From NCBI RefSeq assembly GCF_036227485.1, contig NZ_CP109479.1:6820001-6884000 (forward strand): a DNA stretch of 64,000 nucleotides, given 5' to 3'. Shown here in pieces: positions 1-64,000 of the stretch. The stretch comes from Streptomyces sp. NBC_01451. Lineage in GTDB: Bacteria; Actinomycetota; Actinomycetes; Streptomycetales; Streptomycetaceae. Both the position numbers and the translations under genes were made by a program. Within the stretch, counting starts at the first letter, position 1; each line of letters starts with the position of its first letter. Below the pieces are notes generated by a model. That model saw only the letters and a program-made list of their open reading frames with translations, was not told where the DNA came from and made no database searches.

Positions 1-1623
1 GAACTCGCCCGTGACGACGAGTCGTCGGCGCCCGCACCCGCCGGCACCGAGGTCCTGCTGCCCGACGAGCACATGGTGAGCGTCGCCCTGTGGGCGCTGG
101 CCCAGGTGGGCCTGCTGGACGTCGACTTCGACCGCACCCGGCAGCCGCTCGTCCAGCACCACGGGCTGCGCGACCTGATCCGCGCCGGCATGGACCCCGC
201 CGAACGCGCGCACATCGAGTCCGTACTGCGCAGCGTCCTGTCCGAACACGCCCCGCAAGGCCCCGACCTGCCCGCCGACTGGGCCCGCGAGGTGTTCTCG
301 CTGCGCCTGTGGGAGGACCCCCGGCCACGGGTGCGCCGCTCGCTGCTGCGCCATCTCAACGCGCTCAGCCAGCGTGCCGAGGCCGCCGACCTCGACCGCC
401 TCCTCGACATCGCCGCGCGGGCCCGGGAGGAGTGGCGGGCCGCCGACGGAACCGACGGCGACGACGGCGACGAACAGTCGCCCGAGTACCTGCGCCTGCT
501 CAACTTCGTCGCCCGCGCCCACCGGCTGCGCGGCGACTACGACCTCTCCCGCCGGATCGCCCAGGACGCCCTGCGCGGTCACCGCAGGCTCCTCGGCATC
601 ACCCACCCGCGCACCCTGCTCTCCGCCGACTCCTACGCCGCCACCCTGCGCGCGGTGGGCCGCTTCGACGACGCCCTGCTGCAACAGCGGCCCGTAGTGG
701 AGGGGCTCACGCTGCTGCTCGGCTGGAAGCATCCGGCCACCGTCCAGGTGGAGCACAACCTCGCCCTCATCGAGGCCCTGACCGGCCGGGTCGCGCCCGC
801 CCTGGCCACGCTCCAGGAGCGGTTCCGCTACCGGCAGGCCATCGGCGGCAAGGACGACCCGGTGGCCTGGGACACCGCCGGACTGCTCGCCTACCTGTAC
901 CGCTCCGCCGGACGCGACGGCGAGGCCCGCGATCTGCTGCGCCAGAAGCTGCGCCGGCTGGGCGACACCTGGGACCTCGTCCGGCTGCGCACCGAGGTCG
1001 GCCTCGCGGTCAGCGAACGCCGGCTCGCCGACGGCTTCCCCGCCCTCAAGGACCCCCTCTACAGCTACGAACTCGCCCACGAACGCGACCTGCGCGCCCT
1101 CGGCCTGTACGTCGACCGGTTCGGCCCCCACCGCTACGACACCGTGCGCTGCCGGTTCAGCTACGCCGCCGACCTGCACGCCCTCGGCAAGGCCGACGAG
1201 GCCGAGCAGCAGGCCCGGCAGTGTGTGGACGCCCTCGCCCGCTGGTTCGGGCCGGGGCACCCCTACAGCGGTGTCGCCCAGGTGCGGCACGGCGTGTATC
1301 TGCGGGCCACCGGCGAACTGCGGCTGGCCGAGGAGGTCGGCCGGGGCACGCTCAACCTCCTCACCCACAAGCTGGGCCGGGCCCACCCCTGGGTCGCCAT
1401 CGCGGAGAACTCCCTCGCCGCCACGCTCGCTTCGGCGGGCCGCGACGAGGAGGCCGTCGAACTCGCCCGTACCGCACTGGCCCGCCTCGGCGACCTGGGC
1501 ATCGCCCACCGCCTCGGCGGTCGCCGGGTCGGCGCCCACCTGGACCGCCTCACCGGCGCCGACCCCACCCGCCCCGTCCCGCCCTCGGGCTACGACATCG
1601 ACCTCGAACTGCCGGGCATGTGA
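1..1623 (+). CDS. FxsT-like TPR protein, C-terminal part (5' end outside window)
   Basis: The frame is open from the first base, so the gene is cut by the window edge; 540 residues are visible. The start resembles the winged-helix end of an NB-ARC module (LAQVGLLDVD, then a QHHGLRDLIR stretch). It is followed by tandem tetratricopeptide repeats of the long kind, with recurring LG-x-x-HP-x-T signatures (residues about 190-480). The same repeat type occurs in the large FxsT protein at 16508-20443, so this is probably a second member of that family. The partner genes expected for an FxSxx locus are not seen to its right, and the N-terminal domains cannot be judged. A role as a STAND-type signalling protein is inference. 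Downstream, an unknown gene follows on the same strand after about 115 bp. Confidence 0.75.
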   Translation, partial: ELARDDESSAPAPAGTEVLLPDEHMVSVALWALAQVGLLDVDFDRTRQPLVQHHGLRDLIRAGMDPAERAHIESVLRSVLSEHAPQGPDLPADWAREVFSLRLWEDPRPRVRRSLLRHLNALSQRAEAADLDRLLDIAARAREEWRAADGTDGDDGDEQSPEYLRLLNFVARAHRLRGDYDLSRRIAQDALRGHRRLLGITHPRTLLSADSYAATLRAVGRFDDALLQQRPVVEGLTLLLGWKHPATVQVEHNLALIEALTGRVAPALATLQERFRYRQAIGGKDDPVAWDTAGLLAYLYRSAGRDGEARDLLRQKLRRLGDTWDLVRLRTEVGLAVSERRLADGFPALKDPLYSYELAHERDLRALGLYVDRFGPHRYDTVRCRFSYAADLHALGKADEAEQQARQCVDALARWFGPGHPYSGVAQVRHGVYLRATGELRLAEEVGRGTLNLLTHKLGRAHPWVAIAENSLAATLASAGRDEEAVELARTALARLGDLGIAHRLGGRRVGAHLDRLTGADPTRPVPPSGYDIDLELPGM

Positions 1624-1674
1624 ACGCGCCCGTGCGGCAGCCGCACCACGTCACGGAACAGCAGGACACCGACC

Positions 1675-1721
1675 AGCACGTCACGGATCGGCGAGGCACC
1701 GACCAGCGAGGCACCGACCAG
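1675..1721 (+). repeat. Short direct repeats in the gap after the TPR gene
   Basis: The gap holds two near-exact copies of a 15-bp unit, GCGAGGCACCGACCA, in tandem, preceded by a diverged copy. No function is evident. The repeat ends just before the Shine-Dalgarno region of the next gene. Confidence 0.5.
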
Positions 1722-1737
1722 TGAAAGGCGAGCACCC

Positions 1738-2751
1738 GTGGCAGCCCCCGTACCGCACCGGAGCACCACGCTGAAGGAGTCCCACTGGACTCCCAAGCGC
1801 CACGGCCTGATAACCGCGCTGTGCGAGGAGACCCTCGCACGGACGCCCGCGATCCGCTCCCTGGCCCACTACAGCAACGGCATCCTCGACTTCGCCGTCC
1901 TCAGAGCGGACCGCGCCCCCCTCTCCAGCCTGGTCACCGAGTTCGGCGACGACGCGCACAACGAATCGCTGCCCGGCTCCAGGCTGCTGCTGTGCACCCA
2001 GGACCTCGGCGCCGTCCTGCGCCCGCTGAAGACCGGCGAGCTGATGCGCACGGTCCTCGCGGGCACGCGCGCCGGCCTGTGGGGCGGCCGGGCCCGCCCC
2101 GACGAGTTCCTGGCGGCGGTGACGGACGTACCCGACGGCGTGCCCGCCATGGACGAGGCGATGAACCGGCTCGTCAGCCGTATCCGCACCGAAGTGCACG
2201 GCCTGCCCGACGAGTTGCTCGGCGGCGACCCGCGGTCGAAGCCTCATCTCCGGAGCGGGGAGGCATCCGCCGGCCCGCACGTCGACTTCGGGACGGCCGC
2301 CGCCCCGGACGCCGTGTACGAGCAGCGGCTGCGCGATCTGTGGCGCACCCATGTGAACACCACGGACCTCCAGTACGCGGGCTACTACCGGGACTGGACC
2401 CTGGTCTGTGTCGGTGACGTCTTCGACAGCCAGGAACTCGGCCCGCGCTTCATGGACGTCAGCGTGCGCACCCGGCGGACCGCCTACCGTGACCTCTCGC
2501 GCAGCCTGCGCGGCCATCTGATCCGCCTCAAGGACGCGCTCGACCTGATCGCCCCGCCCCCCGGCAGCGGCGCCTCCGTCGAGCGGCTCGTCCTCGACGT
2601 CCAGGAGGGGGCCGTGTACGTCCACTGGACCTCGCCCCGCGCCTTCCTGCTCGGCGTCACCCTCGACCAGCGGCAGGTGGGCAACGCCGAACGGCGGCTC
2701 GCGGGCCTCGCCCGGACCACGGGTGGCGTGACCGTACCGCCGCCGCGCTGA
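1738..2751 (+). CDS. Hypothetical protein, 337 aa, in the signalling block
   Basis: I do not recognise this family. The protein starts at a GTG preceded by an AAAGGCGAG-like ribosome site. It has no signal peptide, membrane segment or obvious catalytic motif. It is soluble and mixed alpha/beta in appearance, with several conserved-looking aromatic stretches (LAHYSNGILDF near residue 40, LQYAGYYRDWTLV near residue 210, YVHWTSPRAFLLGV near residue 290). It lies downstream of the FxsT-like gene on the same strand and converges on the P-loop ATPase gene 35 bp away, so a shared process with those genes is plausible but only inferred from position. Confidence 0.7.
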   Translation: MAAPVPHRSTTLKESHWTPKRHGLITALCEETLARTPAIRSLAHYSNGILDFAVLRADRAPLSSLVTEFGDDAHNESLPGSRLLLCTQDLGAVLRPLKTGELMRTVLAGTRAGLWGGRARPDEFLAAVTDVPDGVPAMDEAMNRLVSRIRTEVHGLPDELLGGDPRSKPHLRSGEASAGPHVDFGTAAAPDAVYEQRLRDLWRTHVNTTDLQYAGYYRDWTLVCVGDVFDSQELGPRFMDVSVRTRRTAYRDLSRSLRGHLIRLKDALDLIAPPPGSGASVERLVLDVQEGAVYVHWTSPRAFLLGVTLDQRQVGNAERRLAGLARTTGGVTVPPPR

Positions 2752-2786
2752 ACACCCTTGCTGCAAAGGGGAGTCGAGCGGTTTCC

Positions 2787-5183
2787 CTAGGGCACCGCCG
2801 GGGTGCTCAGGGTGCCCCAGACCTCCTCCGCGAGGACCTCCACCGTGCGGGCCGGGGTCAAGGGGTGCTGGTGTTCCGCGTTGCCCAGCAGATGCACCGG
2901 CAGCACCTCGACCGCGCTCTCGTACTCCCGGCAGATCCGGCGCAGTTCACCCAGCTGGACCTCGGTCGGCGTACCTGGCGCGGCGGCCCGTACCCAGCTC
3001 GCCACAGCGCCCCGGAAGTCCTCCGTGAGCGCCCTCACCAGCGTCGCGCAGCCCAGCACGCTCAGGTCCGCCGAGGTCGCCGACGTCCGCCGGTTCACGC
3101 TCCGGCCCGCCACCCGCCTGGTCACCGACTCCAGCATCGCCAGCGCGTCCCGGAACCGGCGCCGCACCGGGCCCGGCAACTCCTCGGCCGGCTCCGGGGC
3201 GGAGGCCGCGTGACCGGACTGCGCCGGCAGTACGGGCACCCCTGTCGCGCCCGGACGCACCTCCAGCGTCATCGCGGCCAGGTTGCGGCGCATCTCGTCG
3301 AGGTGGGCCGTCTGCTGCTCCAGGTTCCGGCGCATCCGCTCGCCCAGCTCGGCGAGGTCCTCCTCCCGGCCCTCCTCCACGAGCCGCCGCTCCAGTTGCA
3401 GCAGTGCCTCGTGCACGCTCTTCGGGAACACGCCCTGCCGGTACACCAGCGGGCGGGAGCCGATCGACCGCCCCAGCCGGTCCTGCATCGCGTGCGACAC
3501 CAGTCCGTTGACCACCAGCAGTGCCTCGAACCGTCCCGGGCGCACCGCGCTGCGCAGCCCGTTCACCTGGGTGACGATCCGTTCGACGTCGTCGGCGAGG
3601 AGCAGGGAGCGGGCGTAGACCACCGCGATGTAGGCGTTCGGTGCCGGCGACAGCCAGTACAGGACCTCCTCCCGGCCGTCCGCCGAGCGCGTGAGCCGCG
3701 CCGGCACCGGGTCGTGGGAGGCGATCCGCCACTGGCCCAGGTCGAGGGCGTCGTGCACATCGCCCAGCACCCGCTGGTACGACACCCGTTCGTGCAGCGC
3801 CCGTACCGCCTTGAGGACCGTCACGGCCGGCACGCGGCGCACCAGGCCCGCGCCGTCCTCGCTGAGCTGCCAGGCCTCACGGCACGTCTTGAGCACCTCG
3901 CGGGGCACCCCCTCCGTCAACTCGTGGAGCAGCCGCAGCGCTTCGTCGTCGAAGGGGCCGGTGGGCGGCGGTGCGGCGGCGGGCTCGGACGGCCCTTCGC
4001 CGTCGACCGGGGCCCCGCCGGCCTCGCCCGTATCACCCACATCACTTGTTTCGGCTGCCCCATCCAACCCATCCACCCCATCCGCCTCGTTCGCCTCCTC
4101 GCCCGAGGCCAGATAGCGGGCCACCAGCTGCCCGGTGCGGTCCTGGTCGAGCCCCGTCGGCCACAGCTGCACCACCCGCTCGTGCACGCTCTGGCGCAGC
4201 GCCCGCAGCCCGTCGGGCGAGGAGCAGAACACCAGCAGACCGCCGTGGCTCGTATAGATGTTGATCAGGCGTTCGAAGGCGTCCATGAACGTGCGCCGGC
4301 TGCCGTCCGGCCAGTCGAGCACCTTCTCCAGCGAGTCGAGGAGCAGGACGTACGGCTGTCCGACCCGGCCGTGCAGGAAGCCCTGCACGGTCAGCGCGTC
4401 GAAGACGCGGTCGATGCCGGCCGCGAGGTCCGGGCGCCCGTCGGACGGGCCGATCGCCTCGGTGATGCCGCGCTCGCGCAGCGGCTCGGCGGGCTCGGCG
4501 CCGTTCAGCCAGTTCCACACCATCCGGTTGAACGGCGGCTCCAGCAGCAGCGCGAGCGCGGTGGAGAACCTGCGGTGCTCGGTGACCTCGCCCAGGGTGC
4601 CGCGCAGATCGGCGTGGATCACCTCGGGGTCGTAACGCAGCGCCGACACGACCTTGTCCGGGTCGAGGACCCGGTCGCGCAGCCCGGTCGCGATCTCCCG
4701 GAGGGTGCCGCGGCGCGGATCGTCGTCGGCCGCGCCGACCCGGGAGGCCGTCACATAGGCGTAGTAGTCCCGCACCAGCTCCTCGAAGGCCTGCCTGCCC
4801 TGCTCGGTGTCGCCGGGTCCGCGCAGCCGGTCGCGGTAGAGCCGCCCCATGTCCTGCGCCGGTTCGTCCACTATCCACGTCGCCGTCTCGGCGTGCCGTG
4901 CCCGGATGGTCTGGTAGGTCCGGCGCAGGGCATGGCTCTTGCCGAGGCCGAACTCGCCCACCAGGGCGATCGCCCGGCCGCGCCGGCCACCGGCGGCGGG
5001 CGGCGCGAAGTAGTCGTCGACGAGCCCTTCGACGTCCTCGATCAGCGGGGTGTCGATGTGGGCGTTGCCCGAGTCGGCGGCCCGGACCCGCGCGTCCCCC
5101 AGGTCGGACGAGGGTCCGAGGCGCACGACAGGGCTCAGCGGGAAGGGGTTCTGGTGCCAGGTGTGTCCACTGGTCGGTGTCAC
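2787..5183 (-). CDS. Large P-loop ATPase, STAND/AAA-like
   Basis: This is a 798-residue cytoplasmic protein. A Walker A motif GEFGLGKS lies near residue 75 and a Walker B-like YVLLLDSLEKV about 210 residues further on, giving an AAA/STAND-like NTPase core. An acidic Gly/Ala linker (around residues 360-410) separates the core from a C-terminal half with a helical segment rich in Leu, Glu and Arg that may form a coiled coil (about residues 610-650). I chose the GTG at 5183 because GAGGAG stands 8 bp upstream; an ATG at 5237 in the same frame has no ribosome site. It follows another P-loop NTPase gene and a membrane protein gene on the same strand, so the three are probably co-expressed. Function unknown; likely a switch protein. 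Confidence 0.75.
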   Translation of the reverse strand: MTPTSGHTWHQNPFPLSPVVRLGPSSDLGDARVRAADSGNAHIDTPLIEDVEGLVDDYFAPPAAGGRRGRAIALVGEFGLGKSHALRRTYQTIRARHAETATWIVDEPAQDMGRLYRDRLRGPGDTEQGRQAFEELVRDYYAYVTASRVGAADDDPRRGTLREIATGLRDRVLDPDKVVSALRYDPEVIHADLRGTLGEVTEHRRFSTALALLLEPPFNRMVWNWLNGAEPAEPLRERGITEAIGPSDGRPDLAAGIDRVFDALTVQGFLHGRVGQPYVLLLDSLEKVLDWPDGSRRTFMDAFERLINIYTSHGGLLVFCSSPDGLRALRQSVHERVVQLWPTGLDQDRTGQLVARYLASGEEANEADGVDGLDGAAETSDVGDTGEAGGAPVDGEGPSEPAAAPPPTGPFDDEALRLLHELTEGVPREVLKTCREAWQLSEDGAGLVRRVPAVTVLKAVRALHERVSYQRVLGDVHDALDLGQWRIASHDPVPARLTRSADGREEVLYWLSPAPNAYIAVVYARSLLLADDVERIVTQVNGLRSAVRPGRFEALLVVNGLVSHAMQDRLGRSIGSRPLVYRQGVFPKSVHEALLQLERRLVEEGREEDLAELGERMRRNLEQQTAHLDEMRRNLAAMTLEVRPGATGVPVLPAQSGHAASAPEPAEELPGPVRRRFRDALAMLESVTRRVAGRSVNRRTSATSADLSVLGCATLVRALTEDFRGAVASWVRAAAPGTPTEVQLGELRRICREYESAVEVLPVHLLGNAEHQHPLTPARTVEVLAEEVWGTLSTPAVP

Positions 5184-5252
5184 GATGGCACTCCTCGTCT
5201 GTCCGGTGTCGGCCTTGGGAGCGGCGAGCGGGTACATCTGTCGGGCAGTTCG

Positions 5253-5308
5253 TTTCTGTCTACGGGTTCCTGCGTAGGGGTTCCTGTGTACGGGTTTCTG
5301 TGTACGGG
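5253..5308. repeat. Four tandem 14-bp repeats upstream of the ATPase gene
   Basis: Four exactly abutting 14-bp units share the pattern TTYCTGYSTASGGG (TTTCTGTCTACGGG, TTCCTGCGTAGGGG, TTCCTGTGTACGGG, TTTCTGTGTACGGG). They lie between the two P-loop NTPase genes. They could be a binding array or a replication-slippage repeat; no helical-phase argument favours one. Confidence 0.7.
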
Positions 5309-5336
5309 CGGAACGGGCCGGACGGGAGTCCTGCGG

Positions 5337-6419
5337 CTAGGCGGGTCTGCGGGGAGCGCGGCCCATGGCGGACGGATCGATGGTGGGCGGGGTGAGATGG
5401 GCGGCGGTCACATGCACCGCTTCACCCCTTTCTCTCTGCTCTTTGGCGATGGCGAAACACTCCCGGCGCAGATGCCTGACGTCGGCGAGACTCCACGGAT
5501 CCTGGACCTGGACCTGGGCCTGTCCCGAGCCCGAGCCCTGGCCCTGAGTCGGAATGGCGGGCAGCGAGGGCGGTGTGCTCTCGGGGTCGGGATGGCCGCC
5601 GCGAGCTGTCTCGGTGAACTTCACGGTGTCCTCCGTGGCGAGCGATCCGAGCGAGAGATGGGTGACCGGCATGTTCGAGGGCAGTCCCGCGATCACCTCG
5701 CCCGCCGTCTCGCGGTTCTGGTGACTGATCTCGACGAACAGTACGATCCGGCTCTCCGCGTGGCTCAGCCACGTCTTGAGGAAGTTGGTCCGCACCTCGC
5801 CCCCGGCGTCCCGCCAGTCGATGTGCGGCACGATGGCGAACAGCAGGCTCTCCTGCCGGGCGAGCAGTTTGCTGATGCCGCTGAACGCCTTCTGCACGTC
5901 GTCCCCCGTGAGCACGGGGTCGAGCGGCTCCCCGGGGAACTCCTTCTCCAGCTTCCTGACGATCCTGTCGCGGATGAAGGTGTTGATCAGCGGGGTCTCG
6001 GCGAAGTGGCCCTTGGGGTCCCAGCTGACCTTGTCGCCGAGGTTCTGGTAGCCGCCGGCCATCGCCACGACGGGACGTGCGAGACCCTGGACGTACTCGT
6101 GCGCCCAGTGCACGCACCGGTGGATGAGGGTGGTCTTGCCCATGCCCACCGGTCCGGTCACCACGACCAGATGTCCTCGGCCCTCCTCCTCCACGAGCAG
6201 TCCGGGCAACTCCTCCTGGAAACACTCCTCGAACCGCACCAGTTGCTGCCCGGCGTGGTCGACGTCCACCCACTGGTGGACATGGCTCTGCTCCTTCCAC
6301 GGCACCAGCGGATGGTCGGCCTTCGGCCTGACATGCGTCGCCGGCAGCCGGTCCCGGCTCTCCGGCACGTACACACCGAAGGGGTTGGCGTTCTCCGTCT
6401 CGTCGAGCGGCCCGATCAT
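5337..6419 (-). CDS. P-loop NTPase, 360 aa
   Basis: A clear Walker A, GPVGMGKTT, sits near residue 80, and a hydrophobic strand ending in acidic residues (RIVLFVEI, near residue 235) is the best Walker B candidate. The protein is otherwise unlike the larger ATPase beside it. A short Gln/Gly/Ser linker (around residue 300) precedes a C-terminal helical piece. The start overlaps the stop of the upstream membrane-protein gene as ATGA, which is strong evidence for translational coupling and fixes the start; a longer frame running back to 7025 is a shadow of that gene. Probably part of a two-NTPase plus membrane protein module. Substrate and process unknown. Confidence 0.75.
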   Translation of the reverse strand: MIGPLDETENANPFGVYVPESRDRLPATHVRPKADHPLVPWKEQSHVHQWVDVDHAGQQLVRFEECFQEELPGLLVEEEGRGHLVVVTGPVGMGKTTLIHRCVHWAHEYVQGLARPVVAMAGGYQNLGDKVSWDPKGHFAETPLINTFIRDRIVRKLEKEFPGEPLDPVLTGDDVQKAFSGISKLLARQESLLFAIVPHIDWRDAGGEVRTNFLKTWLSHAESRIVLFVEISHQNRETAGEVIAGLPSNMPVTHLSLGSLATEDTVKFTETARGGHPDPESTPPSLPAIPTQGQGSGSGQAQVQVQDPWSLADVRHLRRECFAIAKEQRERGEAVHVTAAHLTPPTIDPSAMGRAPRRPA

Positions 6420-7363
6420 TCGGCGCCCCCCGCTGTTCCGGTGCGGGCGGAGCGGCTTCGTAACGTGCGCCAACCCCAGTACAGGGAACCCCGGTTGAGT
6501 TCGGAGAGAGAACGCAGACAGCGTTGCGCGGAGGCGTGTTCCTCGGCCGCGTCCCGGACGCGGGTCTCCCTGTCGAACAGATAGGCGCCGGTCCGTGGCA
6601 GCGGCTCGGCCAGCGGCAGCCCGTCCGCGAGCTCCTCGGCCGCCGCACGCCGGGCGGCGGGACCGGGCACCCGGGAGAGGGCGACGAACAGCGCGTCCCG
6701 TGCGGCACGCACCGGCGGGTGGTCCGCCGGGGTCTCCCGGGCGTGCTCGGTGGTGTACTCCCGTACGGCCGCCCGATACGCGCTCTCCGCCGTCCCCAAC
6801 TCCTGGCGCAGCGAACGCCGTTGGGACGACACACGCTCGTAGGACTGGCCGCCCAGGGTGAGCAGCGCGCCCGCCAGCAGCAGGGGCAGCTGCTTCACCA
6901 GGGTCATCAACCAGCCGTCCCCGTCCGCGCCCCCGGACTGTGCGGCCGCCGCCGGGGAGTCCGACTCGGCGGCCATGAGCGCGGCGCAGGCCCGCCCGAA
7001 GTCGTCGTCGTGGTCCTTGGCCCACCGCTCCGGCGACACCTCCGCGTCGGCCTTCAGCAGTCCCAGCCGGACGGCCGCCGTGAGCAGGTCGGTGCGGTGG
7101 ACGGGGTCGAGGCAGTACACCAACCGGGCATCCCGCTCAGGGGAGTCGGCGCCCCCGGCGGAAGCGCCGAAGGCCGGCGCGGCACCGGCGGCCAGCAGCA
7201 GGAGAGCTGCCCCGGCGACCGCGTGCCGGGCGTGCCGTGCGCGCGGTCGGCGCCCCGGGGGAGAGGTGCTCCTGCTCCTGCTGCTGTTCTTGCTGCTCCG
7301 GGTCAGTGGCCGGGTGCCGTCGCAGGGCACCCCTCGCACACCTGATCTCCTCGCCTGCCTCAT
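6416..7363 (-). CDS. Membrane protein with signal sequence, 315 aa
   Basis: The N-terminus is very basic and leads into a hydrophobic segment (AVAGAALLLLAAGAAPAFGA) that is either a signal peptide or a first membrane anchor. A second hydrophobic segment (LMTLVKQLPLLLAGALLTL) lies near residue 145 and is followed by an Arg/Glu-rich helical cytoplasmic region. The likely topology puts a domain of about 90 residues outside and a helical tail inside. The start at 7363 has a GGGGAGA ribosome site. It is the first gene of the three-gene minus-strand unit and is coupled by ATGA to the P-loop NTPase, so it may anchor or sense for the NTPases. No family recognised. Confidence 0.7.
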   Translation of the reverse strand: MRQARRSGVRGVPCDGTRPLTRSSKNSSRSRSTSPPGRRPRARHARHAVAGAALLLLAAGAAPAFGASAGGADSPERDARLVYCLDPVHRTDLLTAAVRLGLLKADAEVSPERWAKDHDDDFGRACAALMAAESDSPAAAAQSGGADGDGWLMTLVKQLPLLLAGALLTLGGQSYERVSSQRRSLRQELGTAESAYRAAVREYTTEHARETPADHPPVRAARDALFVALSRVPGPAARRAAAEELADGLPLAEPLPRTGAYLFDRETRVRDAAEEHASAQRCLRSLSELNRGSLYWGWRTLRSRSARTGTAGGAE

Positions 7364-7463
7364 CAGCGTCTCCCCCGTCCGGTGCCGGCACTTCACACGC
7401 CTGCTGGGTCTCGTACGTCTTGCATTCCCCGCGGTAGCCGCCCGTCCCACATTCTCCGGCCCG

Positions 7464-7503
7464 CCGGATCTCCGTGATCCGTACTCCGGATCTCCGTGAT
7501 CCG
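7464..7503. promoter_or_regulatory. Two direct copies of an 18-bp partial palindrome
   Basis: CCGGATCTCCGTGATCCG occurs at 7464-7481 and again, identical, at 7486-7503. Each copy contains the dyad GGATC-N5-GATCC, and the copies are 22 bp apart, about two helical turns. They lie just after the antiporter stop and upstream of the membrane-protein gene on the minus strand. A paired operator is the simplest reading; a terminator for the antiporter is the alternative, but there is no T-run. Confidence 0.5.
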
Positions 7504-7504
7504 G

Positions 7505-8716
7505 TCAGGCGACAGGCTGTTCGTCCTCCGTCTGCCGGTCGTACGGAGAGTGACGTTCGGCATCGGTGGAGAGTTCCCGGCGTCCGCGTGCCCGCCATCG
7601 GCTGGGCGGACGTGCCAGGAGCGCCTGCGAGGTGCCGTGCAGCAGGTTGACGGTGATGACGGCCGGGCCGACGGTCGCCGCGGTGCCGGGGAAGTCCCGC
7701 TCCAGGGTCAGGGCGATCAGTACGGCCGTGATGCCGTTCTGCTGGCCGAGGCCGAGCGCGATCCGGTCGCCGCGCTCCAACCCCCTTACGAACAAGGGCA
7801 GTACACCCAGCGCCACCACCGCCTGCGCGGCGAACGCCGCCACCCCGAGCACGAACCCCGGCCACAGCGCCACCCCGTGCGCGAGCAGCAGCCCCAGCGT
7901 CAGGAACGCGGCGAGGAACGCGCCGCCCACCGCCCGGCCGACCGCCTTGTCGAGCACCGCCGCACGCAGTACGAGACCGGCCAGCGCGACCCCGAGCATC
8001 AGCTGGTTCAGCGCCGCGAGCACCAGCATCGTCCCGACGAGCAGCACCGCCCCGCCGGCCTTCGTGCGCCGGACGGCCGAAACGTCCGGCAACCGTGACA
8101 CCGCGCGCCGTCCGGCCCACCACGACAGCACCACGGCGGCCAGGAGTGCGGCGTTGAAGAGGAGCCCGGTCGCGTAGTCCCCGCCCGCGCCCCGGCTGAT
8201 CCCGGGGGCGCCCTCGTGCCCGGCCGCCGTATAGGCGTACCCCGCCAGGTAGATCGTCAGCAGGACCGTCATCGGGTCGTCGAACGACGCCCACGCCGTC
8301 AGGAGCGACCGGGCGCGCGGTGACATCCGCCCCTTGCCGGTCAGTGCGGCGACCGACAGCGGGTCGATCTGGGCGACCGCGATACCGAGCACCAGATACT
8401 CCGGCCGCCGGAACACCAGCACCATCGTGCCGGCGATCAGCCCGGCCTTCAGGACCACGCCCAGGGTGACCGCGGCCACCACACCTGGCAGATCGGCCCG
8501 CAGCGCCCTGAGATCGATCGAGTACGTGCTCCCGTACAGGCCGACCGCGAGCAGCAGAGCCGCCCCGAGCGCGTAGCCGTCGGAACGCACGAGTGCCGAG
8601 ACGTCCACCGCCAGACCGGCCAGCACTCCGACGACCAGCAGGCCCGCCGCGCCGAGCACGATCCCGGGGAACACCTCCGGCAGCCTTCGTAAACGGGTGC
8701 GCAAGGATGTCCCCAT
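7505..8716 (-). CDS. Cation/proton antiporter family membrane protein
   Basis: This 403-residue protein has about eleven or twelve hydrophobic segments and the CPA-type arrangement with paired acidic/polar motifs (QIDPLSVAAL near residue 135 and SFDDPMTVLL near residue 165) typical of the sodium/proton exchanger fold. The C-terminus is a short charged cytoplasmic tail. A GGAGGGGG ribosome site supports the ATG at 8716. Expected role: monovalent cation/proton exchange at the plasma membrane; the ion is not determined by sequence. It stands alone on the minus strand, divergent from the LacI-type gene. Confidence 0.8.
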   Translation of the reverse strand: MGTSLRTRLRRLPEVFPGIVLGAAGLLVVGVLAGLAVDVSALVRSDGYALGAALLLAVGLYGSTYSIDLRALRADLPGVVAAVTLGVVLKAGLIAGTMVLVFRRPEYLVLGIAVAQIDPLSVAALTGKGRMSPRARSLLTAWASFDDPMTVLLTIYLAGYAYTAAGHEGAPGISRGAGGDYATGLLFNAALLAAVVLSWWAGRRAVSRLPDVSAVRRTKAGGAVLLVGTMLVLAALNQLMLGVALAGLVLRAAVLDKAVGRAVGGAFLAAFLTLGLLLAHGVALWPGFVLGVAAFAAQAVVALGVLPLFVRGLERGDRIALGLGQQNGITAVLIALTLERDFPGTAATVGPAVITVNLLHGTSQALLARPPSRWRARGRRELSTDAERHSPYDRQTEDEQPVA

Positions 8717-9033
8717 GGCCGTGTCCCCCTCCGCTCCGGCCCCGCGCGCTGTCCGGCACGGGCCGGGGAAGTTCTCCCGGCGGTATGTGCGCGACCGCCG
8801 TGGGGCAGGTGAATGCTAGGGGCCCTGATGCCGGGGGAGAAGCCGCACGTCGGCCTTACCCTCCCCGGCCCGGCGACGACCCCTGGCCGGTACGCGACCC
8901 CACGGGTCGGCGCCGCTGCCGTCCCGTCCGGTCCGCCCTGTCCTCAAGATGCCCGGCACGGGCCGCCCGCGAACCCGTTTCGGCTGCCTGGCCGAAAGCC
9001 AACGGTCATTTCCAGCAAGCTATTTGACGCCCG
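8717..9033. other. Intergenic region, antiporter to LacI gene
   Basis: Apart from the ribosome site of the antiporter gene and the -10 element next to the LacI gene, I see no gene or clear structure here. Confidence 0.5.
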
Positions 9034-9046
9034 TAGACTCACCCAG
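9034..9046 (+). promoter_or_regulatory. Leaderless-type -10 element for the LacI gene
   Basis: TAGACT (9034-9039) fits the TANNNT -10 consensus and ends 6 bp before the GTG start at 9046. No Shine-Dalgarno sequence is present, so transcription probably begins at or next to the start codon. No convincing -35 element is visible. Confidence 0.5.
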
Positions 9047-10098
9047 TGACAAAGGTGACACGGGACGACGTCGCCAGGCTCGCGGGAACTTCCAGCGCGG
9101 TCGTCAGTTACGTCGTCAACAATGGCCCCCGGCCCGTCTCCGAGGAGAAACGCCGACGTGTTCTCGAAGCCGTCAAGGTGCTCGGATACCGGCCCGACCG
9201 GGTGGCCCAGGCCATGGCCAGTCGCCGAACCGACCTGCTGGGGCTGATCGTTCCGGACGCCCGTCAGCCGTATTTCGGGGAAATCACCCATGCGTTGGAA
9301 CGCGCCGCCGCCGACCGGGGAAAAATGGTGCTCGTCGGCAACTCCGATTACCAGGAGGAGCGCGAACTCCGTTACCTTCACTCCTTTTTGGGGATGCGGG
9401 TGTCGGCGTTGATCCTGGTCAGTCTGGGGCTCGGCGACCGGATCGCCGCGGAGCTGGACGCCACGGACACCCGGGTCGTGCTGATGCACGAACGGTCCGC
9501 TTCCGTACGGAAGTTCGCCGTGGTCACGGACGACGTCGAGGGTGCCGGGCTCGCCACCCGGCATCTCCTCCAGCACGGTCACACCGCCGTGGCCTGCCTG
9601 GGCGGCCCCGAGTCGGCTCCCCTGGCCGGGGATCCCGTCGCCGACCATGTGGAGGGCTGGCGCAAGGCGATGGCGGACGCCGGCCTCCCCACCGACGGGC
9701 TCCTCTTCCGCGCCCCCTACAACCGGTACGACACCTACGGGATCGCGCTGCGCCTCCTCGCCGCTCCCGGCCGGCCGACCGCCGTGTTCTGCTCGACGGA
9801 CGACCAGGCCATCGGCCTGCTGCGGGCGGCCCGTGAACTGGGCGTCGGCGTACCGGACGAGCTGGCGGTGGTGGGCTTCGACGACGTCAAGGAGGCGGCG
9901 ATGACCGACCCGCCGCTGACGACGGTCGCCTCCGACCGCGAGGCGATGGCCCGCAGGGCGGTGGACATGGCGCTCGACCCGGAACTGGACGCGGCGACAC
10001 CCGGCGGGACGGACCGCACCCGCCGCTTCCCGTCCCGCCTGGTCGTCCGGGCCTCCTGCGGCTGTCGGGACTCCCGCACGCCACGTCCTGGCCGCTGA
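9046..10098 (+). CDS. LacI-family transcriptional regulator
   Basis: 350 residues. The N-terminal helix-turn-helix is canonical ([20 protein letters not shown], residues 5-24, followed by the hinge region), then a periplasmic-binding-protein-like ligand domain (residues 60-340) with the usual [15 protein letters not shown] and VVGFDDV motifs. It acts as a cytoplasmic, probably sugar-responsive, repressor. There is no sugar-utilisation gene directly beside it, so the target may be itself or distant. The GTG start with an upstream TAGACT suggests a leaderless message. Confidence 0.9.
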
Positions 10099-10185
10099 CC
10101 CCGACCGCCCGGCCGGCGACGGCCGCTGCCCGACCCGGCGTGGGTGCCGGCACCCCCTTGCCGCGGGAGTGTGATCCATTTATTG

Positions 10186-10197
10186 TTTGGTGCCAAA
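10186..10197. promoter_or_regulatory. Palindrome TTTGGTGCCAAA, candidate MarR operator
   Basis: A perfect 12-bp palindrome lies about 110 bp upstream of the oxidoreductase start. An almost identical element (TTTGGTACCGAA) precedes the MarR gene that follows, which suggests both are bound by that MarR protein. Confidence 0.55.
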
Positions 10198-10230
10198 TGA
10201 AAAATTGCCCTCGCCGAGGCCCTGCCGTCG

Positions 10231-10260
10231 ACATCGACATCGACATCGGTGTCGGTGTCG
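10231..10260 (+). repeat. Hexanucleotide ACATCG/GTGTCG repeat
   Basis: Three ACATCG units are followed by two GTGTCG units upstream of the oxidoreductase start. A similar ACATCG run occurs inside matB at 33436-33465. It is noncoding if the ATG at 10305 is the true start. Confidence 0.6.
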
Positions 10261-10304
10261 GGGCCTGCATCGGCGTCGGCGTGGAGAACGGAGTGCGTAC
10301 GGCC

Positions 10305-11252
10305 ATGACCGCAGCTCCTCGTATGCAACTGGTCCTCAGCGAGAACTGGACCATGACAGGCGGGCGCGTCGACCTGCCCCTGCTCGTGCGCTGGGCCCGG
10401 GAGGCCGAGGACGCCGGATTCGACTCGGTGATGCTCAGTGAGCACATCGTGCTCGGCCCCGACGCCGGCGTGAACGGCGTCATGGGCAACCCGCGCGACT
10501 GGGCCCTGCCCGGAAACCAGGACCCGTACATGCCCTGGCCCAACTCCCTGATCCTGCTCGGCGCGATCGCCTCGGTGACCGAGCGGGTCCGGCTCGCCGC
10601 CTCGGCGGTGATCGCCCCGTTGCGTCATCCCCTGCTGCTCGCGCGGGAGCTGGGCACCCTCGACCTGCTCTCCGAGGGGCGGCTGATGGTGCTGCCCAAC
10701 GTCAGCTGGAGCCGGGACGAGTACGACGCGCTCGGGGTGCCCTTCGCCCGGCGGGGACGGCTGCTGGACGAACACCTGGAGATCTGGGCGAAGCTGTGGG
10801 GGCCGTCACCGGTGTCCCACGAGGGCGGGAACTACCCGTTCGCGGACGTGTACTTCGAGCCCAAGGCGTACCGGGCCGACGGACCCCGGCTGTGTTTCGG
10901 CGGGGCCGGGATGCACGCGGCGATGGTGCGGCGGCTGGTGCGGTACGGGCACGCCTTCAATCCGCTGGGACGGCCCACGGCCGAGGAGTTGAGGGTGCTC
11001 GCGGAGGCGATGAAGGAGGCGGGGCGGGACGTGTCCGAGCTGGAGATGATCGGGGGAGTGCGGGTGGTGTTTCCCGATGAGCGGTCCTGCGCGGATCTCG
11101 GAGCGGCGCTGGCTTCCGTGCCGGAGCAGATGGAACTCGGCTTCACCACGTTCTGCATCAAGCCGTCCCAGTTCATCGATGATCCGGACGGGGTCGGAGC
11201 GTTCTGCCGGGATGTGATGCGGCGGGTTTCTGGCGGCGCGTCCGCCATGTGA
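10305..11252 (+). CDS. LLM-class (luciferase-like) F420-dependent oxidoreductase
   Basis: 315 residues with the bacterial-luciferase-like TIM barrel pattern: ARAWEAxxDAGFDS-type N-terminal strand (WAREAEDAGFDSVMLSEH), VRLAASAVIAPLRHPLLLA, ELGTLDLLSEGRL and a C-terminal glycine-rich FGGAGMHAAM segment. Members use F420 or FMN; the family assignment is secure but the cofactor and substrate are inference. I chose ATG 10305 because a GGAG lies 11 bp upstream and the residues before it would be a hexanucleotide repeat. A MarR gene follows on the same strand and a shared palindrome precedes both, so it is probably the regulated enzyme of that regulator. Confidence 0.85.
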   Translation: MTAAPRMQLVLSENWTMTGGRVDLPLLVRWAREAEDAGFDSVMLSEHIVLGPDAGVNGVMGNPRDWALPGNQDPYMPWPNSLILLGAIASVTERVRLAASAVIAPLRHPLLLARELGTLDLLSEGRLMVLPNVSWSRDEYDALGVPFARRGRLLDEHLEIWAKLWGPSPVSHEGGNYPFADVYFEPKAYRADGPRLCFGGAGMHAAMVRRLVRYGHAFNPLGRPTAEELRVLAEAMKEAGRDVSELEMIGGVRVVFPDERSCADLGAALASVPEQMELGFTTFCIKPSQFIDDPDGVGAFCRDVMRRVSGGASAM

Positions 11253-11339
11253 GGCCGGTGGGCTCGCGCCGGTCGTAGGCGGTCGACGGCGCCCGCGCGG
11301 CGGAGCCGGAAGCGGCACGGCCCCGCGCCCTTCGTACAA

Positions 11340-11351
11340 TTTGGTACCGAA
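11340..11351. promoter_or_regulatory. Near-palindrome TTTGGTACCGAA upstream of the MarR gene
   Basis: This element matches the one at 10186-10197 in 10 of 12 positions and sits about 30 bp before the MarR start. Autoregulation by the MarR protein is the likely explanation. Confidence 0.55.
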
Positions 11352-11380
11352 CGACAGGGTGTCGTTGGAGGGGAACGCCG

Positions 11381-11950
11381 GTGACGCAGCGACCGATCGT
11401 CGAGACCGAGCAGTTGGTCAAGGCCAAGCTCGGGGAGATCCCGATCCGGCACGACCAGATGGCCGTCGTCGCGAACATCCACCGGGCCGCCTCCGCCGTG
11501 CGCCAGCATGTCGAGAACTCCGTGCTGCGTGGGGTGGATCTCACCTGGACCGGGTTCGTCGTGCTGTGGGTCGTCTGGATCTCCGGGGAGACCGAGACCC
11601 GGCTCGTGGCCGAGGAGGCCGGGATCTCCAAGGGGACGCTCACCGGGGTGGCCCGGACACTGGAGTCGCGTGGGCTGGTCCGGCGTATCGAGCACCCTTC
11701 GGACGGGCGGCGGGTGCTGCTCGGGCTCACGGACGAGGGCGAGTCGCTGATGCGGACGCTCTTCCCCGACTTCAACGCCGAGGAGGCGTTCGTCGCGGCC
11801 CCGCTGAGCGCCGAGGAGTGCCGGGCCACCGCGGACGCGCTGCGCAAGATCGTCGTCCAGGTCGAGACCCACGGGGAGGACCGCCGGCTGGAACTGCTCG
11901 ACGGCGCCGAACCGGCTCCGCGCCGCAGCGGGCGCCGCCCCAAGGGCTGA
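11381..11950 (+). CDS. MarR-family transcriptional regulator
   Basis: 189 residues with the MarR winged-helix core: a DLTWTGFVVLWVVWI helix, the recognition helix region LVAEEAGISKGTLTGVARTLESRGLV, and a wing with the D-G-R motif (HPSDGRRVLLGLTDEG). The GTG at 11381 has a GGAGGGG ribosome site. MarR proteins are dimeric repressors released by small aromatic or oxidant ligands. Its neighbour is the F420-type oxidoreductase, and both have a TTTGGTRCCRAA element upstream, so regulation of that enzyme and itself is likely. Confidence 0.9.
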   Translation: MTQRPIVETEQLVKAKLGEIPIRHDQMAVVANIHRAASAVRQHVENSVLRGVDLTWTGFVVLWVVWISGETETRLVAEEAGISKGTLTGVARTLESRGLVRRIEHPSDGRRVLLGLTDEGESLMRTLFPDFNAEEAFVAAPLSAEECRATADALRKIVVQVETHGEDRRLELLDGAEPAPRRSGRRPKG

Positions 11951-11971
11951 TAGCCGGCCTCGGCTCCAGCC

Positions 11972-12067
11972 ATGAGCCCATGAGCCCATGAGCCCATGAG
12001 CCCATGAGCCCATGAGCTCAAGAGCTCAAGAGCTCAAGAGCTCAAGAGCTCAAGAGCTCAAGAGCCC
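11972..12067. repeat. Twelve tandem octanucleotide units
   Basis: Five ATGAGCCC, one ATGAGCTC, five AAGAGCTC and a final AAGAGCCC lie head to tail with no interruption (12 x 8 bp). The gradual change from one unit to the next is typical of slippage expansion. It fills the gap between the MarR gene and the amidotransferase gene; several units contain GAGCTC palindromes. Confidence 0.9.
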
Positions 12068-12110
12068 GAGAACTCTGAGAACTCTGAGAAGTTGAGAAGT
12101 GGAGAACCCC

Positions 12111-12854
12111 GTGCGCGCCCTCGTCATCCGTCACGACCATCTCTCGCTGTCCGGTCCCGTCGGTGACCGCATCGCCCAACTCGGCTATCTCATCGACGAG
12201 TTGACCGTCGTGCCGGCCGAACGGTACGACAGCCCCGGCGTGGGGTTCGACTTCCCCGACCCGGCCGGATACGACCTGATCGTGCTGCTCGGCGCACCCT
12301 GGTCGGTCTACGACAGGACCAAGGTCGCCCCCTGGATCGACGGTGAACTGGAGCTCCTGCGCACTGCCCACGCCGCCGAACTGCCCGTCCTCGGCATCTG
12401 CTTCGGGGCGCAGGCACTCGCCACCGCCCTCGGAGGGAGCGTCGAGTCGGCGCCCCGGCACGAGATCGGCTGGACGGCCGTCGAGTCGGACGTACCCGGG
12501 CTCATTCCGGCCGGGCCGTGGTTCCAGTGGCACTTCGACCGGTTCACGGTCCCGCCGGGCGCGGTGGAACTGGCCCGCAGCGCGGTCGGTCCGCAGGCCT
12601 TCCGGGCCGGACGGGCGCTCGGAGTGCAGTTCCATCCCGAGCTCGACGAGGAGACCCTGCACCTGTGGCTGGACGCCGGCGGCCGGCACGAGGCCAGGGC
12701 GCACGGCGAGGACCCGGACCGACTGCTCGCCGAGACCCGCGCCCGGCGCGAGGAGTCACGGCAGCGGGCGTACGACCTCGTGGACGCGTTCCTCGCGCAA
12801 ATCGGCGGGGCGGCGACGGGCCCGACCGCTGGTGGACGGGGCCGCGCGGCCTGA
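12111..12854 (+). CDS. Class I glutamine amidotransferase-like protein
   Basis: 247 residues. The nucleophile elbow is GICFGAQALA (Cys near residue 93) and the catalytic His is in GVQFHPEL (near residue 180), giving the class I triad of a GMP-synthase-type amidotransferase domain with no synthase domain attached. Such stand-alone proteins hydrolyse glutamine or gamma-glutamyl compounds in the cytoplasm; the partner is unknown. The GTG at 12111 has GGAG 6 bp upstream; a GTG at 12099 is possible but has no ribosome site. The gene follows the octanucleotide repeat. Confidence 0.85.
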   Translation: MRALVIRHDHLSLSGPVGDRIAQLGYLIDELTVVPAERYDSPGVGFDFPDPAGYDLIVLLGAPWSVYDRTKVAPWIDGELELLRTAHAAELPVLGICFGAQALATALGGSVESAPRHEIGWTAVESDVPGLIPAGPWFQWHFDRFTVPPGAVELARSAVGPQAFRAGRALGVQFHPELDEETLHLWLDAGGRHEARAHGEDPDRLLAETRARREESRQRAYDLVDAFLAQIGGAATGPTAGGRGRAA

Positions 12855-12961
12855 GAGCCGCCGGTTCCCGGATGAACGTTTCCCGGCGGAGCCGCGTCGT
12901 AACGGTTGGCGACAGTCGGCGGTCGGCGGTCGGTATTCGTTCACTGTTCAGGGGGATCACC

Positions 12962-13480
12962 ATGGCTTCGGTCCGATTGCTGTCGTCCGTCGTACTGGTC
13001 GCGGGACTGGTGTGCACGGTCGTCGGCTGCGACGGGGAATCCGGGGCCTCGGTGTCGGGACAGGGCACCTCGGCGTCCTCGCCCACCCCCACCTCCTCGT
13101 TCTCGTCGTTCGCGGAGTCCTGGGAGGAACCCGCCTCGTACGTCTACACGTTGACGTCGAGCGAGGGGGAGCGCAGCCTGATCGGCACGTTCCGGGTGAC
13201 GGTCCGGGACGGGAAGGTCGCCAAGGCGGTCGGGCTCGACGAGAGCGGGCGGGGCGCCGTGCGGCGCGCCCCCGAGGAAGTGCCCACCATCGGCGACCTG
13301 CTGGACCAGCTGGCCCGCGCCCACGACGAGGGCGCGGACACGGCCGAAGCGGAGTACGCGCCCGACGGGCACCCCGTACGGATCACCCTGGACCCGGAGG
13401 AGAACGCGACCGACGACGAGCAGTCGTACGTCATCAGCGGCTACGAGCCGGACCCGGCGCCCGCGGGGGGACGGTCCTGA
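12962..13480 (+). CDS. Lipoprotein, DUF6174-like
   Basis: 172 residues. A signal sequence ends in a lipobox-like stretch (VCTVVGC), after which comes a Ser/Thr/Pro-rich spacer and a domain with the signature YVYTLTSSEGER...TFRVTVRDGKV...PTIGDLLDQLARAHDEGAD...EYAPDGHPVRI. This pattern is that of the small secreted proteins I know as DUF6174. Expected location: outer face of the membrane. A GGGGG ribosome site precedes the ATG at 12962; an in-frame ATG at 12872 is less likely. Function unknown. Confidence 0.75.
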   Translation: MASVRLLSSVVLVAGLVCTVVGCDGESGASVSGQGTSASSPTPTSSFSSFAESWEEPASYVYTLTSSEGERSLIGTFRVTVRDGKVAKAVGLDESGRGAVRRAPEEVPTIGDLLDQLARAHDEGADTAEAEYAPDGHPVRITLDPEENATDDEQSYVISGYEPDPAPAGGRS

Positions 13481-13481
13481 C

Positions 13482-13537
13482 GGAACTCGGAACTCGGAAC
13501 TCGGAACTCGGGGCTCGGAACTCGGGGCTCGGGGCTC
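13482..13537. repeat. Eight tandem 7-bp units (GGAACTC/GGGGCTC)
   Basis: Units run GGAACTC x4, GGGGCTC, GGAACTC, GGGGCTC x2 without interruption, between two convergent lipoprotein genes. It begins right after the stop of the plus-strand gene. Confidence 0.85.
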
Positions 13538-13548
13538 GGACCTGGTTC

Positions 13549-14040
13549 CTAGTTCTGGGCGTCGTGGTCGTTCAGGTCCTCGAACGTGCCGCCGACCTTC
13601 TGGCGCAGCGTTTCCTGGAGCTTCGGGGGCGCGCTGATCACCCACTTGGTGCCGACCAGGTACTTGCCGCCGTAGATGGCCGCGCTGTCCAGCCAGGTCA
13701 GCTTGTACTTCTCCTCGGGGAACGTCGTGATCAGGTAGTCGCCGTCGGCGGTGTGGCAGACACCCTCGCGCAGTTCCTTCGCGTCGGTACGGATCGTCAC
13801 CTCGCAGCCCGTCAGCTTGGCGATCACCTCGACCTTGGCCGGCGCGACCACGGCGGCCACGGGAGCGGGCGGCACGGACTCCGAAGCGGACGCCGAAGCC
13901 TTCTTCCCGGTGCCCGTACCCGTGTCCGAGTCGGAGGCCGCCGTACAGGCCGTGGCCAGGGGGAGGGCGACGGCCGTCAGGAGAGTGGTGAGCGCGAGAG
14001 CCCTGCGGGAGGACGACCGGCGGGGTTGCTGCTGGGACAC
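13549..14040 (-). CDS. Putative lipoprotein, 163 aa
   Basis: The N-terminus has a basic stretch, a hydrophobic core and a lipobox ending LATAC (Cys near residue 32), followed by a Ser/Thr/Ala spacer. The mature part has two Cys residues (TGCEV and EGVCH) and a compact domain of about 95 residues. The family is not recognised. Expected location: membrane-anchored on the outer face. It converges on the DUF6174-like lipoprotein gene. Confidence 0.7.
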   Translation of the reverse strand: MSQQQPRRSSSRRALALTTLLTAVALPLATACTAASDSDTGTGTGKKASASASESVPPAPVAAVVAPAKVEVIAKLTGCEVTIRTDAKELREGVCHTADGDYLITTFPEEKYKLTWLDSAAIYGGKYLVGTKWVISAPPKLQETLRQKVGGTFEDLNDHDAQN

Positions 14041-14113
14041 TGCGCTGCTCCAGGTCGGGCGGTACGGCGGACGTACGACTCGACAGAAGGTACGGGCGGG
14101 CAGTGGGCCGCGT

Positions 14114-15211
14114 TCACAGCCAGCCGTTGCGTTTGAAACCGCGGTGGACGAAGAAGCAGGCGGTGGCGATGACGGAGAGGACGAGCGGGTAGCCGAAGCG
14201 CCAGTGCAGTTCGGGCATGTGCTCGAAGTTCATGCCGTAGATCCCGCAGACCATCGTCGGTACGGCGACGATCGCGGCCCACGCGGTGATCTTCCGCATG
14301 TCCTCGTTCTGGCCGACGGTGACCTGGGCCAGGTGGGCCTGGAGGATCGAGTCGAGCAGGGCGTCGAAGGCGTGGATCTGCTCGGTGGCGCGGATCAGAT
14401 GGTCGGACACGTCCCGGAAGTAGGCCTGTATCGACGGTTCGACGAACGGCGTCGGCTCCGTGGCCAGCTGCTGCAGGGGGCGGCCGAGGGGGACCACCGC
14501 CCGCTTCAGTTCGAGGAGTTCACGCTTGAGCTGGTAGATACGGCCGGCGTCGGCGGTGCGCGGGCTCTGGGGGGAGAAGACGTCCGACTCGACCTGGTCG
14601 AGGTCGTCCTGGACGGCGTCCGTGACGTTCAGGTAGTCGTCGACGACATGGTCCGCGATGCCGTGCAGCACCGCGGCCGGGCCCCTGCCGAGCTGCTCCG
14701 GGTCGGACTCCAGATCCTCGCGCAGCGGGCCCAGGGAGCCGTGTCGGCCGTGCCGGACGGTGACGACGAAGTCGGGCCCGGCGAAGACCATGATCTCGCC
14801 GGTGGTGACGACCTCGCTGGTCGCGGTGAGCTCCTCGTGCTCGACGTAGCAGACCGTCTTGAACACGGCGAACAGGACATCGCCGTACCGCTCCACCTTG
14901 GGGCGCTGATGCGCCTGGACGGCGTCCTCGACGGCGAGCGGGTGCAGTCCGAACAGTTCGGCGACGCGGGCGAACTCCGTCTCGGAGGGCTCGTGCAGCC
15001 CGAGCCAGACGAAGCCGCGGTTGTGCTTGCGGACGCGGGCGACGGACTCCTCGACGGTCGGGGCGGTGGGCTGGCGCACCCCCTCGCGATAGATCACACA
15101 GTTGACGACGGTCGAGCCGAGCGGTGAGCGGGCGGGGTGACTGAGGTCCACCCGCCGCCGCCCACGCCGAGCCAGGCGGGCCACTTTGCGCAGGCTGCCG
15201 ACCATCGACAT
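14114..15211 (-). CDS. CorA-type magnesium/cobalt transporter
   Basis: 365 residues with the CorA plan: a long soluble N-terminal domain, a long helix (residues about 200-300), then two C-terminal membrane segments. The signature YGMNF at the end of the first segment is present (VCGIYGMNF), which marks the pore selectivity motif. Role: divalent cation uptake in the plasma membrane as a pentamer. I chose the ATG at 15211, which has an AAGGAG ribosome site; an ATG 34 codons earlier has none. Confidence 0.9.
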   Translation of the reverse strand: MSMVGSLRKVARLARRGRRRVDLSHPARSPLGSTVVNCVIYREGVRQPTAPTVEESVARVRKHNRGFVWLGLHEPSETEFARVAELFGLHPLAVEDAVQAHQRPKVERYGDVLFAVFKTVCYVEHEELTATSEVVTTGEIMVFAGPDFVVTVRHGRHGSLGPLREDLESDPEQLGRGPAAVLHGIADHVVDDYLNVTDAVQDDLDQVESDVFSPQSPRTADAGRIYQLKRELLELKRAVVPLGRPLQQLATEPTPFVEPSIQAYFRDVSDHLIRATEQIHAFDALLDSILQAHLAQVTVGQNEDMRKITAWAAIVAVPTMVCGIYGMNFEHMPELHWRFGYPLVLSVIATACFFVHRGFKRNGWL

Positions 15212-15601
15212 GCGGTTTGCTCCTTCTCCGGGTCCGGACAGTGTGCCAGGTGGGGGTAAAGGGCTGGTCAGGGGAGACGCCGTGGGGGATCTCGCCCACG
15301 CCGCCCGTCCCACCCCGTACCCGGGGGCGCTCCCCCAGACCCGGGTCGCGCTGCACGCGCTTGTCCTCAGGTGCCTTCAGAGAAGGCACCCCAGGACTGG
15401 CCGGGGGTGCGGGCCCGGCGCTGTAGGGGTACCGCCCGGGTTGTGGAGGCAACGCGGGCGAGAGGGTGCGAAGGAAAGTGTGGACGGCCCGGGCCCAGAC
15501 GCCCTGCCGGACATACCAGTTTCGCCCTCCGTGTATTCGGGCAAGGACAGGGCAGCGTGGTCCCGGTCGAGCGAGTCGGCCAGGGGGAGGGGGACTCTGC
15601 G

Positions 15602-16483
15602 GTGGTGCCGGACCATGTGCGGACCGTGGACGGGCGGCGACTACGGGTCGAGATCTCAGGTGACCCCCACGGACACCCCGTGTTCCTCCTGCACGGCACA
15701 CCCGGCAGCCGGGTCGGCCCCCGTCCGCGTGCGATGTTCCTGTACCAGCGCGGCGCCTGTCTCATCAGCTACGACCGCCCCGGATACGGCGGTTCGGACC
15801 GCAAAGCGGGGCGCCGCGTCGCCGATGTGGTGCAAGACGTCACCGTGGTCGCCGACGCCATGGGGATCGACCGGTTCGCCGTGGCCGGGCGTTCCGGCGG
15901 CGCACCGCACGCCCTCGCCTGCGCCGCCTTGTTACCGGACCGGGTGACCCGCGCCGCCGCGCTGGTCGGGCTCGCGCCGAGAGACGCGGAAGGGCTCGAC
16001 TGGTTCGCGGGCATGGCGCCCTCCAACGTCAGCGAGTTCCAGACCGCGTTCACCGATCCGGAGCGGTTCGTGGCCCGGCTGATCCCACGCTCGGCGGCCA
16101 TCCGGAGCGATCCGACGAAGCTGCTCGAAGACCTGCGCCTGGAACTCACCGATGACGACCGGATGATCGTCTCCGACAATGCCATCCGCTCGATGCTGCT
16201 GCGCAACTACCGTGAGGCGTTGCGCACTTCACCGTACGGCTGGATCGACGACGCCCTCGCGCTGACCGGCCCGTGGGGCTTCGACCCGGCGCAGATCGAT
16301 GTGCCGGTGCTGTTGTGGCACGGGGGGAAGGATGTCTTCTCGCCCGCCTCGCACTCCTCCTGGCTCGCGGCCCGTATCCCAGGCGCCACAGCCGTCCTGG
16401 AACCGGCGGCGGCCCACTTCGCGGCCCTGCGCGCGCTGCCTGCCGCGCTCAACTGGCTACTCAGGGAATCCCCTACGCGCTGA
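15602..16483 (+). CDS. Alpha/beta hydrolase
   Basis: 293 residues. The oxyanion strand FLLHGTPGS, the nucleophile elbow GRSGGAP (Ser) and a late His in AAHFAALR give a complete alpha/beta-hydrolase triad. The GTG at 15602 is preceded by a GGGGGAGGGGG stretch; the frame runs far upstream but that part is arginine-rich and noncoding in character. Substrate unknown. It converges on fxsT, with 24 bp between the stops. Confidence 0.8.
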   Translation: MVPDHVRTVDGRRLRVEISGDPHGHPVFLLHGTPGSRVGPRPRAMFLYQRGACLISYDRPGYGGSDRKAGRRVADVVQDVTVVADAMGIDRFAVAGRSGGAPHALACAALLPDRVTRAAALVGLAPRDAEGLDWFAGMAPSNVSEFQTAFTDPERFVARLIPRSAAIRSDPTKLLEDLRLELTDDDRMIVSDNAIRSMLLRNYREALRTSPYGWIDDALALTGPWGFDPAQIDVPVLLWHGGKDVFSPASHSSWLAARIPGATAVLEPAAAHFAALRALPAALNWLLRESPTR

Positions 16484-16507
16484 TTCGCATACCCGGAGGC
16501 CTGGTTC

Positions 16508-19500
16508 TCACACTGCCAGTGGTTCCAGGTCCCGGTACACACGCCGCCTTTCGCGCACGAACACCGTGATCCCATTCTCGTCGCCGAGTAACAGCCGAAG
16601 CTCTGTCAGCGCATCGCCGTGCCGCCGTGCCGCCTCGCTCTGGCGGCCCAACTCGCTCAGAGTGAGGGCCGAGTTGGCGACGACTGCCAGTGTCTCCGGA
16701 TGGTGCGGGCCCAGCACCTTGCGCAGACTCATCATGGCGTTCTCCTCCAGGTCCCGGGCCTCGTCGAGGCGGCCCTGGTCGACCAGGACGTTGGCATAGT
16801 TGACGCCGCAGAACAAGGAGTGCGGGTGCTGCTCACCCAGCACCGTTCGCATGCGCCCCAACACTTGGCGGAACACTGCGGCAGCCTTCTCCGTGTCGTC
16901 GCAACCCCAGTGATAGATACCGAGGTTGTTCAGCGCGGCCTGGGTGTACGGGTGTTCTTCGCCCGGTACGTCCTTGTACTTGGACAGCGCCTCTTGGGCG
17001 ACTTCGCGCGCTGCCTCCCGCTCGTTGGCCGCGAAGAGGTCGGCTGCCATGTTCAGGTCGCAGGCCAGCGAGTCCGGTGTCGGTTCCTGGTACTGGGCCT
17101 GGTACTGGGCACGGGTTGCCGTCGTCAGTCTGCGCGCGTCCTCGAGTTGGCCGTCCCGGCGCAGCGATACGGCCAGGGACTTGGCGCACCTGAGAGTGCC
17201 CGGGAAGTCCTTTCCCAGGATCAGTTTGTGCGCGTCGTAAGCCTGGGACAGCACCGCCACCGACTCCGCGTACTTCCCGACCTCACGCAGGTCGCGTCCC
17301 AGCCGTTCGGCTGAGGCCAGGGTGTAGGGGTGCTTGGGACCCAGCACCCGCATACGCCGGTCGAGTGTCTCCTGGTCGATGTCGCGGGCCTTGCTGTAGC
17401 GGCCCACCATGCGCAGCGCGAGGGCGAGGTTGTTGGCCGCGCTCAGAGTCCTGCGGTGGGACTCGTGGAAGATCTGGCTGAACCCCTCGTGCGCCTCCTG
17501 GGCGAGATTGACCGCCTCGCTGTAGTCGCCTAGGGCCGCGAGGTCGCTCGCGAGGCTGGAGGTGGTGACGTAGGTATGCGGGTGCGAGGCTCCGAGTACG
17601 CGGCGCTGGCGGGCCAGCAGACCCCTGTCGATGTCCCGTGCCTCGATGTAGCGCCCCTGCGAGCGCAGCACGTTGGCTAGCTGGCACTGCAGGTACAGGT
17701 ACTGGACGTCGTCCTCGCCGAGCAGTGGTTTCCAGTGCTCCAGCAGGTCCTCGGCACGTTTCTGCGCGGTGGGGAAGTCGCCGCGTTTCCAGTAGTAGCG
17801 GACCCGGTCGATGAGCAGTCGGCGGGTCTCGGCCTCGGTGCAGTTGCTGGCGTCGGAGGCGGTGAGGTGCGGCCAGATGACCCCGAACCGGGGCCAGGTC
17901 GCGGGGTCGTCGATCGGCTCGTCACCGTCGGGACGGGCACCCGCGAGCACCATGTGCACAACGTGCCGGGCGTGCCGCTGCTCCTCCTCTGTCAACTGCG
18001 CACGGATCACGGCCTGGACCAGGCGGTGTACCTGGATGCTGTTGCTGACCTGGTCGACCTTGGCGAGCGCGAACCGCCCGATCTCCTGGACGACCCGGCC
18101 GAGCAGCAGCGGCTCCTGGAGCGCCGGGTCGTACGGCTTGAGAGCGTCGATCATCTCCTTGCTGTAGAGCAGGTCCGAGGAGATCGGCTCCGGAGCCAGG
18201 AACGCGCACAACTGCAGGAGCCGTACCGAGGCGGGAGAACGTTCCTTCAGCCGGGAGATGGACACGTTCCAGGTCGCTGCAACTGTCCTCGGGTAGTCGG
18301 CGGGCTGGTTGAGGTCCAGGACATCGGTGGTCTGCTCAGCCAGCTGCCGCAGATATGTCTTGACCGGCGTGGCCGTCTCGGCCAGCCAGGCCGCCGCCTG
18401 CTCGACGGCCAGCGGCAGGTCGCCCACCGCCAACGCCACTTGGTCGGCCGCCTCGGGGGTCAGCCCTCTGGCCCGTCGTGTGAGGTGTTCGACGCTCTCC
18501 TCGCGGAGGAAGACATCGACGAGTTGCGCCGAGCCCTGTTGTGCCCAGGCCTGGTTGCGAGAAGTGACGAGAATGTGCCCGCTGCCACCGGTCGGGAAGT
18601 ACGGAGTCAGTGCGGCCGGGTCGTCGGCGTTGTCGAAGACCAGCAGCCAGCGGTTGGTCGGGGTGCCCCGGGACAGCATCTGGCGGGCTTCCTTGCTCGC
18701 CATGGTGATGTCCTCGCGCCCGGGTGCGCCGATGCGGGTGCCGAGTTCGGCGAGCGAGGCGACGACATCGTCCTCGTGCTCGGCCGACGTCCACCACACC
18801 AGGTCGTAGTCACCCATGAAGCGGTGTACGTACTCCAGTGCGACCTGGGTCTTGCCCACACCACCGAGCCCGAACAGGACCTGGGGCTGCGAGGGGCCCG
18901 CGGGGACACCCCCGCCGAGTTGGTCGCGGATCCGCTCCAGAATGACGTTGCGCCCGGTGAACGTGTTGTTGCGCTGCGGTGCGCTCAGATACGCCGGAAT
19001 GTTGCCGGGGAAACGGGCCGCGTGCGGGCCGGCCTCCAGTGCCTGCCCCGGCAGGCCCAGGGCGCGCAGCAGCGCGGCGGCGCACTGCGCCTCGTCGAAC
19101 CGGTGCAGGTCCACGGGGTTGTGGTCGAGGTAGGTCTCGGGCAGCCGCACCTCGTCGACCCGCAGCGGAACCGTGGTACCGGGCGGGGTGTCCGCGCTGC
19201 TGCCAGTGAGGGTGCGCCAGACTGTGTCGGCGTACCGGGACTTCTGGAACGCGGTTGACAGCAGAATCAGTGTGCGGGTGGCCGCGTCCGTGCGCTCGAC
19301 GGGCCCGCCGGAGATGTCGTGCGGCACGACGTTGCAGCCGACCCGCTTGAGCAGCGACTCGACCCAGTCGGCCCACATCCGGTTCTCCGCCGAGTACGCC
19401 ACGACCACATTGGCCGCGCTGGTCAGTGGGCGCCGCCTTAGGTACGCGTCGCGGCAGCGCAACCGCACCGGCTCGGGGATCGCCGGCAGCGAGGTGACGT

Positions 19501-20443
19501 CGTCGTCGGTGATGACCCGGGTGAGCCGTTCGAACGCGGACAGCAGTGACTTGGGGTCGCCCTTCGTGTCACCGAAGGTGGCGAGGGTCTCCTCGTACGC
19601 GTAGTAGGGGCGGTAGGGGATCTCGACGCTGCCCCAGTAGGCCGTCAGCTCGTCCGGGCCCAGTTTCTCGCCTTTGAGTCCCCTGGGCAGCCCCTGGAAG
19701 CGCAGCTGGGCCAGCGCCCGGCCGGCGTCGACCTTGTCCTTCTCGCCCTCGTCGATGCGCATCGGCACGGGCAGTACCCGGATGGGGTGAGGGAGGGAAC
19801 CGTCCTCGACGCTGCGGGCCACCGCGGCACCGCCGTCCAGCGACTGGTCGCTCAGCGTGAAGCAGTCGACCAGGACATCCGGCATCTGCATGGTGCAGAT
19901 GTCCGCGTTGTCGGACAGCCCAGTTCGGCTGTCGATCAGGACGTAGTCGTACGACTTCTTCATGTTGGCGCGCAGCGCCTTGAGGAAGGCGCCGCCGCCC
20001 AGCCGGTCGTAGAAGTTGTCCCATTCCAGGGAGGACACGGTCGCCGAGTAGGCGCGGTCCTGACGGCCCGCAGACAGGAAGTCGAGCGAACCGCCGTCCT
20101 TGAAACTCAGCCCGAACCGCTCCGGGGTGAGGGAGATGGCGTGCTGCTCGACGTTCGCGTAGTCGTCCTGCCAGTCGCCGGAGCGCTGCGGGCCGGTCGT
20201 CGCGGCCCACGCGAAGTCATGAATGATGTTGATGACTCCGGTGGTGGCCACCAGCGCGTTGGGCTCCAGGAACGGGTGGAAGAAGCGGTGCAAGCCCGGC
20301 GCCTCCAGGTCCCAGTCGACGGCCAGGACCCGCTTGCCGTTCGCGGCGAGGATCCACGCTGTGTTGGCCAGGGCCATCGTGCGCCCAGTACCGCCCTTGT
20401 ACGAGTAGAAGGTGATGATGCGTCCGTTCTGCACGGCCGTCAT
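16508..20443 (-). CDS. fxsT: FxsT: ParA/MinD-like, TIR, NB-ARC and TPR protein
   Basis: 1311 residues with four parts. Residues 1-330 are a MinD/ParA-type ATPase with the deviant Walker A KGGTGRT (16-22) and YDYVLIDSRTGLSD (165-178). Residues about 345-460 look like a TIR domain (NVVVAYSAENRMW; TLILLSTAFQKSRYADTVW). Residues about 485-790 are NB-ARC, with P-loop GLGGVGKT (525-532) and a WLLVFDNADD Walker B. From about residue 900 to the end are tetratricopeptide repeats with LGxxHPxT signatures. Proteins of this kind are annotated as the FxSxx-COOH system TPR protein. It is the last gene of the fxs unit and overlaps fxsC by ATGA. The architecture resembles plant NLR and bacterial STAND immune proteins; a switch role is inference. 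Confidence 0.88.
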   Translation of the reverse strand: MTAVQNGRIITFYSYKGGTGRTMALANTAWILAANGKRVLAVDWDLEAPGLHRFFHPFLEPNALVATTGVINIIHDFAWAATTGPQRSGDWQDDYANVEQHAISLTPERFGLSFKDGGSLDFLSAGRQDRAYSATVSSLEWDNFYDRLGGGAFLKALRANMKKSYDYVLIDSRTGLSDNADICTMQMPDVLVDCFTLSDQSLDGGAAVARSVEDGSLPHPIRVLPVPMRIDEGEKDKVDAGRALAQLRFQGLPRGLKGEKLGPDELTAYWGSVEIPYRPYYAYEETLATFGDTKGDPKSLLSAFERLTRVITDDDVTSLPAIPEPVRLRCRDAYLRRRPLTSAANVVVAYSAENRMWADWVESLLKRVGCNVVPHDISGGPVERTDAATRTLILLSTAFQKSRYADTVWRTLTGSSADTPPGTTVPLRVDEVRLPETYLDHNPVDLHRFDEAQCAAALLRALGLPGQALEAGPHAARFPGNIPAYLSAPQRNNTFTGRNVILERIRDQLGGGVPAGPSQPQVLFGLGGVGKTQVALEYVHRFMGDYDLVWWTSAEHEDDVVASLAELGTRIGAPGREDITMASKEARQMLSRGTPTNRWLLVFDNADDPAALTPYFPTGGSGHILVTSRNQAWAQQGSAQLVDVFLREESVEHLTRRARGLTPEAADQVALAVGDLPLAVEQAAAWLAETATPVKTYLRQLAEQTTDVLDLNQPADYPRTVAATWNVSISRLKERSPASVRLLQLCAFLAPEPISSDLLYSKEMIDALKPYDPALQEPLLLGRVVQEIGRFALAKVDQVSNSIQVHRLVQAVIRAQLTEEEQRHARHVVHMVLAGARPDGDEPIDDPATWPRFGVIWPHLTASDASNCTEAETRRLLIDRVRYYWKRGDFPTAQKRAEDLLEHWKPLLGEDDVQYLYLQCQLANVLRSQGRYIEARDIDRGLLARQRRVLGASHPHTYVTTSSLASDLAALGDYSEAVNLAQEAHEGFSQIFHESHRRTLSAANNLALALRMVGRYSKARDIDQETLDRRMRVLGPKHPYTLASAERLGRDLREVGKYAESVAVLSQAYDAHKLILGKDFPGTLRCAKSLAVSLRRDGQLEDARRLTTATRAQYQAQYQEPTPDSLACDLNMAADLFAANEREAAREVAQEALSKYKDVPGEEHPYTQAALNNLGIYHWGCDDTEKAAAVFRQVLGRMRTVLGEQHPHSLFCGVNYANVLVDQGRLDEARDLEENAMMSLRKVLGPHHPETLAVVANSALTLSELGRQSEAARRHGDALTELRLLLGDENGITVFVRERRRVYRDLEPLAV

Positions 20444-21798
20444 GCTTCTCCTCCGTTATCGGGTCCCGCTTCCGGGTACCGCGGCTGGATGGGGCCCGTC
20501 AGACGGGGTCTGGGGATGTGCGGGCCCGGTGGCGGATGTGCCTCCGCGTGCTTGAGGAACTGCCGGGTCGTATGGGCCACGACGGCGGGCAGCACGTCGG
20601 TGAAGGCCTTGAGTGTGGGCACCCCGGTCACGGCGATCCGGCAGTCGGTGCGCCGGCCCCGGTCCAGGATCAGCGGAAGGGTGCGCTCCAGCTCCTCGGT
20701 GAGTTGCCGCCCCTCCGAACTGTGACACTGCAGGTCGAGACGGTTCCACGGGACGATCGCGCTCACCCAGGGTCGGGCATGGGAGTCGAAGGTCCTGAGC
20801 CGCCGACGCCGCTCCTGGTCGGTCAGCACCCATCGGTCGACCAGCAGGATGCCTGGTCTGCCCATTGCCTTGTCGTCTTTGTCACCATGATCGCCACTGT
20901 CGTCCGGGGAGCCGCCGACGGGCGGCGTCGGCGGCTCCCCGGTGTCCTCGTCGTCGAACGAGGAGACCGTTATCCGGTAGTCGAGGGAGCGGATGAGTTC
21001 CTCGGCAAGCGACGGCAGTGGACGCGTGGACTCGCCGTGGTACGGATTCCAGTCCTGGGCTTCCTCGCCGTACGGCCGGATGTCGCGGTGCTCGGGGACG
21101 CTGTCCCGGGTCGGCGCGGCCACGGTGAGGTGGATGTGTCTGGGGCCGGAGCCGCGCGGCTTGAAAGCGCTGGGTGTGTTCTCGTAGTTGCGGGGCCTAC
21201 TCGGTGGCAGTGGCGACTCGTGGGCGACCCGCACGATCCGCTGCGCAAGCCCCAGCACGGTCTCCTCGTACTCGTCGTGCAGTCGGTTGAGTTTGATCAG
21301 GCCGTAGATCCCGTTAGTGGCGTAGCGGTCGCCGTAGGTCGCGTGGTCGAGGTGGATGTGCCGGACGGAGTCCGGTAGTTGGTCGTAGTCCACGCGGGTC
21401 CACATGGCGGGGACAATGGCGGACGTCGCCCCTGAGCCGGTGGCCTTGGCATGCAGAACACGTTCGTGGAAGGCGAACCACTCGCGCCCGCACATCTCGC
21501 TGGTGAAGTAGCGGGGCGAGAACAGCGGTACGAACACCCGACACCTGGCCAGGTTCTCGCTGAGCTTCTCCGGCCAGCCCTCTCCGGAGCGCATCTCCCG
21601 GTCCATGAACCCGGCCTGGGAGCCGGCGGGCAGATCCGTGAGCGCCATGATGTGGTTGCACAAGTCCCGGTACAGGACATGCACCCAGTGATCGGGGTCT
21701 CCGCCACCGGTCCCCCAGGGGGGTGTGTGGGCGTAGGAAAGGAAGAAATAGGGCTGGGTGTCCGGTATCCGGTCCCGACCCCGTTCGGTGTTGTCCAC
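20440..21798 (-). CDS. fxsC: TIR-like protein FxsC
   Basis: 452 residues. The first 200 are TIR-like: YFFLSYAH (17-24), FMDREM (64-69), a helix WPEKLSENLARCRVFVPLFS, and SPRYFTSEMCGREW, in which Glu106 lies where NAD-cleaving TIR domains have their catalytic glutamate. A Pro/Ser/acidic linker (about 205-325) follows. The last 130 residues form a second domain (GILLVDRW..., WVSAIVPWNR) that I do not recognise. The GTG at 21798 has a GGGGGG ribosome site. It lies 93 bp after the acetyltransferase gene and overlaps fxsT by 4 bp, so FxsC and FxsT are made together. Catalytic activity is not established by sequence. Confidence 0.85.
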   Translation of the reverse strand: MDNTERGRDRIPDTQPYFFLSYAHTPPWGTGGGDPDHWVHVLYRDLCNHIMALTDLPAGSQAGFMDREMRSGEGWPEKLSENLARCRVFVPLFSPRYFTSEMCGREWFAFHERVLHAKATGSGATSAIVPAMWTRVDYDQLPDSVRHIHLDHATYGDRYATNGIYGLIKLNRLHDEYEETVLGLAQRIVRVAHESPLPPSRPRNYENTPSAFKPRGSGPRHIHLTVAAPTRDSVPEHRDIRPYGEEAQDWNPYHGESTRPLPSLAEELIRSLDYRITVSSFDDEDTGEPPTPPVGGSPDDSGDHGDKDDKAMGRPGILLVDRWVLTDQERRRRLRTFDSHARPWVSAIVPWNRLDLQCHSSEGRQLTEELERTLPLILDRGRRTDCRIAVTGVPTLKAFTDVLPAVVAHTTRQFLKHAEAHPPPGPHIPRPRLTGPIQPRYPEAGPDNGGEA

Positions 21799-21891
21799 AC
21801 GCCCCCCTGCCCGTCGGTGGACCCCGCCGCCGCGGCCACCTGACCGGAACCAACAATGTGCCCGACGGTTGGCTTGCCCGGGTTGCTTGTT

Positions 21892-22668
21892 TTACGTCAT
21901 TCCGCGTCCCAATCCGGACATTTGATTGCAGGCATGGTCCACGGCGGCTCGCATCCTGAAGAACGTGACCGTTTTCCCGGCCCATTCCCCCTCTACCGTC
22001 AGTTCACGCGGTAGCCGTGCTCCGATCGCACCGAAGTCGCCGTCGTACAGGGCGACATCGTCGTACGAGATCCAGTTTCCCCTCTCGCCCACCACACACC
22101 GGTACGTACGCCGACGTGCGTGCGGCCTCGTCCGGTACTCGGCTAGATGGAACGCGCTGCACACCTCGAACCCGACGCGCAACAGGAGGACTTGGGCATC
22201 TGCGTCATACAGAGTGGCTGTGGGGGACTGCTCGCCGAGATGACAGTGCGGATCGTGCCCGCTGAGCAACTCCGCAGCCCTGGGGCCGATCCCGGCGAAC
22301 GAGCTCTGCGGATGTGCGCTGCGCACGGCACCGGGAGTCGTACGCACACACTCGGCGAGCGCACCCATGGAGTGGCAGGGCGTGGCATCCGGGTCGAAGG
22401 GGGACATCGAGGCGCGGAAGTCGACTTTTTCTTGCTCGGTCATGTCCTCGGTGCGGACCTTGTGCGCATTCGAGGTGTCGGAGTTCTCGGGAGTGAAAGC
22501 AGGCACAATGAGCGTACCGGCCGGGCCCAGGGCGGCAAGGAGCGTGTTCCGGACCAGGAGAGGGCTCATGCCGGTGCCGCTGAGGGAGGCGTGGACGAGG
22601 AGGGGGGTGGTAGTGCGGCGGAGGCCCAGATCACGACACAGTCGGCGTAGCGGCTCGGCCTCAGTCAT
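21892..22668 (-). CDS. AAC(3)-like acetyltransferase in the fxs locus
   Basis: 258 residues of the aminoglycoside N3-acetyltransferase fold. The family motifs are present: LLVHASLSGTG near the start, SMGALAE, HPQSSFAGIGPRA, and the GxxSPTATLYDADAQVLLLRVGF...HLAEYR block with the conserved His and Glu. I chose ATG 22668 because it overlaps the end of fxsB by 8 bp, which is typical of coupling; the longer frame to 22848 lies inside fxsB. In this setting it may acetylate the FxsA-derived peptide or a small ligand rather than an antibiotic. That is inference; drug resistance cannot be excluded. Confidence 0.85.
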   Translation of the reverse strand: MTEAEPLRRLCRDLGLRRTTTPLLVHASLSGTGMSPLLVRNTLLAALGPAGTLIVPAFTPENSDTSNAHKVRTEDMTEQEKVDFRASMSPFDPDATPCHSMGALAECVRTTPGAVRSAHPQSSFAGIGPRAAELLSGHDPHCHLGEQSPTATLYDADAQVLLLRVGFEVCSAFHLAEYRTRPHARRRTYRCVVGERGNWISYDDVALYDGDFGAIGARLPRELTVEGEWAGKTVTFFRMRAAVDHACNQMSGLGRGMT

Positions 22669-24859
22669 GGCTGTCCACACACACGGCCCACTCCGCCCGC
22701 AGCTCGGCAGCCAGCATCGCACCGGTCTCCGTGAGGTCCTGCTCGGGAAGCCTCGCCAACTCGTCCAGGGCACGGTTCGCCTGCTCCAGCGCGTGAACGC
22801 GGCCGTTGGCCCTGCTGTCCTCCTCATTTTCCCAGTACGCGGCGTCACCGAGTGCGAAGAAAGCCTCGTCGAGCAGCCGCCCGGCCCTGTTACCGGGTAC
22901 GTTTAGGTCCGTCGTCTCCCGCAGCGCGGCGAGCCTGGCGTGTCTCCCGAGGCGTGGCAACTCACGTGCGAACTCCATCGGTTCGAAGTCGACGGCTACG
23001 CCGAGTGCGCCCAGTCCGTGGGATCCCAGGTGCAGGGATGCCCCGGCAGCGAGCGGGGTGATGGTAGTGGCGCGGAACGCGTTGATGCCGGTAAGCCATC
23101 CAGGCTTGCGTTCTTCCAGTAGTTCGTATGCGGTCCGTAGCCGCTCGCGGAACGAGATGAGCCCGTTGTGGTCCAGCGGGGGAGCAACAGCCACGGGGTA
23201 CGCGTCACGGTAGGGGTCACTGTCGTCGATGAGCAGCGCCTCTCCACTGGGGAGCCACAGCTGCACCAACGGCCGCCATGCGTCGGGATTTTGCGCGAGT
23301 AGGTATTCGTTGCCCCCCGTCATGCGCAACAGCAGGCCGTCCACAGTCACCGTTGCTTCGACTCGGCCGGCCTCGGGAGCCGTCAACGTTCCCAGCGTCG
23401 GCAGGTGAACGTCGGGACGGGATTGTTCCCAGGCAAGGGTCAACGGCGCGCGCGCGTGCACGGCCACGGCGACGGCCACGGCTGCGAAGCGGGCGACCTC
23501 GTCGGCCCCAGGTCCGCCACGGCGAAGCGAAGTGCGTACGTAGGGGTGGGCCAGGACTCTGTTGAGGTGCCACGCGCTGTCCTCGTCGCTGTCCAGTCGG
23601 ACCAGAGCCTGCCACACGGTGTCCCAGTCCGCGTTCCCGGTAAGGCGCTCGTTGGTCTGAGCGAGCAGGTCCCGGTCCAGCCTGAGCTGGGCGAAGCTCA
23701 GTTCACCTGGGTCGGTCACGGCGGCGGACAGTGAGCGTTCGGTGATCCGCTTGGCGGCGCCGCCGATGAACGCACGCAGGTCAGCGCAGAATACCGATGG
23801 ATTGTCGAAGCCGTGACCGGTGCGGTACCGGTGTGCGTACAGGCCGCCGCCGCAGGATTCGACGACCGGGCATCGGCGGCAGGTCTCACTGACCCCGGCC
23901 AACCCGCGCTGGCGAGCGAGCACCCCCTCGTGTAGGGCGAATTCCTCGAAGCCGTTCCGCGACACGTCGTACCCCGTGGCAGCCGCCCCGTCGAACGCAG
24001 TCTTGAGCGAGTCCGCCTGCTCGAAACTGCCGTCCGTCTCCACCACCGCCAGGTCGGACGGGGCGAGCCCCATGGCCTCGGTCAGGCTGGGACCCCCACG
24101 CAGCGTGCTGAGCACGGAGTCGAACGTTCGGACAGGGACCTTGCGGCCTTGCAGCTCCCAGCGGTCGAAAACAGCGAGCAGCCAGTCGGCATAGGGAGTC
24201 GGTGAGTTGACACCACGTGACGGGGGAGGGTTGTCCCAGGTCGAGTGTGGCAGCAGATAGTCGATGCGGGGCGGCGACAAAGCGGTCAGTGCCTCGTGTA
24301 CCGCGACAGGGTCGTTGGCCACGTCGACGGTGCACAGCAAGCCGCTGAAGAGGTGCTGGTATTCGGGTGTCTGGACGAGGCGGACGGCTCGGAGCACGCG
24401 CTCGTAACTACTCCGCCCTCTGCGGTCACGTCGGTGTCGGTCGTTGGCTGCCCTGTCACCGTCGAGTGAAATACTGACCTTCACTCCGAATTCCTTGAAA
24501 ATCTCCAGGTGGCGATTGCTCAGTTGCACGCCGTTGGTGTGAATTCGAAGATCGAGCGTGGTGATTGGCGTGAGGGCGGCACTGATTTCCCCGCAAATCT
24601 TCCGTAGTCGATTGGGGCCCACCAGTAGGGGCTCACCGCCATGCAGAATAACTGAGAAGGATTCAAGGCCCTGAGACTTTACGTATTCGGTGATTCGGCG
24701 GGTGACTTGACTGAGTGTCTCCTCGGAGATCACGGTCGGCCGGGTTTTCCAGCTCTGGTCCGCATGCTCGTAGACGTAGCAGTGGTCACATGCCAGATCG
24801 CATCTGCTGTGGATCTTCAGGACGAGTTGCTGGAGTGGGAAGTCCGCGGAGTCAGTCAC
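22661..24859 (-). CDS. fxsB: FxsB radical SAM/SPASM maturase with inactive beta-hydroxylase extension
   Basis: 732 residues. The radical SAM cluster motif is C20-x3-C24-x2-C27 and is followed by YVYEHADQSW. SPASM-type cysteines lie at 327, 330, 336 and 358. FxsB enzymes make a cyclophane between the Phe ring and the Ser beta-carbon of the FxS motif in the precursor. Residues about 380-732 form an extension resembling the HExxH-type peptide beta-hydroxylases, but at the expected place the sequence is RLGRH (636-640), so the first His and the Glu are lost and the domain should be inactive. The GTG start lacks a ribosome site; TAGCCT ends 7 bp upstream, suggesting a leaderless message separate from fxsA. 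Confidence 0.9.
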   Translation of the reverse strand: MTDSADFPLQQLVLKIHSRCDLACDHCYVYEHADQSWKTRPTVISEETLSQVTRRITEYVKSQGLESFSVILHGGEPLLVGPNRLRKICGEISAALTPITTLDLRIHTNGVQLSNRHLEIFKEFGVKVSISLDGDRAANDRHRRDRRGRSSYERVLRAVRLVQTPEYQHLFSGLLCTVDVANDPVAVHEALTALSPPRIDYLLPHSTWDNPPPSRGVNSPTPYADWLLAVFDRWELQGRKVPVRTFDSVLSTLRGGPSLTEAMGLAPSDLAVVETDGSFEQADSLKTAFDGAAATGYDVSRNGFEEFALHEGVLARQRGLAGVSETCRRCPVVESCGGGLYAHRYRTGHGFDNPSVFCADLRAFIGGAAKRITERSLSAAVTDPGELSFAQLRLDRDLLAQTNERLTGNADWDTVWQALVRLDSDEDSAWHLNRVLAHPYVRTSLRRGGPGADEVARFAAVAVAVAVHARAPLTLAWEQSRPDVHLPTLGTLTAPEAGRVEATVTVDGLLLRMTGGNEYLLAQNPDAWRPLVQLWLPSGEALLIDDSDPYRDAYPVAVAPPLDHNGLISFRERLRTAYELLEERKPGWLTGINAFRATTITPLAAGASLHLGSHGLGALGVAVDFEPMEFARELPRLGRHARLAALRETTDLNVPGNRAGRLLDEAFFALGDAAYWENEEDSRANGRVHALEQANRALDELARLPEQDLTETGAMLAAELRAEWAVCVDSHD

Positions 24860-24866
24860 CTAGCAC

Positions 24867-24872
24867 AGGCTA
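24867..24872 (-). promoter_or_regulatory. Leaderless-type -10 element for fxsB
   Basis: TAGCCT on the minus strand fits TANNNT and ends 7 bp before the GTG of fxsB. TTGGCA stands about 21 bp further upstream, a long spacer for a -35. No Shine-Dalgarno sequence is present. Confidence 0.4.
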
Positions 24873-25319
24873 CAGCTCGTGGCTACCCCTGACTGCCAAT
24901 CGGATGTTCGACTCATCGCCGGAACGCGGCCATTGAGGATGCCCTCCCGTGCCCGGTGGTGTGCTTGGCGCAGCTGGGAAGCATTGGATCAGGGATATTC
25001 CGGGAGTGGCGGGCCGGTGAGGCGAAAGGCTGAAGAAGTCCCTCTCACCAGGGGTTATGGGAGGCAGGTCGTCTTCAGGAGATCTTGCGTACGGGCGGGG
25101 TCGCCTGCGAACTGCGGTTATAGTGAACCGACTCTGAGTGTGCGGGGCCTGGCTCCGGCTGGCGGCCGGAGCCAGGCCCCGCGCGTGGAGTTACCGAAGC
25201 GGGTCCGGCCGACTAGGAAACGGCCGGGCTCGCTTCATGTGAACCCTGCCTCGTCCGCACCGTACTTGGGTCGCCGTGCCCTCAGCGAGCCAGCGTCTCC
25301 ACGCAACCTGCAACCGCTG
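24873..25319. other. Intergenic region between fxsB and the small ORF
   Basis: Nothing here resembles a known gene. It holds a strong hairpin (25142-25182, listed separately) and, just upstream of it on the minus strand, a 15-codon reading frame (25232 to 25185) with a weak AGGCAGGG site, too short to call. The base composition is less GC-rich than in the genes around it. Confidence 0.5.
25142..25182. terminator. Perfect 17-bp stem hairpin in the fxsA-fxsB gap
   Basis: GCGGGGCCTGGCTCCGG and its exact complement are separated by a 7-base loop. There is no T-run on either side. It may be an intrinsic-like terminator or an RNA-processing structure for minus-strand transcripts arriving from fxsA or the small ORF. 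Confidence 0.6.
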
Positions 25320-25442
25320 TCACGGCTGCGAGAACTGCGATCTAGAGCCTTGCCCTGATCGGGTCGAAGCTCGGGCTGTTTTCTTCCTGCGGTTCCTGCT
25401 TTCGGCCGCTGCCTGGCTGTTGTTCAGGTTCTCGCCCCTCAT
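25320..25442 (-). CDS. Candidate small ORF, 40 aa, very basic
   Basis: An ATG at 25442 is preceded by a near-perfect Shine-Dalgarno (AAGGAG, 6 bp away) inside a purine-rich run. The 40-residue product has a central basic patch (RNRRKK) and ends QFSQP. It lies on the same strand as the fxs genes, between fxsA and fxsB. It is not an FxSxx peptide because the Phe is at position -4. The strong ribosome site is the only firm support; codon bias cannot be judged at this length. It could be a second small peptide of the locus or chance. Confidence 0.35.
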   Translation of the reverse strand: MRGENLNNSQAAAESRNRRKKTARASTRSGQGSRSQFSQP

Positions 25443-25506
25443 TCCCTTCTCCTTCCTCGTTTATATGTCTCACCCTCCACTAATGATTCCCGGCGGGCCG
25501 GGACAA

Positions 25507-25559
25507 CCTCGACTATTGCACAGGTCGAACTTCTCCTGGCCATTGTGCAAGACGAGGTG
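25507..25559. repeat. Imperfect inverted repeat
   Basis: Arms CCTCG-N4-TTGCACA and TGTGCAA-N3-CGAGG flank about 22 bp. This lies just upstream of the small ORF on the minus strand and could be a regulator site or a weak hairpin. Confidence 0.4.
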
Positions 25560-25636
25560 CTTATGGAGTGAAGGGGAATGGGGTGGCGTCAGTGTACCTG
25601 CGAACGCCACGAGTTCAGGGTCTGTCAGCAAGCGAG

Positions 25637-25696
25637 AAAAACCGCTTCGAAGCGGGCGCGGTGCACCTGCCGGACCATAACAGGTGCAGCCGCTTC
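25637..25696 (-). terminator. Terminator behind fxsA
   Basis: Read on the minus strand, GAAGCGG and GCACCTG arms pair with CAGGTGC and CCGCTTC, giving nested 7-bp stems, and a second palindrome CCGCTTCGAAGCGG runs into TTTTT. It lies 15 bp after the fxsA stop. This should end or reduce transcription between fxsA and fxsB, leaving an abundant short precursor message. Confidence 0.7.
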
Positions 25697-25710
25697 TGAA
25701 AGGGGTAATT

Positions 25711-25890
25711 CTACAATGCGGAGTCGAAGGTGATCGGCTTCACGGAACGCCTGCCCGAGGTGTCTGTCAATCGGCCGGTGGACCTCATGGCAGTGCCTTC
25801 GCGGGTGTTGATCGCGGCCAGCGGAGTGAGCCGCCGGCGGGAGGTCCGGGTAGCGGCGGATCCGCGTTCCGTGGTCGTCGATGGGTTCAT
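25711..25890 (-). CDS. fxsA: FxsA: FxSxx-COOH RiPP precursor peptide
   Basis: 59 residues, Ser/Thr/Arg-rich, ending in the free carboxy-terminal motif FDSAL, which matches FxSxx-COOH exactly. An upstream PLAAINT segment (near residue 23) may be the leader recognition part. The ATG at 25890 has GGAAACGAGAG upstream; a longer in-frame start at 25917 is less likely. Known chemistry of the family predicts a three-residue cyclophane joining the Phe ring to the Ser beta-carbon, made by FxsB. The gene reads away from the DUF4231 gene and is followed by its own terminator. Whether the peptide is cleaved, secreted or kept inside is not visible; there is no signal peptide. Confidence 0.85.
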   Translation of the reverse strand: MNPSTTTERGSAATRTSRRRLTPLAAINTREGTAMRSTGRLTDTSGRRSVKPITFDSAL

Positions 25891-26044
25891 CTGTCTCTCG
25901 TTTCCTGTCGCAGGCACCAGTATGTCCCCGGGCCCATGGGGAGTTGCGGGGACAGTCTGGTTTTGACGCGGACGATACCGGAGGCCGACCCCGGGGATGG
26001 ACCCTGCCTGTTCGACTTCATACTCTGGTGACGGAAAGTGGGCA

Positions 26045-26980
26045 ATGATCGCGGGGGTGAGTCAATTGCGTGCCAGGACTCCGGGGCCCAGTGTCACGCT
26101 GAGTGACGGCGATCTTCCGCCGCTCTTCGTGGTAAGTGATCGGCGGGCGCTGAGCCGTCAGAGTGAGTCCTTCTACGCGGTGCGTACGCAATTGCTGCTT
26201 CTGCTAGCGGCGACGGCGATGGCGATGCTGGCGGAACGCTTCGACAGTCATATTCCAGCGGCATTGGCGGCAGTGCTTTACGCGTTCACGATAGCCATCG
26301 GCCTCCACACCGCCCGCCGCCGGGCCCGCGCCCAGTGGCGGGCGCACCGTGACGTGGCCGAGCTGCTCAAGTCGCTGGCCTGGCAGTACATGGTGCACGG
26401 GGGCCCGTTCCACTCCCGGGTTGCCGACCCCGACGGGCTGTTCGCGGAACGGCTGGAGGAGCGGCTGCGGGAACTCAGGCGGGTGGGGTGGGAGGACTCC
26501 CGCAACGGGACCCATACCCGTGGTGCCGGACAGATCACCCCGGTCATGCGGGCCGTGCGCGCCAAGCCCTTCGCCGCCCGCCGGGACATCTATCTCCGTG
26601 ACCGGCTGCTGGAACAGTTCGTGTGGTACAAGAATCGCGCCGCACAGTCGCATCGCGCCTCCGTGCGCTGGTCCTCGGTCACCGCCGCCCTGACGCTGCT
26701 AGCCCTCTTGGCCGCCGTTCTCAGGGCCCTCGGTATGATCGGCAGTTGGGATCTCACCGGGCTGCTCAGTGCCGGCGCGGCGGCAGGGGTCGCCTGGCAG
26801 GAGGTGCGGCGGCACAGGCCGTTGACATACGCGCACTCCCACATCGAACAGGATCTGGAGACGCTACGCGTCACGATGTCCAGGACGGTGACGGAGGCAG
26901 TGTGGGCGGAGGCGGTTGCCGAGGCCGAACGGATCGTGTCGCCGCAGCACACCGACTGGCTGGTGCGGTTCGGAGGGTGA
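26045..26980 (+). CDS. DUF4231 (SLATT-type) two-TM protein
   Basis: 311 residues. Two hydrophobic helical regions (about residues 45-85 and 215-250) flank a cytoplasmic helical domain of Arg/Glu-rich character. The last segment carries THIEQDLETLR-like and WAEAVAEAERI helices, as in DUF4231. That family belongs to the SLATT group, predicted membrane effectors that associate with nucleotide-sensing SLOG or SMODS proteins. I chose ATG 26045 for its GGAAAG ribosome site. It is divergent from fxsA with a 155-bp shared promoter region and convergent with a SLOG gene. A link with either is inference; the SLATT-SLOG pairing is a known theme. Confidence 0.8.
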   Translation: MIAGVSQLRARTPGPSVTLSDGDLPPLFVVSDRRALSRQSESFYAVRTQLLLLLAATAMAMLAERFDSHIPAALAAVLYAFTIAIGLHTARRRARAQWRAHRDVAELLKSLAWQYMVHGGPFHSRVADPDGLFAERLEERLRELRRVGWEDSRNGTHTRGAGQITPVMRAVRAKPFAARRDIYLRDRLLEQFVWYKNRAAQSHRASVRWSSVTAALTLLALLAAVLRALGMIGSWDLTGLLSAGAAAGVAWQEVRRHRPLTYAHSHIEQDLETLRVTMSRTVTEAVWAEAVAEAERIVSPQHTDWLVRFGG

Positions 26981-27162
26981 GGCTGAACACTCAACTGTCA
27001 CTCAGGGAGCGCAAGTCCGTCGATGCAGCAACCTCCACGGCCCAGGTGGCGACAGGCGGGCGTCGGAAACGGAAGTGTGAACTCCCGCACGAGAGTGATG
27101 ACCTGCGCAAGACCACCTGGTGAACCCTGCCGACAGCACCTGTCTGACCGGGGCGCTTCAGG

Positions 27163-27777
27163 TCAGATACGCAGCACCCCCGGCCGCCACAGCACCGTCA
27201 CCGGTACGCCCCTGCGCCGGGCGTACGCCACCACGTCCCCGGTGCCTCCGAGCCCCCGCGCGGGCTGCCCGTCCCATACCGCGATCAGTCGGTCGGCGTG
27301 GTCGACGATCCAGCGGCCCGCCGCGAAATAGGCCTCCTCGTGCGTCGCCTCCTCGGGCAGATTCACCTGCGTACGGCAGGAGTTGAGGAGGCGTCGGTAC
27401 GCGGCCCGGGTGTCGGCGTCGCCGAGGTGGGCCTCGTAGTCCATGCCGGGAATCACGGCCGTGACCGCGATGCCGCAGTCCAGGGCCATGTCGGCGAACA
27501 ACTGGTCGGCCCCGGCCGCGAGGCTGCTCAGGGCCTCGATCTCCTCGTCTCCCTGGAACTGCCGGCGGATGCCCGTGCGGACGAACGGCAGCACGGCGCC
27601 TGGGATCGAACGGTGTCCGGTCACCCCGATGCGCGTGCGCACACGCGCCACGACGCGCATGCCCGTACCGGTGGCCATACCAGTGGCCGTGCCGGTGTCC
27701 GTGCCCGTCCGGATGTCCATGTTCATGCCGATGCCCATGCCGACGCGAGTCCCGTTACGGGTGTCGATGTCAGTCAC
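27163..27777 (-). CDS. SLOG-family (Rossmann-like nucleotide-sensor) protein
   Basis: 204 residues. Signature segments are GVTGHRSI, LAAGADQLFADMAL, ADRLIAVWDGQPARGLGGTGDVV and a final VTVLW strand, the pattern of DprA-like SLOG domains that bind nucleotides or NAD-like ligands. The GTG at 27777 is well supported by GGAGGG 7 bp upstream. This makes the first 39 residues a Met/Thr/Gly/Asp-rich low-complexity stretch from a degenerate six-base repeat, an odd N-terminus for the family. An ATG at 27660 would remove it but has no ribosome site. It converges on the DUF4231 gene with 182 bp between. Confidence 0.75.
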   Translation of the reverse strand: MTDIDTRNGTRVGMGIGMNMDIRTGTDTGTATGMATGTGMRVVARVRTRIGVTGHRSIPGAVLPFVRTGIRRQFQGDEEIEALSSLAAGADQLFADMALDCGIAVTAVIPGMDYEAHLGDADTRAAYRRLLNSCRTQVNLPEEATHEEAYFAAGRWIVDHADRLIAVWDGQPARGLGGTGDVVAYARRRGVPVTVLWRPGVLRI

Positions 27778-27813
27778 TCGCTGTCCCTCCGCCGCCCACG
27801 GTCCGTGACCTCA

Positions 27814-29292
27814 CTACAGGGTGCCGTCTCCCAGCGGTGCCTGCCAGATCGCCGTCGTACCCGGACCTCCGCCCGTTGTGCCGCCGCCGCTGCCGCCATC
27901 GTCGTAGACCGTCAGCCGTACGCCCGACCGGCCGTCCGGCAGGACCGCCGTCGCGTCGACGGTGATCTCGACGCGGGTGACAGCGGGGCGGCGTACGGCG
28001 GTGGCGAGGGCGCGGCGAAGGGCGGTGAGGAGCTGAGCTGCCACCGCGGACGGGACGCGGTGCTCGACGGGGCCGGTGAACCGGACGGAGGGGCGGCGGC
28101 CGAGTACCGCCACCGCACCGGCGGCTTCCCGGAGTACCTTGCCGCGCAAGGTGGTTGGTGCGTCCGCCGGGGGCTGCTGGAGGGCGAAGATGGTCGTACG
28201 GACCTCCTGGACCGTGGCCTGGAGTTCGTCGACGGCGTGCTCAAGGATCTCGCACACCGTGTCGTCGCCCGCGGCCCGGCGCTGGGTGGACTCCAGCATC
28301 ATGCCGGTGGCGAACAGCCGTTGGACGACGAGATCGTGCAGGTCACGGGCGATCCGGTCGCGGTCCTCGTACACCGCCAGGCGGGCGCGACGCCGCCGGG
28401 CGTCGGCGAGGACGAGCGCGAGGGCGGCCTGCGAGGCGAACTGCGTCGCGAGAAGCCGTTCCACGTCGGTGTACGGGCGGTCACCGCGTCGGCGCGGCAG
28501 CGCGAGCGTGCCGATCAGCCGCCCCTCGGCCTGCAACGGCAGCAGCATGCTGGGCCCGAACCGGTGCCGTACCGGGGTCGTCATCCGTGGGTCCGTCGCC
28601 GAGTCGTCGACGAACACCGGTTCCCCGCCCAGGAGTTGGACGAGCACGGGACTTCCCGGGGCGATGGTGGTCCCGACGATGTCACCGGGGTCGTCCAGCG
28701 CGGAGGCGGTCACGATCTCCATACCGCCCGCGTCCGTCGGCTGCAGAATGACGCCCGCGGCGGCGTCGGCGAGGAGCCGGGCGCGGTGCGCGACGGTCAT
28801 CAGCGCGTCGTCGTCGGCCCCGCCGGTGAGCAGCGCGGTGGTGACGGCGGCGGCACCCTCGATCCAGCGCTCGCGCTGCCGTGCCGCCTCGTACAGCCGG
28901 GCGTTGCCGATCGCGATGCCGGCCTGCGCCGCCAGCACCTGAAGCAACTCCCTTTCCTCGTCGCCGAATCGGGTACCGTCCAGTTTCTCGGCGAGATACA
29001 GCCGCCCGAACTCCACGTCATCGACGAGGATCGGTACGTCGATGACGGTGACGCCCTCCCGTTCGGCGCGCCCCAGATCGGCCCTGCGGATCTCCACGAG
29101 GCCGTCGTGTCCGGGGTCGGCCATCCCGAATCCCGCGTACCGGGCACCGGTCAGTTCGGCCGCGCCGTCCACGATGTGCTGGAGCGTGGTGCGCAGTTCG
29201 AGATCGGTACCGATGCCGAGCACGGCTTCGAGACGGGGCGGCAGTGAAGGGGGAGGCGGGGGTGGGGGAGGTGGCGGCGCGTCGCCTGGCAT
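27814..29292 (-). CDS. GAF-domain histidine-kinase-like sensor with degenerate ATPase
   Basis: 492 residues: a poly-proline start, two GAF domains (about 25-140 and 155-305), a HisKA_3 phosphoacceptor segment RIARDLHDLVVQRLFATG (His near residue 325), and a C-terminal region where the ATPase should be. The dimer and His motif resemble the DevS/DosS group. In the ATPase part the N-box reads LTALRRALATAVRR, so the catalytic Glu and the Mg-binding Asn are missing, and the glycine lid is replaced by a Gly/Thr-rich run. The protein may bind ligands without autophosphorylating. No response regulator adjoins it. It lies 21 bp after mbl on the same strand. Confidence 0.8.
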   Translation of the reverse strand: MPGDAPPPPPPPPPPSLPPRLEAVLGIGTDLELRTTLQHIVDGAAELTGARYAGFGMADPGHDGLVEIRRADLGRAEREGVTVIDVPILVDDVEFGRLYLAEKLDGTRFGDEERELLQVLAAQAGIAIGNARLYEAARQRERWIEGAAAVTTALLTGGADDDALMTVAHRARLLADAAAGVILQPTDAGGMEIVTASALDDPGDIVGTTIAPGSPVLVQLLGGEPVFVDDSATDPRMTTPVRHRFGPSMLLPLQAEGRLIGTLALPRRRGDRPYTDVERLLATQFASQAALALVLADARRRRARLAVYEDRDRIARDLHDLVVQRLFATGMMLESTQRRAAGDDTVCEILEHAVDELQATVQEVRTTIFALQQPPADAPTTLRGKVLREAAGAVAVLGRRPSVRFTGPVEHRVPSAVAAQLLTALRRALATAVRRPAVTRVEITVDATAVLPDGRSGVRLTVYDDGGSGGGTTGGGPGTTAIWQAPLGDGTL

Positions 29293-29313
29293 GCGAGGGG
29301 AGATGCTGCCGGC

Positions 29314-30351
29314 TCAGGTGGCCAGCGGATCCAGCACCATCGGCTCGATCTTGCCCTCCAGCATGTAGCCGAGGCCCTGCACCGCGCACACGTCCGGCCG
29401 TTCGGCGATGTGCACCGGCATGCCCGTGGCCTGCCGCAGCATCTGGTCGAACCCGGGGAGCAGCGCGCTGCCGCCGACCATCATGATGCCGCGGTCGGCG
29501 AGGTCGGCCACCAGATCGGGCGGGCAGTCCCGCAGCACCTTGCCGATCCCGTCGAGTACGGCCGTCAGCGGCGTCTGGATGGCGTCGCGCACGGCGGCGG
29601 TGTCGACCTGGACGGAGCGGGCGAGGCCGGTGGCGACGTCCCGTCCGTGGATCTCCGTGGACTCCGGCCCGTGAGCGGTGAGCCCGTTGCCGGAGAGGGC
29701 GAGCTGCAGCGGACGTACCGACTGGCTGGGCAGCATCAGTTCGTGCTGGTGCCGCAGGTGCTGCACGATCGCGTGGTCCACGGCCTCGCCGCCGACCGGG
29801 ATCCGCTGGGCGGTCACGATCGAGCCGAGGGAGAGCACGGCGAGCTGGGTGGCGGCGGCGCCGCACACCATCACCATGGTCGCCTCGGGCCGTTCGACGG
29901 GCAGCCCGCACCCCACGGCGGCGGCGACGAGCGTGTCGACGAGCTCCACCCGCCGGGCGCCGAGCCCGACCAGTGTCTCGATGGTCGCGCGCTGCGCGAG
30001 CGGATCGGCGTCGTGCGGGGTGCAGGCGGCGGCCCGCAGGAAGGGCTTGCGGCGCAGGGTCCGCCGCACCTTGTCGCCGATCAGGTGCCGCAGCATGCGC
30101 TGCGCCATCTCGATGTCGACGACGGTTCCACCGGACACGGGCCGCACGACCCGGATGTAGTGGGGCGTACGTCCCGTCATCTTCTCGGCGAACTCCCCGA
30201 CCGCGATCAGCGCGCCGGTCTTGGTGTTCACGGCGGCGACGGACGGCTGGTCGACGACGAGCCCGGCACCCTTGACGTAGACCCGGGTTCGCGCGGCCCC
30301 GAGGTCGACGGCGAAATGGCAGCGGCGCATCTGTTCCAGATTGACGGTCAT
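29314..30351 (-). CDS. mbl: MreB-like actin homologue (Mbl)
   Basis: 345 residues of the MreB/Hsp70 actin fold: phosphate-1 motif FAVDLGAARTRVYV at the start, a connecting segment, phosphate-2 region MVMVCGAAATQLAVLSLG, and a C-terminal GIMMVGGSALLPGFDQML adenosine motif. MreB proteins form membrane-associated filaments that guide wall synthesis; in Streptomyces they act on aerial hyphae and spores. The position near the matB operon matches what I recall of the mbl locus of S. coelicolor (SCO2451, near matB SCO2444), so the symbol rests on fold plus recalled context. A GGGAGGA ribosome site supports ATG 30351. Confidence 0.8.
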   Translation of the reverse strand: MTVNLEQMRRCHFAVDLGAARTRVYVKGAGLVVDQPSVAAVNTKTGALIAVGEFAEKMTGRTPHYIRVVRPVSGGTVVDIEMAQRMLRHLIGDKVRRTLRRKPFLRAAACTPHDADPLAQRATIETLVGLGARRVELVDTLVAAAVGCGLPVERPEATMVMVCGAAATQLAVLSLGSIVTAQRIPVGGEAVDHAIVQHLRHQHELMLPSQSVRPLQLALSGNGLTAHGPESTEIHGRDVATGLARSVQVDTAAVRDAIQTPLTAVLDGIGKVLRDCPPDLVADLADRGIMMVGGSALLPGFDQMLRQATGMPVHIAERPDVCAVQGLGYMLEGKIEPMVLDPLAT

Positions 30352-30526
30352 GGCAGATCCTCCCGAGAGCGCAGACCGTACGGGCCACGCCGGTCGACGG
30401 GCCTCCACTGGCATCGTGCGGGGGGTGGGGGAGGGGGCGCCTGTTGTAGGGGGCCGGGCGGGGTGCCGCCGTATGGGTATTTTATCCTTTATGTCTGAAT
30501 TATGACCAAGGTCCTGAAGGGGACGG

Positions 30527-32338
30527 TCAAAGGTCCCGGGAGGACTGTGGGACGTCCCGGGAGAGCTGCGGGTGGCCCACGATGCCCCGCACCACCCCCA
30601 GCTCCACCAGATCCTGCGGCCGGATCCGGAGCTGATCCGCCGTCGCCTCCACCTCGGCCTCCGGACGCTTGAGGATCGCCGCCGCGAGCTCCGGGGCGAT
30701 GACGGAGAAGTAGCTGTCCGGCGTGGCCCACGTGTTGCCGGGGGCGGCGAGGGCCAGGGCGCCGCCCGAGCCGCCCTCGCCGATCAGCAGCGTGGTGACC
30801 GGTGTACGGGCTGCGGCGACGGCGACGAACAGGTCCGCGATCGCGGCGCCCGCACCCTGGCGCTCGGCGTCGGCGTCGTTGGCGGCACCCGGGGTGTCCA
30901 CCAGGGTCAGCACGGGGATGCCCAGCCGGTCCGCGAGGCGGATCAGCCGGGCGGCGGTGCGATAGCCGGCGGGGCGGGTGGCCGTGCCGAGCTGCGCCGC
31001 GTACGCGACGGTCCGCCCGTCCCCCGCACGCTCGCCGAACCCGCACGCCATCCCGGTGTCGGTGCCCCCGCAGCGGTCACCGCTGATCCCGGCACGCCGG
31101 GCGAAGTACGCGTCCAAGTAGGCCTCGGCGCGCGGACGTTGCGCTGACCGGGCGTGCTGGACGGCGTCCCAGCCGGTGGTGGGGAGGGATGCGATTCCGA
31201 GTGGCGGGGGTGGCGGGGGTGGCGAGGGCGGCGACGCCGGCGAGGGGGGTGACGGTTGCGACAGTGGCGGCGGTGGCGGAACGGCCTCCGTCGACCAGCC
31301 CTCGTCGGCACCGGCGGCAGTGGCAGGACCGGCAGGACCGGCAGGGCTGGGGGCATCCGCTCTGCCGGCGGTACCGGCGGTACCGACCGCATCGGCGCTC
31401 AGCAGGCGCAGCCACAGGGCCAGTGTCTCGCGGAGTGCCTCCGGGTGTACGACCGCGTCGGCCGCGCCCGCCGCCACCTGCGCCTCCGCCGTGTACGCCG
31501 CAGGGTCCGCGTCGGCCGGCCGGACCCGGGAACCCGCGAAGCCCACCTGGGCGCCGGGCAGCGCCAGTACGACATCGGCGCCCGCGCCAAGGGTCGCCCA
31601 GCCGCCACCGGTCGTCGGATCCCGGAGGACCGCGATCTGCGGCAGGCCCGCCTCGCGCGTGAGCGCCGACTGCCTCGCCACCCGCTGGAGCTGGGTCAGT
31701 GCGAGCATGCCCTCCTGCATTCGGCTGCCACCCGTCGCGACGAGCGGGACGACGGGCAGGCGGTGGGCGCGTGCGTACTCGTACGCCGACTCCAGTCGGT
31801 CCCCGGTGCGTTCGCCGAGCGAGCCGCCGAGGAAGCCGAACTCGAAGACGATCAGTACGGCAGGGGTGCCGTCGATGTACGCGGTGCCGCAGACGACGGA
31901 CTCCTCCTCGCCGGTACGGGCGGCGGCGCGGGCGCGCGCGGCATCGTAACCCTGCCAGGAGAGGGGGCCGTCGGGCTTCAACTCCCGCGTCGGGTAAGGA
32001 AGTTCACGGAAACTCTTGGGTGAGCCACTGCGGGAGCCGTCGTGTGAGCCGCCGTGGGAGTCGTCGACGAGCAGGGTGATGAGTTCGCGGGCGGAGTGGC
32101 GACCGGGGGTCTGCTTGGCCGGTGGGTCGGCCTGTCGGTCAGTGACCGGGTCGGCCACTGGGCCGGTCGGTGGTTCGGCCTCTCGGGCGGTGAGTGGCTG
32201 AGCCACTGGGCCAGCCGGTGGGTCGGCCTGTCGGTCACTGAGTGGCTCGGCCAGTGGGCCAGTGATTGGCTCGGCCACTGGGCCAGTCAGTGGGTCAGCC
32301 ACTGGGCCAGTGAGTGGATTGGCCTCTCGGTCAGTCAC
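30527..32338 (-). CDS. Fused carboxyltransferase (AccD/AccA-type), malonate locus
   Basis: 603 residues. An AccD-like half (about 80-310; IDGTPAVLIVFEFGFLGGSLGE, VATGGSRMQEG) is joined by a Pro/Ala/Ser linker (about 325-385) to an AccA-like half (about 390-600; LVDTPGA, EGGSGGALALA, PDSYFSVIAPE). Together these form both carboxyltransferase crotonase sites. The Cys4 zinc ribbon of typical AccD is absent; in its place residues 8-71 are eight octapeptide repeats of the type PLTGPVAD. The GTG start overlaps matB by 8 bp, so the two are coupled. It may move carboxyl groups to or from malonyl-CoA made by MatB; substrate not determined. Confidence 0.8.
   Translation of the reverse strand: MTDREANPLTGPVADPLTGPVAEPITGPLAEPLSDRQADPPAGPVAQPLTAREAEPPTGPVADPVTDRQADPPAKQTPGRHSARELITLLVDDSHGGSHDGSRSGSPKSFRELPYPTRELKPDGPLSWQGYDAARARAAARTGEEESVVCGTAYIDGTPAVLIVFEFGFLGGSLGERTGDRLESAYEYARAHRLPVVPLVATGGSRMQEGMLALTQLQRVARQSALTREAGLPQIAVLRDPTTGGGWATLGAGADVVLALPGAQVGFAGSRVRPADADPAAYTAEAQVAAGAADAVVHPEALRETLALWLRLLSADAVGTAGTAGRADAPSPAGPAGPATAAGADEGWSTEAVPPPPPLSQPSPPSPASPPSPPPPPPPLGIASLPTTGWDAVQHARSAQRPRAEAYLDAYFARRAGISGDRCGGTDTGMACGFGERAGDGRTVAYAAQLGTATRPAGYRTAARLIRLADRLGIPVLTLVDTPGAANDADAERQGAGAAIADLFVAVAAARTPVTTLLIGEGGSGGALALAAPGNTWATPDSYFSVIAPELAAAILKRPEAEVEATADQLRIRPQDLVELGVVRGIVGHPQLSRDVPQSSRDL
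32126..32317 (-). repeat. 24-bp coding repeat giving octapeptide repeats
   Basis: Eight in-frame 24-bp units encode PLTGPVAD, PLTGPVAE, PITGPLAE, PLSDRQAD, PPAGPVAQ, PLTAREAE, PPTGPVAD and PVTDRQAD. At the DNA level the units break down into octanucleotides such as GGCCACTG and GGCCAGTC. An octanucleotide read in three frames gives an 8-residue period, so the protein repeat looks like a captured DNA repeat. Confidence 0.8.
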
Positions 32339-33830
32339 TGGGCAGCGCCCGCTTCATGATCTTCCCCATGTCGTTGCGCGGGAGGGCGTCCAGGTAGCGC
32401 ACGACGCGGGGGCGTTTGTGCGGGGCGAGACGGGCGGCGACGTGGTTCGCCAACTCGTCCGCGTCCGGCGGGGACTGTGGATCGGCGGGGACGATCCAGG
32501 CGACGATCCGCTCACCCAGGTCGGCGTCCGGCTCCCCGGTCACGGCTGCCTCGCGCACTCCCGCGTGTTCCAGCAGCGCGTTCTCGATCTCGCCCGCGCC
32601 GATCTTGTAGCCGCCGCTCTTGATCAGGTCGGTGGCCTTGCGGCCGACGATTCGGACGTAGCCGTCGGGATCGCGCACCGCCATGTCCCCGGTGCGGAAC
32701 CAGCCGTCGGCGGTGAAGGCGGCGGCGGTCGCGTCGGGCCGGTTGAGGTATTCCGTGAACAGATTCGGCCCGCGCACCTGGATCTCGCCCACGGTTTCGC
32801 CGTCGTACGCCGTGATGGGCGTCCCGTCCTCCTCGACGAGCCGCAGCTCGACGCCCGGCAGCGGTACGCCGACCGTGCCCGCGCGGGGCTCCCCGTCCGC
32901 GCGGACGCTCGTGTTCATCAGGGTCTCGGTCATGCCGTAGCGCTCCACGACCCGTCGGCCGGTCGCGGCCGTGATCCGCTCGTGGTCGTGCACGGGCAGC
33001 GCGGCGGAACCGGAGACGAGCAGCCGGGCCCGGCCGAGCGCCTCGGCGAGTTCCGGGTCGCCGGGGAGCGCTTCCGCGATCCGGTGGTACATCGTCGGTA
33101 CGCCGAACAGCATCGTCGCCCCGTCGTTCAGCTCGCGGGTCACGCCCTCCGTCCCGAACCGCCCGAGGTGCCGTACCGAGCCGCCGCGCCGCAGCGGCCC
33201 GAGGATGCCGAGAATCAGACCGTGCACATGAAAGAGCGGAAGCCCGTGCACCAGCACGTCCTCGGAGGTCCACTGCCAGGCGTCGGCGAGCGCGTCCAGG
33301 GTGGCGGCGACGGCCCGGCGCGGGATGACGGCACCCTTGGGCGGGCCGGTGGTGCCCGAGGTGTAGACGATGAGGGCGGGGGTTTCGGGGGCGGGGTCGC
33401 CCGCCGCCCCTGGTACTGCCCCGGAGAACGGACGTACATCGACATCGACATCGACATCGACGTCGATGCGATCCAACGAGCTGAAGGCGGGGGGGAGTTG
33501 GTCGCCGGGGGCGGCGAGTACGAGTGCCGGTGAGCTGTCCTTCAGGATGTGCCCCAGCTCGCTCTCGCCCGACTTCGGGTTGAGCGGCACCGCCGGGACC
33601 CCGGCCAGCAGCGCGGCGACGACACCGACGGCCGTCTCCAGCGTCGGTGTCGCCCAGACGGCGACCGGGCGGCCCGCACCGGAGATCCGGTCGGCGAGGG
33701 CTCCGGCCGAGGCGGCGAGCTCGGAGTACGTCAGCGAGCGGGCGCCGAAGCGCAGGGCGGGCCGCTCGTCCGGAGTGTCCGTCGGGGTGTCGGTCGGGTC
33801 GGCGGTCAGCCCGGGGAAGAGAGAGGACAC
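32331..33830 (-). CDS. matB: Malonyl-CoA synthetase MatB-like acyl-CoA ligase
   Basis: 499 residues of the ANL superfamily. Motifs: IVYTSGTTGPPKGAVIPRR (AMP P-loop), YGMTETLM, GWFRTGDMA, a hinge then SGGYKIGAGEIE, and the C-terminal catalytic Lys in NDMGKIMKR. The reaction is malonate + CoA + ATP to malonyl-CoA. The assignment to malonate rests on its place next to a MatC-type carrier and a GntR regulator. The GTG at 33830 has AAGGAG 8 bp upstream. An Asp-Val run (IDVDVDVDVDV) near residue 120 is encoded by a hexanucleotide repeat at 33436-33465. Related synthetases accept other malonic acids, so exact specificity is open. Confidence 0.85.
   Translation of the reverse strand: MSSLFPGLTADPTDTPTDTPDERPALRFGARSLTYSELAASAGALADRISGAGRPVAVWATPTLETAVGVVAALLAGVPAVPLNPKSGESELGHILKDSSPALVLAAPGDQLPPAFSSLDRIDVDVDVDVDVRPFSGAVPGAAGDPAPETPALIVYTSGTTGPPKGAVIPRRAVAATLDALADAWQWTSEDVLVHGLPLFHVHGLILGILGPLRRGGSVRHLGRFGTEGVTRELNDGATMLFGVPTMYHRIAEALPGDPELAEALGRARLLVSGSAALPVHDHERITAATGRRVVERYGMTETLMNTSVRADGEPRAGTVGVPLPGVELRLVEEDGTPITAYDGETVGEIQVRGPNLFTEYLNRPDATAAAFTADGWFRTGDMAVRDPDGYVRIVGRKATDLIKSGGYKIGAGEIENALLEHAGVREAAVTGEPDADLGERIVAWIVPADPQSPPDADELANHVAARLAPHKRPRVVRYLDALPRNDMGKIMKRALPSD
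33436..33465 (+). repeat. Hexanucleotide ACATCG repeat inside matB
   Basis: Four ACATCG units and one ACGTCG lie in tandem and encode the Asp-Val run of MatB on the minus strand. The unit is the same as in the gap at 10231-10248. Confidence 0.75.
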
Positions 33831-33899
33831 GCGTCGTACTCCTTAACTCGTCACGTCTGTCGTACATGCGCGGTGGCGGCGCGGCGGCGGTACCGGCGG

Positions 33900-35261
33900 T
33901 CACGCCCAGCCCGGAACCACCAGCACCAGCCACACCACCGCGGGAACCACGGCCACCACGACTCCTCCGTACACCATCAGCTGCCGGAAGAAACGCTCAC
34001 GGTCGACATCCGGTGCCGAGGCCAGCACCAGCGCCCCGTTCGTCGAGAACGGACTGACGTCCACCACCGTCGCCGACACCGCGAGCGCCGCCACCATCCC
34101 GACCGCCCCGATCTCTCCCTGCGCCAGGAACGGTACCGCCAGCGGAATCAGCGCCCCCATGATGCCGACGGAGGACGTGAACGCCGAGATCAGCGCGCCG
34201 ATGTAGCAGAGGAGCACCGCGGCCAGCAGTGGCACACCGATGTCGCCGACACCCTCCCCGGCCCAGGTGATGGTGCCCATCTCCTGCAGCACGCCGACGT
34301 AGGTGAGGACGCCGCAGATCACCAGGACGGTCGTCCAGGCGATCTGCCCCACCGCCTTGCGGCTGTCCTCGGGCCAGCAGGCGGCGAGCAGGACGGCGAC
34401 CGTGATGGAGGTGAGCCCGGCGTCGAGGTCGAAGGCGAGCACGGCGACGACGAGGACGACGAGCCCGGAGAGAGTGGCGATACGGGCGGGCGTGAGAAGA
34501 AGGGCTTCCGCTGTCTGCACGGAGACCCCGCCTTCGGTACGGACGGAGACGCCGCCGCCCCCATCGTCGGCGCGGTCCTTGCCTCCGACGCCGCCGCCGA
34601 AGCCGCCCTCACCGCTCCCGCTGGCTTCGCCGCCGGGGGTGTCCCCGGCGCTCGCGCGGCTCAGCTTCAGCCCGCCGAACAGCACGAACACCACCGCCGC
34701 GATGGCGAGGTTGACGAAGAGGGAGGCGAGGAAGAGGGTGATCTCGTTGCCGGGAAGCTTCTCCTTCTCGACGATCCCGTTGACGATCGACCCGTAGATG
34801 CTGATGGGCGAGAAGCCGCCGCCCTGGGCCCCGTGCACCACCATCGCGCCCATCAGCAAGGGGCTGATGCCGTACTGGGCGGCGAAACTCAGCGCGATCG
34901 GCGCCACGATGGCGACGGCCGCCGGACTGACCGCGCCGATCGCGGTGAGCGCCCCCGTCAGTACGAACATCACCCACGGAATGAGCACGACCCGCCCGCG
35001 CACCAGGCGGACCGAGGCGTGCACGAGCCAGTCGGTGGTGCCGTTGGCCCGGGCGATCGCGAACAGATAGGTCACTCCGACCAGTACGACGAAGAGCGAG
35101 CCGGGGAACCCGGCGAAGATCGTGTCGGTGTCGAGGTCGGCCACGAGCTCGCCCACCCCGAAGGCGGCGGCGAACGCGAGCGCGCCCATGTTGATGGAAC
35201 GGGTCGTGGCGATCACGAACACCACGACCAGCACGAGGATCGAAATCAGTTCGGCGGACAT
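33900..35261 (-). CDS. matC: MatC-type dicarboxylate (malonate) carrier
   Basis: 453 residues with about twelve hydrophobic segments, starting at MSAELISILVLVVVFVIAT. The conserved regions (VTYLFAIARANGTTDWLV, SPAAVAIVAPIALSFAAQY, GFSPISIYGSIVNGIV) match the MatC/ion-transporter group related to SLC13 carriers. A cytoplasmic loop around residues 225-260 is unusually rich in Gly, Asp and Ser. Expected role: malonate or related dicarboxylate uptake feeding MatB 69 bp downstream. The ATG at 35261 has GGAAG 7 bp upstream; the longer frame upstream is Pro/His/Thr-rich noncoding sequence. Confidence 0.8.
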   Translation of the reverse strand: MSAELISILVLVVVFVIATTRSINMGALAFAAAFGVGELVADLDTDTIFAGFPGSLFVVLVGVTYLFAIARANGTTDWLVHASVRLVRGRVVLIPWVMFVLTGALTAIGAVSPAAVAIVAPIALSFAAQYGISPLLMGAMVVHGAQGGGFSPISIYGSIVNGIVEKEKLPGNEITLFLASLFVNLAIAAVVFVLFGGLKLSRASAGDTPGGEASGSGEGGFGGGVGGKDRADDGGGGVSVRTEGGVSVQTAEALLLTPARIATLSGLVVLVVAVLAFDLDAGLTSITVAVLLAACWPEDSRKAVGQIAWTTVLVICGVLTYVGVLQEMGTITWAGEGVGDIGVPLLAAVLLCYIGALISAFTSSVGIMGALIPLAVPFLAQGEIGAVGMVAALAVSATVVDVSPFSTNGALVLASAPDVDRERFFRQLMVYGGVVVAVVPAVVWLVLVVPGWA

Positions 35262-35417
35262 ATGGGCTTCCCGTCCTTGGGTCCCTTGTCGACGAGGGGG
35301 TGATGAGGGGGTGTGGGGATGTGGGGGATGAGTGCGATGAGTGCGATGAGGGGGGGTGAATGGGTTGAGGGGGTTGAGGGGCGATGTGGGGGGCTGGCTG
35401 GGTGGTCCAGCCACAAG

Positions 35418-35441
35418 TGGCTGAGTGGCTAAGTGGCTGAA
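35418..35441. repeat. Three octanucleotides TGGCTGAG, inverted to the [15 protein letters not shown]
   Basis: TGGCTGAG, TGGCTAAG and TGGCTGAA lie in tandem. They are the reverse complement of the CTCAGCCA units that begin 51 bp later, so the two arrays could pair as a hairpin. Confidence 0.7.
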
Positions 35442-35492
35442 CCACATTGGGTGTTGGTCTCGGCCAGCGTCAAGGGACACGACACAAATTGG

Positions 35493-35572
35493 CTCAGCCA
35501 CTCAGCCACTCAGCCACTCGACCACTCGACCACTCGACCACTGAGCCACAAGACCACTGAGCCACTCGTCCA
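35493..35572. repeat. Ten tandem octanucleotides (CTCAGCCA type)
   Basis: Units are CTCAGCCA x3, CTCGACCA x3, CTGAGCCA, CAAGACCA, CTGAGCCA and CTCGTCCA, with no gaps. They fill the divergent control region between matC and the GntR gene, 60 bp before the regulator start. The core CAGCCACT also recurs in the repeat region of the carboxyltransferase gene. Confidence 0.85.
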
Positions 35573-35634
35573 CAGGGCCTCCGAACCGGCGGCTACCCAG
35601 TGTTACGCTGCGGCCGACGTGAGGGGGAATGGGC

Positions 35635-36357
35635 ATGGCTGACGCATTGCGCCCGGTGGAGGCCAAGACGCGCCTGTACGAGCAGGTGCTCGACCGGCTG
35701 CGCAACTACGTCGTCGAGGGGGGTCTCGGGGCCGGTGACCGGCTTCCCCCCGAACGGGATCTGGCCGCCCGGCTGGGCGTCAGCCGGGCCTCCGTGAAAC
35801 AGGCCATCGTCGTGCTGGAGGTTCAGGGCCTGGTCGAGGCTCGGCACGGAGGTGGTACGTACCTCGTGCGTGACAGCCTTGAGGTCGAACCGGTGGAGCA
35901 GCTCGTCGAGCGTCGGCGTCGGCTGCCCGACGTACTCGACGCCCGCGAGGCGCTGGAGACCAAGCTCGCCGAACTGGCCGCCGAGCGCCGCACGCAGGAG
36001 GACATCGACGAACTGCGTGCCGCGCTAGGCGTCATGGGGGCGGAGATCGACGAGGGCGCGGACGGTGTGGAGGGGGACCGTCTCTTCCACGCCGCCGTCA
36101 CTGCCGCCGCGCACAGCGGGATCCTCGCCGAGTTCATGCGGTCGATCGCCGACCAGATCACCGAGAGCCGCCACGAGTCCCTCCGTCAACCGGGCCGTCC
36201 CGTACGCTCCCTGGCCCAGCACATGGCCATCTTCGACGCGATCGAGGCCGGACGGCCAAGGCAGGCCGCTGCCGCGATGCGACGGCATGTGCGGACGGTG
36301 GCGAAGGTCCGCTTGCTGGACTGGGATCCGGAGGACGACGGTTCGTCGTCGGACTGA
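35635..36357 (+). CDS. GntR/FadR-family regulator of the malonate locus
   Basis: 240 residues. The N-terminal winged helix is clear (RLPPERDLAARLGVSRASVKQAIVVLEVQGLVEARHGGGTYLV, about residues 27-70), followed by an all-helical FadR/FCD ligand domain with the metal-site type residues Asp, His and His (RLFHAAVTAAAHSG; LAQHMAIFDAIEAG). I chose ATG 35635 because GAGGGGG is 7 bp upstream; ATG 35629 would be too close to it. It is divergent from matC-matB and probably represses that operon until a malonate-type ligand binds, as MatR does elsewhere. The symbol matR is not used because the ligand is unproven. Confidence 0.85.
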   Translation: MADALRPVEAKTRLYEQVLDRLRNYVVEGGLGAGDRLPPERDLAARLGVSRASVKQAIVVLEVQGLVEARHGGGTYLVRDSLEVEPVEQLVERRRRLPDVLDAREALETKLAELAAERRTQEDIDELRAALGVMGAEIDEGADGVEGDRLFHAAVTAAAHSGILAEFMRSIADQITESRHESLRQPGRPVRSLAQHMAIFDAIEAGRPRQAAAAMRRHVRTVAKVRLLDWDPEDDGSSSD

Positions 36358-36439
36358 GTCAATTCCCCTCTGATGCAAGCCGGTTGGAGGTCGCTAGCAG
36401 GGCTGTGCCGACATCGCGCTGGCCCGGCTGGATGCCGTC

Positions 36440-36934
36440 ATGCCGGACCTGAACCGTGTCCTGGGACCGCAGCACCCCGAGAGCCTGTCGGCCCGGCTTC
36501 TGCGATTGCAGCTACAGGGAGAGACGGGCCAACTGCCCCATCGCGTCGAGGCGATGGAGGGGCTGATCGGCGAGATCGACCCGATCCTCGGTCCGGGCCA
36601 CCAGGACACGCTGGCCGCCCGGTCCTGCGTGGCCGAGTGGCTCAAGGAGGACGGTGAGACCGACAAGGCCGAAGGCGCCTACCAGCACGTCGTCACCATG
36701 GGTACGGAACACCTTGGCCCCGACCACCACATCACGCTGATGGCTCGCAGTTCGCTGACGATCCTGCACTACTACGGCACCGGTGGTGAGGGAAGGAGCG
36801 CGGCCGTGGACGCCATGACCGGCGTCGTCGAGGGGATGGAACGCGCCGTCGGCCCGAACCACCCGATCACCGCCTCCACCCGCCGCCTCCTCACCCAGTG
36901 GGAGAACGCTCGGCCCGACCCCACCAGCACCTGA
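36440..36934 (+). pseudogene. TPR-protein fragment, probable remnant
   Basis: 164 residues containing three or four TPR-like units with the signatures LGPQHPESL, LGPGHQDTL, LGPDHHITL and VGPNHPITAS, the same repeat type as the FxsT family in this window. It lacks any N-terminal NB-ARC or TIR region, and the in-frame sequence upstream reaches a stop only 14 codons before the ATG. No good ribosome site precedes the ATG. The simplest view is a 5'-truncated relic of an FxsT-like gene; a genuine small TPR protein is the alternative. Confidence 0.55.
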
Positions 36935-37060
36935 CAGTCCCGCTTCCGACGTCCCGCTTCCAGCGGCAGGACCGGCCCGGACCGGTTGTCCGTGATCCTC
37001 CGGTCGCGGATGATCTCGACGCCGGGGCCGTCGGCGGCGCGGCTGCCGAGCCCTCGCGGC

Positions 37061-38257
37061 CTACTGCACCCGCATCCGGCTTCCGCCCCCGCGCACCACA
37101 TCCGCCACCACGCAACTCACGTTGTCCGGACCCCCGTTGGCGTTCGCCGCCGCCACGAGCGCCGCTGTTGTCGCGTCCGGGGCGGGGATCGTCGTGAGGA
37201 GAGCCCGGATGGTGTGCTCCGGTACGGCCCTGGTCAGGCCGTCGGAGCAGAGGAGGTAGCGGTCGCCGGCCTGGGCGTCGTGCAGGCGGAGGTCGGGGGA
37301 GGCGGGGGCGGGAGCTTTTGTCAACGCCTTGAGGAGCAGGGTGCGTTGGGGGTGGGTCGACGCCTCCTCGGGGGTCAGCCGGCCCTCGTCGAGCATCGAC
37401 TGGACGAGCGTGTGGTCGTGGGTGATCAGGAAGAGTTCGCCGTCGCGCAGGAGGTACGCGCGGCTGTCTCCGATGTGTACGAGGGCGAGGCGCGAGCCCG
37501 TCCACACCATCGCGGTGAGGGTGGTGCCGACATCGTCCGTCACCTCGTCACCCGTCTTCTCGTGCCTGGTTCCGGCGATGTCCCGGACGGCCTGGGTGGC
37601 GCCCTGGACGGCGTCCTCCAGGAGGTTCAGGACGCTGCCGGCGGTGAGTGGCTCGGAGTCCAGGAACTTCAGGGCCTCGACGGCGGCAGCACTGGCCGGG
37701 GCCCCTCCGGGGCCGAAGCCGTCGGCGACAGCCAGGACGCGTGAACCGGCGTATGCCGTGTCCTGGTTGGCCGCGCGGACCAGACCGATGTCGGTGCGGG
37801 CGGCGTAGCGGAGTTCGAGCGGATTGGTGCCTGTCATGGGATGGGTGTCCTTCCTCGGCGGTGTCGAGAGGTGATCGACGAGGAACGTGGCGAGATCACG
37901 CCGGGTGGCCGTCTCCGCCTCGACCCGCGCCCAGAAGGCGCGGATCTCCCGGGCGGCGGCCGGCGGCTCCAGGGCCCTGACCTGCCGGATATGGGCCAGC
38001 GGCATCCCCAGACGGCGCAGCCAGGCGACCAGGCGGGCCTGCTCCAGCTGCTCGACCGCGTAGTAGCGGTATCCGGTGTCGGGGTCGACGCGGGCGGGGC
38101 GGAGCAGGTCCAGTTCGTCGTAGAGGCGAAGCGCCTTCGGTGACAGCCGGCACGCCCTGGCGAACGCCCCGATGGTCAGCATCTCCGGCTCCGTCTCCAT
38201 ATCCGGAATCAGCTCCATCTCTGTCTCCGTCTCCGTTTCCGTCGTCGGCTTCGTCAT
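37061..38257 (-). CDS. MerR regulator fused to a PP2C-type protein phosphatase
   Basis: 398 residues. After a Thr/Glu-rich N-terminal tail, residues 26-95 are a MerR helix-turn-helix (LTIGAFARACRLSPKALRLYDELDLL) with the usual dimer helix. Residues about 145-395 are a PPM/PP2C phosphatase with the metal motifs VADGFG, HIGDSRAYLL, CSDGL and GGPDNVS, all of which keep their Asp residues. The fusion predicts a DNA-binding protein that removes phosphate from Ser/Thr, or whose output depends on phosphorylation. The promoter upstream has the long spacer typical of MerR control. Adjacent genes do not show a target kinase. Confidence 0.85.
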   Translation of the reverse strand: MTKPTTETETETEMELIPDMETEPEMLTIGAFARACRLSPKALRLYDELDLLRPARVDPDTGYRYYAVEQLEQARLVAWLRRLGMPLAHIRQVRALEPPAAAREIRAFWARVEAETATRRDLATFLVDHLSTPPRKDTHPMTGTNPLELRYAARTDIGLVRAANQDTAYAGSRVLAVADGFGPGGAPASAAAVEALKFLDSEPLTAGSVLNLLEDAVQGATQAVRDIAGTRHEKTGDEVTDDVGTTLTAMVWTGSRLALVHIGDSRAYLLRDGELFLITHDHTLVQSMLDEGRLTPEEASTHPQRTLLLKALTKAPAPASPDLRLHDAQAGDRYLLCSDGLTRAVPEHTIRALLTTIPAPDATTAALVAAANANGGPDNVSCVVADVVRGGGSRMRVQ

Positions 38258-38336
38258 GGAGCACCCCGGTTCCTGGATTCCTGGATCCCTGTGTTCCTGA
38301 TCCCGGTTTTCCGCCGGGTTCCTCGTTCCGTCACCG

Positions 38337-38367
38337 ATGCTGCGGCTTCCCCGAAGGTGAAGGTCAA
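38337..38367 (-). promoter_or_regulatory. MerR-type promoter with 19-bp spacer
   Basis: On the minus strand TTGACC is followed after 19 bp by CAGCAT, about 80 bp before the MerR-PP2C start. The spacer holds CTTCACCTTCGGGGAAG, a partial dyad. Long 19-20 bp spacers are the mark of MerR-activated promoters, so autoregulation is likely. The -10 match is poor. Confidence 0.4.
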
Positions 38368-38441
38368 GAGCACTTGTTACCCTTCATCCGTTCCACTATC
38401 AGTGGTGAACCAGCAGTACACGCCTTACCGAGGGAGTCCCC

Positions 38442-39317
38442 GTGGTCCGCATCGCGATCGTCACCTACGACCCCCGGCCGGAGACCAGCAAGGACCGCGA
38501 TTTTCCGCTCCTGGTAAAGGAGTTGGTGGCTGCCGGAGCCGACGCGACCGCCGTCCACTGGGACGACCCCGATGTCGACTGGGCCTCCTTCGATCTCGCC
38601 GTCGTCCGGTCCACCTGGGACTACACCTGGCGTGCCGAGGAGTTCGCGGGCTGGCTGGAGCGGTGCGGGAAGGTCACGCGGGTCGCGAATCCGGTCGGTG
38701 TCCTGCGCTGGAACATGGACAAGCGGTACCTCGGCGAGCTGGCCGCGGCCGGTGTCCCCACGGTCCCCACCGTCTATCTGGCCCCCGGTGACGCCCCCGA
38801 CCTCCCCGACGACCGCGAGTACGTCGTCAAGCCCACTTCCGGCGCCGGCGCACGTTACGCAGCCCGCTACACGCCCGAGGACCGGGAGACGGCCGTACGG
38901 CATCTCGCGCGTATGCACGCGGAGGGGTTCACCGCGATGGTGCAGCCGTACGTCGGGAGCATCGACGTCACCGGGGAGCGCGCCCTGCAGTTCTTCGGCG
39001 GGCGTTTTCTGCACGCCAGCCGCAAGGGCGCCGTGCTGGCTCCCGGTACCGCGTACGACGACGACAAGGTCGCCCATCCCGACCTTGAGGTCTGGTCCCC
39101 GACCCCGGCCGAACTCGCCGTCGCGGAAGAGGCGTTGGCGGCCGTGCCGGACAACTCCGGTCTGCTGTACGCCCGCGTCGACCTGGTCCTCGGTGATGAC
39201 GGTGAACCCCGTGTGATGGAAGTGGAGTTGATCGAGCCGAACCTGTTCCTCGGTCTGCATCCGGACTCGGTGCCGGTGGTCGTGCAGGCCATCCTGCGGG
39301 CAGCCGTCGGCCGCTAG
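38442..39317 (+). CDS. ATP-grasp domain protein
   Basis: 291 residues. The N-terminal part is a pre-ATP-grasp domain (VRIAIVTYDPRPE); the ATP-grasp fold follows with the phosphate-binding loop KPTSGAGARYA (about 128-138), the adenine-strand VQPYVGSID and the metal-binding VMEVELIEPNLF (about 263-274). Members include glutathione-synthetase-like ligases that join a carboxylate to an amine; the substrate here is unknown. It starts at a GTG and is divergent from the MerR-PP2C gene across 184 bp that contain the MerR-type promoter and the dyad CCACTATCAGTGG. Confidence 0.85.
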   Translation: MVRIAIVTYDPRPETSKDRDFPLLVKELVAAGADATAVHWDDPDVDWASFDLAVVRSTWDYTWRAEEFAGWLERCGKVTRVANPVGVLRWNMDKRYLGELAAAGVPTVPTVYLAPGDAPDLPDDREYVVKPTSGAGARYAARYTPEDRETAVRHLARMHAEGFTAMVQPYVGSIDVTGERALQFFGGRFLHASRKGAVLAPGTAYDDDKVAHPDLEVWSPTPAELAVAEEALAAVPDNSGLLYARVDLVLGDDGEPRVMEVELIEPNLFLGLHPDSVPVVVQAILRAAVGR

Positions 39318-39396
39318 GGACTGTCGGAACCGGTGGTCCTCTTGGAACGACCACGACCACGACCACGACCGGGGTCATCGGGGGCTGTCGGGGCGG

Positions 39397-39969
39397 TCAG
39401 TCCCTGGCCGTCGTTCGCTGGAGCAGTCCCCAGGTGAACTCCGCCGCGTACTCGCGCCGTACCCCCGTGCCGTCCGGCGCCGTGAACGCCAGGCCCCAGC
39501 GGGTGGGGGCCGTGCCCTCCAGGGGGCGCGCGGGGGCGAAGGCGCGGGCGACCTCGTCGACCGTGCAGGACCAGGGGCGCAGGTCGTCCGGCGTGCGGAG
39601 CTCGGGTGCGAGGGTGCCCGGGGCCCGTACCAGCCACTCGTTCCAGGCCACGCCGTTCGGGGCCACGAGCACCTCGAAGCGCAGGTCGGGCCAGAGGGGG
39701 ACCGGCCACAGCCAGGCCTCGCACTCCAGGTCGCCGATCCTGCGGGGCGTCACCGACTCCGGGGTGCCGAGGACCGACCGGTACCGGGAGGCGGCGCCGC
39801 GGGCGCGCGGCGAGCGGAGCATCGCCTGCCAGCGCTTGTTGGCCTCGCGCATGTCCGCGATCGACACGCCCAGCTCGTGCCGGGCGTCCTCCACCAGGTC
39901 CGGGTTGTGGTCGGCCATGCGGCGCAGCAGCACCAGCTGGAAGTCGATAACCGTGAACATGCGAACCAT
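39397..39969 (-). CDS. Hypothetical protein, 190 aa
   Basis: I do not recognise the family. The protein is soluble, with Trp-rich stretches (ECEAWLWPVPLWPDLRFEV near residue 90, FTWGLLQRT at the end) and an N-terminal helical part (VLLRRMADHNPDLVEDARHELG). The ATG at 39969 has a weak AGG site; an ATG at 39960 is equally possible. It is divergent from the IclR gene and convergent with the ATP-grasp gene. Confidence 0.65.
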   Translation of the reverse strand: MVRMFTVIDFQLVLLRRMADHNPDLVEDARHELGVSIADMREANKRWQAMLRSPRARGAASRYRSVLGTPESVTPRRIGDLECEAWLWPVPLWPDLRFEVLVAPNGVAWNEWLVRAPGTLAPELRTPDDLRPWSCTVDEVARAFAPARPLEGTAPTRWGLAFTAPDGTGVRREYAAEFTWGLLQRTTARD

Positions 39970-40084
39970 CGTCTCGTACCTGCCGGGAGACGTGGACGGA
40001 TACGGACGGACGGTCACGGACGGCAACGAAGCCGTCGCACGCCCATTGCCCGCCCGGGTCCTTGTGGCTAGCCTGTCCTCTGTT

Positions 40085-40127
40085 CGTCATGCCGATCGTC
40101 TGTTGAAATCTCGAACGTCGTTGAAAA
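40085..40127 (+). promoter_or_regulatory. Candidate IclR operator: direct GTTGAAA repeats
   Basis: GTTGAAATCTCGAACG is followed closely by TCGTTGAAAAG, so GTTGAAA occurs twice in direct orientation about two helical turns apart, some 60 bp before the IclR start. A site for the IclR protein or a promoter element is plausible. Confidence 0.35.
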
Positions 40128-40171
40128 GCGTCGAGACCACCGACACCTTGGACACAAGAGAGGGGGCCGTC

Positions 40172-40945
40172 ATGGGACGCCTCGTACCTGCCGTGACCCG
40201 GGCTCTCGACATTCTTGAGCTCTTCCTGGACGGAGACGGCACGCTCTCCGCCCCGGACATAGTGCGCCGACTCCAGCTGCCGCGCACCACCGTGCACGAA
40301 CTGGTGACGACGCTCGCCGCCCGTTCGTACATCGTGCAGGTCCCCGGCCAGCCGGGACGCTACCGCCTGGGCGTGCGCCCGTACCAGCTCGGCAGCCGTT
40401 ACGCCGAGCAGCTGGACCTGGCCGCGGAGGGCCTGCAGGTGGCCCGTTCCGTCGCCGAGACGTGCGACGAGACGGTGCATGTCGCCATCCTCGAAGGCAC
40501 GGACGTCATCTACATCGCGAAGATGGACTCCACCCACGCGGTACGGATGGTGTCGGCGGCCGGCCGCCGACTGCCCGCCCACTGCACCTCCGTGGGGAAG
40601 ATGCTGCTGGCCTCCCTGCCCGACCACGAGCTCACCGCACGGGTCCCCGACAACGTCCCCCTGCCCGCGATGACGCCGAACAGCATCACCGACCCTGCGG
40701 CCCTGCGCGAGGCCCTCGCGGAGATCCGCCGCCGGGGCGTCGCGGTGGAGAACCGTGAGTCGAACCCGGACGTCAGCTGTGTGGCGGCACCGGTGTACGA
40801 CCGCACGGGCCGGGTGGTCGCCGCGCTGTCGATCTCCGTCCCGATGATCCGCTGGAGCGAGGACCGCCGTTCGGAGCTGGAGCAGCTCGCCGTCAAGGGC
40901 GCCGCCGAACTCTCCGAGCGCCTCGGTCACCGGAGCGTGGCATGA
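40172..40945 (+). CDS. IclR-family transcriptional regulator
   Basis: 257 residues. Residues about 5-65 form the IclR winged helix (LVPAVTRALDILELFLDG, then PDIVRRLQLPRTTVHELVTTL). Residues about 80-250 form the GAF-like effector domain with the usual HCTSVGKMLLASLP and the VAAPVYDRTGRVVAALSIS signature. GAGGGGG lies 5 bp before the ATG. It overlaps the SMP-30 gene by ATGA and so is co-expressed with it, which points to control of sugar-acid or lactone breakdown. The effector is unknown. Confidence 0.9.
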   Translation: MGRLVPAVTRALDILELFLDGDGTLSAPDIVRRLQLPRTTVHELVTTLAARSYIVQVPGQPGRYRLGVRPYQLGSRYAEQLDLAAEGLQVARSVAETCDETVHVAILEGTDVIYIAKMDSTHAVRMVSAAGRRLPAHCTSVGKMLLASLPDHELTARVPDNVPLPAMTPNSITDPAALREALAEIRRRGVAVENRESNPDVSCVAAPVYDRTGRVVAALSISVPMIRWSEDRRSELEQLAVKGAAELSERLGHRSVA

Positions 40946-41832
40946 CGACGTACGAGCCCCAGCTCGAAGTGGCGGTCCAGGCACAGGCGACCCTCGGCGA
41001 GGGCCCGACCTGGGACGCGGCGAGGTCCCGGCTGATCTGGATCGACATCCTCGGCTCCCGGGTCAACACCTACGACCCGTCGACCGGCCGTCGTACGGTC
41101 ATGGCGACCGAACAGCACGTGGGCGCCGCCAAGCCACGCACGGCCGGCGGCCTGGTGCTGAACCTGCGCGACGGAGTCGCCCTCTATGAGGACGACGTCG
41201 ACGGCGAGGGCGCCGGCCCCGCTGCCGGCTTCCGCTGGCTGCACCACGACCCGACCCCCGGCCGCCGGGCGAACGACGCGGCGGTGGCCCCCGACGGCTC
41301 CCTGTGGGCCGGCACGATGCGCTACGACGAGGCGCCGGGCGGCGGCACGCTGTCCCGGCTGACGGGCGACGGCTCGGTGACGACCGTCCTGGACGACGTG
41401 GCGGTGAGCAACGGCACGGGCTGGAGCCCGGACGGCCGCCTGATGTACTACATCGACTCCCCGACCCGCCGCGTCGACGTCTTCGACGTGTCGGCCGACG
41501 GGCGGAGTGTCACCAACCGCCGCCAACTGGCGCTGATCGAGGAGGGCGCGGGCTTCCCCGACGGCCTGACGGTCGACGCGGACGGTTGCGTCTGGGTGGC
41601 CCTGTGGGACGGCGGAGCGGTCCGCCGCTACACCCCTTCCGGCACCCTGGACCGTACGATCGCCCTCCCCACGGTCCGCCCCACGGCCTGTGCCTTCGGC
41701 GGCCCGAACCTCACGGACCTGTACATCACCACGGCCCGTGTCGGCCTGTCCGCCCCCCACCCGATGTCGGGCTCGCTCCTGGTCGTACCGGAAGCGGGCA
41801 AGGGAGTCGCCCAGCCGGCATTCGCGGGCTGA
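40942..41832 (+). CDS. SMP-30/gluconolactonase-family protein
   Basis: 296 residues of the six-bladed propeller family. The N-terminal LGEGPTWDAARSRLIWIDI (with the metal Glu), NDAAVAPDGSLWAGTM, VSNGTGWSPDGRLMYYIDS and EGAGFPDGLTVDADGCVW blades are characteristic and keep the Glu, Asn and Asp metal ligands. Members hydrolyse sugar lactones in the cytoplasm. It is coupled to the IclR gene by a 4-bp overlap; no dehydrogenase or transporter follows, so the sugar is not identified. Confidence 0.9.
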   Translation: MTTYEPQLEVAVQAQATLGEGPTWDAARSRLIWIDILGSRVNTYDPSTGRRTVMATEQHVGAAKPRTAGGLVLNLRDGVALYEDDVDGEGAGPAAGFRWLHHDPTPGRRANDAAVAPDGSLWAGTMRYDEAPGGGTLSRLTGDGSVTTVLDDVAVSNGTGWSPDGRLMYYIDSPTRRVDVFDVSADGRSVTNRRQLALIEEGAGFPDGLTVDADGCVWVALWDGGAVRRYTPSGTLDRTIALPTVRPTACAFGGPNLTDLYITTARVGLSAPHPMSGSLLVVPEAGKGVAQPAFAG

Positions 41833-41953
41833 CAGGACGACGACCGCACGGCGGTTACGACGGCCACGGCCGGGCCGCGCCAACGGCCGGGCAGGTGACG
41901 GGAATTCCGTCGCCTGCCCGGCCGGTCGGCTTCAACTCAAGGTCCCGGCGCTC

Positions 41954-43399
41954 TCACTCCGCCGCCTTCCACTCCTCCGGAAGCAACGGCGGCCCGCTCA
42001 GTGGCGGCTTCAGCGGGCCGATCGCCGCCGCCAGCAGGACACTTGGCGCCAGCAGTACCTCCGCGCCGCGTTCCAGGGACGTCACGTCCGTCACCCGGCG
42101 GGCGATACGGCCGTTGCCCGTCGCCGTGCGCATCAGGCGGCCCACGTACGCCGCGAGGAGACGGTCCCGCAGGGTGGGGCCCTGCTCCGTGGCGCCGGGG
42201 TAGAAGATGTCCTGGCTCGTCGCCAGGTCCCAGGCCGCCGCGACCGGACGGGCCACCGCCTTCTGGACACTGCGCGACAGGCCGGGCGTGCCCCAGCCCT
42301 GACGGCGGATCACATCCCGTAGGGCCACGGCACTTTGGGCCGCGACCGACATTCCGTGGCCGTAGATCGGGTTGTACGCGGCCAGCGCGTCGCCGATCAC
42401 CGTGAAGTTCTCCGGCCAGGCGGGCATCCGCTCGTAGTAGTGCCGGCGGTTCGACGTCGTGCGGGTGACGGAGATGTCCGTCAGCGCTTCCGCTCCGGCG
42501 AGCAGGTCGGCGATCACCGGGTGGCGCAGCTCCTCGCGGGCGAAGCGCGTGAACTCCGCGCCGTCCGTGGGGGGTTCGGTGCCCCGGGTGCCGGACAGGG
42601 AGACCATCCAGCAGCCGTCCTCGACGGGCATCAGGACACCCGCCCGGCCCGGCCGGGCCCCTCTCGGGTCCGCCTGGACGTTGACCACCGGGTAGCCGTG
42701 CCGGGCCGGTCCGGGCGCCCGGTACATTCGGCTGGCGTACGCGAGCCCGGAGTCGACGACGCGGCGGGGCGGTTCGGGCAGCCCCAGTTCGCGCAGCCAC
42801 TGCGGGGTGCGTGAGGCACGGCCGGTGGCGTCCACGACCAGGTCCGCGTGGAGTGTGCGCCGACTGCCGTCGGAGCCGCGCACCCGCACCCCGGTGACGG
42901 CCTCGGACGTGCCCTCCAGGCCCAGCACCTCGGCGTGCTCGATCAGTTTGATCCGGTCGTCGTCCAGGACGTGGGCCCGGACCGTCGCGTCCAGCAGGTC
43001 CCTGCCGCACAGGAAGACGTGGTGCGACTCGTCCCACCGCCGGAACCAGCCCTGCGGCGCCAGCGCGACCATGTCCGTGGTGACCGCCAGCCGGTGGGCA
43101 CCGGCGTCCAGCAGCGACTCGCCCACGCCCGGCACCAGTTCCTCGACGGCCCGGGCACCACCGGACCACAGCATGTGCACGTGCCGGGCCTGCGGCAGGT
43201 TCCTGCGCGGTTCGGGTCCGTCCGGCAGGACGTCACGCTCCACGACGGTCACACGGTCGGCGAACCCGACCAGGGCGCGGGCGGCGAGCAGCCCGGCGAG
43301 CGAACCGCCGAGCACGACGGCCGACCTGACGGTGCGTCCGGTGCCGGGCCCGAGGGCGGGCCCGGCGGGGGAGTCGACGGAAGTCGGGCGATCAGTCAT
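41954..43399 (-). CDS. FAD-dependent oxidoreductase, aromatic-hydroxylase type
   Basis: 481 residues. The FAD-binding start is VVLGGSLAGLLAARALV, the DG-type segment is absent, and the second FAD motif is VIGDALAAYNPIYGHGMSVAAQSA, as in squalene-epoxidase and p-hydroxybenzoate-hydroxylase-like proteins. The C-terminal 70 residues contain hydrophobic stretches that may attach to membrane. It is the last gene of a four-gene operon, starting inside the end of the membrane-protein gene (8-bp overlap). Substrate unknown. The group includes natural-product hydroxylases and membrane-lipid enzymes. Confidence 0.8.
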   Translation of the reverse strand: MTDRPTSVDSPAGPALGPGTGRTVRSAVVLGGSLAGLLAARALVGFADRVTVVERDVLPDGPEPRRNLPQARHVHMLWSGGARAVEELVPGVGESLLDAGAHRLAVTTDMVALAPQGWFRRWDESHHVFLCGRDLLDATVRAHVLDDDRIKLIEHAEVLGLEGTSEAVTGVRVRGSDGSRRTLHADLVVDATGRASRTPQWLRELGLPEPPRRVVDSGLAYASRMYRAPGPARHGYPVVNVQADPRGARPGRAGVLMPVEDGCWMVSLSGTRGTEPPTDGAEFTRFAREELRHPVIADLLAGAEALTDISVTRTTSNRRHYYERMPAWPENFTVIGDALAAYNPIYGHGMSVAAQSAVALRDVIRRQGWGTPGLSRSVQKAVARPVAAAWDLATSQDIFYPGATEQGPTLRDRLLAAYVGRLMRTATGNGRIARRVTDVTSLERGAEVLLAPSVLLAAAIGPLKPPLSGPPLLPEEWKAAE

Positions 43400-44630
43400 A
43401 TACGTGCAGGCTCTCTGCTGGGGCGGTGGCAAGGGTGCGCACCGCCTCGATCTCATCGGGGTGACTCAGGACCTGGGACACGGCTTCGATGTCCCGGAGC
43501 AGGTCCGTGAGTAAATCCGTCGTGCGGCCCGCGACGTGGGGCGACGGGGTACGGGACAGGGCGCGCGCCTCGATCGCGTCCCGGATCGTCACCGCCGCCG
43601 CCAGGGCACCCGCCCGCCCCGGGCCGTGTCCCAGGTCCACGGCGGCCTCGTACGCCCGTCGCCGCAGCTCCCCGTCGAAGTGGCGGGCCAGTTGCAGCAG
43701 GGCGTCGCGGATGAACGTCTCGCGGCGGGTCAGCCGCAGCTCCGGGGTGGCCCGCAGGGAGAAGGGGACGCCCCTGGCGGTGGCGGTGCGCAGCAGGTCG
43801 TACAGCGGGCCGAGCCGGAGGAGGCCGCGGCGGATCCGCCAGCGGTCGCGCAGATACTGGCCGGCGTGCGGCAGCACGAACCCCGTCGCGATCAGGACGG
43901 CGGCGAATCCGGCGGCGAGGGGGGCGAGTTCGGTGGAGAGCGGGTCCAGGTCGGCGCCCGCCCAGCGGGCGACGACGGCCGTGCCCTTCGCCGCGTCGAA
44001 CACCAGGTTGGCGGCGTAGCCGACGGCCAGTGACCGCAGGCCCCGGCGCAGCCACACGTCGAGTGCGACGGTGTGGATCCAGTCCCGGATCAGCCGGTAC
44101 GTCAGGACGCACGACGTGGTGTGTGCGAGCAGGTAGAGCACGATCAGCTCGCGCATGAAGGGCGTACGTGCGTAGTACGTGTCCAGGTCCCGGCGGCGCT
44201 CCACGGGTACGTCGGCGAGCGCGAACAACGCCCACAGCGCGACGATCACGCACATGTGCCCGGCGGCGACCCACCGCATCGCGCGACGTGCCCTGGCCGA
44301 TCCCGGTGAGTGGCCGGTGAGGCCGCCGCGCCACGCGATCATCAGCAGGAGACTCGCGCCGCAGAACGCGACGAGGAAGCTGTAGACCAGGGGCGCCGCG
44401 AGGTTGGGCACGCCGGTGACCCGGTTGGTCCACGCGACGGCCGGCGGCGCCGCGAGGACGAAGATGCCGCAGGCGAGCAGGAGCAGCCCGCCGACCGCGC
44501 GCCGCAGCGGGTCCCGCCACAGTCTGACGATGCTGGGCAGCTTGAACACCAGGGCCGCGGTCAGGAACACGATCGGTGTCCCGAACACGAGGACGGAGTA
44601 CGGCTCGCCGGGGAAGCCGGAGGGGTTCAT
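43392..44630 (-). CDS. MAB_1171c-family putative transporter
   Basis: 412 residues. Seven or so hydrophobic segments fill residues 1-265 and a soluble helical domain of about 145 residues follows, with RRETFIRDALLQLARHFD and RAYEAAVDLGHGPGRAGALAAAVTIRDAIEA. This plan matches the family known as MAB_1171c, putative transporters found beside XRE/ImmA genes in actinomycetes. The ATG at 44630 overlaps the stop of the ImmA/IrrE gene as ATGA. Substrate unknown. Confidence 0.75.
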   Translation of the reverse strand: MNPSGFPGEPYSVLVFGTPIVFLTAALVFKLPSIVRLWRDPLRRAVGGLLLLACGIFVLAAPPAVAWTNRVTGVPNLAAPLVYSFLVAFCGASLLLMIAWRGGLTGHSPGSARARRAMRWVAAGHMCVIVALWALFALADVPVERRRDLDTYYARTPFMRELIVLYLLAHTTSCVLTYRLIRDWIHTVALDVWLRRGLRSLAVGYAANLVFDAAKGTAVVARWAGADLDPLSTELAPLAAGFAAVLIATGFVLPHAGQYLRDRWRIRRGLLRLGPLYDLLRTATARGVPFSLRATPELRLTRRETFIRDALLQLARHFDGELRRRAYEAAVDLGHGPGRAGALAAAVTIRDAIEARALSRTPSPHVAGRTTDLLTDLLRDIEAVSQVLSHPDEIEAVRTLATAPAESLHVYD

Positions 44631-45283
44631 CGCCGCGCGTTTCCGCTTCCCCGGCCGCGATACCCGAGGGAGGCCTGCACGCCGCTGCTGCCCGTGCTCG
44701 CCGTACGGCCCTCCACCCACGGCCGGAAGACGGTGGCGAGCCGGTGTCCGAACTCCTCGGCGTCGGCCTCGTCGGCCGCCCGGGAGCCGTTGCGGGCGGC
44801 GACGGCCAGTGCGCCGCCCTGCCAGGACTGCTCGTCGGCCAGTACCCGGGCGGCGGTCGCACCGGCGCTGTGGTGGTGACAGTGCCCGGCGTGCAGATGC
44901 CACAACTCGTGTCCCAGAATGACGAGTTGCTGGACCGCCTCGGCCCGCTCCTCGACGATGACGAGGTCGAAGTCGTGGAACTCCACCCACAGACCGGTGA
45001 CTTCGATCTCGTCGGGGAAGCGCTCGAAACGCAGCTCGACGCGCCGCCCGCGCCGCGCGCTCATCTCCTCGCACAGTGCCCGGCACAACTCCCGGCCGCC
45101 CGATGGGCCGTTGGCGTGCTCCCGCAGTGCCGTGTCGAGCGCACCGGTCAGGTCGCGCATCGCGGCCCGGGTCCGGAAGCGGTGCGCGGCCCGGGCGGGC
45201 AGCAGCGCCGCCAGCACCCCCCTTGTCACACCCCGCGTCACACCTTTTTTCGTCACGCCCTTCGTCGCCCCCCTCGGCGTCAC
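44627..45283 (-). CDS. ImmA/IrrE-type metallopeptidase-like protein
   Basis: 218 residues. The zinc-protease motif is HELWHLHAGH (HExxH near residue 106), preceded by a strand-rich region as in ImmA/IrrE proteins, which cut partner XRE repressors. The N-terminus carries a Val/Thr/Lys/Gly-rich run (GVTKKGVTRGVTRGVL). The GTG start overlaps the stop of the XRE gene as GTGA, so the pair is coupled. Likely substrate is the helix-turn-helix protein encoded just upstream; this is inferred from the family. Confidence 0.8.
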   Translation of the reverse strand: MTPRGATKGVTKKGVTRGVTRGVLAALLPARAAHRFRTRAAMRDLTGALDTALREHANGPSGGRELCRALCEEMSARRGRRVELRFERFPDEIEVTGLWVEFHDFDLVIVEERAEAVQQLVILGHELWHLHAGHCHHHSAGATAARVLADEQSWQGGALAVAARNGSRAADEADAEEFGHRLATVFRPWVEGRTASTGSSGVQASLGYRGRGSGNARR

Positions 45284-45909
45284 CGTTCCGTCTCCTCGCC
45301 GTCGCTCAGCAGCCCTTCGAGCATGACCGCGAGGGCCTCCTGCTTGCGGGGGGTCAGCTGTCGGCCGCGCAGGGCCAGCGTGACGACCCCGTGCCGGGTC
45401 GCGAACCGGACCAGCGGGCCGTCCTCGGCGCTCTCCTCGGCGCCGCCGAGGTCCTCCAGCAGCCGGCGGAGTTCCCGGTTCAGGACGATGGGCGCGGGGT
45501 CGGTGAAGAAGCCGGTGCCCTGCTCGACCCCGAAGAACGCGGCGAGCGCGGTGAGATCGGGAACGTTCGGCATCTTCTTGCCGAGGAGCAGCTGACGGGC
45601 CCACTCGGGGCTGATCGACAGGGCGTCGGCGATCTCCTTGCAGACCTCGCCGCGCTTTCTGCCGCTCGCCGCGAGCCGGGTCTCGTGGAGGACGCGCACC
45701 CGGCGTCGGATACGGCTCTCGATGTCGTCGGCCGGAAGCCGGGCGCCGTCGTCGGTCAGCAGTGCCTGGATCTCGCCCTCGGTGAGAGCGGTACGGGCCG
45801 ACAGATCCCGTACGTCCAGTACCTCGGCGCGATCGAGACGGGCGTCGCTGATGCGCTCTTCGAGACGCGCGAGGGTGTTCGAGAGGGTCTCCGAAAGGTT
45901 CTCACTCAC
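45280..45909 (-). CDS. XRE-like helix-turn-helix regulator
   Basis: 209 residues. The helix-turn-helix lies at about residues 87-125 (CKEIADALSISPEWARQLLLGKKMPNVPDLTALAAFFGV), typical of XRE proteins with the FF-type close. The N-terminal 80 residues are acidic and helical. It is the first gene of the operon with the ImmA/IrrE gene and probably binds the paired palindromes in the divergent promoter. The GTG at 45909 has TAGGGT ending 6 bp upstream, which may be a leaderless -10 element. Confidence 0.8.
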   Translation of the reverse strand: MSENLSETLSNTLARLEERISDARLDRAEVLDVRDLSARTALTEGEIQALLTDDGARLPADDIESRIRRRVRVLHETRLAASGRKRGEVCKEIADALSISPEWARQLLLGKKMPNVPDLTALAAFFGVEQGTGFFTDPAPIVLNRELRRLLEDLGGAEESAEDGPLVRFATRHGVVTLALRGRQLTPRKQEALAVMLEGLLSDGEETER

Positions 45910-45950
45910 GGGCCGACCCTACGCGTCAGGACCCCTCCGCACCAGGAAAA

Positions 45951-45987
45951 TCCAACGATCGTTGGAGTCCACGGAACGATCGTTGGG
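45951..45987. promoter_or_regulatory. Paired palindromes AACGATCGTT, 21 bp apart
   Basis: The first is a perfect 16-bp palindrome, TCCAACGATCGTTGGA (45951-45966). The second shares the core AACGATCGTT (45975-45984). Centres are 21 bp apart, two helical turns, so a dimer of dimers could bind one face. They lie between the XRE operon and the arabinofuranosidase gene; either the XRE protein or a sugar regulator could own them. Confidence 0.7.
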
Positions 45988-45998
45988 CGTGCACGCCA

Positions 45999-46027
45999 TT
46001 GACGTGCGGACACTCCAAAATTACGGT
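45999..46027 (+). promoter_or_regulatory. Promoter for the arabinofuranosidase gene
   Basis: TTGACG (45999-46004) and TACGGT (46022-46027) are separated by 17 bp, a good housekeeping-type promoter. The start site would be near 46034, giving a 100-base leader that includes two copies of GCCGATGAACAGAAC. The paired palindromes lie just upstream of the -35. Confidence 0.6.
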
Positions 46028-46134
46028 TTTGTTCGAAGTTGCGAGCGGACGCCGATATACCGAACACCGACGAACGCCGATGAACAGAACGCCGATGAAC
46101 AGAACGCGGCACGCCGCACGCCGGAGAGGAACCC

Positions 46135-47649
46135 ATGTCCCGCACCGCCCGCTTCACCCTCGACCCCGCCTTCAAGGTCGGTGAGGTCAACCCCCGGCTC
46201 TTCGGCTCCTTCGTCGAACACCTCGGCCGCTGCGTCTACACCGGCATCCACGAACCGGGCCACCCCGCCGCCGACGAGGCGGGCCTGCGCACCGACGTCC
46301 TGGAACTGGTCCGGGAACTGGGTGTCACCACGATCCGCTACCCCGGCGGCAACTTCGTCTCCGGCTACAAGTGGGAGGACTCGGTCGGCCCGGTCGACGA
46401 GCGTCCCCGCCGCCTCGACCTCGCCTGGCGCTCGACGGAGTCCAACCGCTTCGGCCTCTCCGAGTACATCGCCTTCCTGAAGAAGGTCGGCCCGCAGGCC
46501 GAGCCCATGATGGCCCTCAACCTCGGCACCCGCGGCGTCGCCGAGGCCCTCGAACTCCAGGAGTACGCCAACCACCCGGCCGGCACGGCTCTGGCGGAGC
46601 GGCGGATCGCCCACGGCGACAAGGACCCCTTCGGCATCAAGCTGTGGTGTCTGGGCAACGAGATGGACGGCCCCTGGCAGACCGGCCACAAGACGGCGAC
46701 GGAGTACGGCCGTATCGCCGCCGAGACGGCCCGCGCGATGCGCCAGATCGACCCGGGCGTCGAACTCGTCGCCTGCGGCTCCTCCAGCCAGTCCATGCCG
46801 ACGTTCGCCGAGTGGGAGGCGACCGTCCTGACGGAGACGTACGACCTCGTCGACCACATCTCCCTGCACGCCTACTACCAGCCCGAGGACGGCGACGTCG
46901 ACTCCTTCCTGGCCTCCGCCGTCGACATGGAGTCCTTCATCGAGAACGTGGTCGCCACCGCCGACCACGTGGGCGCGAAGCTCAAGTCCAAGAAGAAGAT
47001 CAACCTCTCCTTCGACGAGTGGAACGTCTGGTACATCTCGGAGTGGCACGAGATCGAGAACTCCGGCGCGCGGGACTGGGCGGAGGCCCCCCGCCTCCTG
47101 GAGGACAACTACAGCGTCATGGACGCGGTCGTCTTCGGCTCGCTCCTCATCGCCCTGCTCCGGCACGCGGACCGCGTCACCGTCGCCTGCCTCGCCCAGC
47201 TCGTCAACGTCATCGCCCCGATCATGACCGAGCCGGGCGGCCCGGCCTGGCGCCAGACGACGTTCTTCCCGTTCGCGCAGGCCAGCAGGTACGGACGCGG
47301 CGAGGTCCTCGACGTACGGGTGGACTCGCCGACGTACGAGACGAAGAAGTACGGCGAGGCGGACCTGTTGCACGCCACCGCCGTACGCGCCGACGACGGC
47401 ACGGTCACCGTCTTCGCCGTGAACCGCGACCGTACGCAGCCGCTGCCTCTCGAAGTCGCCCTGAACGGGCTGGAGTTGACGTCGGTCGTCGAGCACGGCG
47501 TGATCGCCGACGCCGACCCGGACGCCCGCAACACCCTGGCCGACCCGGAGCGCGTCGCCCCGCACCAGGCCACCGGCACCACCGTCCAGGACGGCAGGCT
47601 GACCGCTGTCCTGGAGCCGCTGTCGTGGAACGTGATCAGGCTCGCGTAG
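46135..47649 (+). CDS. GH51 alpha-L-arabinofuranosidase
   Basis: 504 residues, the full length for the family. The catalytic acid/base Glu is in CLGNEMDGPWQ (near residue 180) and the nucleophile Glu in NLSFDEWNVWY (near residue 297), in a TIM barrel followed by a beta-sandwich end domain. No signal peptide is present, so it acts inside the cell on short arabino-oligosaccharides. The ATG has a GGAGAGGA site. It is divergent from the XRE operon and controlled by the promoter at 45999-46027. It converges on the beta-galactosidase gene. Confidence 0.93.
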   Translation: MSRTARFTLDPAFKVGEVNPRLFGSFVEHLGRCVYTGIHEPGHPAADEAGLRTDVLELVRELGVTTIRYPGGNFVSGYKWEDSVGPVDERPRRLDLAWRSTESNRFGLSEYIAFLKKVGPQAEPMMALNLGTRGVAEALELQEYANHPAGTALAERRIAHGDKDPFGIKLWCLGNEMDGPWQTGHKTATEYGRIAAETARAMRQIDPGVELVACGSSSQSMPTFAEWEATVLTETYDLVDHISLHAYYQPEDGDVDSFLASAVDMESFIENVVATADHVGAKLKSKKKINLSFDEWNVWYISEWHEIENSGARDWAEAPRLLEDNYSVMDAVVFGSLLIALLRHADRVTVACLAQLVNVIAPIMTEPGGPAWRQTTFFPFAQASRYGRGEVLDVRVDSPTYETKKYGEADLLHATAVRADDGTVTVFAVNRDRTQPLPLEVALNGLELTSVVEHGVIADADPDARNTLADPERVAPHQATGTTVQDGRLTAVLEPLSWNVIRLA

Positions 47650-47657
47650 GCCGCCGG

Positions 47658-50618
47658 CTACCGGCCGGGGGAGGGAACGACCGTCACCGGAACTCCCCCG
47701 GCCGCACTCCCCAGCAGCGTCAGCCGTACCTCCCCGGGACCCGACTCCGTCGTACCGTCCGAAAGCACCGCCAGGGCAAGGGTGTTGGCGCCCCGGGTGC
47801 GCAGGATGCCGTTCGGGAGGGCGAAGGTGTGCTGCGGGCCGACGTCGTTGACGTACTGGCCCATGTTCCAGCCGTTCAGGAAGATCTGGACGCGGTAGGC
47901 GCGCTCCGGATCGTCCGTCAGCTCCAGCCCGATCGACGCGTCGACGCCCGGATCGACGGTGAGCCGGAACCCGGTCCGGTACCAGGTCACCCCCTGTCGC
48001 CGCCCCTCGGCACGCGGCAGGGCGACCGCATCCCACCCCTCGTCCCCGTACCCCGGCAGATGCCAGCCCGACCGTTCCCCGTGCAGCCCGCCGGTGTTGA
48101 GCGGCCCGCGCACCGGATCGGCCGCGCCCTCGCCCCGCAACCGCCACGTCACGGCGGGGGAGGCGCCGGTGAAGGCCACCGCCGTCAGCCCGCGTGCGAC
48201 CTTGTGCGTGTCCAGCACCTTCCCGTCCATGTCGTGCTGCATCCGCCGCACCAGCACGGACAGCACGCGCGCACCGGACGCACGCGCCTTCTCCGGCACG
48301 TCGAAGGCCGCCGTCGCCGCCCAACTCCCCTTCCGTACCGTCTTCTTGTCGGGCACCGGCATGCGGTGCGTGCCCAGCGGCACCCCGTCCAGCCAGGCCA
48401 TCAGCAGCCCCTGCGTCCCGGTGCTGTAGGCGAGGGACACGGACTCGATCCCCGGGGCGCCGGTGAAGGCGCCCCGGTACCAGACGTCCCCGTAGTGGAA
48501 GCCGTAGTCGTCGGCGAACAGCACGGGCTGCCCGTCGGGCACGGGGGTCGTGCTGAACGTCGAAGTCCGGTCGGCGACGGTCCAGTCGGCGTCGTCGAAC
48601 CCGGGCTCCGACTCGGGGTTCTCCGTGCGGCGACGCCAGCCGTCCAGTGCGGGCAGCGCGACCTCCGGAACCCCCGCCAGCGGCTCCTCGAACAGCAGAC
48701 TCCCGGATCCGAGGGGCGAGATCGTCAACGTCCGCCGGTTCCAGACCACTTCACGGGTCCCGCGCGGCGCCCACACCTCCAGGTCGGTGATGTCGACGGT
48801 GTCCCCGGTCAACCGCAGGACACCGTCCCGCAGTTCGGCGGTACGCAGCAGCGAGGGCCCGTACACCAGCACCGGCCCCGACGGAGTCTCGCGCGGCCAC
48901 AGCCGCACGGAGGTCTCGTCGTCGGCGAGGAGGAGAAGGAGAGGGGTCGTGCTTCCACCGCCCTCCACCAACACCCTGGTCAGCCCGCCGATTCGGGCGC
49001 TCACCCGCAGCACCCCGTCCGCGTACGAGGTCTCCGCGGCCCCGGTCTGCACGGTCACCGTCGGCTCGCTCGCGCACTCCACCGCCGTCACCGACGGATC
49101 GCCCGAGGGCCCCGTCAGTACGGCGACGTCCTGGCGCGCCGCAGCCAGCCACACCATCGGCTGGGCGGTGGAGTACGCCAGCTTCCGCCGCCCCAGGGTG
49201 ATATCGGCGACGAGAAGACGCGCGTCCGAGGCGGCGACGGTGACCGGCAGCGAGGTACCGGCGACCGGGAGAGTCGAGGTGACCGGCTCCGTGGAGTCGT
49301 TGCGCACGATGTGGACATGGGCGTGGGTGTCGGGGTTGGTGAGGTGGTAGACCCTGAGCCGCGCGTCCCCGGCCGGTATCTCCTCCGCCCGGTCCAGCTT
49401 CGCCAACTCCGGTACATACCGCACCAGATGCCCGAGCTGGTGCATGGGCACGACCTTCGGCCTCGGTCGGCGCCCCTCGTCGAAGGCGGCGCCGTAGTCG
49501 TACGACGTGTACACCTGCGGAGCGGGCAGCCACCCCCAACTCGTGCCGCCGAAGGTCATGTAGACGTTGTGGAGGGTGATGCCGTTGGCGAGGTTGGTGA
49601 GGTGGAAGCGCCGTTCGTAGGCCGCGTTCCGGGTCCGCGCCGAGCCCGCGTACCCCGCGCCGTCGAACTCGGCCCCGCCCCACGGATCGAACCAGCCGCC
49701 CCCGAACTCGGGGATGAATCCGGGGGTGTCCGGACTCGCCGTGGCCCCGCCCTTCTCGCCGCCGATCCCGAAGTGTCCCCAGTCCGGCGGGAGTTGATCG
49801 GGGTCCGGGTAGCCGTCGAAGCCGTACAGCCAACGCCCGCGCTCGCCGCCGGTGTCGAAGGTGCCGGGGGCCCAGTAGCCGTTCCTGCCGAGGTCGTTGT
49901 GGAAGAGGGGGACGTCGATGCCGTCGGCGCGGACCTTGGAGTACAGGTGGGACATGTAGTCGACGCCGGCGGGCTCGGTGACGTACGAGCCGTACTCGTT
50001 CTCGATCTGGTAGAGCAGGACCGTACCGTCGCCCCGGGTGTACAGGTGGCGGGCGACGATCGTGTCGACCGCCGTCAGCCATTCGTCGACGTGTCCGAGA
50101 TAGGTGGGGTCGGAGGTCCTGGCCCGGCCCTTCGTCGCGGTCAGCCAGCCGGGGAAGCCGCCCGCGTCGACCTCGGCGTTGATGTAGGGGCCGGGGCGCA
50201 GGATGACGTAGAGGCCGGTCTCGGCGGCCTGGCGGAGGAACAGGTCGAGGTCGCGGACGCCCGTGAAGTCGTACCGGCCGGGGGCGGGGGAGTGGTAGTT
50301 CCAGGCCACGTAGACGCTGACGGCGTTGTAGCCGTGCGCGCGCATCTTCTGGAGGACGTCCAGCCACAGGGACGGGCTGGGCAGCCGGAAGGGGTGCATC
50401 TCGCCGGACCACAGGACGAGCCGTCGGCCGTCGACGAGGAGCGAGTAGCGGTCGAAGCCGACGGTGTGCGGGCGGCCGTCCGCCGTGGGCGGGGCGGGCG
50501 GCGGGCCGGTGGGCGCGGACCCGGCCGGGGCGCCGGAGACCCTGCGGGCACTCGCGTCGAGGGAGAGACCGAGGGCGGCGGTGCCGACTGCTGCGGTGAA
50601 GGTTCGTCTGCTCAGCAC
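47658..50618 (-). CDS. Secreted GH35 beta-galactosidase
   Basis: 986 residues from the chosen start. A twin-arginine signal begins it (SRRTFTAAVGTAALGLSL). The GH35 barrel has the motif LVLWSGEMHPFRLPSPSLW, the acid/base Glu in YQIENEYGSYV and the nucleophile Glu in FIPEFGGGWFD. The rest is beta-sandwich domains of the family type. The GTG at 50618 has GAGGAG 9 bp upstream; an ATG at 50651 is the alternative. Expected role: release of galactose from extracellular galactans, working with the arabinofuranosidase and mutarotase in the same region. It is divergent from the Rrf2-type regulator gene. Confidence 0.9.
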   Translation of the reverse strand: MLSRRTFTAAVGTAALGLSLDASARRVSGAPAGSAPTGPPPAPPTADGRPHTVGFDRYSLLVDGRRLVLWSGEMHPFRLPSPSLWLDVLQKMRAHGYNAVSVYVAWNYHSPAPGRYDFTGVRDLDLFLRQAAETGLYVILRPGPYINAEVDAGGFPGWLTATKGRARTSDPTYLGHVDEWLTAVDTIVARHLYTRGDGTVLLYQIENEYGSYVTEPAGVDYMSHLYSKVRADGIDVPLFHNDLGRNGYWAPGTFDTGGERGRWLYGFDGYPDPDQLPPDWGHFGIGGEKGGATASPDTPGFIPEFGGGWFDPWGGAEFDGAGYAGSARTRNAAYERRFHLTNLANGITLHNVYMTFGGTSWGWLPAPQVYTSYDYGAAFDEGRRPRPKVVPMHQLGHLVRYVPELAKLDRAEEIPAGDARLRVYHLTNPDTHAHVHIVRNDSTEPVTSTLPVAGTSLPVTVAASDARLLVADITLGRRKLAYSTAQPMVWLAAARQDVAVLTGPSGDPSVTAVECASEPTVTVQTGAAETSYADGVLRVSARIGGLTRVLVEGGGSTTPLLLLLADDETSVRLWPRETPSGPVLVYGPSLLRTAELRDGVLRLTGDTVDITDLEVWAPRGTREVVWNRRTLTISPLGSGSLLFEEPLAGVPEVALPALDGWRRRTENPESEPGFDDADWTVADRTSTFSTTPVPDGQPVLFADDYGFHYGDVWYRGAFTGAPGIESVSLAYSTGTQGLLMAWLDGVPLGTHRMPVPDKKTVRKGSWAATAAFDVPEKARASGARVLSVLVRRMQHDMDGKVLDTHKVARGLTAVAFTGASPAVTWRLRGEGAADPVRGPLNTGGLHGERSGWHLPGYGDEGWDAVALPRAEGRRQGVTWYRTGFRLTVDPGVDASIGLELTDDPERAYRVQIFLNGWNMGQYVNDVGPQHTFALPNGILRTRGANTLALAVLSDGTTESGPGEVRLTLLGSAAGGVPVTVVPSPGR

Positions 50619-50647
50619 CAACGGGATCTCCTCGTACACGGGTCCGG

Positions 50648-50680
50648 TCATTGTCCACACACCCCGACGACCGACAATGA
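50648..50680. promoter_or_regulatory. Inverted repeat TCATTGTC-N17-GACAATGA, candidate Rrf2 site
   Basis: The 8-bp arms are exact complements. The right arm contains GACAAT, which lies 6 bp before the Rrf2 ATG and could be its -10 element, with TTGTCC 16 bp upstream as -35. This would make the Rrf2 message leaderless and self-controlled. The left arm reaches the alternative ATG of the beta-galactosidase gene. Confidence 0.6.
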
Positions 50681-50684
50681 CCCC

Positions 50685-51143
50685 ATGAGGATCTCGGCGC
50701 GGGCGGACTACGCGGTGCGAGCGGTGCTGGAGCTCGCCGTACGGCAGGACGAGGGTGCCGTGAAGGCGGAGACCGTCGCCGCGGCCCAGGCCATTCCGCA
50801 CAAGTTCCTGGAGGGCATCCTCGGCGATCTGCGGCGCGGCGGGATCGTCGGCTCCCGGCGCGGTGGCAACGGCGGCTACCGGCTGGCGCGTCCCGCCGGG
50901 GGGATCACCGTCGCGGATGTCGTGCGGGCCGTCGACGGGCCGATCGTCTCGGTGCGCGGCGAACGGCCGACCGGTCTCGCCTACACGGGCCCCGCCGAAC
51001 CGCTGCTGCCGCTGTGGGTCGCGCTGCGCGCCAACGTCCGCAAGGTGCTGGAGGGGGTGACCTTCGCCGATCTGGCGGCGGGGGAGCTGCCCGAGCCGGT
51101 GCGGGGGCTGGCGGCGGAACCGGCTGCCTGGGAAAACCCGTAA
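50685..51143 (+). CDS. Rrf2-family transcriptional regulator lacking cysteines
   Basis: 152 residues with the Rrf2 winged helix (MRISARADYAVRAVLELAV, KAETVAAAQAIPHKFLEGIL, RRGGNGGYRLARPAGGITVADVVRAVDGP). The three cysteines that bind the iron-sulfur cluster in IscR- and NsrR-type members are absent, and there is no Cys in the protein, so it is not an iron-sulfur sensor of that kind. Its promoter overlaps the inverted repeat at 50648-50680. It is divergent from the beta-galactosidase gene, which it may control. Confidence 0.85.
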   Translation: MRISARADYAVRAVLELAVRQDEGAVKAETVAAAQAIPHKFLEGILGDLRRGGIVGSRRGGNGGYRLARPAGGITVADVVRAVDGPIVSVRGERPTGLAYTGPAEPLLPLWVALRANVRKVLEGVTFADLAAGELPEPVRGLAAEPAAWENP

Positions 51144-51235
51144 ATGTTCTGAGTTTCCGGCCTTTGAGGGCCTTTAATTTTGCTCCATCGGAGCGCTTGT
51201 AAACCACTTCGAAGGATGAAATCGCGGGTTGGTTG

Positions 51236-51263
51236 TTGACGATCTTCACTCTCCCGATACCTT
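51236..51263 (+). promoter_or_regulatory. Promoter for the amidase gene
   Basis: TTGACG (51236-51241) and TACCTT (51258-51263) are separated by 16 bp. The start site would lie near 51270, just before the reading frame. Confidence 0.55.
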
Positions 51264-51298
51264 GACCTTTTCATGTGCATGTAATGCGTGGGGTCCAG

Positions 51299-53614
51299 GT
51301 GAAGGGTGTGCGTACGGGGATGAGATCGCTGAGATCGCGTCGAGGGTGGGGCATCGGGGCTGTGGTGGCCGCCGGTGTGTCCGGGGTTCTGATCGTGCAG
51401 GGCGTGAGCGGCGGTGGCGCGGACAGCGCGGCCGACGACGGCAAGCCGGTCTCCGGGCCGATCGAGAGCGAGGAGTACGCGGCGGCGCTGAAGGTCGCCG
51501 CCGACGGCGACTCGGCGACGCTGGCCAAGCGGGACACGAAGCCGTTCAGTCTGCTCGGCGTGACCTGGTCCGACCCGTCGGCACGGATGGCGGGCAAGGT
51601 CGAGGTCCGTACCCGCGGCGCCGGCACCGACACCTGGTCGCCCTGGCTGGAGCTGGGCACGGACAGCGGACCCGGTGAGGAGGGCGCGGCCCGCGCCGGT
51701 ACCGAGCCCGCGTGGGTCGGTGCGTCCGACGGTGTCGAGGTCAGGGTCGACGGCAAGGCGTCCGCCGAGCTGCCCAAGGGGCTGCGCGTGGACATGATCG
51801 ACCCCGGCACCGGTTCGGTCTCCGACCTGGAGCCCGCCGGGTACGCGGTGGCCGCGAGCACCGAGTCGCCGGACGCGACGCTCACGCCGGACGGGACGGA
51901 CTCCGCCTCGCCGACGGAGACGGACTCGGCGTCCGCCCCCGCGTCCGCCTCCCCGAGCGAGTCCGCCCCGGCCTCCGCGGACACGTCCGAGTCGCCGAGC
52001 AGCGCGCCCGTGACGACCGCGCCGGCGACGACTTCGGCTCCGGCCTCGCCGGACGCCTCGGCGAGCACCGGGCCCACGGCCCCGCCGTCCACCGCTCCCA
52101 GGCCGCCGATCACCCTGCGGGCGGGCTGGGGCGCGGACGAGTCGATGAGCCCCGAGGCCCCGGACTACCTCGCGAACGGGATCAAGGCGGTGGTCGTCCA
52201 CCACACCGCCGAGACGAACACGTACACGTGCGACCAGTCCCCGGCGATAATCCGCGCCATCTACACGTACCACGTCAAATCGAACGGCTGGAAGGACATC
52301 GGCTACAACTTCCTGGTCGACAAGTGCGGCACGATCTTCGAGGGCCGTAAGGGCGGGGTCGACAAGCCGGTCTTCGGCGCGCACGCCTACGGCTTCAACA
52401 GCCAGACCACCGGCATCTCGGTCCTCGGCAACTACAACCTCGTCGACCCGCCGACGGCGGTCCTGACCTCCGTCGCCCGCCTCGCCGCCTGGAAGCTCGG
52501 CCAGTACGGTGTCGACCCGGCCGGCACGACCACGCTCACCGCGGGCGCCGCCGGGACCAGCCAGTACAACACGAGGACGTGGAAGACGGGCGACCAGCTC
52601 TCCTTCCCGACCATCCACGGCCACGGCGACGGCTACGCCACCGAGTGCCCGGGCACCAAGCTCCACGCCCAACTGGCCACCATCCGCAGCTACGCGGCGG
52701 GCCCGGTCACCGGACTGTCCCTCAAGTCGGTCACCGGCGCGGGCACTTCGGGCACGCGGACGTACACCAAGTCGGCCGCGACGGTCAGTTGGTCGGCGAC
52801 CACCCCGGCCGCCCTGATCACCAAGTACGAGGTGCTGGTCGACGGCAAGGTCGCCGCCACCACCGACGGCGCGGCGGCCTCGGCGAAGGTGAGCCTGGCG
52901 CTCGGCACGCACTCCGTGTCCGTACGGGCCACCCACATCTCCGGGCAGACCACGACCACCGCAGCCGCGACCGTCGTCGCCGAGACGACACCGCCGACCT
53001 TCACCACCGCGCCGAACCTCGCCCTGCGCGCCGGCACGGTGGAGACGACGGCCGTCCCGGTGACCCTGAAGTGGAAGGCCACGGACTCGGCCGCCCTGAA
53101 GGAGGTGCGCCTGACGGCCCCGGTCGCCAGGACGTACGGCCCGACGGTCGTCAGCGCCGACCTGACCGCCAAGTCCGGTACGGCCACGACCTGGTCGATG
53201 ACGGCGTACGACCAGGCGGGCAACACCAGGGCGGCCTCGGTCGCCGGTACGCCGGTGATCCTCCCGGAGACCTCGGCGACCCGCACGGGCACCTGGACGA
53301 CCAAGTCGTCGACCAGCTACCTGGGCGGCAAGTCGTACTCCAGCTCCGCCAAGAACGCCTCGCTGACCTGGACGTTCACCGGCCGCTCGGCCGCCCTCGC
53401 GGTGTCGCGGGCCTCGACGTCCGGCCAGGTCAACGTCTTCGTGGACGGCGTCAAGGTCGCGACGGTTGACCTGAAGTCGGCGACGACGAAGTACCGTGAC
53501 GCGATCTGGACGAAGACCTGGAGCGCGAGCGCCAAGCACACGGTCAAGATCGTGGTCGTCGGCACGAGCGGCCGCCCGGCGGTCACGACGGACGGCCTGG
53601 TCTACCTGAAGTAG
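51299..53614 (+). CDS. Secreted PGRP-type N-acetylmuramoyl-L-alanine amidase
   Basis: 771 residues. A basic N-terminus and hydrophobic segment (GIGAVVAAGVSGVLIVQGV) direct export. Residues about 35-200 are a beta-rich domain with a Ser/Ala/Pro/Thr linker. Residues about 270-460 are the type-2 amidase/PGRP domain, with zinc ligands in VVVHHTAE and the HGHGDGYATECPG motif. The C-terminal 300 residues are Ig-like or sandwich domains. Role: cleaving cell-wall peptidoglycan outside the cell. Start choice is uncertain: a GTG at 51299 has GGGG upstream, and GTG 51275, ATG 51284 and ATG 51320 are in frame. Confidence 0.85.
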   Translation: MKGVRTGMRSLRSRRGWGIGAVVAAGVSGVLIVQGVSGGGADSAADDGKPVSGPIESEEYAAALKVAADGDSATLAKRDTKPFSLLGVTWSDPSARMAGKVEVRTRGAGTDTWSPWLELGTDSGPGEEGAARAGTEPAWVGASDGVEVRVDGKASAELPKGLRVDMIDPGTGSVSDLEPAGYAVAASTESPDATLTPDGTDSASPTETDSASAPASASPSESAPASADTSESPSSAPVTTAPATTSAPASPDASASTGPTAPPSTAPRPPITLRAGWGADESMSPEAPDYLANGIKAVVVHHTAETNTYTCDQSPAIIRAIYTYHVKSNGWKDIGYNFLVDKCGTIFEGRKGGVDKPVFGAHAYGFNSQTTGISVLGNYNLVDPPTAVLTSVARLAAWKLGQYGVDPAGTTTLTAGAAGTSQYNTRTWKTGDQLSFPTIHGHGDGYATECPGTKLHAQLATIRSYAAGPVTGLSLKSVTGAGTSGTRTYTKSAATVSWSATTPAALITKYEVLVDGKVAATTDGAAASAKVSLALGTHSVSVRATHISGQTTTTAAATVVAETTPPTFTTAPNLALRAGTVETTAVPVTLKWKATDSAALKEVRLTAPVARTYGPTVVSADLTAKSGTATTWSMTAYDQAGNTRAASVAGTPVILPETSATRTGTWTTKSSTSYLGGKSYSSSAKNASLTWTFTGRSAALAVSRASTSGQVNVFVDGVKVATVDLKSATTKYRDAIWTKTWSASAKHTVKIVVVGTSGRPAVTTDGLVYLK

Positions 53615-53668
53615 CACGCCCGGTGCCCCTTCCCCGTGTGAACGGGGCGAACGGGGCGAACCGGCCGG

Positions 53669-53706
53669 ACAACCTGAGTGCCGTCCTCGTACGGCGCTCA
53701 GGTTGT
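53669..53706. terminator. Bidirectional terminator between convergent genes
   Basis: A 16-bp stem (ACAACCTGAGTGCCGT and its complement with one T-G pair) has a 6-base loop. It lies between the amidase stop and the dioxygenase stop, and a T-rich stretch follows on the plus strand. Confidence 0.75.
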
Positions 53707-53720
53707 TGTCGTTTCCGGGC

Positions 53721-54599
53721 TCAGCCGGAGGTGTCCACACCCACGGTGAGGGTGGCCTTGTAGCCGTCGGAGACGCTGGAGCCGAGTGCGGTGAGCGTCA
53801 GCAGGCCGGACGAGGCGCCGGCGTCGTCGTAGATGCTGTCGGCGGAGAGGAGGGTCTCCGGGGTGGTGTTCGCCGAGTAGGGGGAGGTGGCCTGGACCTC
53901 CGCGTTGACGGTCTCGTCGAAGAAGAGCTGACCTGTGTGGATGACCTCGCCGCCGGTGTACGAGGTGTCGGTGAGCGTGACGTCGGTGTGCACCCGCATG
54001 TGGATGTGGACGGCCCGGGAGACGTAGTGGCCGGGCCAGATCGAGACGATGGTGACCTGGCCGTTCTCGTCGGTCAGCTGCCCGCCGCGCAGGAAGGTGC
54101 CGTTGTCCTCCTCGTCGTGGCCGTTGCCGCCGACGAAGCCGGAGTACTCGCCGAGGTGGTCGCAGTGCCAGAGTTCGACGAGGGCGTCCGCGAGCGGGGC
54201 GCAGTCGTTGGCGAGGTCGACGACGGTGAAGGTGTGCTGGACCTCGATGCCTTCCTTGTCCTCACGGATGTCCGCGCGGACGAGCGCGCCGTCGAGGGAG
54301 TAGGGGCCCTCGGTGACCTCGGCGTTGAGGACGCAGACGCCGCTGGTGGCCGACGAGGAACTGTCCTCGGAGGCGCTGGTGGCCGCCTCGGACTCCGTGG
54401 CCGTGGTGGTCGGACTGGCGGAGGCGAAGCCGGCGACCGCGAGTCCGCCGACCACCGCCGCGGTGCCTCCGCCGATCAGGACGCGGCGCCGTTGGACGGT
54501 TTTGCCCAGACGGTGTTTGCCCGCCGACGCGATGGTGTCGGAGAGGGCCTCGGAGGAGGTCCGGGGGGCGCTGTGCCGGGGGTTCGTGTTCTCTGTCAT
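53721..54599 (-). CDS. Secreted intradiol ring-cleavage dioxygenase (copy 1)
   Basis: 292 residues. A twin-arginine-like signal (QRRRVLIGGGTAAVVGGLAVAG, shortened here) leads into the intradiol dioxygenase fold: EGPYSLDG, ALVELWHCDHLGEYSGF, FLRGG, and PGHY followed by the HIH pair of iron ligands. Members open catechol-type rings with ferric iron. Cytoplasmic relatives are aromatic-degradation enzymes; the exported form may act on lignin-derived or secreted phenolics. No Shine-Dalgarno is obvious; TAAGTT stands 8 bp before the ATG. It is a paralogue of the gene at 55749-56519. Confidence 0.85.
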   Translation of the reverse strand: MTENTNPRHSAPRTSSEALSDTIASAGKHRLGKTVQRRRVLIGGGTAAVVGGLAVAGFASASPTTTATESEAATSASEDSSSSATSGVCVLNAEVTEGPYSLDGALVRADIREDKEGIEVQHTFTVVDLANDCAPLADALVELWHCDHLGEYSGFVGGNGHDEEDNGTFLRGGQLTDENGQVTIVSIWPGHYVSRAVHIHMRVHTDVTLTDTSYTGGEVIHTGQLFFDETVNAEVQATSPYSANTTPETLLSADSIYDDAGASSGLLTLTALGSSVSDGYKATLTVGVDTSG

Positions 54600-54612
54600 G
54601 TCCCGGAAACTT

Positions 54613-54624
54613 AGGTGCGCACCT
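54613..54624. promoter_or_regulatory. Palindrome AGGTGCGCACCT before dioxygenase copy 1
   Basis: A perfect 12-bp palindrome lies 14 bp upstream of the dioxygenase start and overlaps the expected promoter. A repressor site is possible. Confidence 0.45.
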
Positions 54625-54948
54625 GAGGATTTCCTTAAATCCCGGCTATGAATGCTCTGGGGACCTACCTCTCAACTCCACTGGTTTGGGGCGGAGCCGG
54701 GGCACACTCCGCGTGGCGTGGCGATGTCTGTGCGTTACATCGACGGGTGGAACAGGCCGCGCGGGGGCGGGGATTGGCCGGGGATCGACGTGGCTGCGGT
54801 CTGCCGGGCCACCTATGCTGCGACCGCCCGACCTTCACAGGTTCTTCACTGCTCAATCACAGGTCGGGTCCGTGTGCGTGTGTATTTGGCATGTACATGG
54901 CGCGTGATTCTCACCCCCCACTGCATCACTGCGATGAAAGGGAGAAAC
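54625..54948. other. Intergenic region before the DUF4360 gene
   Basis: Over 300 bp with no gene I can support. TATGCT near 54816 could be a -10 element for the DUF4360 gene, but no matching -35 is seen. A frame running upstream from the DUF4360 gene lacks coding character. Confidence 0.4.
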
Positions 54949-55593
54949 ATGGCTGGTGGCCTGCTCGTGAGCGGCGCGATTGCCGCTCTGTTCGCCGCTG
55001 CGATACCCGCCCAGGGTGCCGGGTCGTCCTTCGAGGACCCGCCCCCGGACAAGATCGTCATCAAGGTCGCCACGGTGAACGGCTCCGGCTGTCCCGCGGG
55101 TACGGCCGCGGTGGCCGTCTCCGGCGACAACACCGCCTTCACCGTCACCTATAGCGACTACCTCGCCCAGGCCGGCGGCAACTCCGACCCGACGGCGTTC
55201 CGCAAGAACTGCCAGCTCAATCTGCTGGTGCACGTCCCGGCGGGCTTCACGTACGCCATCGCGAGCGTCGACTACCGGGGCTTCGCGGCCCTTCAACGGG
55301 GCGCGAGCGGTATCCAGCGGGCCTCGTACTACTTCCAGGGCTCGTCGAACACGGCGTTCCGCACCCACACGTACAACGGCCCGTTCAACGACAACTGGCA
55401 GGCCACCGACACCACGGACTGGGCCCAACTGGTCTGGGCGCCCTGTGGAGTTCAGCGCAACTTCAACATCAACACGGAGCTGCGGGTGAACGTCGGGACA
55501 TCGACGGGCACCAGCTTCATGGCGATGGACTCGACGGACGGCGAGATCGACACGATCTATCACCTGGCGTGGCAGCAGTGCCCCGCGAAGTGA
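54949..55593 (+). CDS. Secreted DUF4360 protein
   Basis: 214 residues. A cleavable signal peptide (MAGGLLVSGAIAALFAAAI, cut after AQGA) is followed by a beta-rich domain with the DUF4360 pattern: KIVIKVATVNGSGCPAGTAAVAVS, a YTVTYSDYLA-type strand, KNCQLNLLVHVPAGFTYAI and a final Cys pair. Four Cys suggest two disulfides. The ATG at 54949 has AAGGGAG 5 bp upstream. Function unknown. It stands between two secreted dioxygenase genes. Confidence 0.85.
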   Translation: MAGGLLVSGAIAALFAAAIPAQGAGSSFEDPPPDKIVIKVATVNGSGCPAGTAAVAVSGDNTAFTVTYSDYLAQAGGNSDPTAFRKNCQLNLLVHVPAGFTYAIASVDYRGFAALQRGASGIQRASYYFQGSSNTAFRTHTYNGPFNDNWQATDTTDWAQLVWAPCGVQRNFNINTELRVNVGTSTGTSFMAMDSTDGEIDTIYHLAWQQCPAK

Positions 55594-55632
55594 AGGCCGC
55601 TGGAGCCGTGAGGGAGTTGTAGGTCCGCCCGG

Positions 55633-55665
55633 CCGGACGGCGCCCCTTGGGCGGGTGCCGTCCGG
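55633..55665. terminator. Hairpin after the DUF4360 gene
   Basis: CCGGACGGC and GCCGTCCGG form a 9-bp stem with a 15-base loop about 40 bp after the stop. Confidence 0.5.
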
Positions 55666-55679
55666 TGGGTCGGCGGGTG

Positions 55680-55721
55680 GGCGGGGGTGCGGACACGGCC
55701 GGCCGTGTCCGCACCCCCGCC
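55680..55721. terminator. Perfect 42-bp palindrome, bidirectional terminator
   Basis: The two 21-bp halves meet without a loop at GGCC/GGCC and are exact complements. It sits between the convergent DUF4360 and dioxygenase genes and should stop transcription from both sides. Confidence 0.7.
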
Positions 55722-55748
55722 GCGGTGGTTGTGCCGGGGCTGCCGGCG

Positions 55749-56519
55749 TCAGCTCCTTTCCACGCCCACGGTCAGCGTTCCCGCGTACCCCGCCGAGGTC
55801 GAACTCCCCAGCGCGGTAAGGGTGAGGAGACCGGAGGCGGCGCCGCCCTCGTCGTAGATCGAGTCCTGGGCGAGGGTGGTGCGGGTGACCGTGTTGGCCG
55901 CGTACGTCGAGAGTGCCGCGACCTTCGCCGTGATCGTCTCGTCGAAGAACAGCTGGCCGGTGTGGAGTTCCTGGCCGCCGGTGAACGAGCCGTCGGACGT
56001 GAGGGTGACGTTCGTGTGCACCTTGAGGTGGATATGGACGCAGCGGCCCCGGTACCAGCCGGGGTAGACGGTGGTGATGGCGGCGACCCCGCTGGAGTTG
56101 GTCAGCACGCCGCCGCGCAGGAAGGTGCCGTTGTCCGGTTCGTTGTGGCCGTTGTTGCCGACGAAGCCGGAATACTCGCCGAGGGCGTCGCAGTGCCAGA
56201 TCTCCACGAGCGCGTTGCTGATGGTCGCGCAGGTGTCGTCGTCGACGACGGTGAGGGTGAGTTTGAGCGGGATGCCGGTCTTGTCCTCGCGGATGTCGGC
56301 GCGGACGTACTGGCCGTCGAGGTAGTAGGGGCCTTCGGTCATCTCCTTCGTGAGGGTGCAGACGGCCGCGGCGGCGACGGGGGCGGTCGTGTCCGCGGTG
56401 GGGGCCGGGGATTCGGGCACGGCGGCGGCCACGGCCAGGGTGGCGGCGGTGGCACCGGTCGCGATCAGTACGGTGCGGCGTCCGATCGCAGTGGGGGGCG
56501 TTTCCGAAATCTCTGTCAT
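55749..56519 (-). CDS. Secreted intradiol ring-cleavage dioxygenase (copy 2)
   Basis: 256 residues. A twin-arginine signal (GRRTVLIATGATAATLAVAA) precedes an intradiol dioxygenase domain with EGPYYLDG, EIWHCDALGEYSGF, NGTFLRGG, TVYPGWYRGR and the HIH iron ligands. Sequence and motif spacing are very close to copy 1 at 53721-54599, and both carry the final LFFDET...YDDAGASSGLLTL-type stretch, so they arose by duplication. The ATG at 56519 has no good ribosome site; TACCTT lies 9 bp upstream. Confidence 0.85.
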   Translation of the reverse strand: MTEISETPPTAIGRRTVLIATGATAATLAVAAAVPESPAPTADTTAPVAAAAVCTLTKEMTEGPYYLDGQYVRADIREDKTGIPLKLTLTVVDDDTCATISNALVEIWHCDALGEYSGFVGNNGHNEPDNGTFLRGGVLTNSSGVAAITTVYPGWYRGRCVHIHLKVHTNVTLTSDGSFTGGQELHTGQLFFDETITAKVAALSTYAANTVTRTTLAQDSIYDEGGAASGLLTLTALGSSTSAGYAGTLTVGVERS

Positions 56520-56674
56520 GAACACGGCAAGGTAGTGGGGTTTGCTGTCGATGTGCTGTCGATCGGCTGGGAATTCGGCAAAGTGACGACGCGTCAAGTC
56601 GCTTGTGAGACAAGTGAGGTGAGAGGCGTGGGGGCTGCGGGGCAGGAGGTCCGCGGGGCGAGGGGTGCGTTTCC

Positions 56675-57592
56675 CTACCACTCGTTCGACAGGGGTCGGC
56701 CCATGAACGCGTCCAGGAGGACGCGGTCACCCAGGGGACGGTCCAGCTTCACGGTCACCCGCTCGCCGCGCAGGGCGGCATCACAGATCTCGCCCGGGGT
56801 GCCCCCGGCGCTCGACGCCGACAGCACCACACTGCCGTCGGTCTCCAGCGCGTCCACGACGGGGTCGTCCTCGCAGGACCCGTGGAATGCCATGACGGTG
56901 ACGGAACGGCCGTCCTCGGACACCTCGATCAACCGGCCCAGTTCCTCAAGTCCGTCGCGCGTCGTCCGGCCCCCCGCCGCCCTCCCGATCGGAGGCTTCG
57001 GGAGCTTCGACGGTTCGAAGGCGGCGCGCCTGAGCGGCTCGTCGTACCCCTCCAGCGTGAACAGCCAGGCCGGCACGGTCGCCGGGCCACGACTGGTGGC
57101 GATCGACATCTCACCCAACTCAACGCTGGTCACCGTGAGTTGAGGATCCTCCGGGCTGTCGACACGGTCCAGGGCGGTGTACGCCCGCCTCGCGTCCACA
57201 AGGGGCAGGGTGAGCGACTCTCCGCCCGCCCACTTCACCTTCCCCTCCGCGGGCGCATTGGTGGGGAGTTCGCCGCGCAGTTCGTAGTTCTCCAGTATGT
57301 AGGCCGACTTGTCGTCGTCGCTGTGGAAACCGTCGCCGGGCGGCGCAGTCGCTTCGCCCAGGGGGTAGTAGCCGGTGCGATACGCCTCGGCGGCCTTGGA
57401 ACCGTCCCAGGCGTCGGCGACCTGCCGGGCACGGCTGTCCGACGGTGCGGGGCTGTCCTTGGACGCGGTGGGCTTCGGGGCGCTGCTGCCGTCCTCCGCC
57501 TTCTCACCGCCGCAACCGGCCGCGAACAGGGCGGTGGTGAGGGTGAGAACGAGGGCGAGTCGGTTCGTGGTGCGAGTGGTGTGCGTACGCAT
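56675..57592 (-). CDS. Lipoprotein, 305 aa
   Basis: The N-terminus has Arg/Thr residues, a hydrophobic core and a lipobox LFAAGC (Cys near residue 25), then a Ser/Lys/Asp spacer. The mature part is beta-rich with a late Cys pair (GSCEDD, EICDAAL). The family is not recognised. Expected location: anchored on the outer face of the membrane. GGGGGGA precedes the ATG at 57592. The stop lies about 155 bp before dioxygenase copy 2 on the same strand. Confidence 0.7.
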   Translation of the reverse strand: MRTHTTRTTNRLALVLTLTTALFAAGCGGEKAEDGSSAPKPTASKDSPAPSDSRARQVADAWDGSKAAEAYRTGYYPLGEATAPPGDGFHSDDDKSAYILENYELRGELPTNAPAEGKVKWAGGESLTLPLVDARRAYTALDRVDSPEDPQLTVTSVELGEMSIATSRGPATVPAWLFTLEGYDEPLRRAAFEPSKLPKPPIGRAAGGRTTRDGLEELGRLIEVSEDGRSVTVMAFHGSCEDDPVVDALETDGSVVLSASSAGGTPGEICDAALRGERVTVKLDRPLGDRVLLDAFMGRPLSNEW

Positions 57593-57784
57593 GGGTCCCC
57601 CCGGAGCTGATGCCGTCGGGACTGTGACGCGCCGGACCCGGTTTACGTTCGAAAGGGGCTGTCGCGGGGGTGACATCGATGGCCCCGCTGTCACCGGAGG
57701 AGCAGGGCCGCGAGGCTCACGGACCTGGTCCGGGGCGTCGAAGCCGTGTCCCGGAGTGCCGGCAGACGGGCCGCGCCCGCTGCC

Positions 57785-58396
57785 TCAGCGCTGTTCGAGG
57801 CGGTCCAGCATCCGCTGGGGAAGTTTCTGCTCGACGCACAGGCGGCGGACGTCGGCGAGGGACAGATAGCGACCCTGGGGGCCGTCGCGGCCGATCACCC
57901 TCAGGAGTTGCGGGAACTCCCCGTTCATGAGTTTGCGGTCGATGCGTCGGCGGTGGCCCCGGGCGCGCTCGTAGTTCGCCTCCATGTAGCGGGTGATCTC
58001 GGCGAGGTCGAGGCCGCGCTCGGTGCCGCCGTCGGGCCGTTGCTTGTCGCTGGCGAAGGTGTCCAGCCGGTCGAGTTCGCTCTCGTCGACCCGGGCCTTC
58101 ACATCGAGGATGCGCGAGCCTGCCCCGTGCTTGTCCAGAGGGCCGTCCCGCAGCGCGTTCAGCTGTACGCCCTGCCGGGCGTTACGGGCCAGTTGGGCGG
58201 GGCCGATCCCGTTGGCGAGCAGGGCGATCAGCCGTACCGCCTTGTCCGGCAGGTCGGATTCGCCTTCGCCCGCGGCGGCGACCCGCACGATCGTGCCGGC
58301 CGCCATGGGCAGCGGCACCACACCATCGTCCAGGTAGTCGTGTGCGACCAGGGCACGCAGGAACGGGCACGGATTGCCCGCCGAGACCTCCGCCAT
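57785..58396 (-). CDS. Hypothetical protein with a PCP-x-L...H motif, 203 aa
   Basis: The start reads NPCPFLRALVAHDYLDDGVV, which resembles the PCPxLxxLxxHGxL heme-ligand motif of chloroperoxidase-like (family 2) peroxidases, where Cys is the proximal heme ligand. The rest, all-helical in character with many Arg/Leu residues, does not let me confirm the family. GAGGA lies 7 bp before the ATG. It is convergent with nothing close by and divergent from the DUF3500 gene. Confidence 0.6.
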   Translation of the reverse strand: MAEVSAGNPCPFLRALVAHDYLDDGVVPLPMAAGTIVRVAAAGEGESDLPDKAVRLIALLANGIGPAQLARNARQGVQLNALRDGPLDKHGAGSRILDVKARVDESELDRLDTFASDKQRPDGGTERGLDLAEITRYMEANYERARGHRRRIDRKLMNGEFPQLLRVIGRDGPQGRYLSLADVRRLCVEQKLPQRMLDRLEQR

Positions 58397-58655
58397 CAGG
58401 GTCCTCGCTTTCTGGGCCGGTGCGGCCCGGTCGTGCGCGCAGGCCCCGGCCCCGGTGACCGTCGGAGCAGGACGTGCGGCGCGCACTCAGCCGCTTCGAC
58501 GGTGCTGTGGGGGATCCGGGAGGTCGAGGACCAAGAATAACCGGAACCCCCGGCCCGGCCACTGATCGGACCAGGCCCGGCCGCCGCCAGGTCCTCCGCC
58601 GAACCCTCCCCGCCGCCTTCAGTTTTCCCTCAGCTTCGCCCCCCACCGTGGCCCC

Positions 58656-59990
58656 ATGTCACAACACCGCCCCCGCACCCCCGAAACCGAGCGCAGCCGC
58701 CGCTGGTTCATGAACAAGGCGCTGCTCGCCGGCGGAGTCGCCGCCCTGGCGACCATGACCGGCTGCTCCTCCGGTTCCTCAGACTCGGCGAGTACGAGCA
58801 CGTCGTCCTCCTCCTCGTACGGCGGACCCCCGAACGGCATGCCCTCCGGCGGGCCCGGCGGAGGCGGCGGCGGGATGGGGCCCGGGGCCAGTGAGGTCAA
58901 GTACGCCGACTTCACCGGGGTCACCACCGACGGGAAGACCGTCGACGGCCTCTACTCCATCCACTCCACCGACGTCTCCACGGATGCCGTCGTCAAGGCC
59001 GCGCAGGCCTTCCTCGACGGGCTGTCCAGCACCCAGCGCAAGTCCTGCGTGTTCGACGTGGACGACGACGAATGGCTGAAGTGGAGCAACGTCGACGGGT
59101 ACGAGCGTCAGGGCGTCCGGATGGGCGACATCACCGACAAGCAGCGCGACCTCGGGTACGCGCTCCTCGGTGCCGCGCTGTCCGCCGACGGGCTCACCCA
59201 GACCCGCAACATCATGAAGCTCAACGCGTTCCTCGGGGACTACAGCGGCGGTGGCCGGGACACCCTGACCGAGGGCGCCTACTTCTTCACGTTCATGGGG
59301 ACGCCCTCGACCACCAAGCCGTGGGGGTTCCAGTACGAGGGGCATCACGTCGCCATCAACTACTTCGTGCTCGGCGACCAGGTCGTCATGACCCCGACCT
59401 TCATGGGCTCCGAACCGACCTCGGCGACCTACAACGGCGAGAAGATCACCACCTTCAAGAAGGAGACCGCCGCCGGTCTGGCCGCGCTGCGCGCGCTGAC
59501 CGACGCCCAGCGCGCGAAGGTGATCTCCTCGGAGACCAAGGCCGGCGACAACCTGAAGGCCGGCGCCGGCCAGGACAACCTCAAGCTCGCCTACCAGGGT
59601 CTGGCCGCCGCCGGGTTCAGCGACACCGCGCGCGAGAAGCTGCTCGACCTGGTGCGCGTCTACGTCGGCAACATGGCCGACGCGCACGCCGAGGTACGGA
59701 TGTCCGAGGTGGAGGAGCACCTCGACGACACGTACTTCTACTGGATCGGCGAGACCAAGGATTCGTCAGCTTTCTACTACCGGGTCCACAGTCCCGTCGT
59801 ACTCATCGAGTACGACGCCCAGTCGCCCCTGGGGTACGGCAACCAGTCATCGAGCGGAGGCGGTGGCGGTGGCATGGGCGGGCCCGGAGGCACGCCCACG
59901 CAGCAGCACATCCACACCATCGTCCGGACCCCCAACGGGGGCGACTACGGCGTCGACCTGCTCAAACTCCACCTGGAGCAGGACCACTGA
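58656..59990 (+). CDS. Secreted DUF3500 protein
   Basis: 444 residues. A twin-arginine-like basic start (ERSRRWFMNKALLAGG) leads to a lipobox-like TMTGC and then a Gly/Ser/Pro-rich spacer. The main domain (about 85-430) has the DUF3500 features: FLDGLSSTQRKSCVF, WLKWSNV, LNAFLGDYSGGG and YFFTFMGTPS, then HHVAINYFV and IHTIVRTPNGGDYG. The His residues suggest metal binding, but I cannot show it. A second Gly-rich run lies near residue 400. Expected location: exported and perhaps lipid-anchored. Function unknown. Confidence 0.85.
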   Translation: MSQHRPRTPETERSRRWFMNKALLAGGVAALATMTGCSSGSSDSASTSTSSSSSYGGPPNGMPSGGPGGGGGGMGPGASEVKYADFTGVTTDGKTVDGLYSIHSTDVSTDAVVKAAQAFLDGLSSTQRKSCVFDVDDDEWLKWSNVDGYERQGVRMGDITDKQRDLGYALLGAALSADGLTQTRNIMKLNAFLGDYSGGGRDTLTEGAYFFTFMGTPSTTKPWGFQYEGHHVAINYFVLGDQVVMTPTFMGSEPTSATYNGEKITTFKKETAAGLAALRALTDAQRAKVISSETKAGDNLKAGAGQDNLKLAYQGLAAAGFSDTAREKLLDLVRVYVGNMADAHAEVRMSEVEEHLDDTYFYWIGETKDSSAFYYRVHSPVVLIEYDAQSPLGYGNQSSSGGGGGGMGGPGGTPTQQHIHTIVRTPNGGDYGVDLLKLHLEQDH

Positions 59991-60019
59991 CCCCCGGCCC
60001 CGGGGAGTGGCCCGAGTGA

Positions 60020-61708
60020 TCAGCCCGCCTGCCCCATGCCCGCCGCGTTCGGCCAGCTCTGCGCGGCGGGCCAGCCCGTCGCCGGGGCCGGGGCCAGGCC
60101 CGGCCCCGTGGTGCCGCGGACCTGGGCGGCCGTGAGGCCGTTGCGGGCCGGGACACCGGAGGGGGTGGGCTGCTGCTGGCCCATCTGCTGGGGCTGCGGC
60201 TGCTGGGGGACCGGCGGCTGCTGCATCTGCATCTGGGGCTGCTGCATCTGGGGCTGCGGGACCTGCTGCGGTTGCTGCTGCTGCATGGGCGCCTGCTGCA
60301 TCTGCATGCCCGCACCGCCGTAACTCTGGCCCGCGCCGCCGTAGCTCTGCGCGGACATCGCCGCCGGCATCTGCATGGCGGCCGGCATCTGCGCCGGCAT
60401 GGGAGCCTGCATGGGCGTCGGCATGCCGGTACCGGCTGCCGCGGCTGCTGCGAGCCCCGGCATACCGGTACCGAGGGCCTGAGCGGCAAGGCCCGGCATA
60501 CCGCCCCCGTTGGTGGCACTGACCAGCCGGTCCACCGCCGCCGTGCCCGAGCTGTAGTTCATCCCTGAACCCAGCTCGGGTACGGCGGCTCCCCTCCTGG
60601 TCCCGTAGAGCACCTGTTCCAGGCCGGACACCAGGCGACGTACGTCCACCTGGGGGCGCACCACGAGACGCACGAAGCGGCTGGACGAGCCGATCTTGTT
60701 GCCGCACTCGCGGATCAGGATGCGGTGCTCGGTGAGCATCCGGTCCCGGACCACGGTGCCCTCGGCGCCGACGGGGAGGCGCACGAAGAGGAAGTTGCCC
60801 TGCGACGGATAGACCGTCAGACCGGGCAGCGCGGAGAGCTGGCTGGCCATGTCGAGGCGGTCACGGCGCACCTGGTGGAGACTCTGCATGTACTCCTGGC
60901 CGTGCTCCTTGAGCATGAACACCACGTACTCGGCGAAGGCGTTGAGGTTCCACTTCGGCAGCATGGAACGGACGCGGCCCGCGAGCGACGGGTTGGCGAC
61001 CATGTAGCCGAAGCGGATGCCGTGCAGGCCGAAGTTCTTGCCGAGGCTGCGCAGGACGATCACGTTGGGGCGGATCATCGCCTCCTGCACGACGCTCGGT
61101 TCCGCCTCCGCGTCGGCGAACTCCAGGAACGACTCGTCGATGATGATCAGATCGAGGTCGGCCATCGCGTCCATGAACTGCACGAGTGCGTGCTTGTGCA
61201 GGAAGCCGCCGTCGGGGTTGTTGGGGTTGCAGATGACGGCGACACGGGTGCCGCGCGCGCGGATGAACTCGGCGTACTGGGCGAGGTCGAGGTTGAAGCC
61301 GCTGGACTCCTGGAGCGGGAACATGTCGACCCGCTTGCCGGTCTCCATGGGCTGGTCGGTCCAGCGGCCGAAGGTGGGGACGGGGACGGCGAGGGATTCG
61401 CGGACCAGCAAGTGGTCGATCCACGTGATCAGTTCGGTCGAGCCGTTGCCCATCGCCACTGCCTGCGGCGGCAGTTGGAGCAGGTTGCACAGCTCGGCGG
61501 TGATCGTGTCGGCGCTGCTCGGGTAGAACGTGATGATGTCACGCAGCCGCGCCGACATGGTGTCCATCATGGCGGGGGTGGGGAAGTACGGGTTGCACGG
61601 GATACAGAAGTCGACCGGGCCGGTCCCGTCGCTCTCTCGCGCGAGCGCAGCCATCGAGGGGCTGTGCGCCGCCGTGCTGCGAAAGAGCGAGGTGACGTTG
61701 TCGGCCAT
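60020..61708 (-). CDS. PLP-dependent aminotransferase with Met/Gln/Pro-rich tail
   Basis: 562 residues. Residues 1-390 are a fold-type I aminotransferase of the histidinol-phosphate group: MGNGSTELITWI, ICNPNNPDGGF, IIDESFLEF and SLGKNFGLHGIRFGY with the PLP Lys. Residues about 390-562 are a tail made of Gly, Met, Gln, Pro and Ala, with long runs such as QMQQ and PQQ, and no fold expected. The ATG has GGAGG 5 bp upstream. The substrate may be histidinol phosphate or another amino alcohol, but the gene is not in a his operon, so that is uncertain. Confidence 0.85.
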   Translation of the reverse strand: MADNVTSLFRSTAAHSPSMAALARESDGTGPVDFCIPCNPYFPTPAMMDTMSARLRDIITFYPSSADTITAELCNLLQLPPQAVAMGNGSTELITWIDHLLVRESLAVPVPTFGRWTDQPMETGKRVDMFPLQESSGFNLDLAQYAEFIRARGTRVAVICNPNNPDGGFLHKHALVQFMDAMADLDLIIIDESFLEFADAEAEPSVVQEAMIRPNVIVLRSLGKNFGLHGIRFGYMVANPSLAGRVRSMLPKWNLNAFAEYVVFMLKEHGQEYMQSLHQVRRDRLDMASQLSALPGLTVYPSQGNFLFVRLPVGAEGTVVRDRMLTEHRILIRECGNKIGSSSRFVRLVVRPQVDVRRLVSGLEQVLYGTRRGAAVPELGSGMNYSSGTAAVDRLVSATNGGGMPGLAAQALGTGMPGLAAAAAAGTGMPTPMQAPMPAQMPAAMQMPAAMSAQSYGGAGQSYGGAGMQMQQAPMQQQQPQQVPQPQMQQPQMQMQQPPVPQQPQPQQMGQQQPTPSGVPARNGLTAAQVRGTTGPGLAPAPATGWPAAQSWPNAAGMGQAG

Positions 61709-61896
61709 GGAACCTCCGTATGTGGCGGACCCGTTGGGGAGGACGGGTCCTCCGGCTCTGGGTGGCCCGCGCGGGGGAGCACGGGCCGTCCCTGAATACG
61801 GATGGCTGTGGGGCGCTGTTCAACGGCTGTGGTTTCGGTGGAAAATTGTGAAGCTCCTGTGAACCCGGTCGCTGATGTGACCCTCGGTGACACCGG

Positions 61897-62943
61897 CTAC
61901 GCGTCGAACGAGTGGATCGTCGTCGTGCGGTAGGTCTCGCCCGGACGCAGCACCGTGGACGGGAAGTCCGGCCGGTTCGGCGAGTCCGGGTGGTGCTGGG
62001 TCTCCAGGCACAGCGCGTCGCCCTGACGGTGGACGGCACCGCCGGTGCCGACGAGGGTGCCGTCGAGGAAGTTGCCCGAGTAGAACTGGAGTCCGGGCTC
62101 GGTGGTCGCGATCCGCAGCGTGCGGCCGGACGCCGGGTCCCTGAGGGTGGCCACGTGCTCGGGTTCGGCCGTGACGCCCTTGTCGAGCACCCAGTTGTGG
62201 TCGAAACCCTTGGCGTACAGCAGCTGTTGGTGGGCGGCCCGGAGATCCGCGCCGACCGTCTTGGCCGCCCGGAAGTCGAAGGGGGTGCCCGCGACCCCGG
62301 CCGGTTCACCGGCGGGGATGAGGCCGGCGTCGACGGGGGTGTAGCGGGCGGCGGCGATCTCCAGCACGTGGTCGTTGATCGAGCCGCTGTTCTCGCCGGC
62401 GAGGTTCCAGTAGACGTGACTGGTGAGGTTGACGACCGTGACCTTGTCGGTGGTCGCCTCGTAGTCGATGCGCCAGTCGCCGTCCTCGGTGAGGGTGTAG
62501 GTGACCTTCGTCCGCAGCGTGCCGGGGAAGCCCATCTCGCCGTCGGCGCCGGTGTGCCGGAGGACCAGGCCGACGTCCGTGCCCCGGGCGAACGGCTCGA
62601 CGTCCCAGACGGCCTTGTCGAAGCCCTCACTGCCGCCGTGCAGGCTGTTCCCGCCGTCGTTGACGGACAGTTGGTACGACGTGCCGTCCAGCGTGAACCG
62701 GCCCCCGCCGATGCGGTTGCCGTACCGGCCGATCAGGGCGCCGAAGTAGGGGCTCGATGCGACGTAGTCCTCGACCGTGTCGAAGCCCAGGGAGACGTTG
62801 GCGTACCGGCCCTCGCCGTCCGGGATCTCCAGGGACTGCACGATCCCGCCGTACGACAGGACCTTCAGACGGGTGCCGCCGTTCTCCAGCGACCAGCGGT
62901 GGATCTCCGTACCGTCGGCGAGTTTGCCGAAGAGTTCCTTCAC
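61897..62943 (-). CDS. galM: Aldose 1-epimerase (galactose mutarotase)
   Basis: 348 residues of the GalM fold. Key parts: GRYGNRIGGGRF, NDGGNSLHGG, the catalytic His in NLTSHVYWNLAG, and the catalytic Glu in CLETQHHPDSPN. It converts beta to alpha anomers of galactose and similar sugars in the cytoplasm. The GTG at 62943 has GGGAGG upstream. It follows the sugar permease gene with a hairpin between, so it may be part of the same uptake operon. The beta-galactosidase in this region would supply its substrate. Confidence 0.9.
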   Translation of the reverse strand: MKELFGKLADGTEIHRWSLENGGTRLKVLSYGGIVQSLEIPDGEGRYANVSLGFDTVEDYVASSPYFGALIGRYGNRIGGGRFTLDGTSYQLSVNDGGNSLHGGSEGFDKAVWDVEPFARGTDVGLVLRHTGADGEMGFPGTLRTKVTYTLTEDGDWRIDYEATTDKVTVVNLTSHVYWNLAGENSGSINDHVLEIAAARYTPVDAGLIPAGEPAGVAGTPFDFRAAKTVGADLRAAHQQLLYAKGFDHNWVLDKGVTAEPEHVATLRDPASGRTLRIATTEPGLQFYSGNFLDGTLVGTGGAVHRQGDALCLETQHHPDSPNRPDFPSTVLRPGETYRTTTIHSFDA

Positions 62944-62999
62944 GGGTTCCTGCCTCCCACAACACCGTACAAAAACCGGGACAACGTACAAAAGCCGAA

Positions 63000-63029
63000 G
63001 GGTCCCGCGGACGGTTGTCCGCGGGACCC
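63000..63029 (-). terminator. Hairpin between the permease gene and galM
   Basis: A perfect 13-bp stem (GGGTCCCGCGGAC and its complement) with a 4-base loop lies 14 bp after the permease stop on the minus strand. A CTTT-type T-rich stretch follows. It probably ends or reduces transcription into galM. Confidence 0.75.
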
Positions 63030-63043
63030 ACGACCAGCTGTGC

Positions 63044-64000
63044 CTACGAACCGACCTTGCGCTTGTTCCAGACGTCGAACCCGACCGCCGCCAGCAGCAC
63101 CAGGCCCTTGATGACCTGCTGCCAGTCGGTGCCGACGCCGACGAGGTTCATGCCGTTGTTCAGCACGCCCAGGACCAGACCACCGATGATCGCGCCGAGG
63201 ACGGTGCCCACACCGCCGCTCATCGACGCGCCGCCGATGAACGAGGCCGCGATCGCCTCCAGCTCGAAGTTCAGGCCGGCCTTCGGCGAGGCCGCGTTGA
63301 AGCGGGCCGCGAAGACCAGACCCGCCAGCGCGGCGAGCATGCCCATGTTCACGAAGACCAGGAAGGTGACCTTCTTGTCCTTCACGCCGGACAGCTTGGC
63401 CGCCGGGAGGTTGCCGCCGATGGCGTAGACGTGGCGGCCGATGACCCCGTTGCGCATGATGTAGCCGAAGCCGACCAGCAGCACGCCCAGGATGAGCAGG
63501 ACGACCGGGGCGCCCTTGTAGCTGGCCAGGAGCATCGTGAAGGTCAGGACGGCCGCGCTGAGCGCCGCCAGCTTCACCGCGAACAGCTTGGCCGGCAGCA
63601 CCTCCAGCGAGTACTCCGACTGCCGCTTGCGGTCGCGTACCTCCTGGAGGATCACGAAGCCGCACAGTGCGAGACCGAGCAGCAGCGTGAGGTTGTGATA
63701 GTTGGTGTCCGGGCCGACCTCGGGCAGGAAGCCGTTGGCGGTCTTCTGCAGGCCCTCCGGGAACGGGCCGAGCGTCTGGCCCTCCAGGAACACCTCGGTC
63801 AGACCGCGGAAGATCAGCATGCCGGCGAGGGTCACGATGAACGACGGCATGCCCGCGTAGGCGATCAGGAACCCCTGTGCCGCGCCCGCGGCGGCGCCCA
63901 TGGCCAGGCACAGCAGCACGGCGAGCGGCCAGGGAATGTCGTTCTTGACCATCAGTACCGCCGCCACACCCCCGATGAAGGCGGTGATCGAGCCGACCGA
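63044..64000 (-). CDS. Sugar ABC transporter permease, C-terminal part (5' end outside window)
   Basis: 318 residues are visible and the frame is open to the window end. There are eight or so hydrophobic segments. The conserved GMPSFIVTLAGMLIFRG, NGVIGRHVYAIGGNLPAAKLSGV and GTVLGAIIGGLVLGVLNNGMNLVGV motifs match the multiple-monosaccharide (xylose/ribose-type, MmsB/XylH-like) permeases. It imports pentoses or hexoses with a binding protein and ATPase that must lie outside the window. The end reads DVWNKRKVGS. Confidence 0.88.
   Translation of the reverse strand, partial: SVGSITAFIGGVAAVLMVKNDIPWPLAVLLCLAMGAAAGAAQGFLIAYAGMPSFIVTLAGMLIFRGLTEVFLEGQTLGPFPEGLQKTANGFLPEVGPDTNYHNLTLLLGLALCGFVILQEVRDRKRQSEYSLEVLPAKLFAVKLAALSAAVLTFTMLLASYKGAPVVLLILGVLLVGFGYIMRNGVIGRHVYAIGGNLPAAKLSGVKDKKVTFLVFVNMGMLAALAGLVFAARFNAASPKAGLNFELEAIAASFIGGASMSGGVGTVLGAIIGGLVLGVLNNGMNLVGVGTDWQQVIKGLVLLAAVGFDVWNKRKVGS

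Follow-up and report, generated by a model that had tools for sequence, protein, structure and literature searches.

An FxSxx-COOH locus linked to SLATT and SLOG genes as a candidate NLR-like conflict switch

The fxs genes analysed here belong to a conserved locus that is wider than five genes, and with about eight members it may constitute an intracellular conflict switch, the action of which would probably end in growth arrest or cell death. We assign a probability of roughly 0.45 to the reading in which an NLR-like protein acts as the switch, a signal made by a TIR protein is read by a SLOG protein and executed by a SLATT membrane protein, and a cyclophane-bearing peptide tail provides the input. 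With proteins of nucleotide-sensor type and membrane-effector type, the locus has the appearance of a full circuit for cell suicide or defence, to which the peptide is one input. The general idea of an immune or conflict role for FxSxx systems is already in print, FxSxx together with an AP-ATPase having been proposed as a conflict system in section 24 of PMC7159879.

Within the window, by which we mean the whole 64,000-nucleotide stretch of DNA that was analysed, fxsA, fxsB, an AAC(3)-like gene, fxsC and fxsT follow one another in that order on the minus strand (Table 1), with overlaps of 8 bp between fxsB and the AAC gene (22661-22668) and of 4 bp between fxsC and fxsT (20440-20443); the gene set, order, single strand, overlaps and coordinates originally reported were all reproduced. 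The conserved locus reaches 15371-16483 on one flank and 25997-27777 on the other, taking in the genes that we call H, S and X; this extension was absent from the original prediction, as was the 851-nt interval between fxsA and fxsB. A second fxs locus lies alongside, with a short FxsB (L003:11022-12263; TIGR04269, 464 bits) and a precursor (L003:12481-12807; TIGR04268, 40 bits) just outside the window.

Table 1. Coordinates of the locus members and neighbouring features in the window.
Feature	Coordinates	Strand	Description
fxsA	25711..25890	-	precursor, 59 aa, tail FDSAL (ends KPITFDSAL)
fxsB	22661..24859	-	radical SAM/SPASM cyclophane-forming maturase with C-terminal extension, HExxH lost
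AAC(3)-fold acetyltransferase	21892..22668	-	PF02522, 213 bits
fxsC	20440..21798	-	N-terminal TIR domain (~15-194), conserved Glu106, and C-terminal domain
fxsT	16508..20443	-	ParA-like (KGGTGRT), degenerate TIR, NB-ARC, TPR protein
S	25997..26980	+	membrane protein with SLATT_3 and SLATT_1, predicted to be an effector; transcribed divergently from fxsA
X	27163..27777	-	protein of SLOG fold, transcribed towards S; conserved over 27166-27636
H	15371..16483	+	alpha/beta hydrolase, transcribed towards fxsT; conserved from ~residue 80; PF00561, 67 bits
Perfect 18-bp inverted repeat	25142..25182		inside the unusually long fxsA-fxsB gap
Second FxsT-family gene, 3' part	1..1623	+	NF040586, 600 bits; belongs to the neighbouring second fxs locus

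The products had been assigned as a precursor, a radical SAM enzyme, an acetyltransferase, a TIR-like protein and a ParA-TIR-NB-ARC-TPR protein, and profile matches agree for FxsB (TIGR04269, 580 bits against a cut-off of 370), FxsC (NF040588, 232 bits, cut-off 130; TIGR04276, 159 bits, cut-off 55) and FxsT (NF040586, 1021 bits, cut-off 300; NF047398, 140 bits), as does the AAC(3) fold. FxsT matches AAA_KGGVGR, TIR_2, NB-ARC and TPR (TPR_12) domains. Its NB-ARC P-loop GLGGVGKT is intact, each position being conserved in 39-40 of 40 aligned rows; the Walker A of its ParA-like domain is altered, and its TIR domain has lost the catalytic glutamate, the hand-placed position holding V, L or I in 38 of 40 rows. 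The protein also matches PDC-M28B, a PADLOC profile for candidate defence genes (76 bits). The TIR fold of FxsC most resembles those of SPARTA and AbTir, and its catalytic glutamate (E106, in helix C) is conserved in 37 of 39 rows, the two exceptions both coming from tandem-FxsC loci in which the partner copy retains it. This residue aligns to the glutamate of the RUN1 CLDEL motif, in a weak match (E 0.75). On these motifs FxsC is a candidate NAD-cleaving TIR protein; it also occurs as the C-terminal domain of other large proteins.

The genes on the flanks supply what may be the output of the system. S exceeds the Pfam cut-offs of 26.3 by a wide margin (PF18184, 164 bits; PF18181, 134 bits). 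X adopts a SLOG Rossmann fold, its model comprising one SLOG domain of 157 aa, with structural matches that include the SLOG domain of ThsA; a sequence-only search of X against the PDB found nothing. FxsC and FxsT both accompany 41 of the 45 long-FxsB loci, and among these 41 (window included) H is present in 40, S in 30 and X in 29. The sole locus with S only, L063, has an X (L100) about 11 kb off, on a contig of identical length that is apparently the same chromosome; the remaining 11 have neither S nor X, and inspection by eye and by hydrophobicity recognised no replacement membrane effector there. Approached from X, in a sample that partly overlaps the long-FxsB loci, S is found in 77 of 80 loci (the best 80 of 559 confirmed relatives); of the 66 of these that span at least 15 kb, 57 have fxsB, and the count is the same for fxsC and for fxsT. 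Approached from SLATT_3, 31 of 40 places have a long fxsB or a listed fxsT no more than 9 kb away, and the association of SLATT_3 with fxs across genomes (31/10/8/72) gives a Fisher p of 4e-13, a value that ignores relatedness.

Given these components, it is reasonable to postulate the following sequence of events. FxsB would crosslink the Phe and Ser within the FDSAL tail of FxsA, and the modified tail would stay inside the cell, where FxsT may read it by way of its fixed, free C-terminus. The NB-ARC of FxsT would serve as the gate and the TPR as the sensor, with the dead TIR and the ParA-like domain as a scaffold. In a disturbed state, for example infection, FxsT would assemble and activate FxsC, which would in turn cleave NAD to an ADP-ribose-type signal; X would sense this signal through its SLOG domain, and the double-SLATT protein S would breach the membrane. 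The acetyltransferase and the hydrolase might tune or reset either the peptide or the signal. In favour of such a switch we counted the linkage of H, S and X, the FxsC glutamate, the TIR and SLOG folds, the PADLOC profile, the precedents in other systems and the lack of a transporter among the conserved members. Against it we counted the occurrence of the modules apart from one another, the 11 of 41 loci without S and X, an MreB-like neighbour, the scarcity of FxsC on phages and plasmids, the altered ParA-like Walker A, the lack of an FxsC match in 36 of the 59 genomes of a class-wide sample that have an X-family match, and the weak RUN1 alignment. A more specific guard version, with the RiPP as the self-signal under guard, in which a bacterial NLR binds the cyclophane peptide inside the cell as an 'all is well' ligand, and loss of or attack on the peptide or its maturation lets the TIR-SLOG-SLATT circuit breach the membrane, strikes us as speculative and somewhat doubtful.

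The peptide itself is the weakest of the five gene calls. FxsA scores 24.5 bits against TIGR04268, under the cut-off of 28; both its tail and its position are those expected of a precursor. An ORF on the same strand upstream of fxsB that ends in F-x-S-x-(L/I/V/M), with at most one Gly thereafter, is present in 39 of 45 long-FxsB loci, the window included; L064 is a 40th case (FNSGV), outside the 39 because a later pattern missed its radical-SAM motif. The same stretches have 488 open fragments on the opposite strand, of which only 2 end in a looser pattern, the loose match of L062 (FPNI) being left out of this comparison, and the recurrence of the tail upstream of fxsB is thus more than chance. 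The distance from the tail stop to the radical-SAM motif is 893 nt in the window and at most 268 nt in the other tail-bearing loci, except L133 (1086 nt); given the 851-nt gap and its perfect inverted repeat, a single fxsA-fxsB operon is not assured. We rejected a mobile insert as the source of this gap, as the genome has no second full copy (the hairpin matches itself only) and the gap sequence has no match in 124 other, related loci at E 1e-5. A search of 14000-28500 found no Rfam family.

The authors of the eLife 2020 study read the peptide of FxSxx systems as a toxin or amplifier (PMC7159879, section 24), the modified tail being released as a harmful or signalling product whose deployment is under FxsT and FxsC. 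We consider this unlikely for the present locus. Hydrolase H, with weak similarity to prolyl aminopeptidases (46 bits), could process such a peptide; however, no leader peptidase, transporter or exporter was found among the conserved members, and the FxsB extension is of the inactivated form (the 'lost HExxH' profile NF040587, 326 bits). The CxxxCxxC motif of FxsB is conserved across 44 rows. Activity of the extension as a beta-hydroxylase or a leader peptidase was rejected, since its HExxH is lost and its sequence is poorly conserved in those rows. A tail motif at a fixed distance from the C-terminus is as compatible with recognition as with release. The acetyltransferase has motifs RS.HPQ and FHLaEYR conserved across 28 rows. 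Of the 41 loci with FxsB, FxsC and FxsT, 24 have it between fxsB and fxsC and 2 more have it elsewhere, and it is therefore an optional member; a role as an aminoglycoside resistance enzyme was rejected, its NF033082 score of 99 bits comparing with an NCBIfam resistance cut-off of 270.

The distribution of the genes bears on a second alternative, which we likewise hold to be improbable, namely that the same parts form a checkpoint for development or stress in multicellular actinomycetes, with no immune role. In 37 of 80 loci (the best 80 of 559 confirmed relatives) the neighbour of X is an MreB-like gene, and the linkage is thus in part due to inheritance of a single chromosomal site, shared by many species, rather than to a mobile defence island. 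A search for FxsC in 50,697 phage records found nothing, and one in 72,556 plasmids gave five matches; in two of these (H1 and H3) FxsC is a domain of a large protein, the neighbours being an AAA and a MoxR ATPase gene; carriage of the locus by plasmids or phages was accordingly rejected. X-like SLOG proteins occur in 39 plasmid and 11 phage records, every one at less than 60% identity. FxsC is more common in the genus (10 of 28 genomes) than in the rest of the class sample (24 of 268), and TTA codons, taken in their usual sense and present once in fxsT and once in the H ORF, would also suit a checkpoint. Against it, FxsC is patchy, exceeding its cut-off in 43 of 121 genus genomes, and differing fxs types adjoin the same MreB-like and histidine-kinase genes (L082, L087).

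Dependence on the peptide system is also open to comparison. The original prediction staked the immune switch on fxsA, fxsC and fxsT not occurring independently of fxsB, and the latter two do so in a few loci: FxsC and FxsT stand without a nearby fxsB in L086, L087 and L089 (G096:C47, G011 and G105), and in L098 (S. geranii) S, X, fxsC and fxsT are present, with fxsA, fxsB, AAC and H not found. Yet 54 of the 66 FxsC places tested, 15 weaker rows being left out, lie within 12 kb of an fxsB; the FxsT family extends beyond FxsB (114 versus 77 of 121 genomes). The immune-switch idea thus gains from the FxsC TIR fold with its glutamate, the intact FxsT P-loop, the PDC-M28B match and the linked SLATT and SLOG genes, and is weakened by the FxsC/FxsT pairs without fxsB.

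That S, X and H are mere syntenic neighbours, inherited with the site and outside the fxs system, seems quite unlikely. X and S do persist without fxs genes (L097, L099, L106, L120, L128), and the MreB-like gene borders X in the same manner; as FxsC/FxsT occur without FxsB and X-S without fxs, the link is strong but not obligatory. However, in the 44 other long-FxsB loci H recurs in 40, S in 29 and X in 28, whereas the other reachable flank genes, counted at 50% identity or more, recur in only 0-4 (CorA 0, histidine kinase 1, MreB-like 4, the 30527 gene 2). CorA was reachable in 35 of 40 stretches with fxsT; the fetched stretches stop about 2.0-3.4 kb past fxsT, and window genes 12099, 10140 and 11381, being out of reach, were left out. 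H has no match in the 15 other stretches. Moreover, the genes swap operon sides yet remain attached: in 32 loci H is on the strand opposite to fxsT, no more than 163 bp from the end of that gene, and in 8 it is upstream of the operon, and S lies beside fxsA/B in 22 and after fxsT in 8, with H on the opposite side in those 8. S-X also accompanies several fxs architectures, including a divergent type with short FxsB (L079) and L134/L135, where the order is C-T-B-AAC and FxsB and FxsC are 47% and 26% identical. Lastly, an ordinary secreted triceptide cluster, next to which the TIR and NB-ARC genes would lie by chance or as regulators, is very unlikely, since, although FxsB falls within a cyclophane maturase family and MscB makes Phe-Ser links (PMC11002830), FxsC and FxsT recur at nearly all long-FxsB loci, NCBIfam names both families after the FxSxx system, and a transporter is missing from the conserved members found.

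If the locus is indeed a conflict switch, it unites cyclophane RiPP chemistry, NLR-like NB-ARC/TPR switching and TIR-SLOG-SLATT nucleotide signalling, each studied separately so far, and with likely output genes named for FxSxx systems the order of epistasis can be stated concretely. Evolutionary controls for the need for the peptide exist in nature: L097 has no fxs genes, and L098 has fxsC and fxsT, with no fxsA or fxsB found. Among the papers listed by searches of an open-licence library none joins FxSxx with SLATT or SLOG, earlier mention in Burroughs et al. 2015 or Haft and Basu 2011 being possible. The sole relevant paper among them containing both 'radical SAM' and 'SLATT' is PMC7159879, the main text of which names SLATT three times, in two passages that both concern GAP1 GTPase systems.

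The locus shares with the FxSxx-COOH/AP-ATPase systems of section 24 of PMC7159879 the precursor tail, the SPASM radical SAM enzyme, an AP-ATPase/TPR protein with TIR and altered MinD/ParA domains, and an actinobacterial setting; unlike in that description, SLATT-SLOG and the hydrolase are locus members here, and the HExxH of the window FxsB is inactivated. No vWA or MoxR genes, as in the VMAP vWA-MoxR ternary system, were seen among the flanking proteins scanned, which are part of the window genes. The family of MscB, IPR026335, we take to be that of FxsB. The triceptide enzymes XncB, OscB and MscB are alike in maturase family, and the F-x-S motif fits the Phe-Ser link of the MscB product (PMC11002830). 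The present locus, the product of which is predicted from its genes, differs in a motif near-fixed from the C-terminus, in having no exporter among its conserved members and in its NLR and TIR partners. A SLATT gene next to a TIR gene, with SLOG as a sensor of ADPr derivatives, recalls the TIR-SLATT/SLOG modules of the relevant passages of PMC9503650, where SLATT is predicted to be an ADPr-regulated membrane effector; the locus here adds a cyclophane RiPP and an NLR-like protein. As in Thoeris, a TIR with catalytic glutamate is paired with a SLOG protein, and an NAD-derived signal is predicted. In Thoeris, ThsA joins SLOG and an effector domain, for instance SIR2, in one polypeptide and acts with ThsB, a TIR protein. 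Here X is a single SLOG domain separate from any SIR2 and beside a SLATT membrane protein, the TIR is FxsC, and the locus has an NB-ARC gate and a RiPP besides; it is therefore not Thoeris, and may work alike.

The conserved locus exceeds the five fxs genes: a gene for a double SLATT protein (SLATT_3 and SLATT_1; S), one for a SLOG-fold protein (X) and one for an alpha/beta hydrolase (H) adjoin them. The original prediction described a set encoding a precursor (fxsA), a radical SAM/SPASM cyclophane maturase (fxsB), an AAC(3)-fold acetyltransferase (AAC), a TIR protein (fxsC) and a multidomain protein (fxsT), and the gene coordinates in the window bear out all five, their strand and order, and the overlaps of 8 and 4 bp. 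As a precursor, FxsA is family-like in its tail (FDSAL) and position, but its NCBIfam score of 24.5 bits falls short of the cut-off of 28. In profile searches the C-terminal extension of FxsB matched a family that has lost the HExxH hydroxylase site, and FxsT read as ParA-like (KGGTGRT), TIR, NB-ARC and TPR domains in that order; the PADLOC defence-candidate profile PDC-M28B also matches FxsT (76 bits). X gave no match in a Pfam scan at E 0.01. The host genome is a single contig of 10.27 Mb, in which the window's FxsC is the only FxsC match at E 0.001; closely similar named loci indicate that it belongs to Streptomyces. The gap between fxsA and fxsB is unusually long and unique and contains a perfect 18-bp hairpin; L133 (S. 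ipomoeae; L-numbers denote fetched genome or plasmid stretches) was the one other stretch in which a gap of about 1 kb was seen.

Features of the extended fxs locus and its surroundings, in window coordinates
Feature	Position	Strand or orientation	Remark
fxsA	25711-25890	minus	
fxsB	22661-24859	minus	over NCBIfam cut-off
AAC(3)-like	21892-22668	minus	
fxsC	20440-21798	minus	over NCBIfam cut-off
fxsT	16508-20443	minus	over NCBIfam cut-off
S	25997-26980	divergent neighbour	double SLATT protein; Pfam search
X	27163-27777		beside S
H	15371-16483	convergent with fxsT	alpha/beta hydrolase; far side from S
fxsA-fxsB gap	24860-25710		
Hairpin	25142-25182		
MreB-like/histidine-kinase flank	27814-30414		
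ATPase-like gene 1	2787-5237	minus	
ATPase-like gene 2	5337-7025	minus	
Second fxs locus, part in window	1-1623		

Among 121 genus genomes, profile searches detected FxsC in 49, with 43 of these passing the cut-off; 77 have an FxsB match and 114 an FxsT-family match, each at E 1e-60, and SLATT_3 was found in 39 and PF02522, at E 1e-10, in 80. We compared 60 stretches, comprising 45 long-FxsB loci (FxsB match of at least 540 bits, the window's own included) and 15 others. FxsB, fxsC and fxsT occurred together in 41 of the 45 (exceptions L050, L062, L077 and L078), and of these 41, 40 carried H (all but L034), 30 carried S, 29 X and 26 AAC, which lay between fxsB and fxsC in 24; neither S nor X was present in 11. 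At the sole S-only locus (L063), X lies ~11 kb away (L100) on an equally long contig, apparently the same chromosome. S adjoins fxsA/B in 22 loci and stands downstream of fxsT in eight, in all of which H stands upstream of the operon. No match to H was found among the 15 other stretches. Among the 44 long-FxsB loci other than the window's, H was matched in 40, S in 29 and X in 28 at 60 bits, while the control genes from the window's flanks were found in none (CorA), one (histidine kinase), four (MreB-like) and two (30527 gene); for CorA, 35 of 40 fxsT-bearing stretches extend 2.4 kb beyond fxsT, sufficient to include it. Of the 40 SLATT_3 places checked (a 41st row, a second fragment in genome G022, is omitted), 31 were no more than 9 kb from a long fxsB or from an fxsT among the matches listed, and the per-genome counts were 31/10/8/72 (Fisher p 4e-13, uncorrected for relatedness).

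The reverse search, an X-only scan of named genome contigs that partly share genomes with the genus sample, yielded 559 confirmed relatives. The best 80 of these, a sample of the nearest relatives, carried S in 77 loci, fxsB in 67, fxsC in 62, fxsT in 61 and AAC in 52; for the 66 spanning at least 15 kb the counts were S 63, fxsB, fxsC and fxsT 57 each, and AAC 45. H was found in only 17 of the 80 because it mostly lies beyond the end of the fetched stretch, and an MreB-like gene flanks X in 37. The X loci that depart from fxs linkage are informative exceptions. In L097 (S. lacrimifluminis), X and S are followed directly by the window-type CorA neighbour and fxs genes are missing; in L098 (S. 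geranii) the CorA gene comes after X, S, fxsC and fxsT, with only ~255 bp and no F-x-S tail between S and fxsC, and fxsB, AAC and H were not found in that stretch. L099, L106, L120 and L128 show X and S only, and L100, L115 and L143 show X but no S within reach of the stretch. When 296 genomes sampled across the class were searched, nine X matches exceeded 200 bits, all of them in FxsC-bearing genomes of this genus; overall, however, of the 59 genomes with an X-family match, 36 lacked an FxsC match.

The FxsC/FxsT switch is tied to fxsB in most cases, not in all. We tested the neighbours of 66 of 81 FxsC rows (59 over cut-off and the next seven): among the matches listed, 44 had a long fxsB at a distance of 12 kb or less and 10 a short one, two had fxsT only and 10 stood alone. 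An fxsB was thus near 54 of the 66; fxsC and fxsT occur without a nearby fxsB in L087, L089 and L098, among others. Five of the ten lone places were fetched; L089 turns out to have an adjacent FxsT, and in L088, L090, L091 and L092 FxsC lies at or near the C-terminus of long proteins, both of those scanned (L088, L092) having a SAV_2336 N-terminal domain. On a Kitasatospora plasmid (L175) an FxsC protein adjoins a MoxR gene. In its behaviour FxsC is thus an exchangeable domain that may act as an effector. Tandem FxsC genes in L066 and L076 keep the TIR glutamate in one copy and lack it in the other, a possible pair of active and inactive TIRs.

Across the long-FxsB loci compared, FxsA-type precursors have a variable leader and a conserved tail, with the motif serine two residues before the C-terminus in all but L041 and L046, where the distance is three. 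TPR domains of other proteins bind free C-termini, and it is therefore a natural inference by analogy that the FxsT TPR may be a reader of the FxsA tail. On the chemistry, a review passage (PMC11002830) has MscB joining Phe C4 to Ser C-beta.

The same genome holds further fxs loci. The second, partly outside the window (continuing at L003:11022-16623) and with its near end ~14 kb from H, encodes a short FxsB without extension, a precursor and a 1244-aa FxsT-family protein; the precursor tail HSESL (GNPFVTGHSESL) lacks FxSxx at the very end, yet scores 40 bits with TIGR04268. Beside it lie two genes for large proteins resembling ATPases of the AAA, NACHT or STAND type, all of whose Pfam matches are sub-threshold. 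In the third, near 1.99 Mb (L093, genome 1983000-2001000), an FxsT-family gene is flanked by two short FxsB genes. The MreB-like/histidine-kinase flank (also L043) stands beside other fxs types, namely short-FxsB in L082 and FxsC-FxsT without FxsB in L087, and is one chromosomal site where different fxs versions turn over. On an Agrobacterium Ti plasmid stretch (L176), an X-like protein (49% identical) adjoins TIR, caspase-family and CHAT-domain genes.

Loci of FxSxx with an AP-ATPase, whose MinD/ParA domain is inactive, have already been predicted as conflict systems, their peptide being a predicted toxin or signal, in a 2020 eLife paper (PMC7159879) whose text has three mentions of SLATT, spread over two passages that both concern GAP1 systems. 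SLATT proteins are predicted membrane effectors of nucleotide-dependent conflict systems, and TIR-SLATT neighbourhoods in phages were described in 2022 with SLATT as an ADPr-regulated membrane effector (passages of PMC9503650). A search of open-licence papers found nothing linking FxSxx systems with TIR-SLATT.
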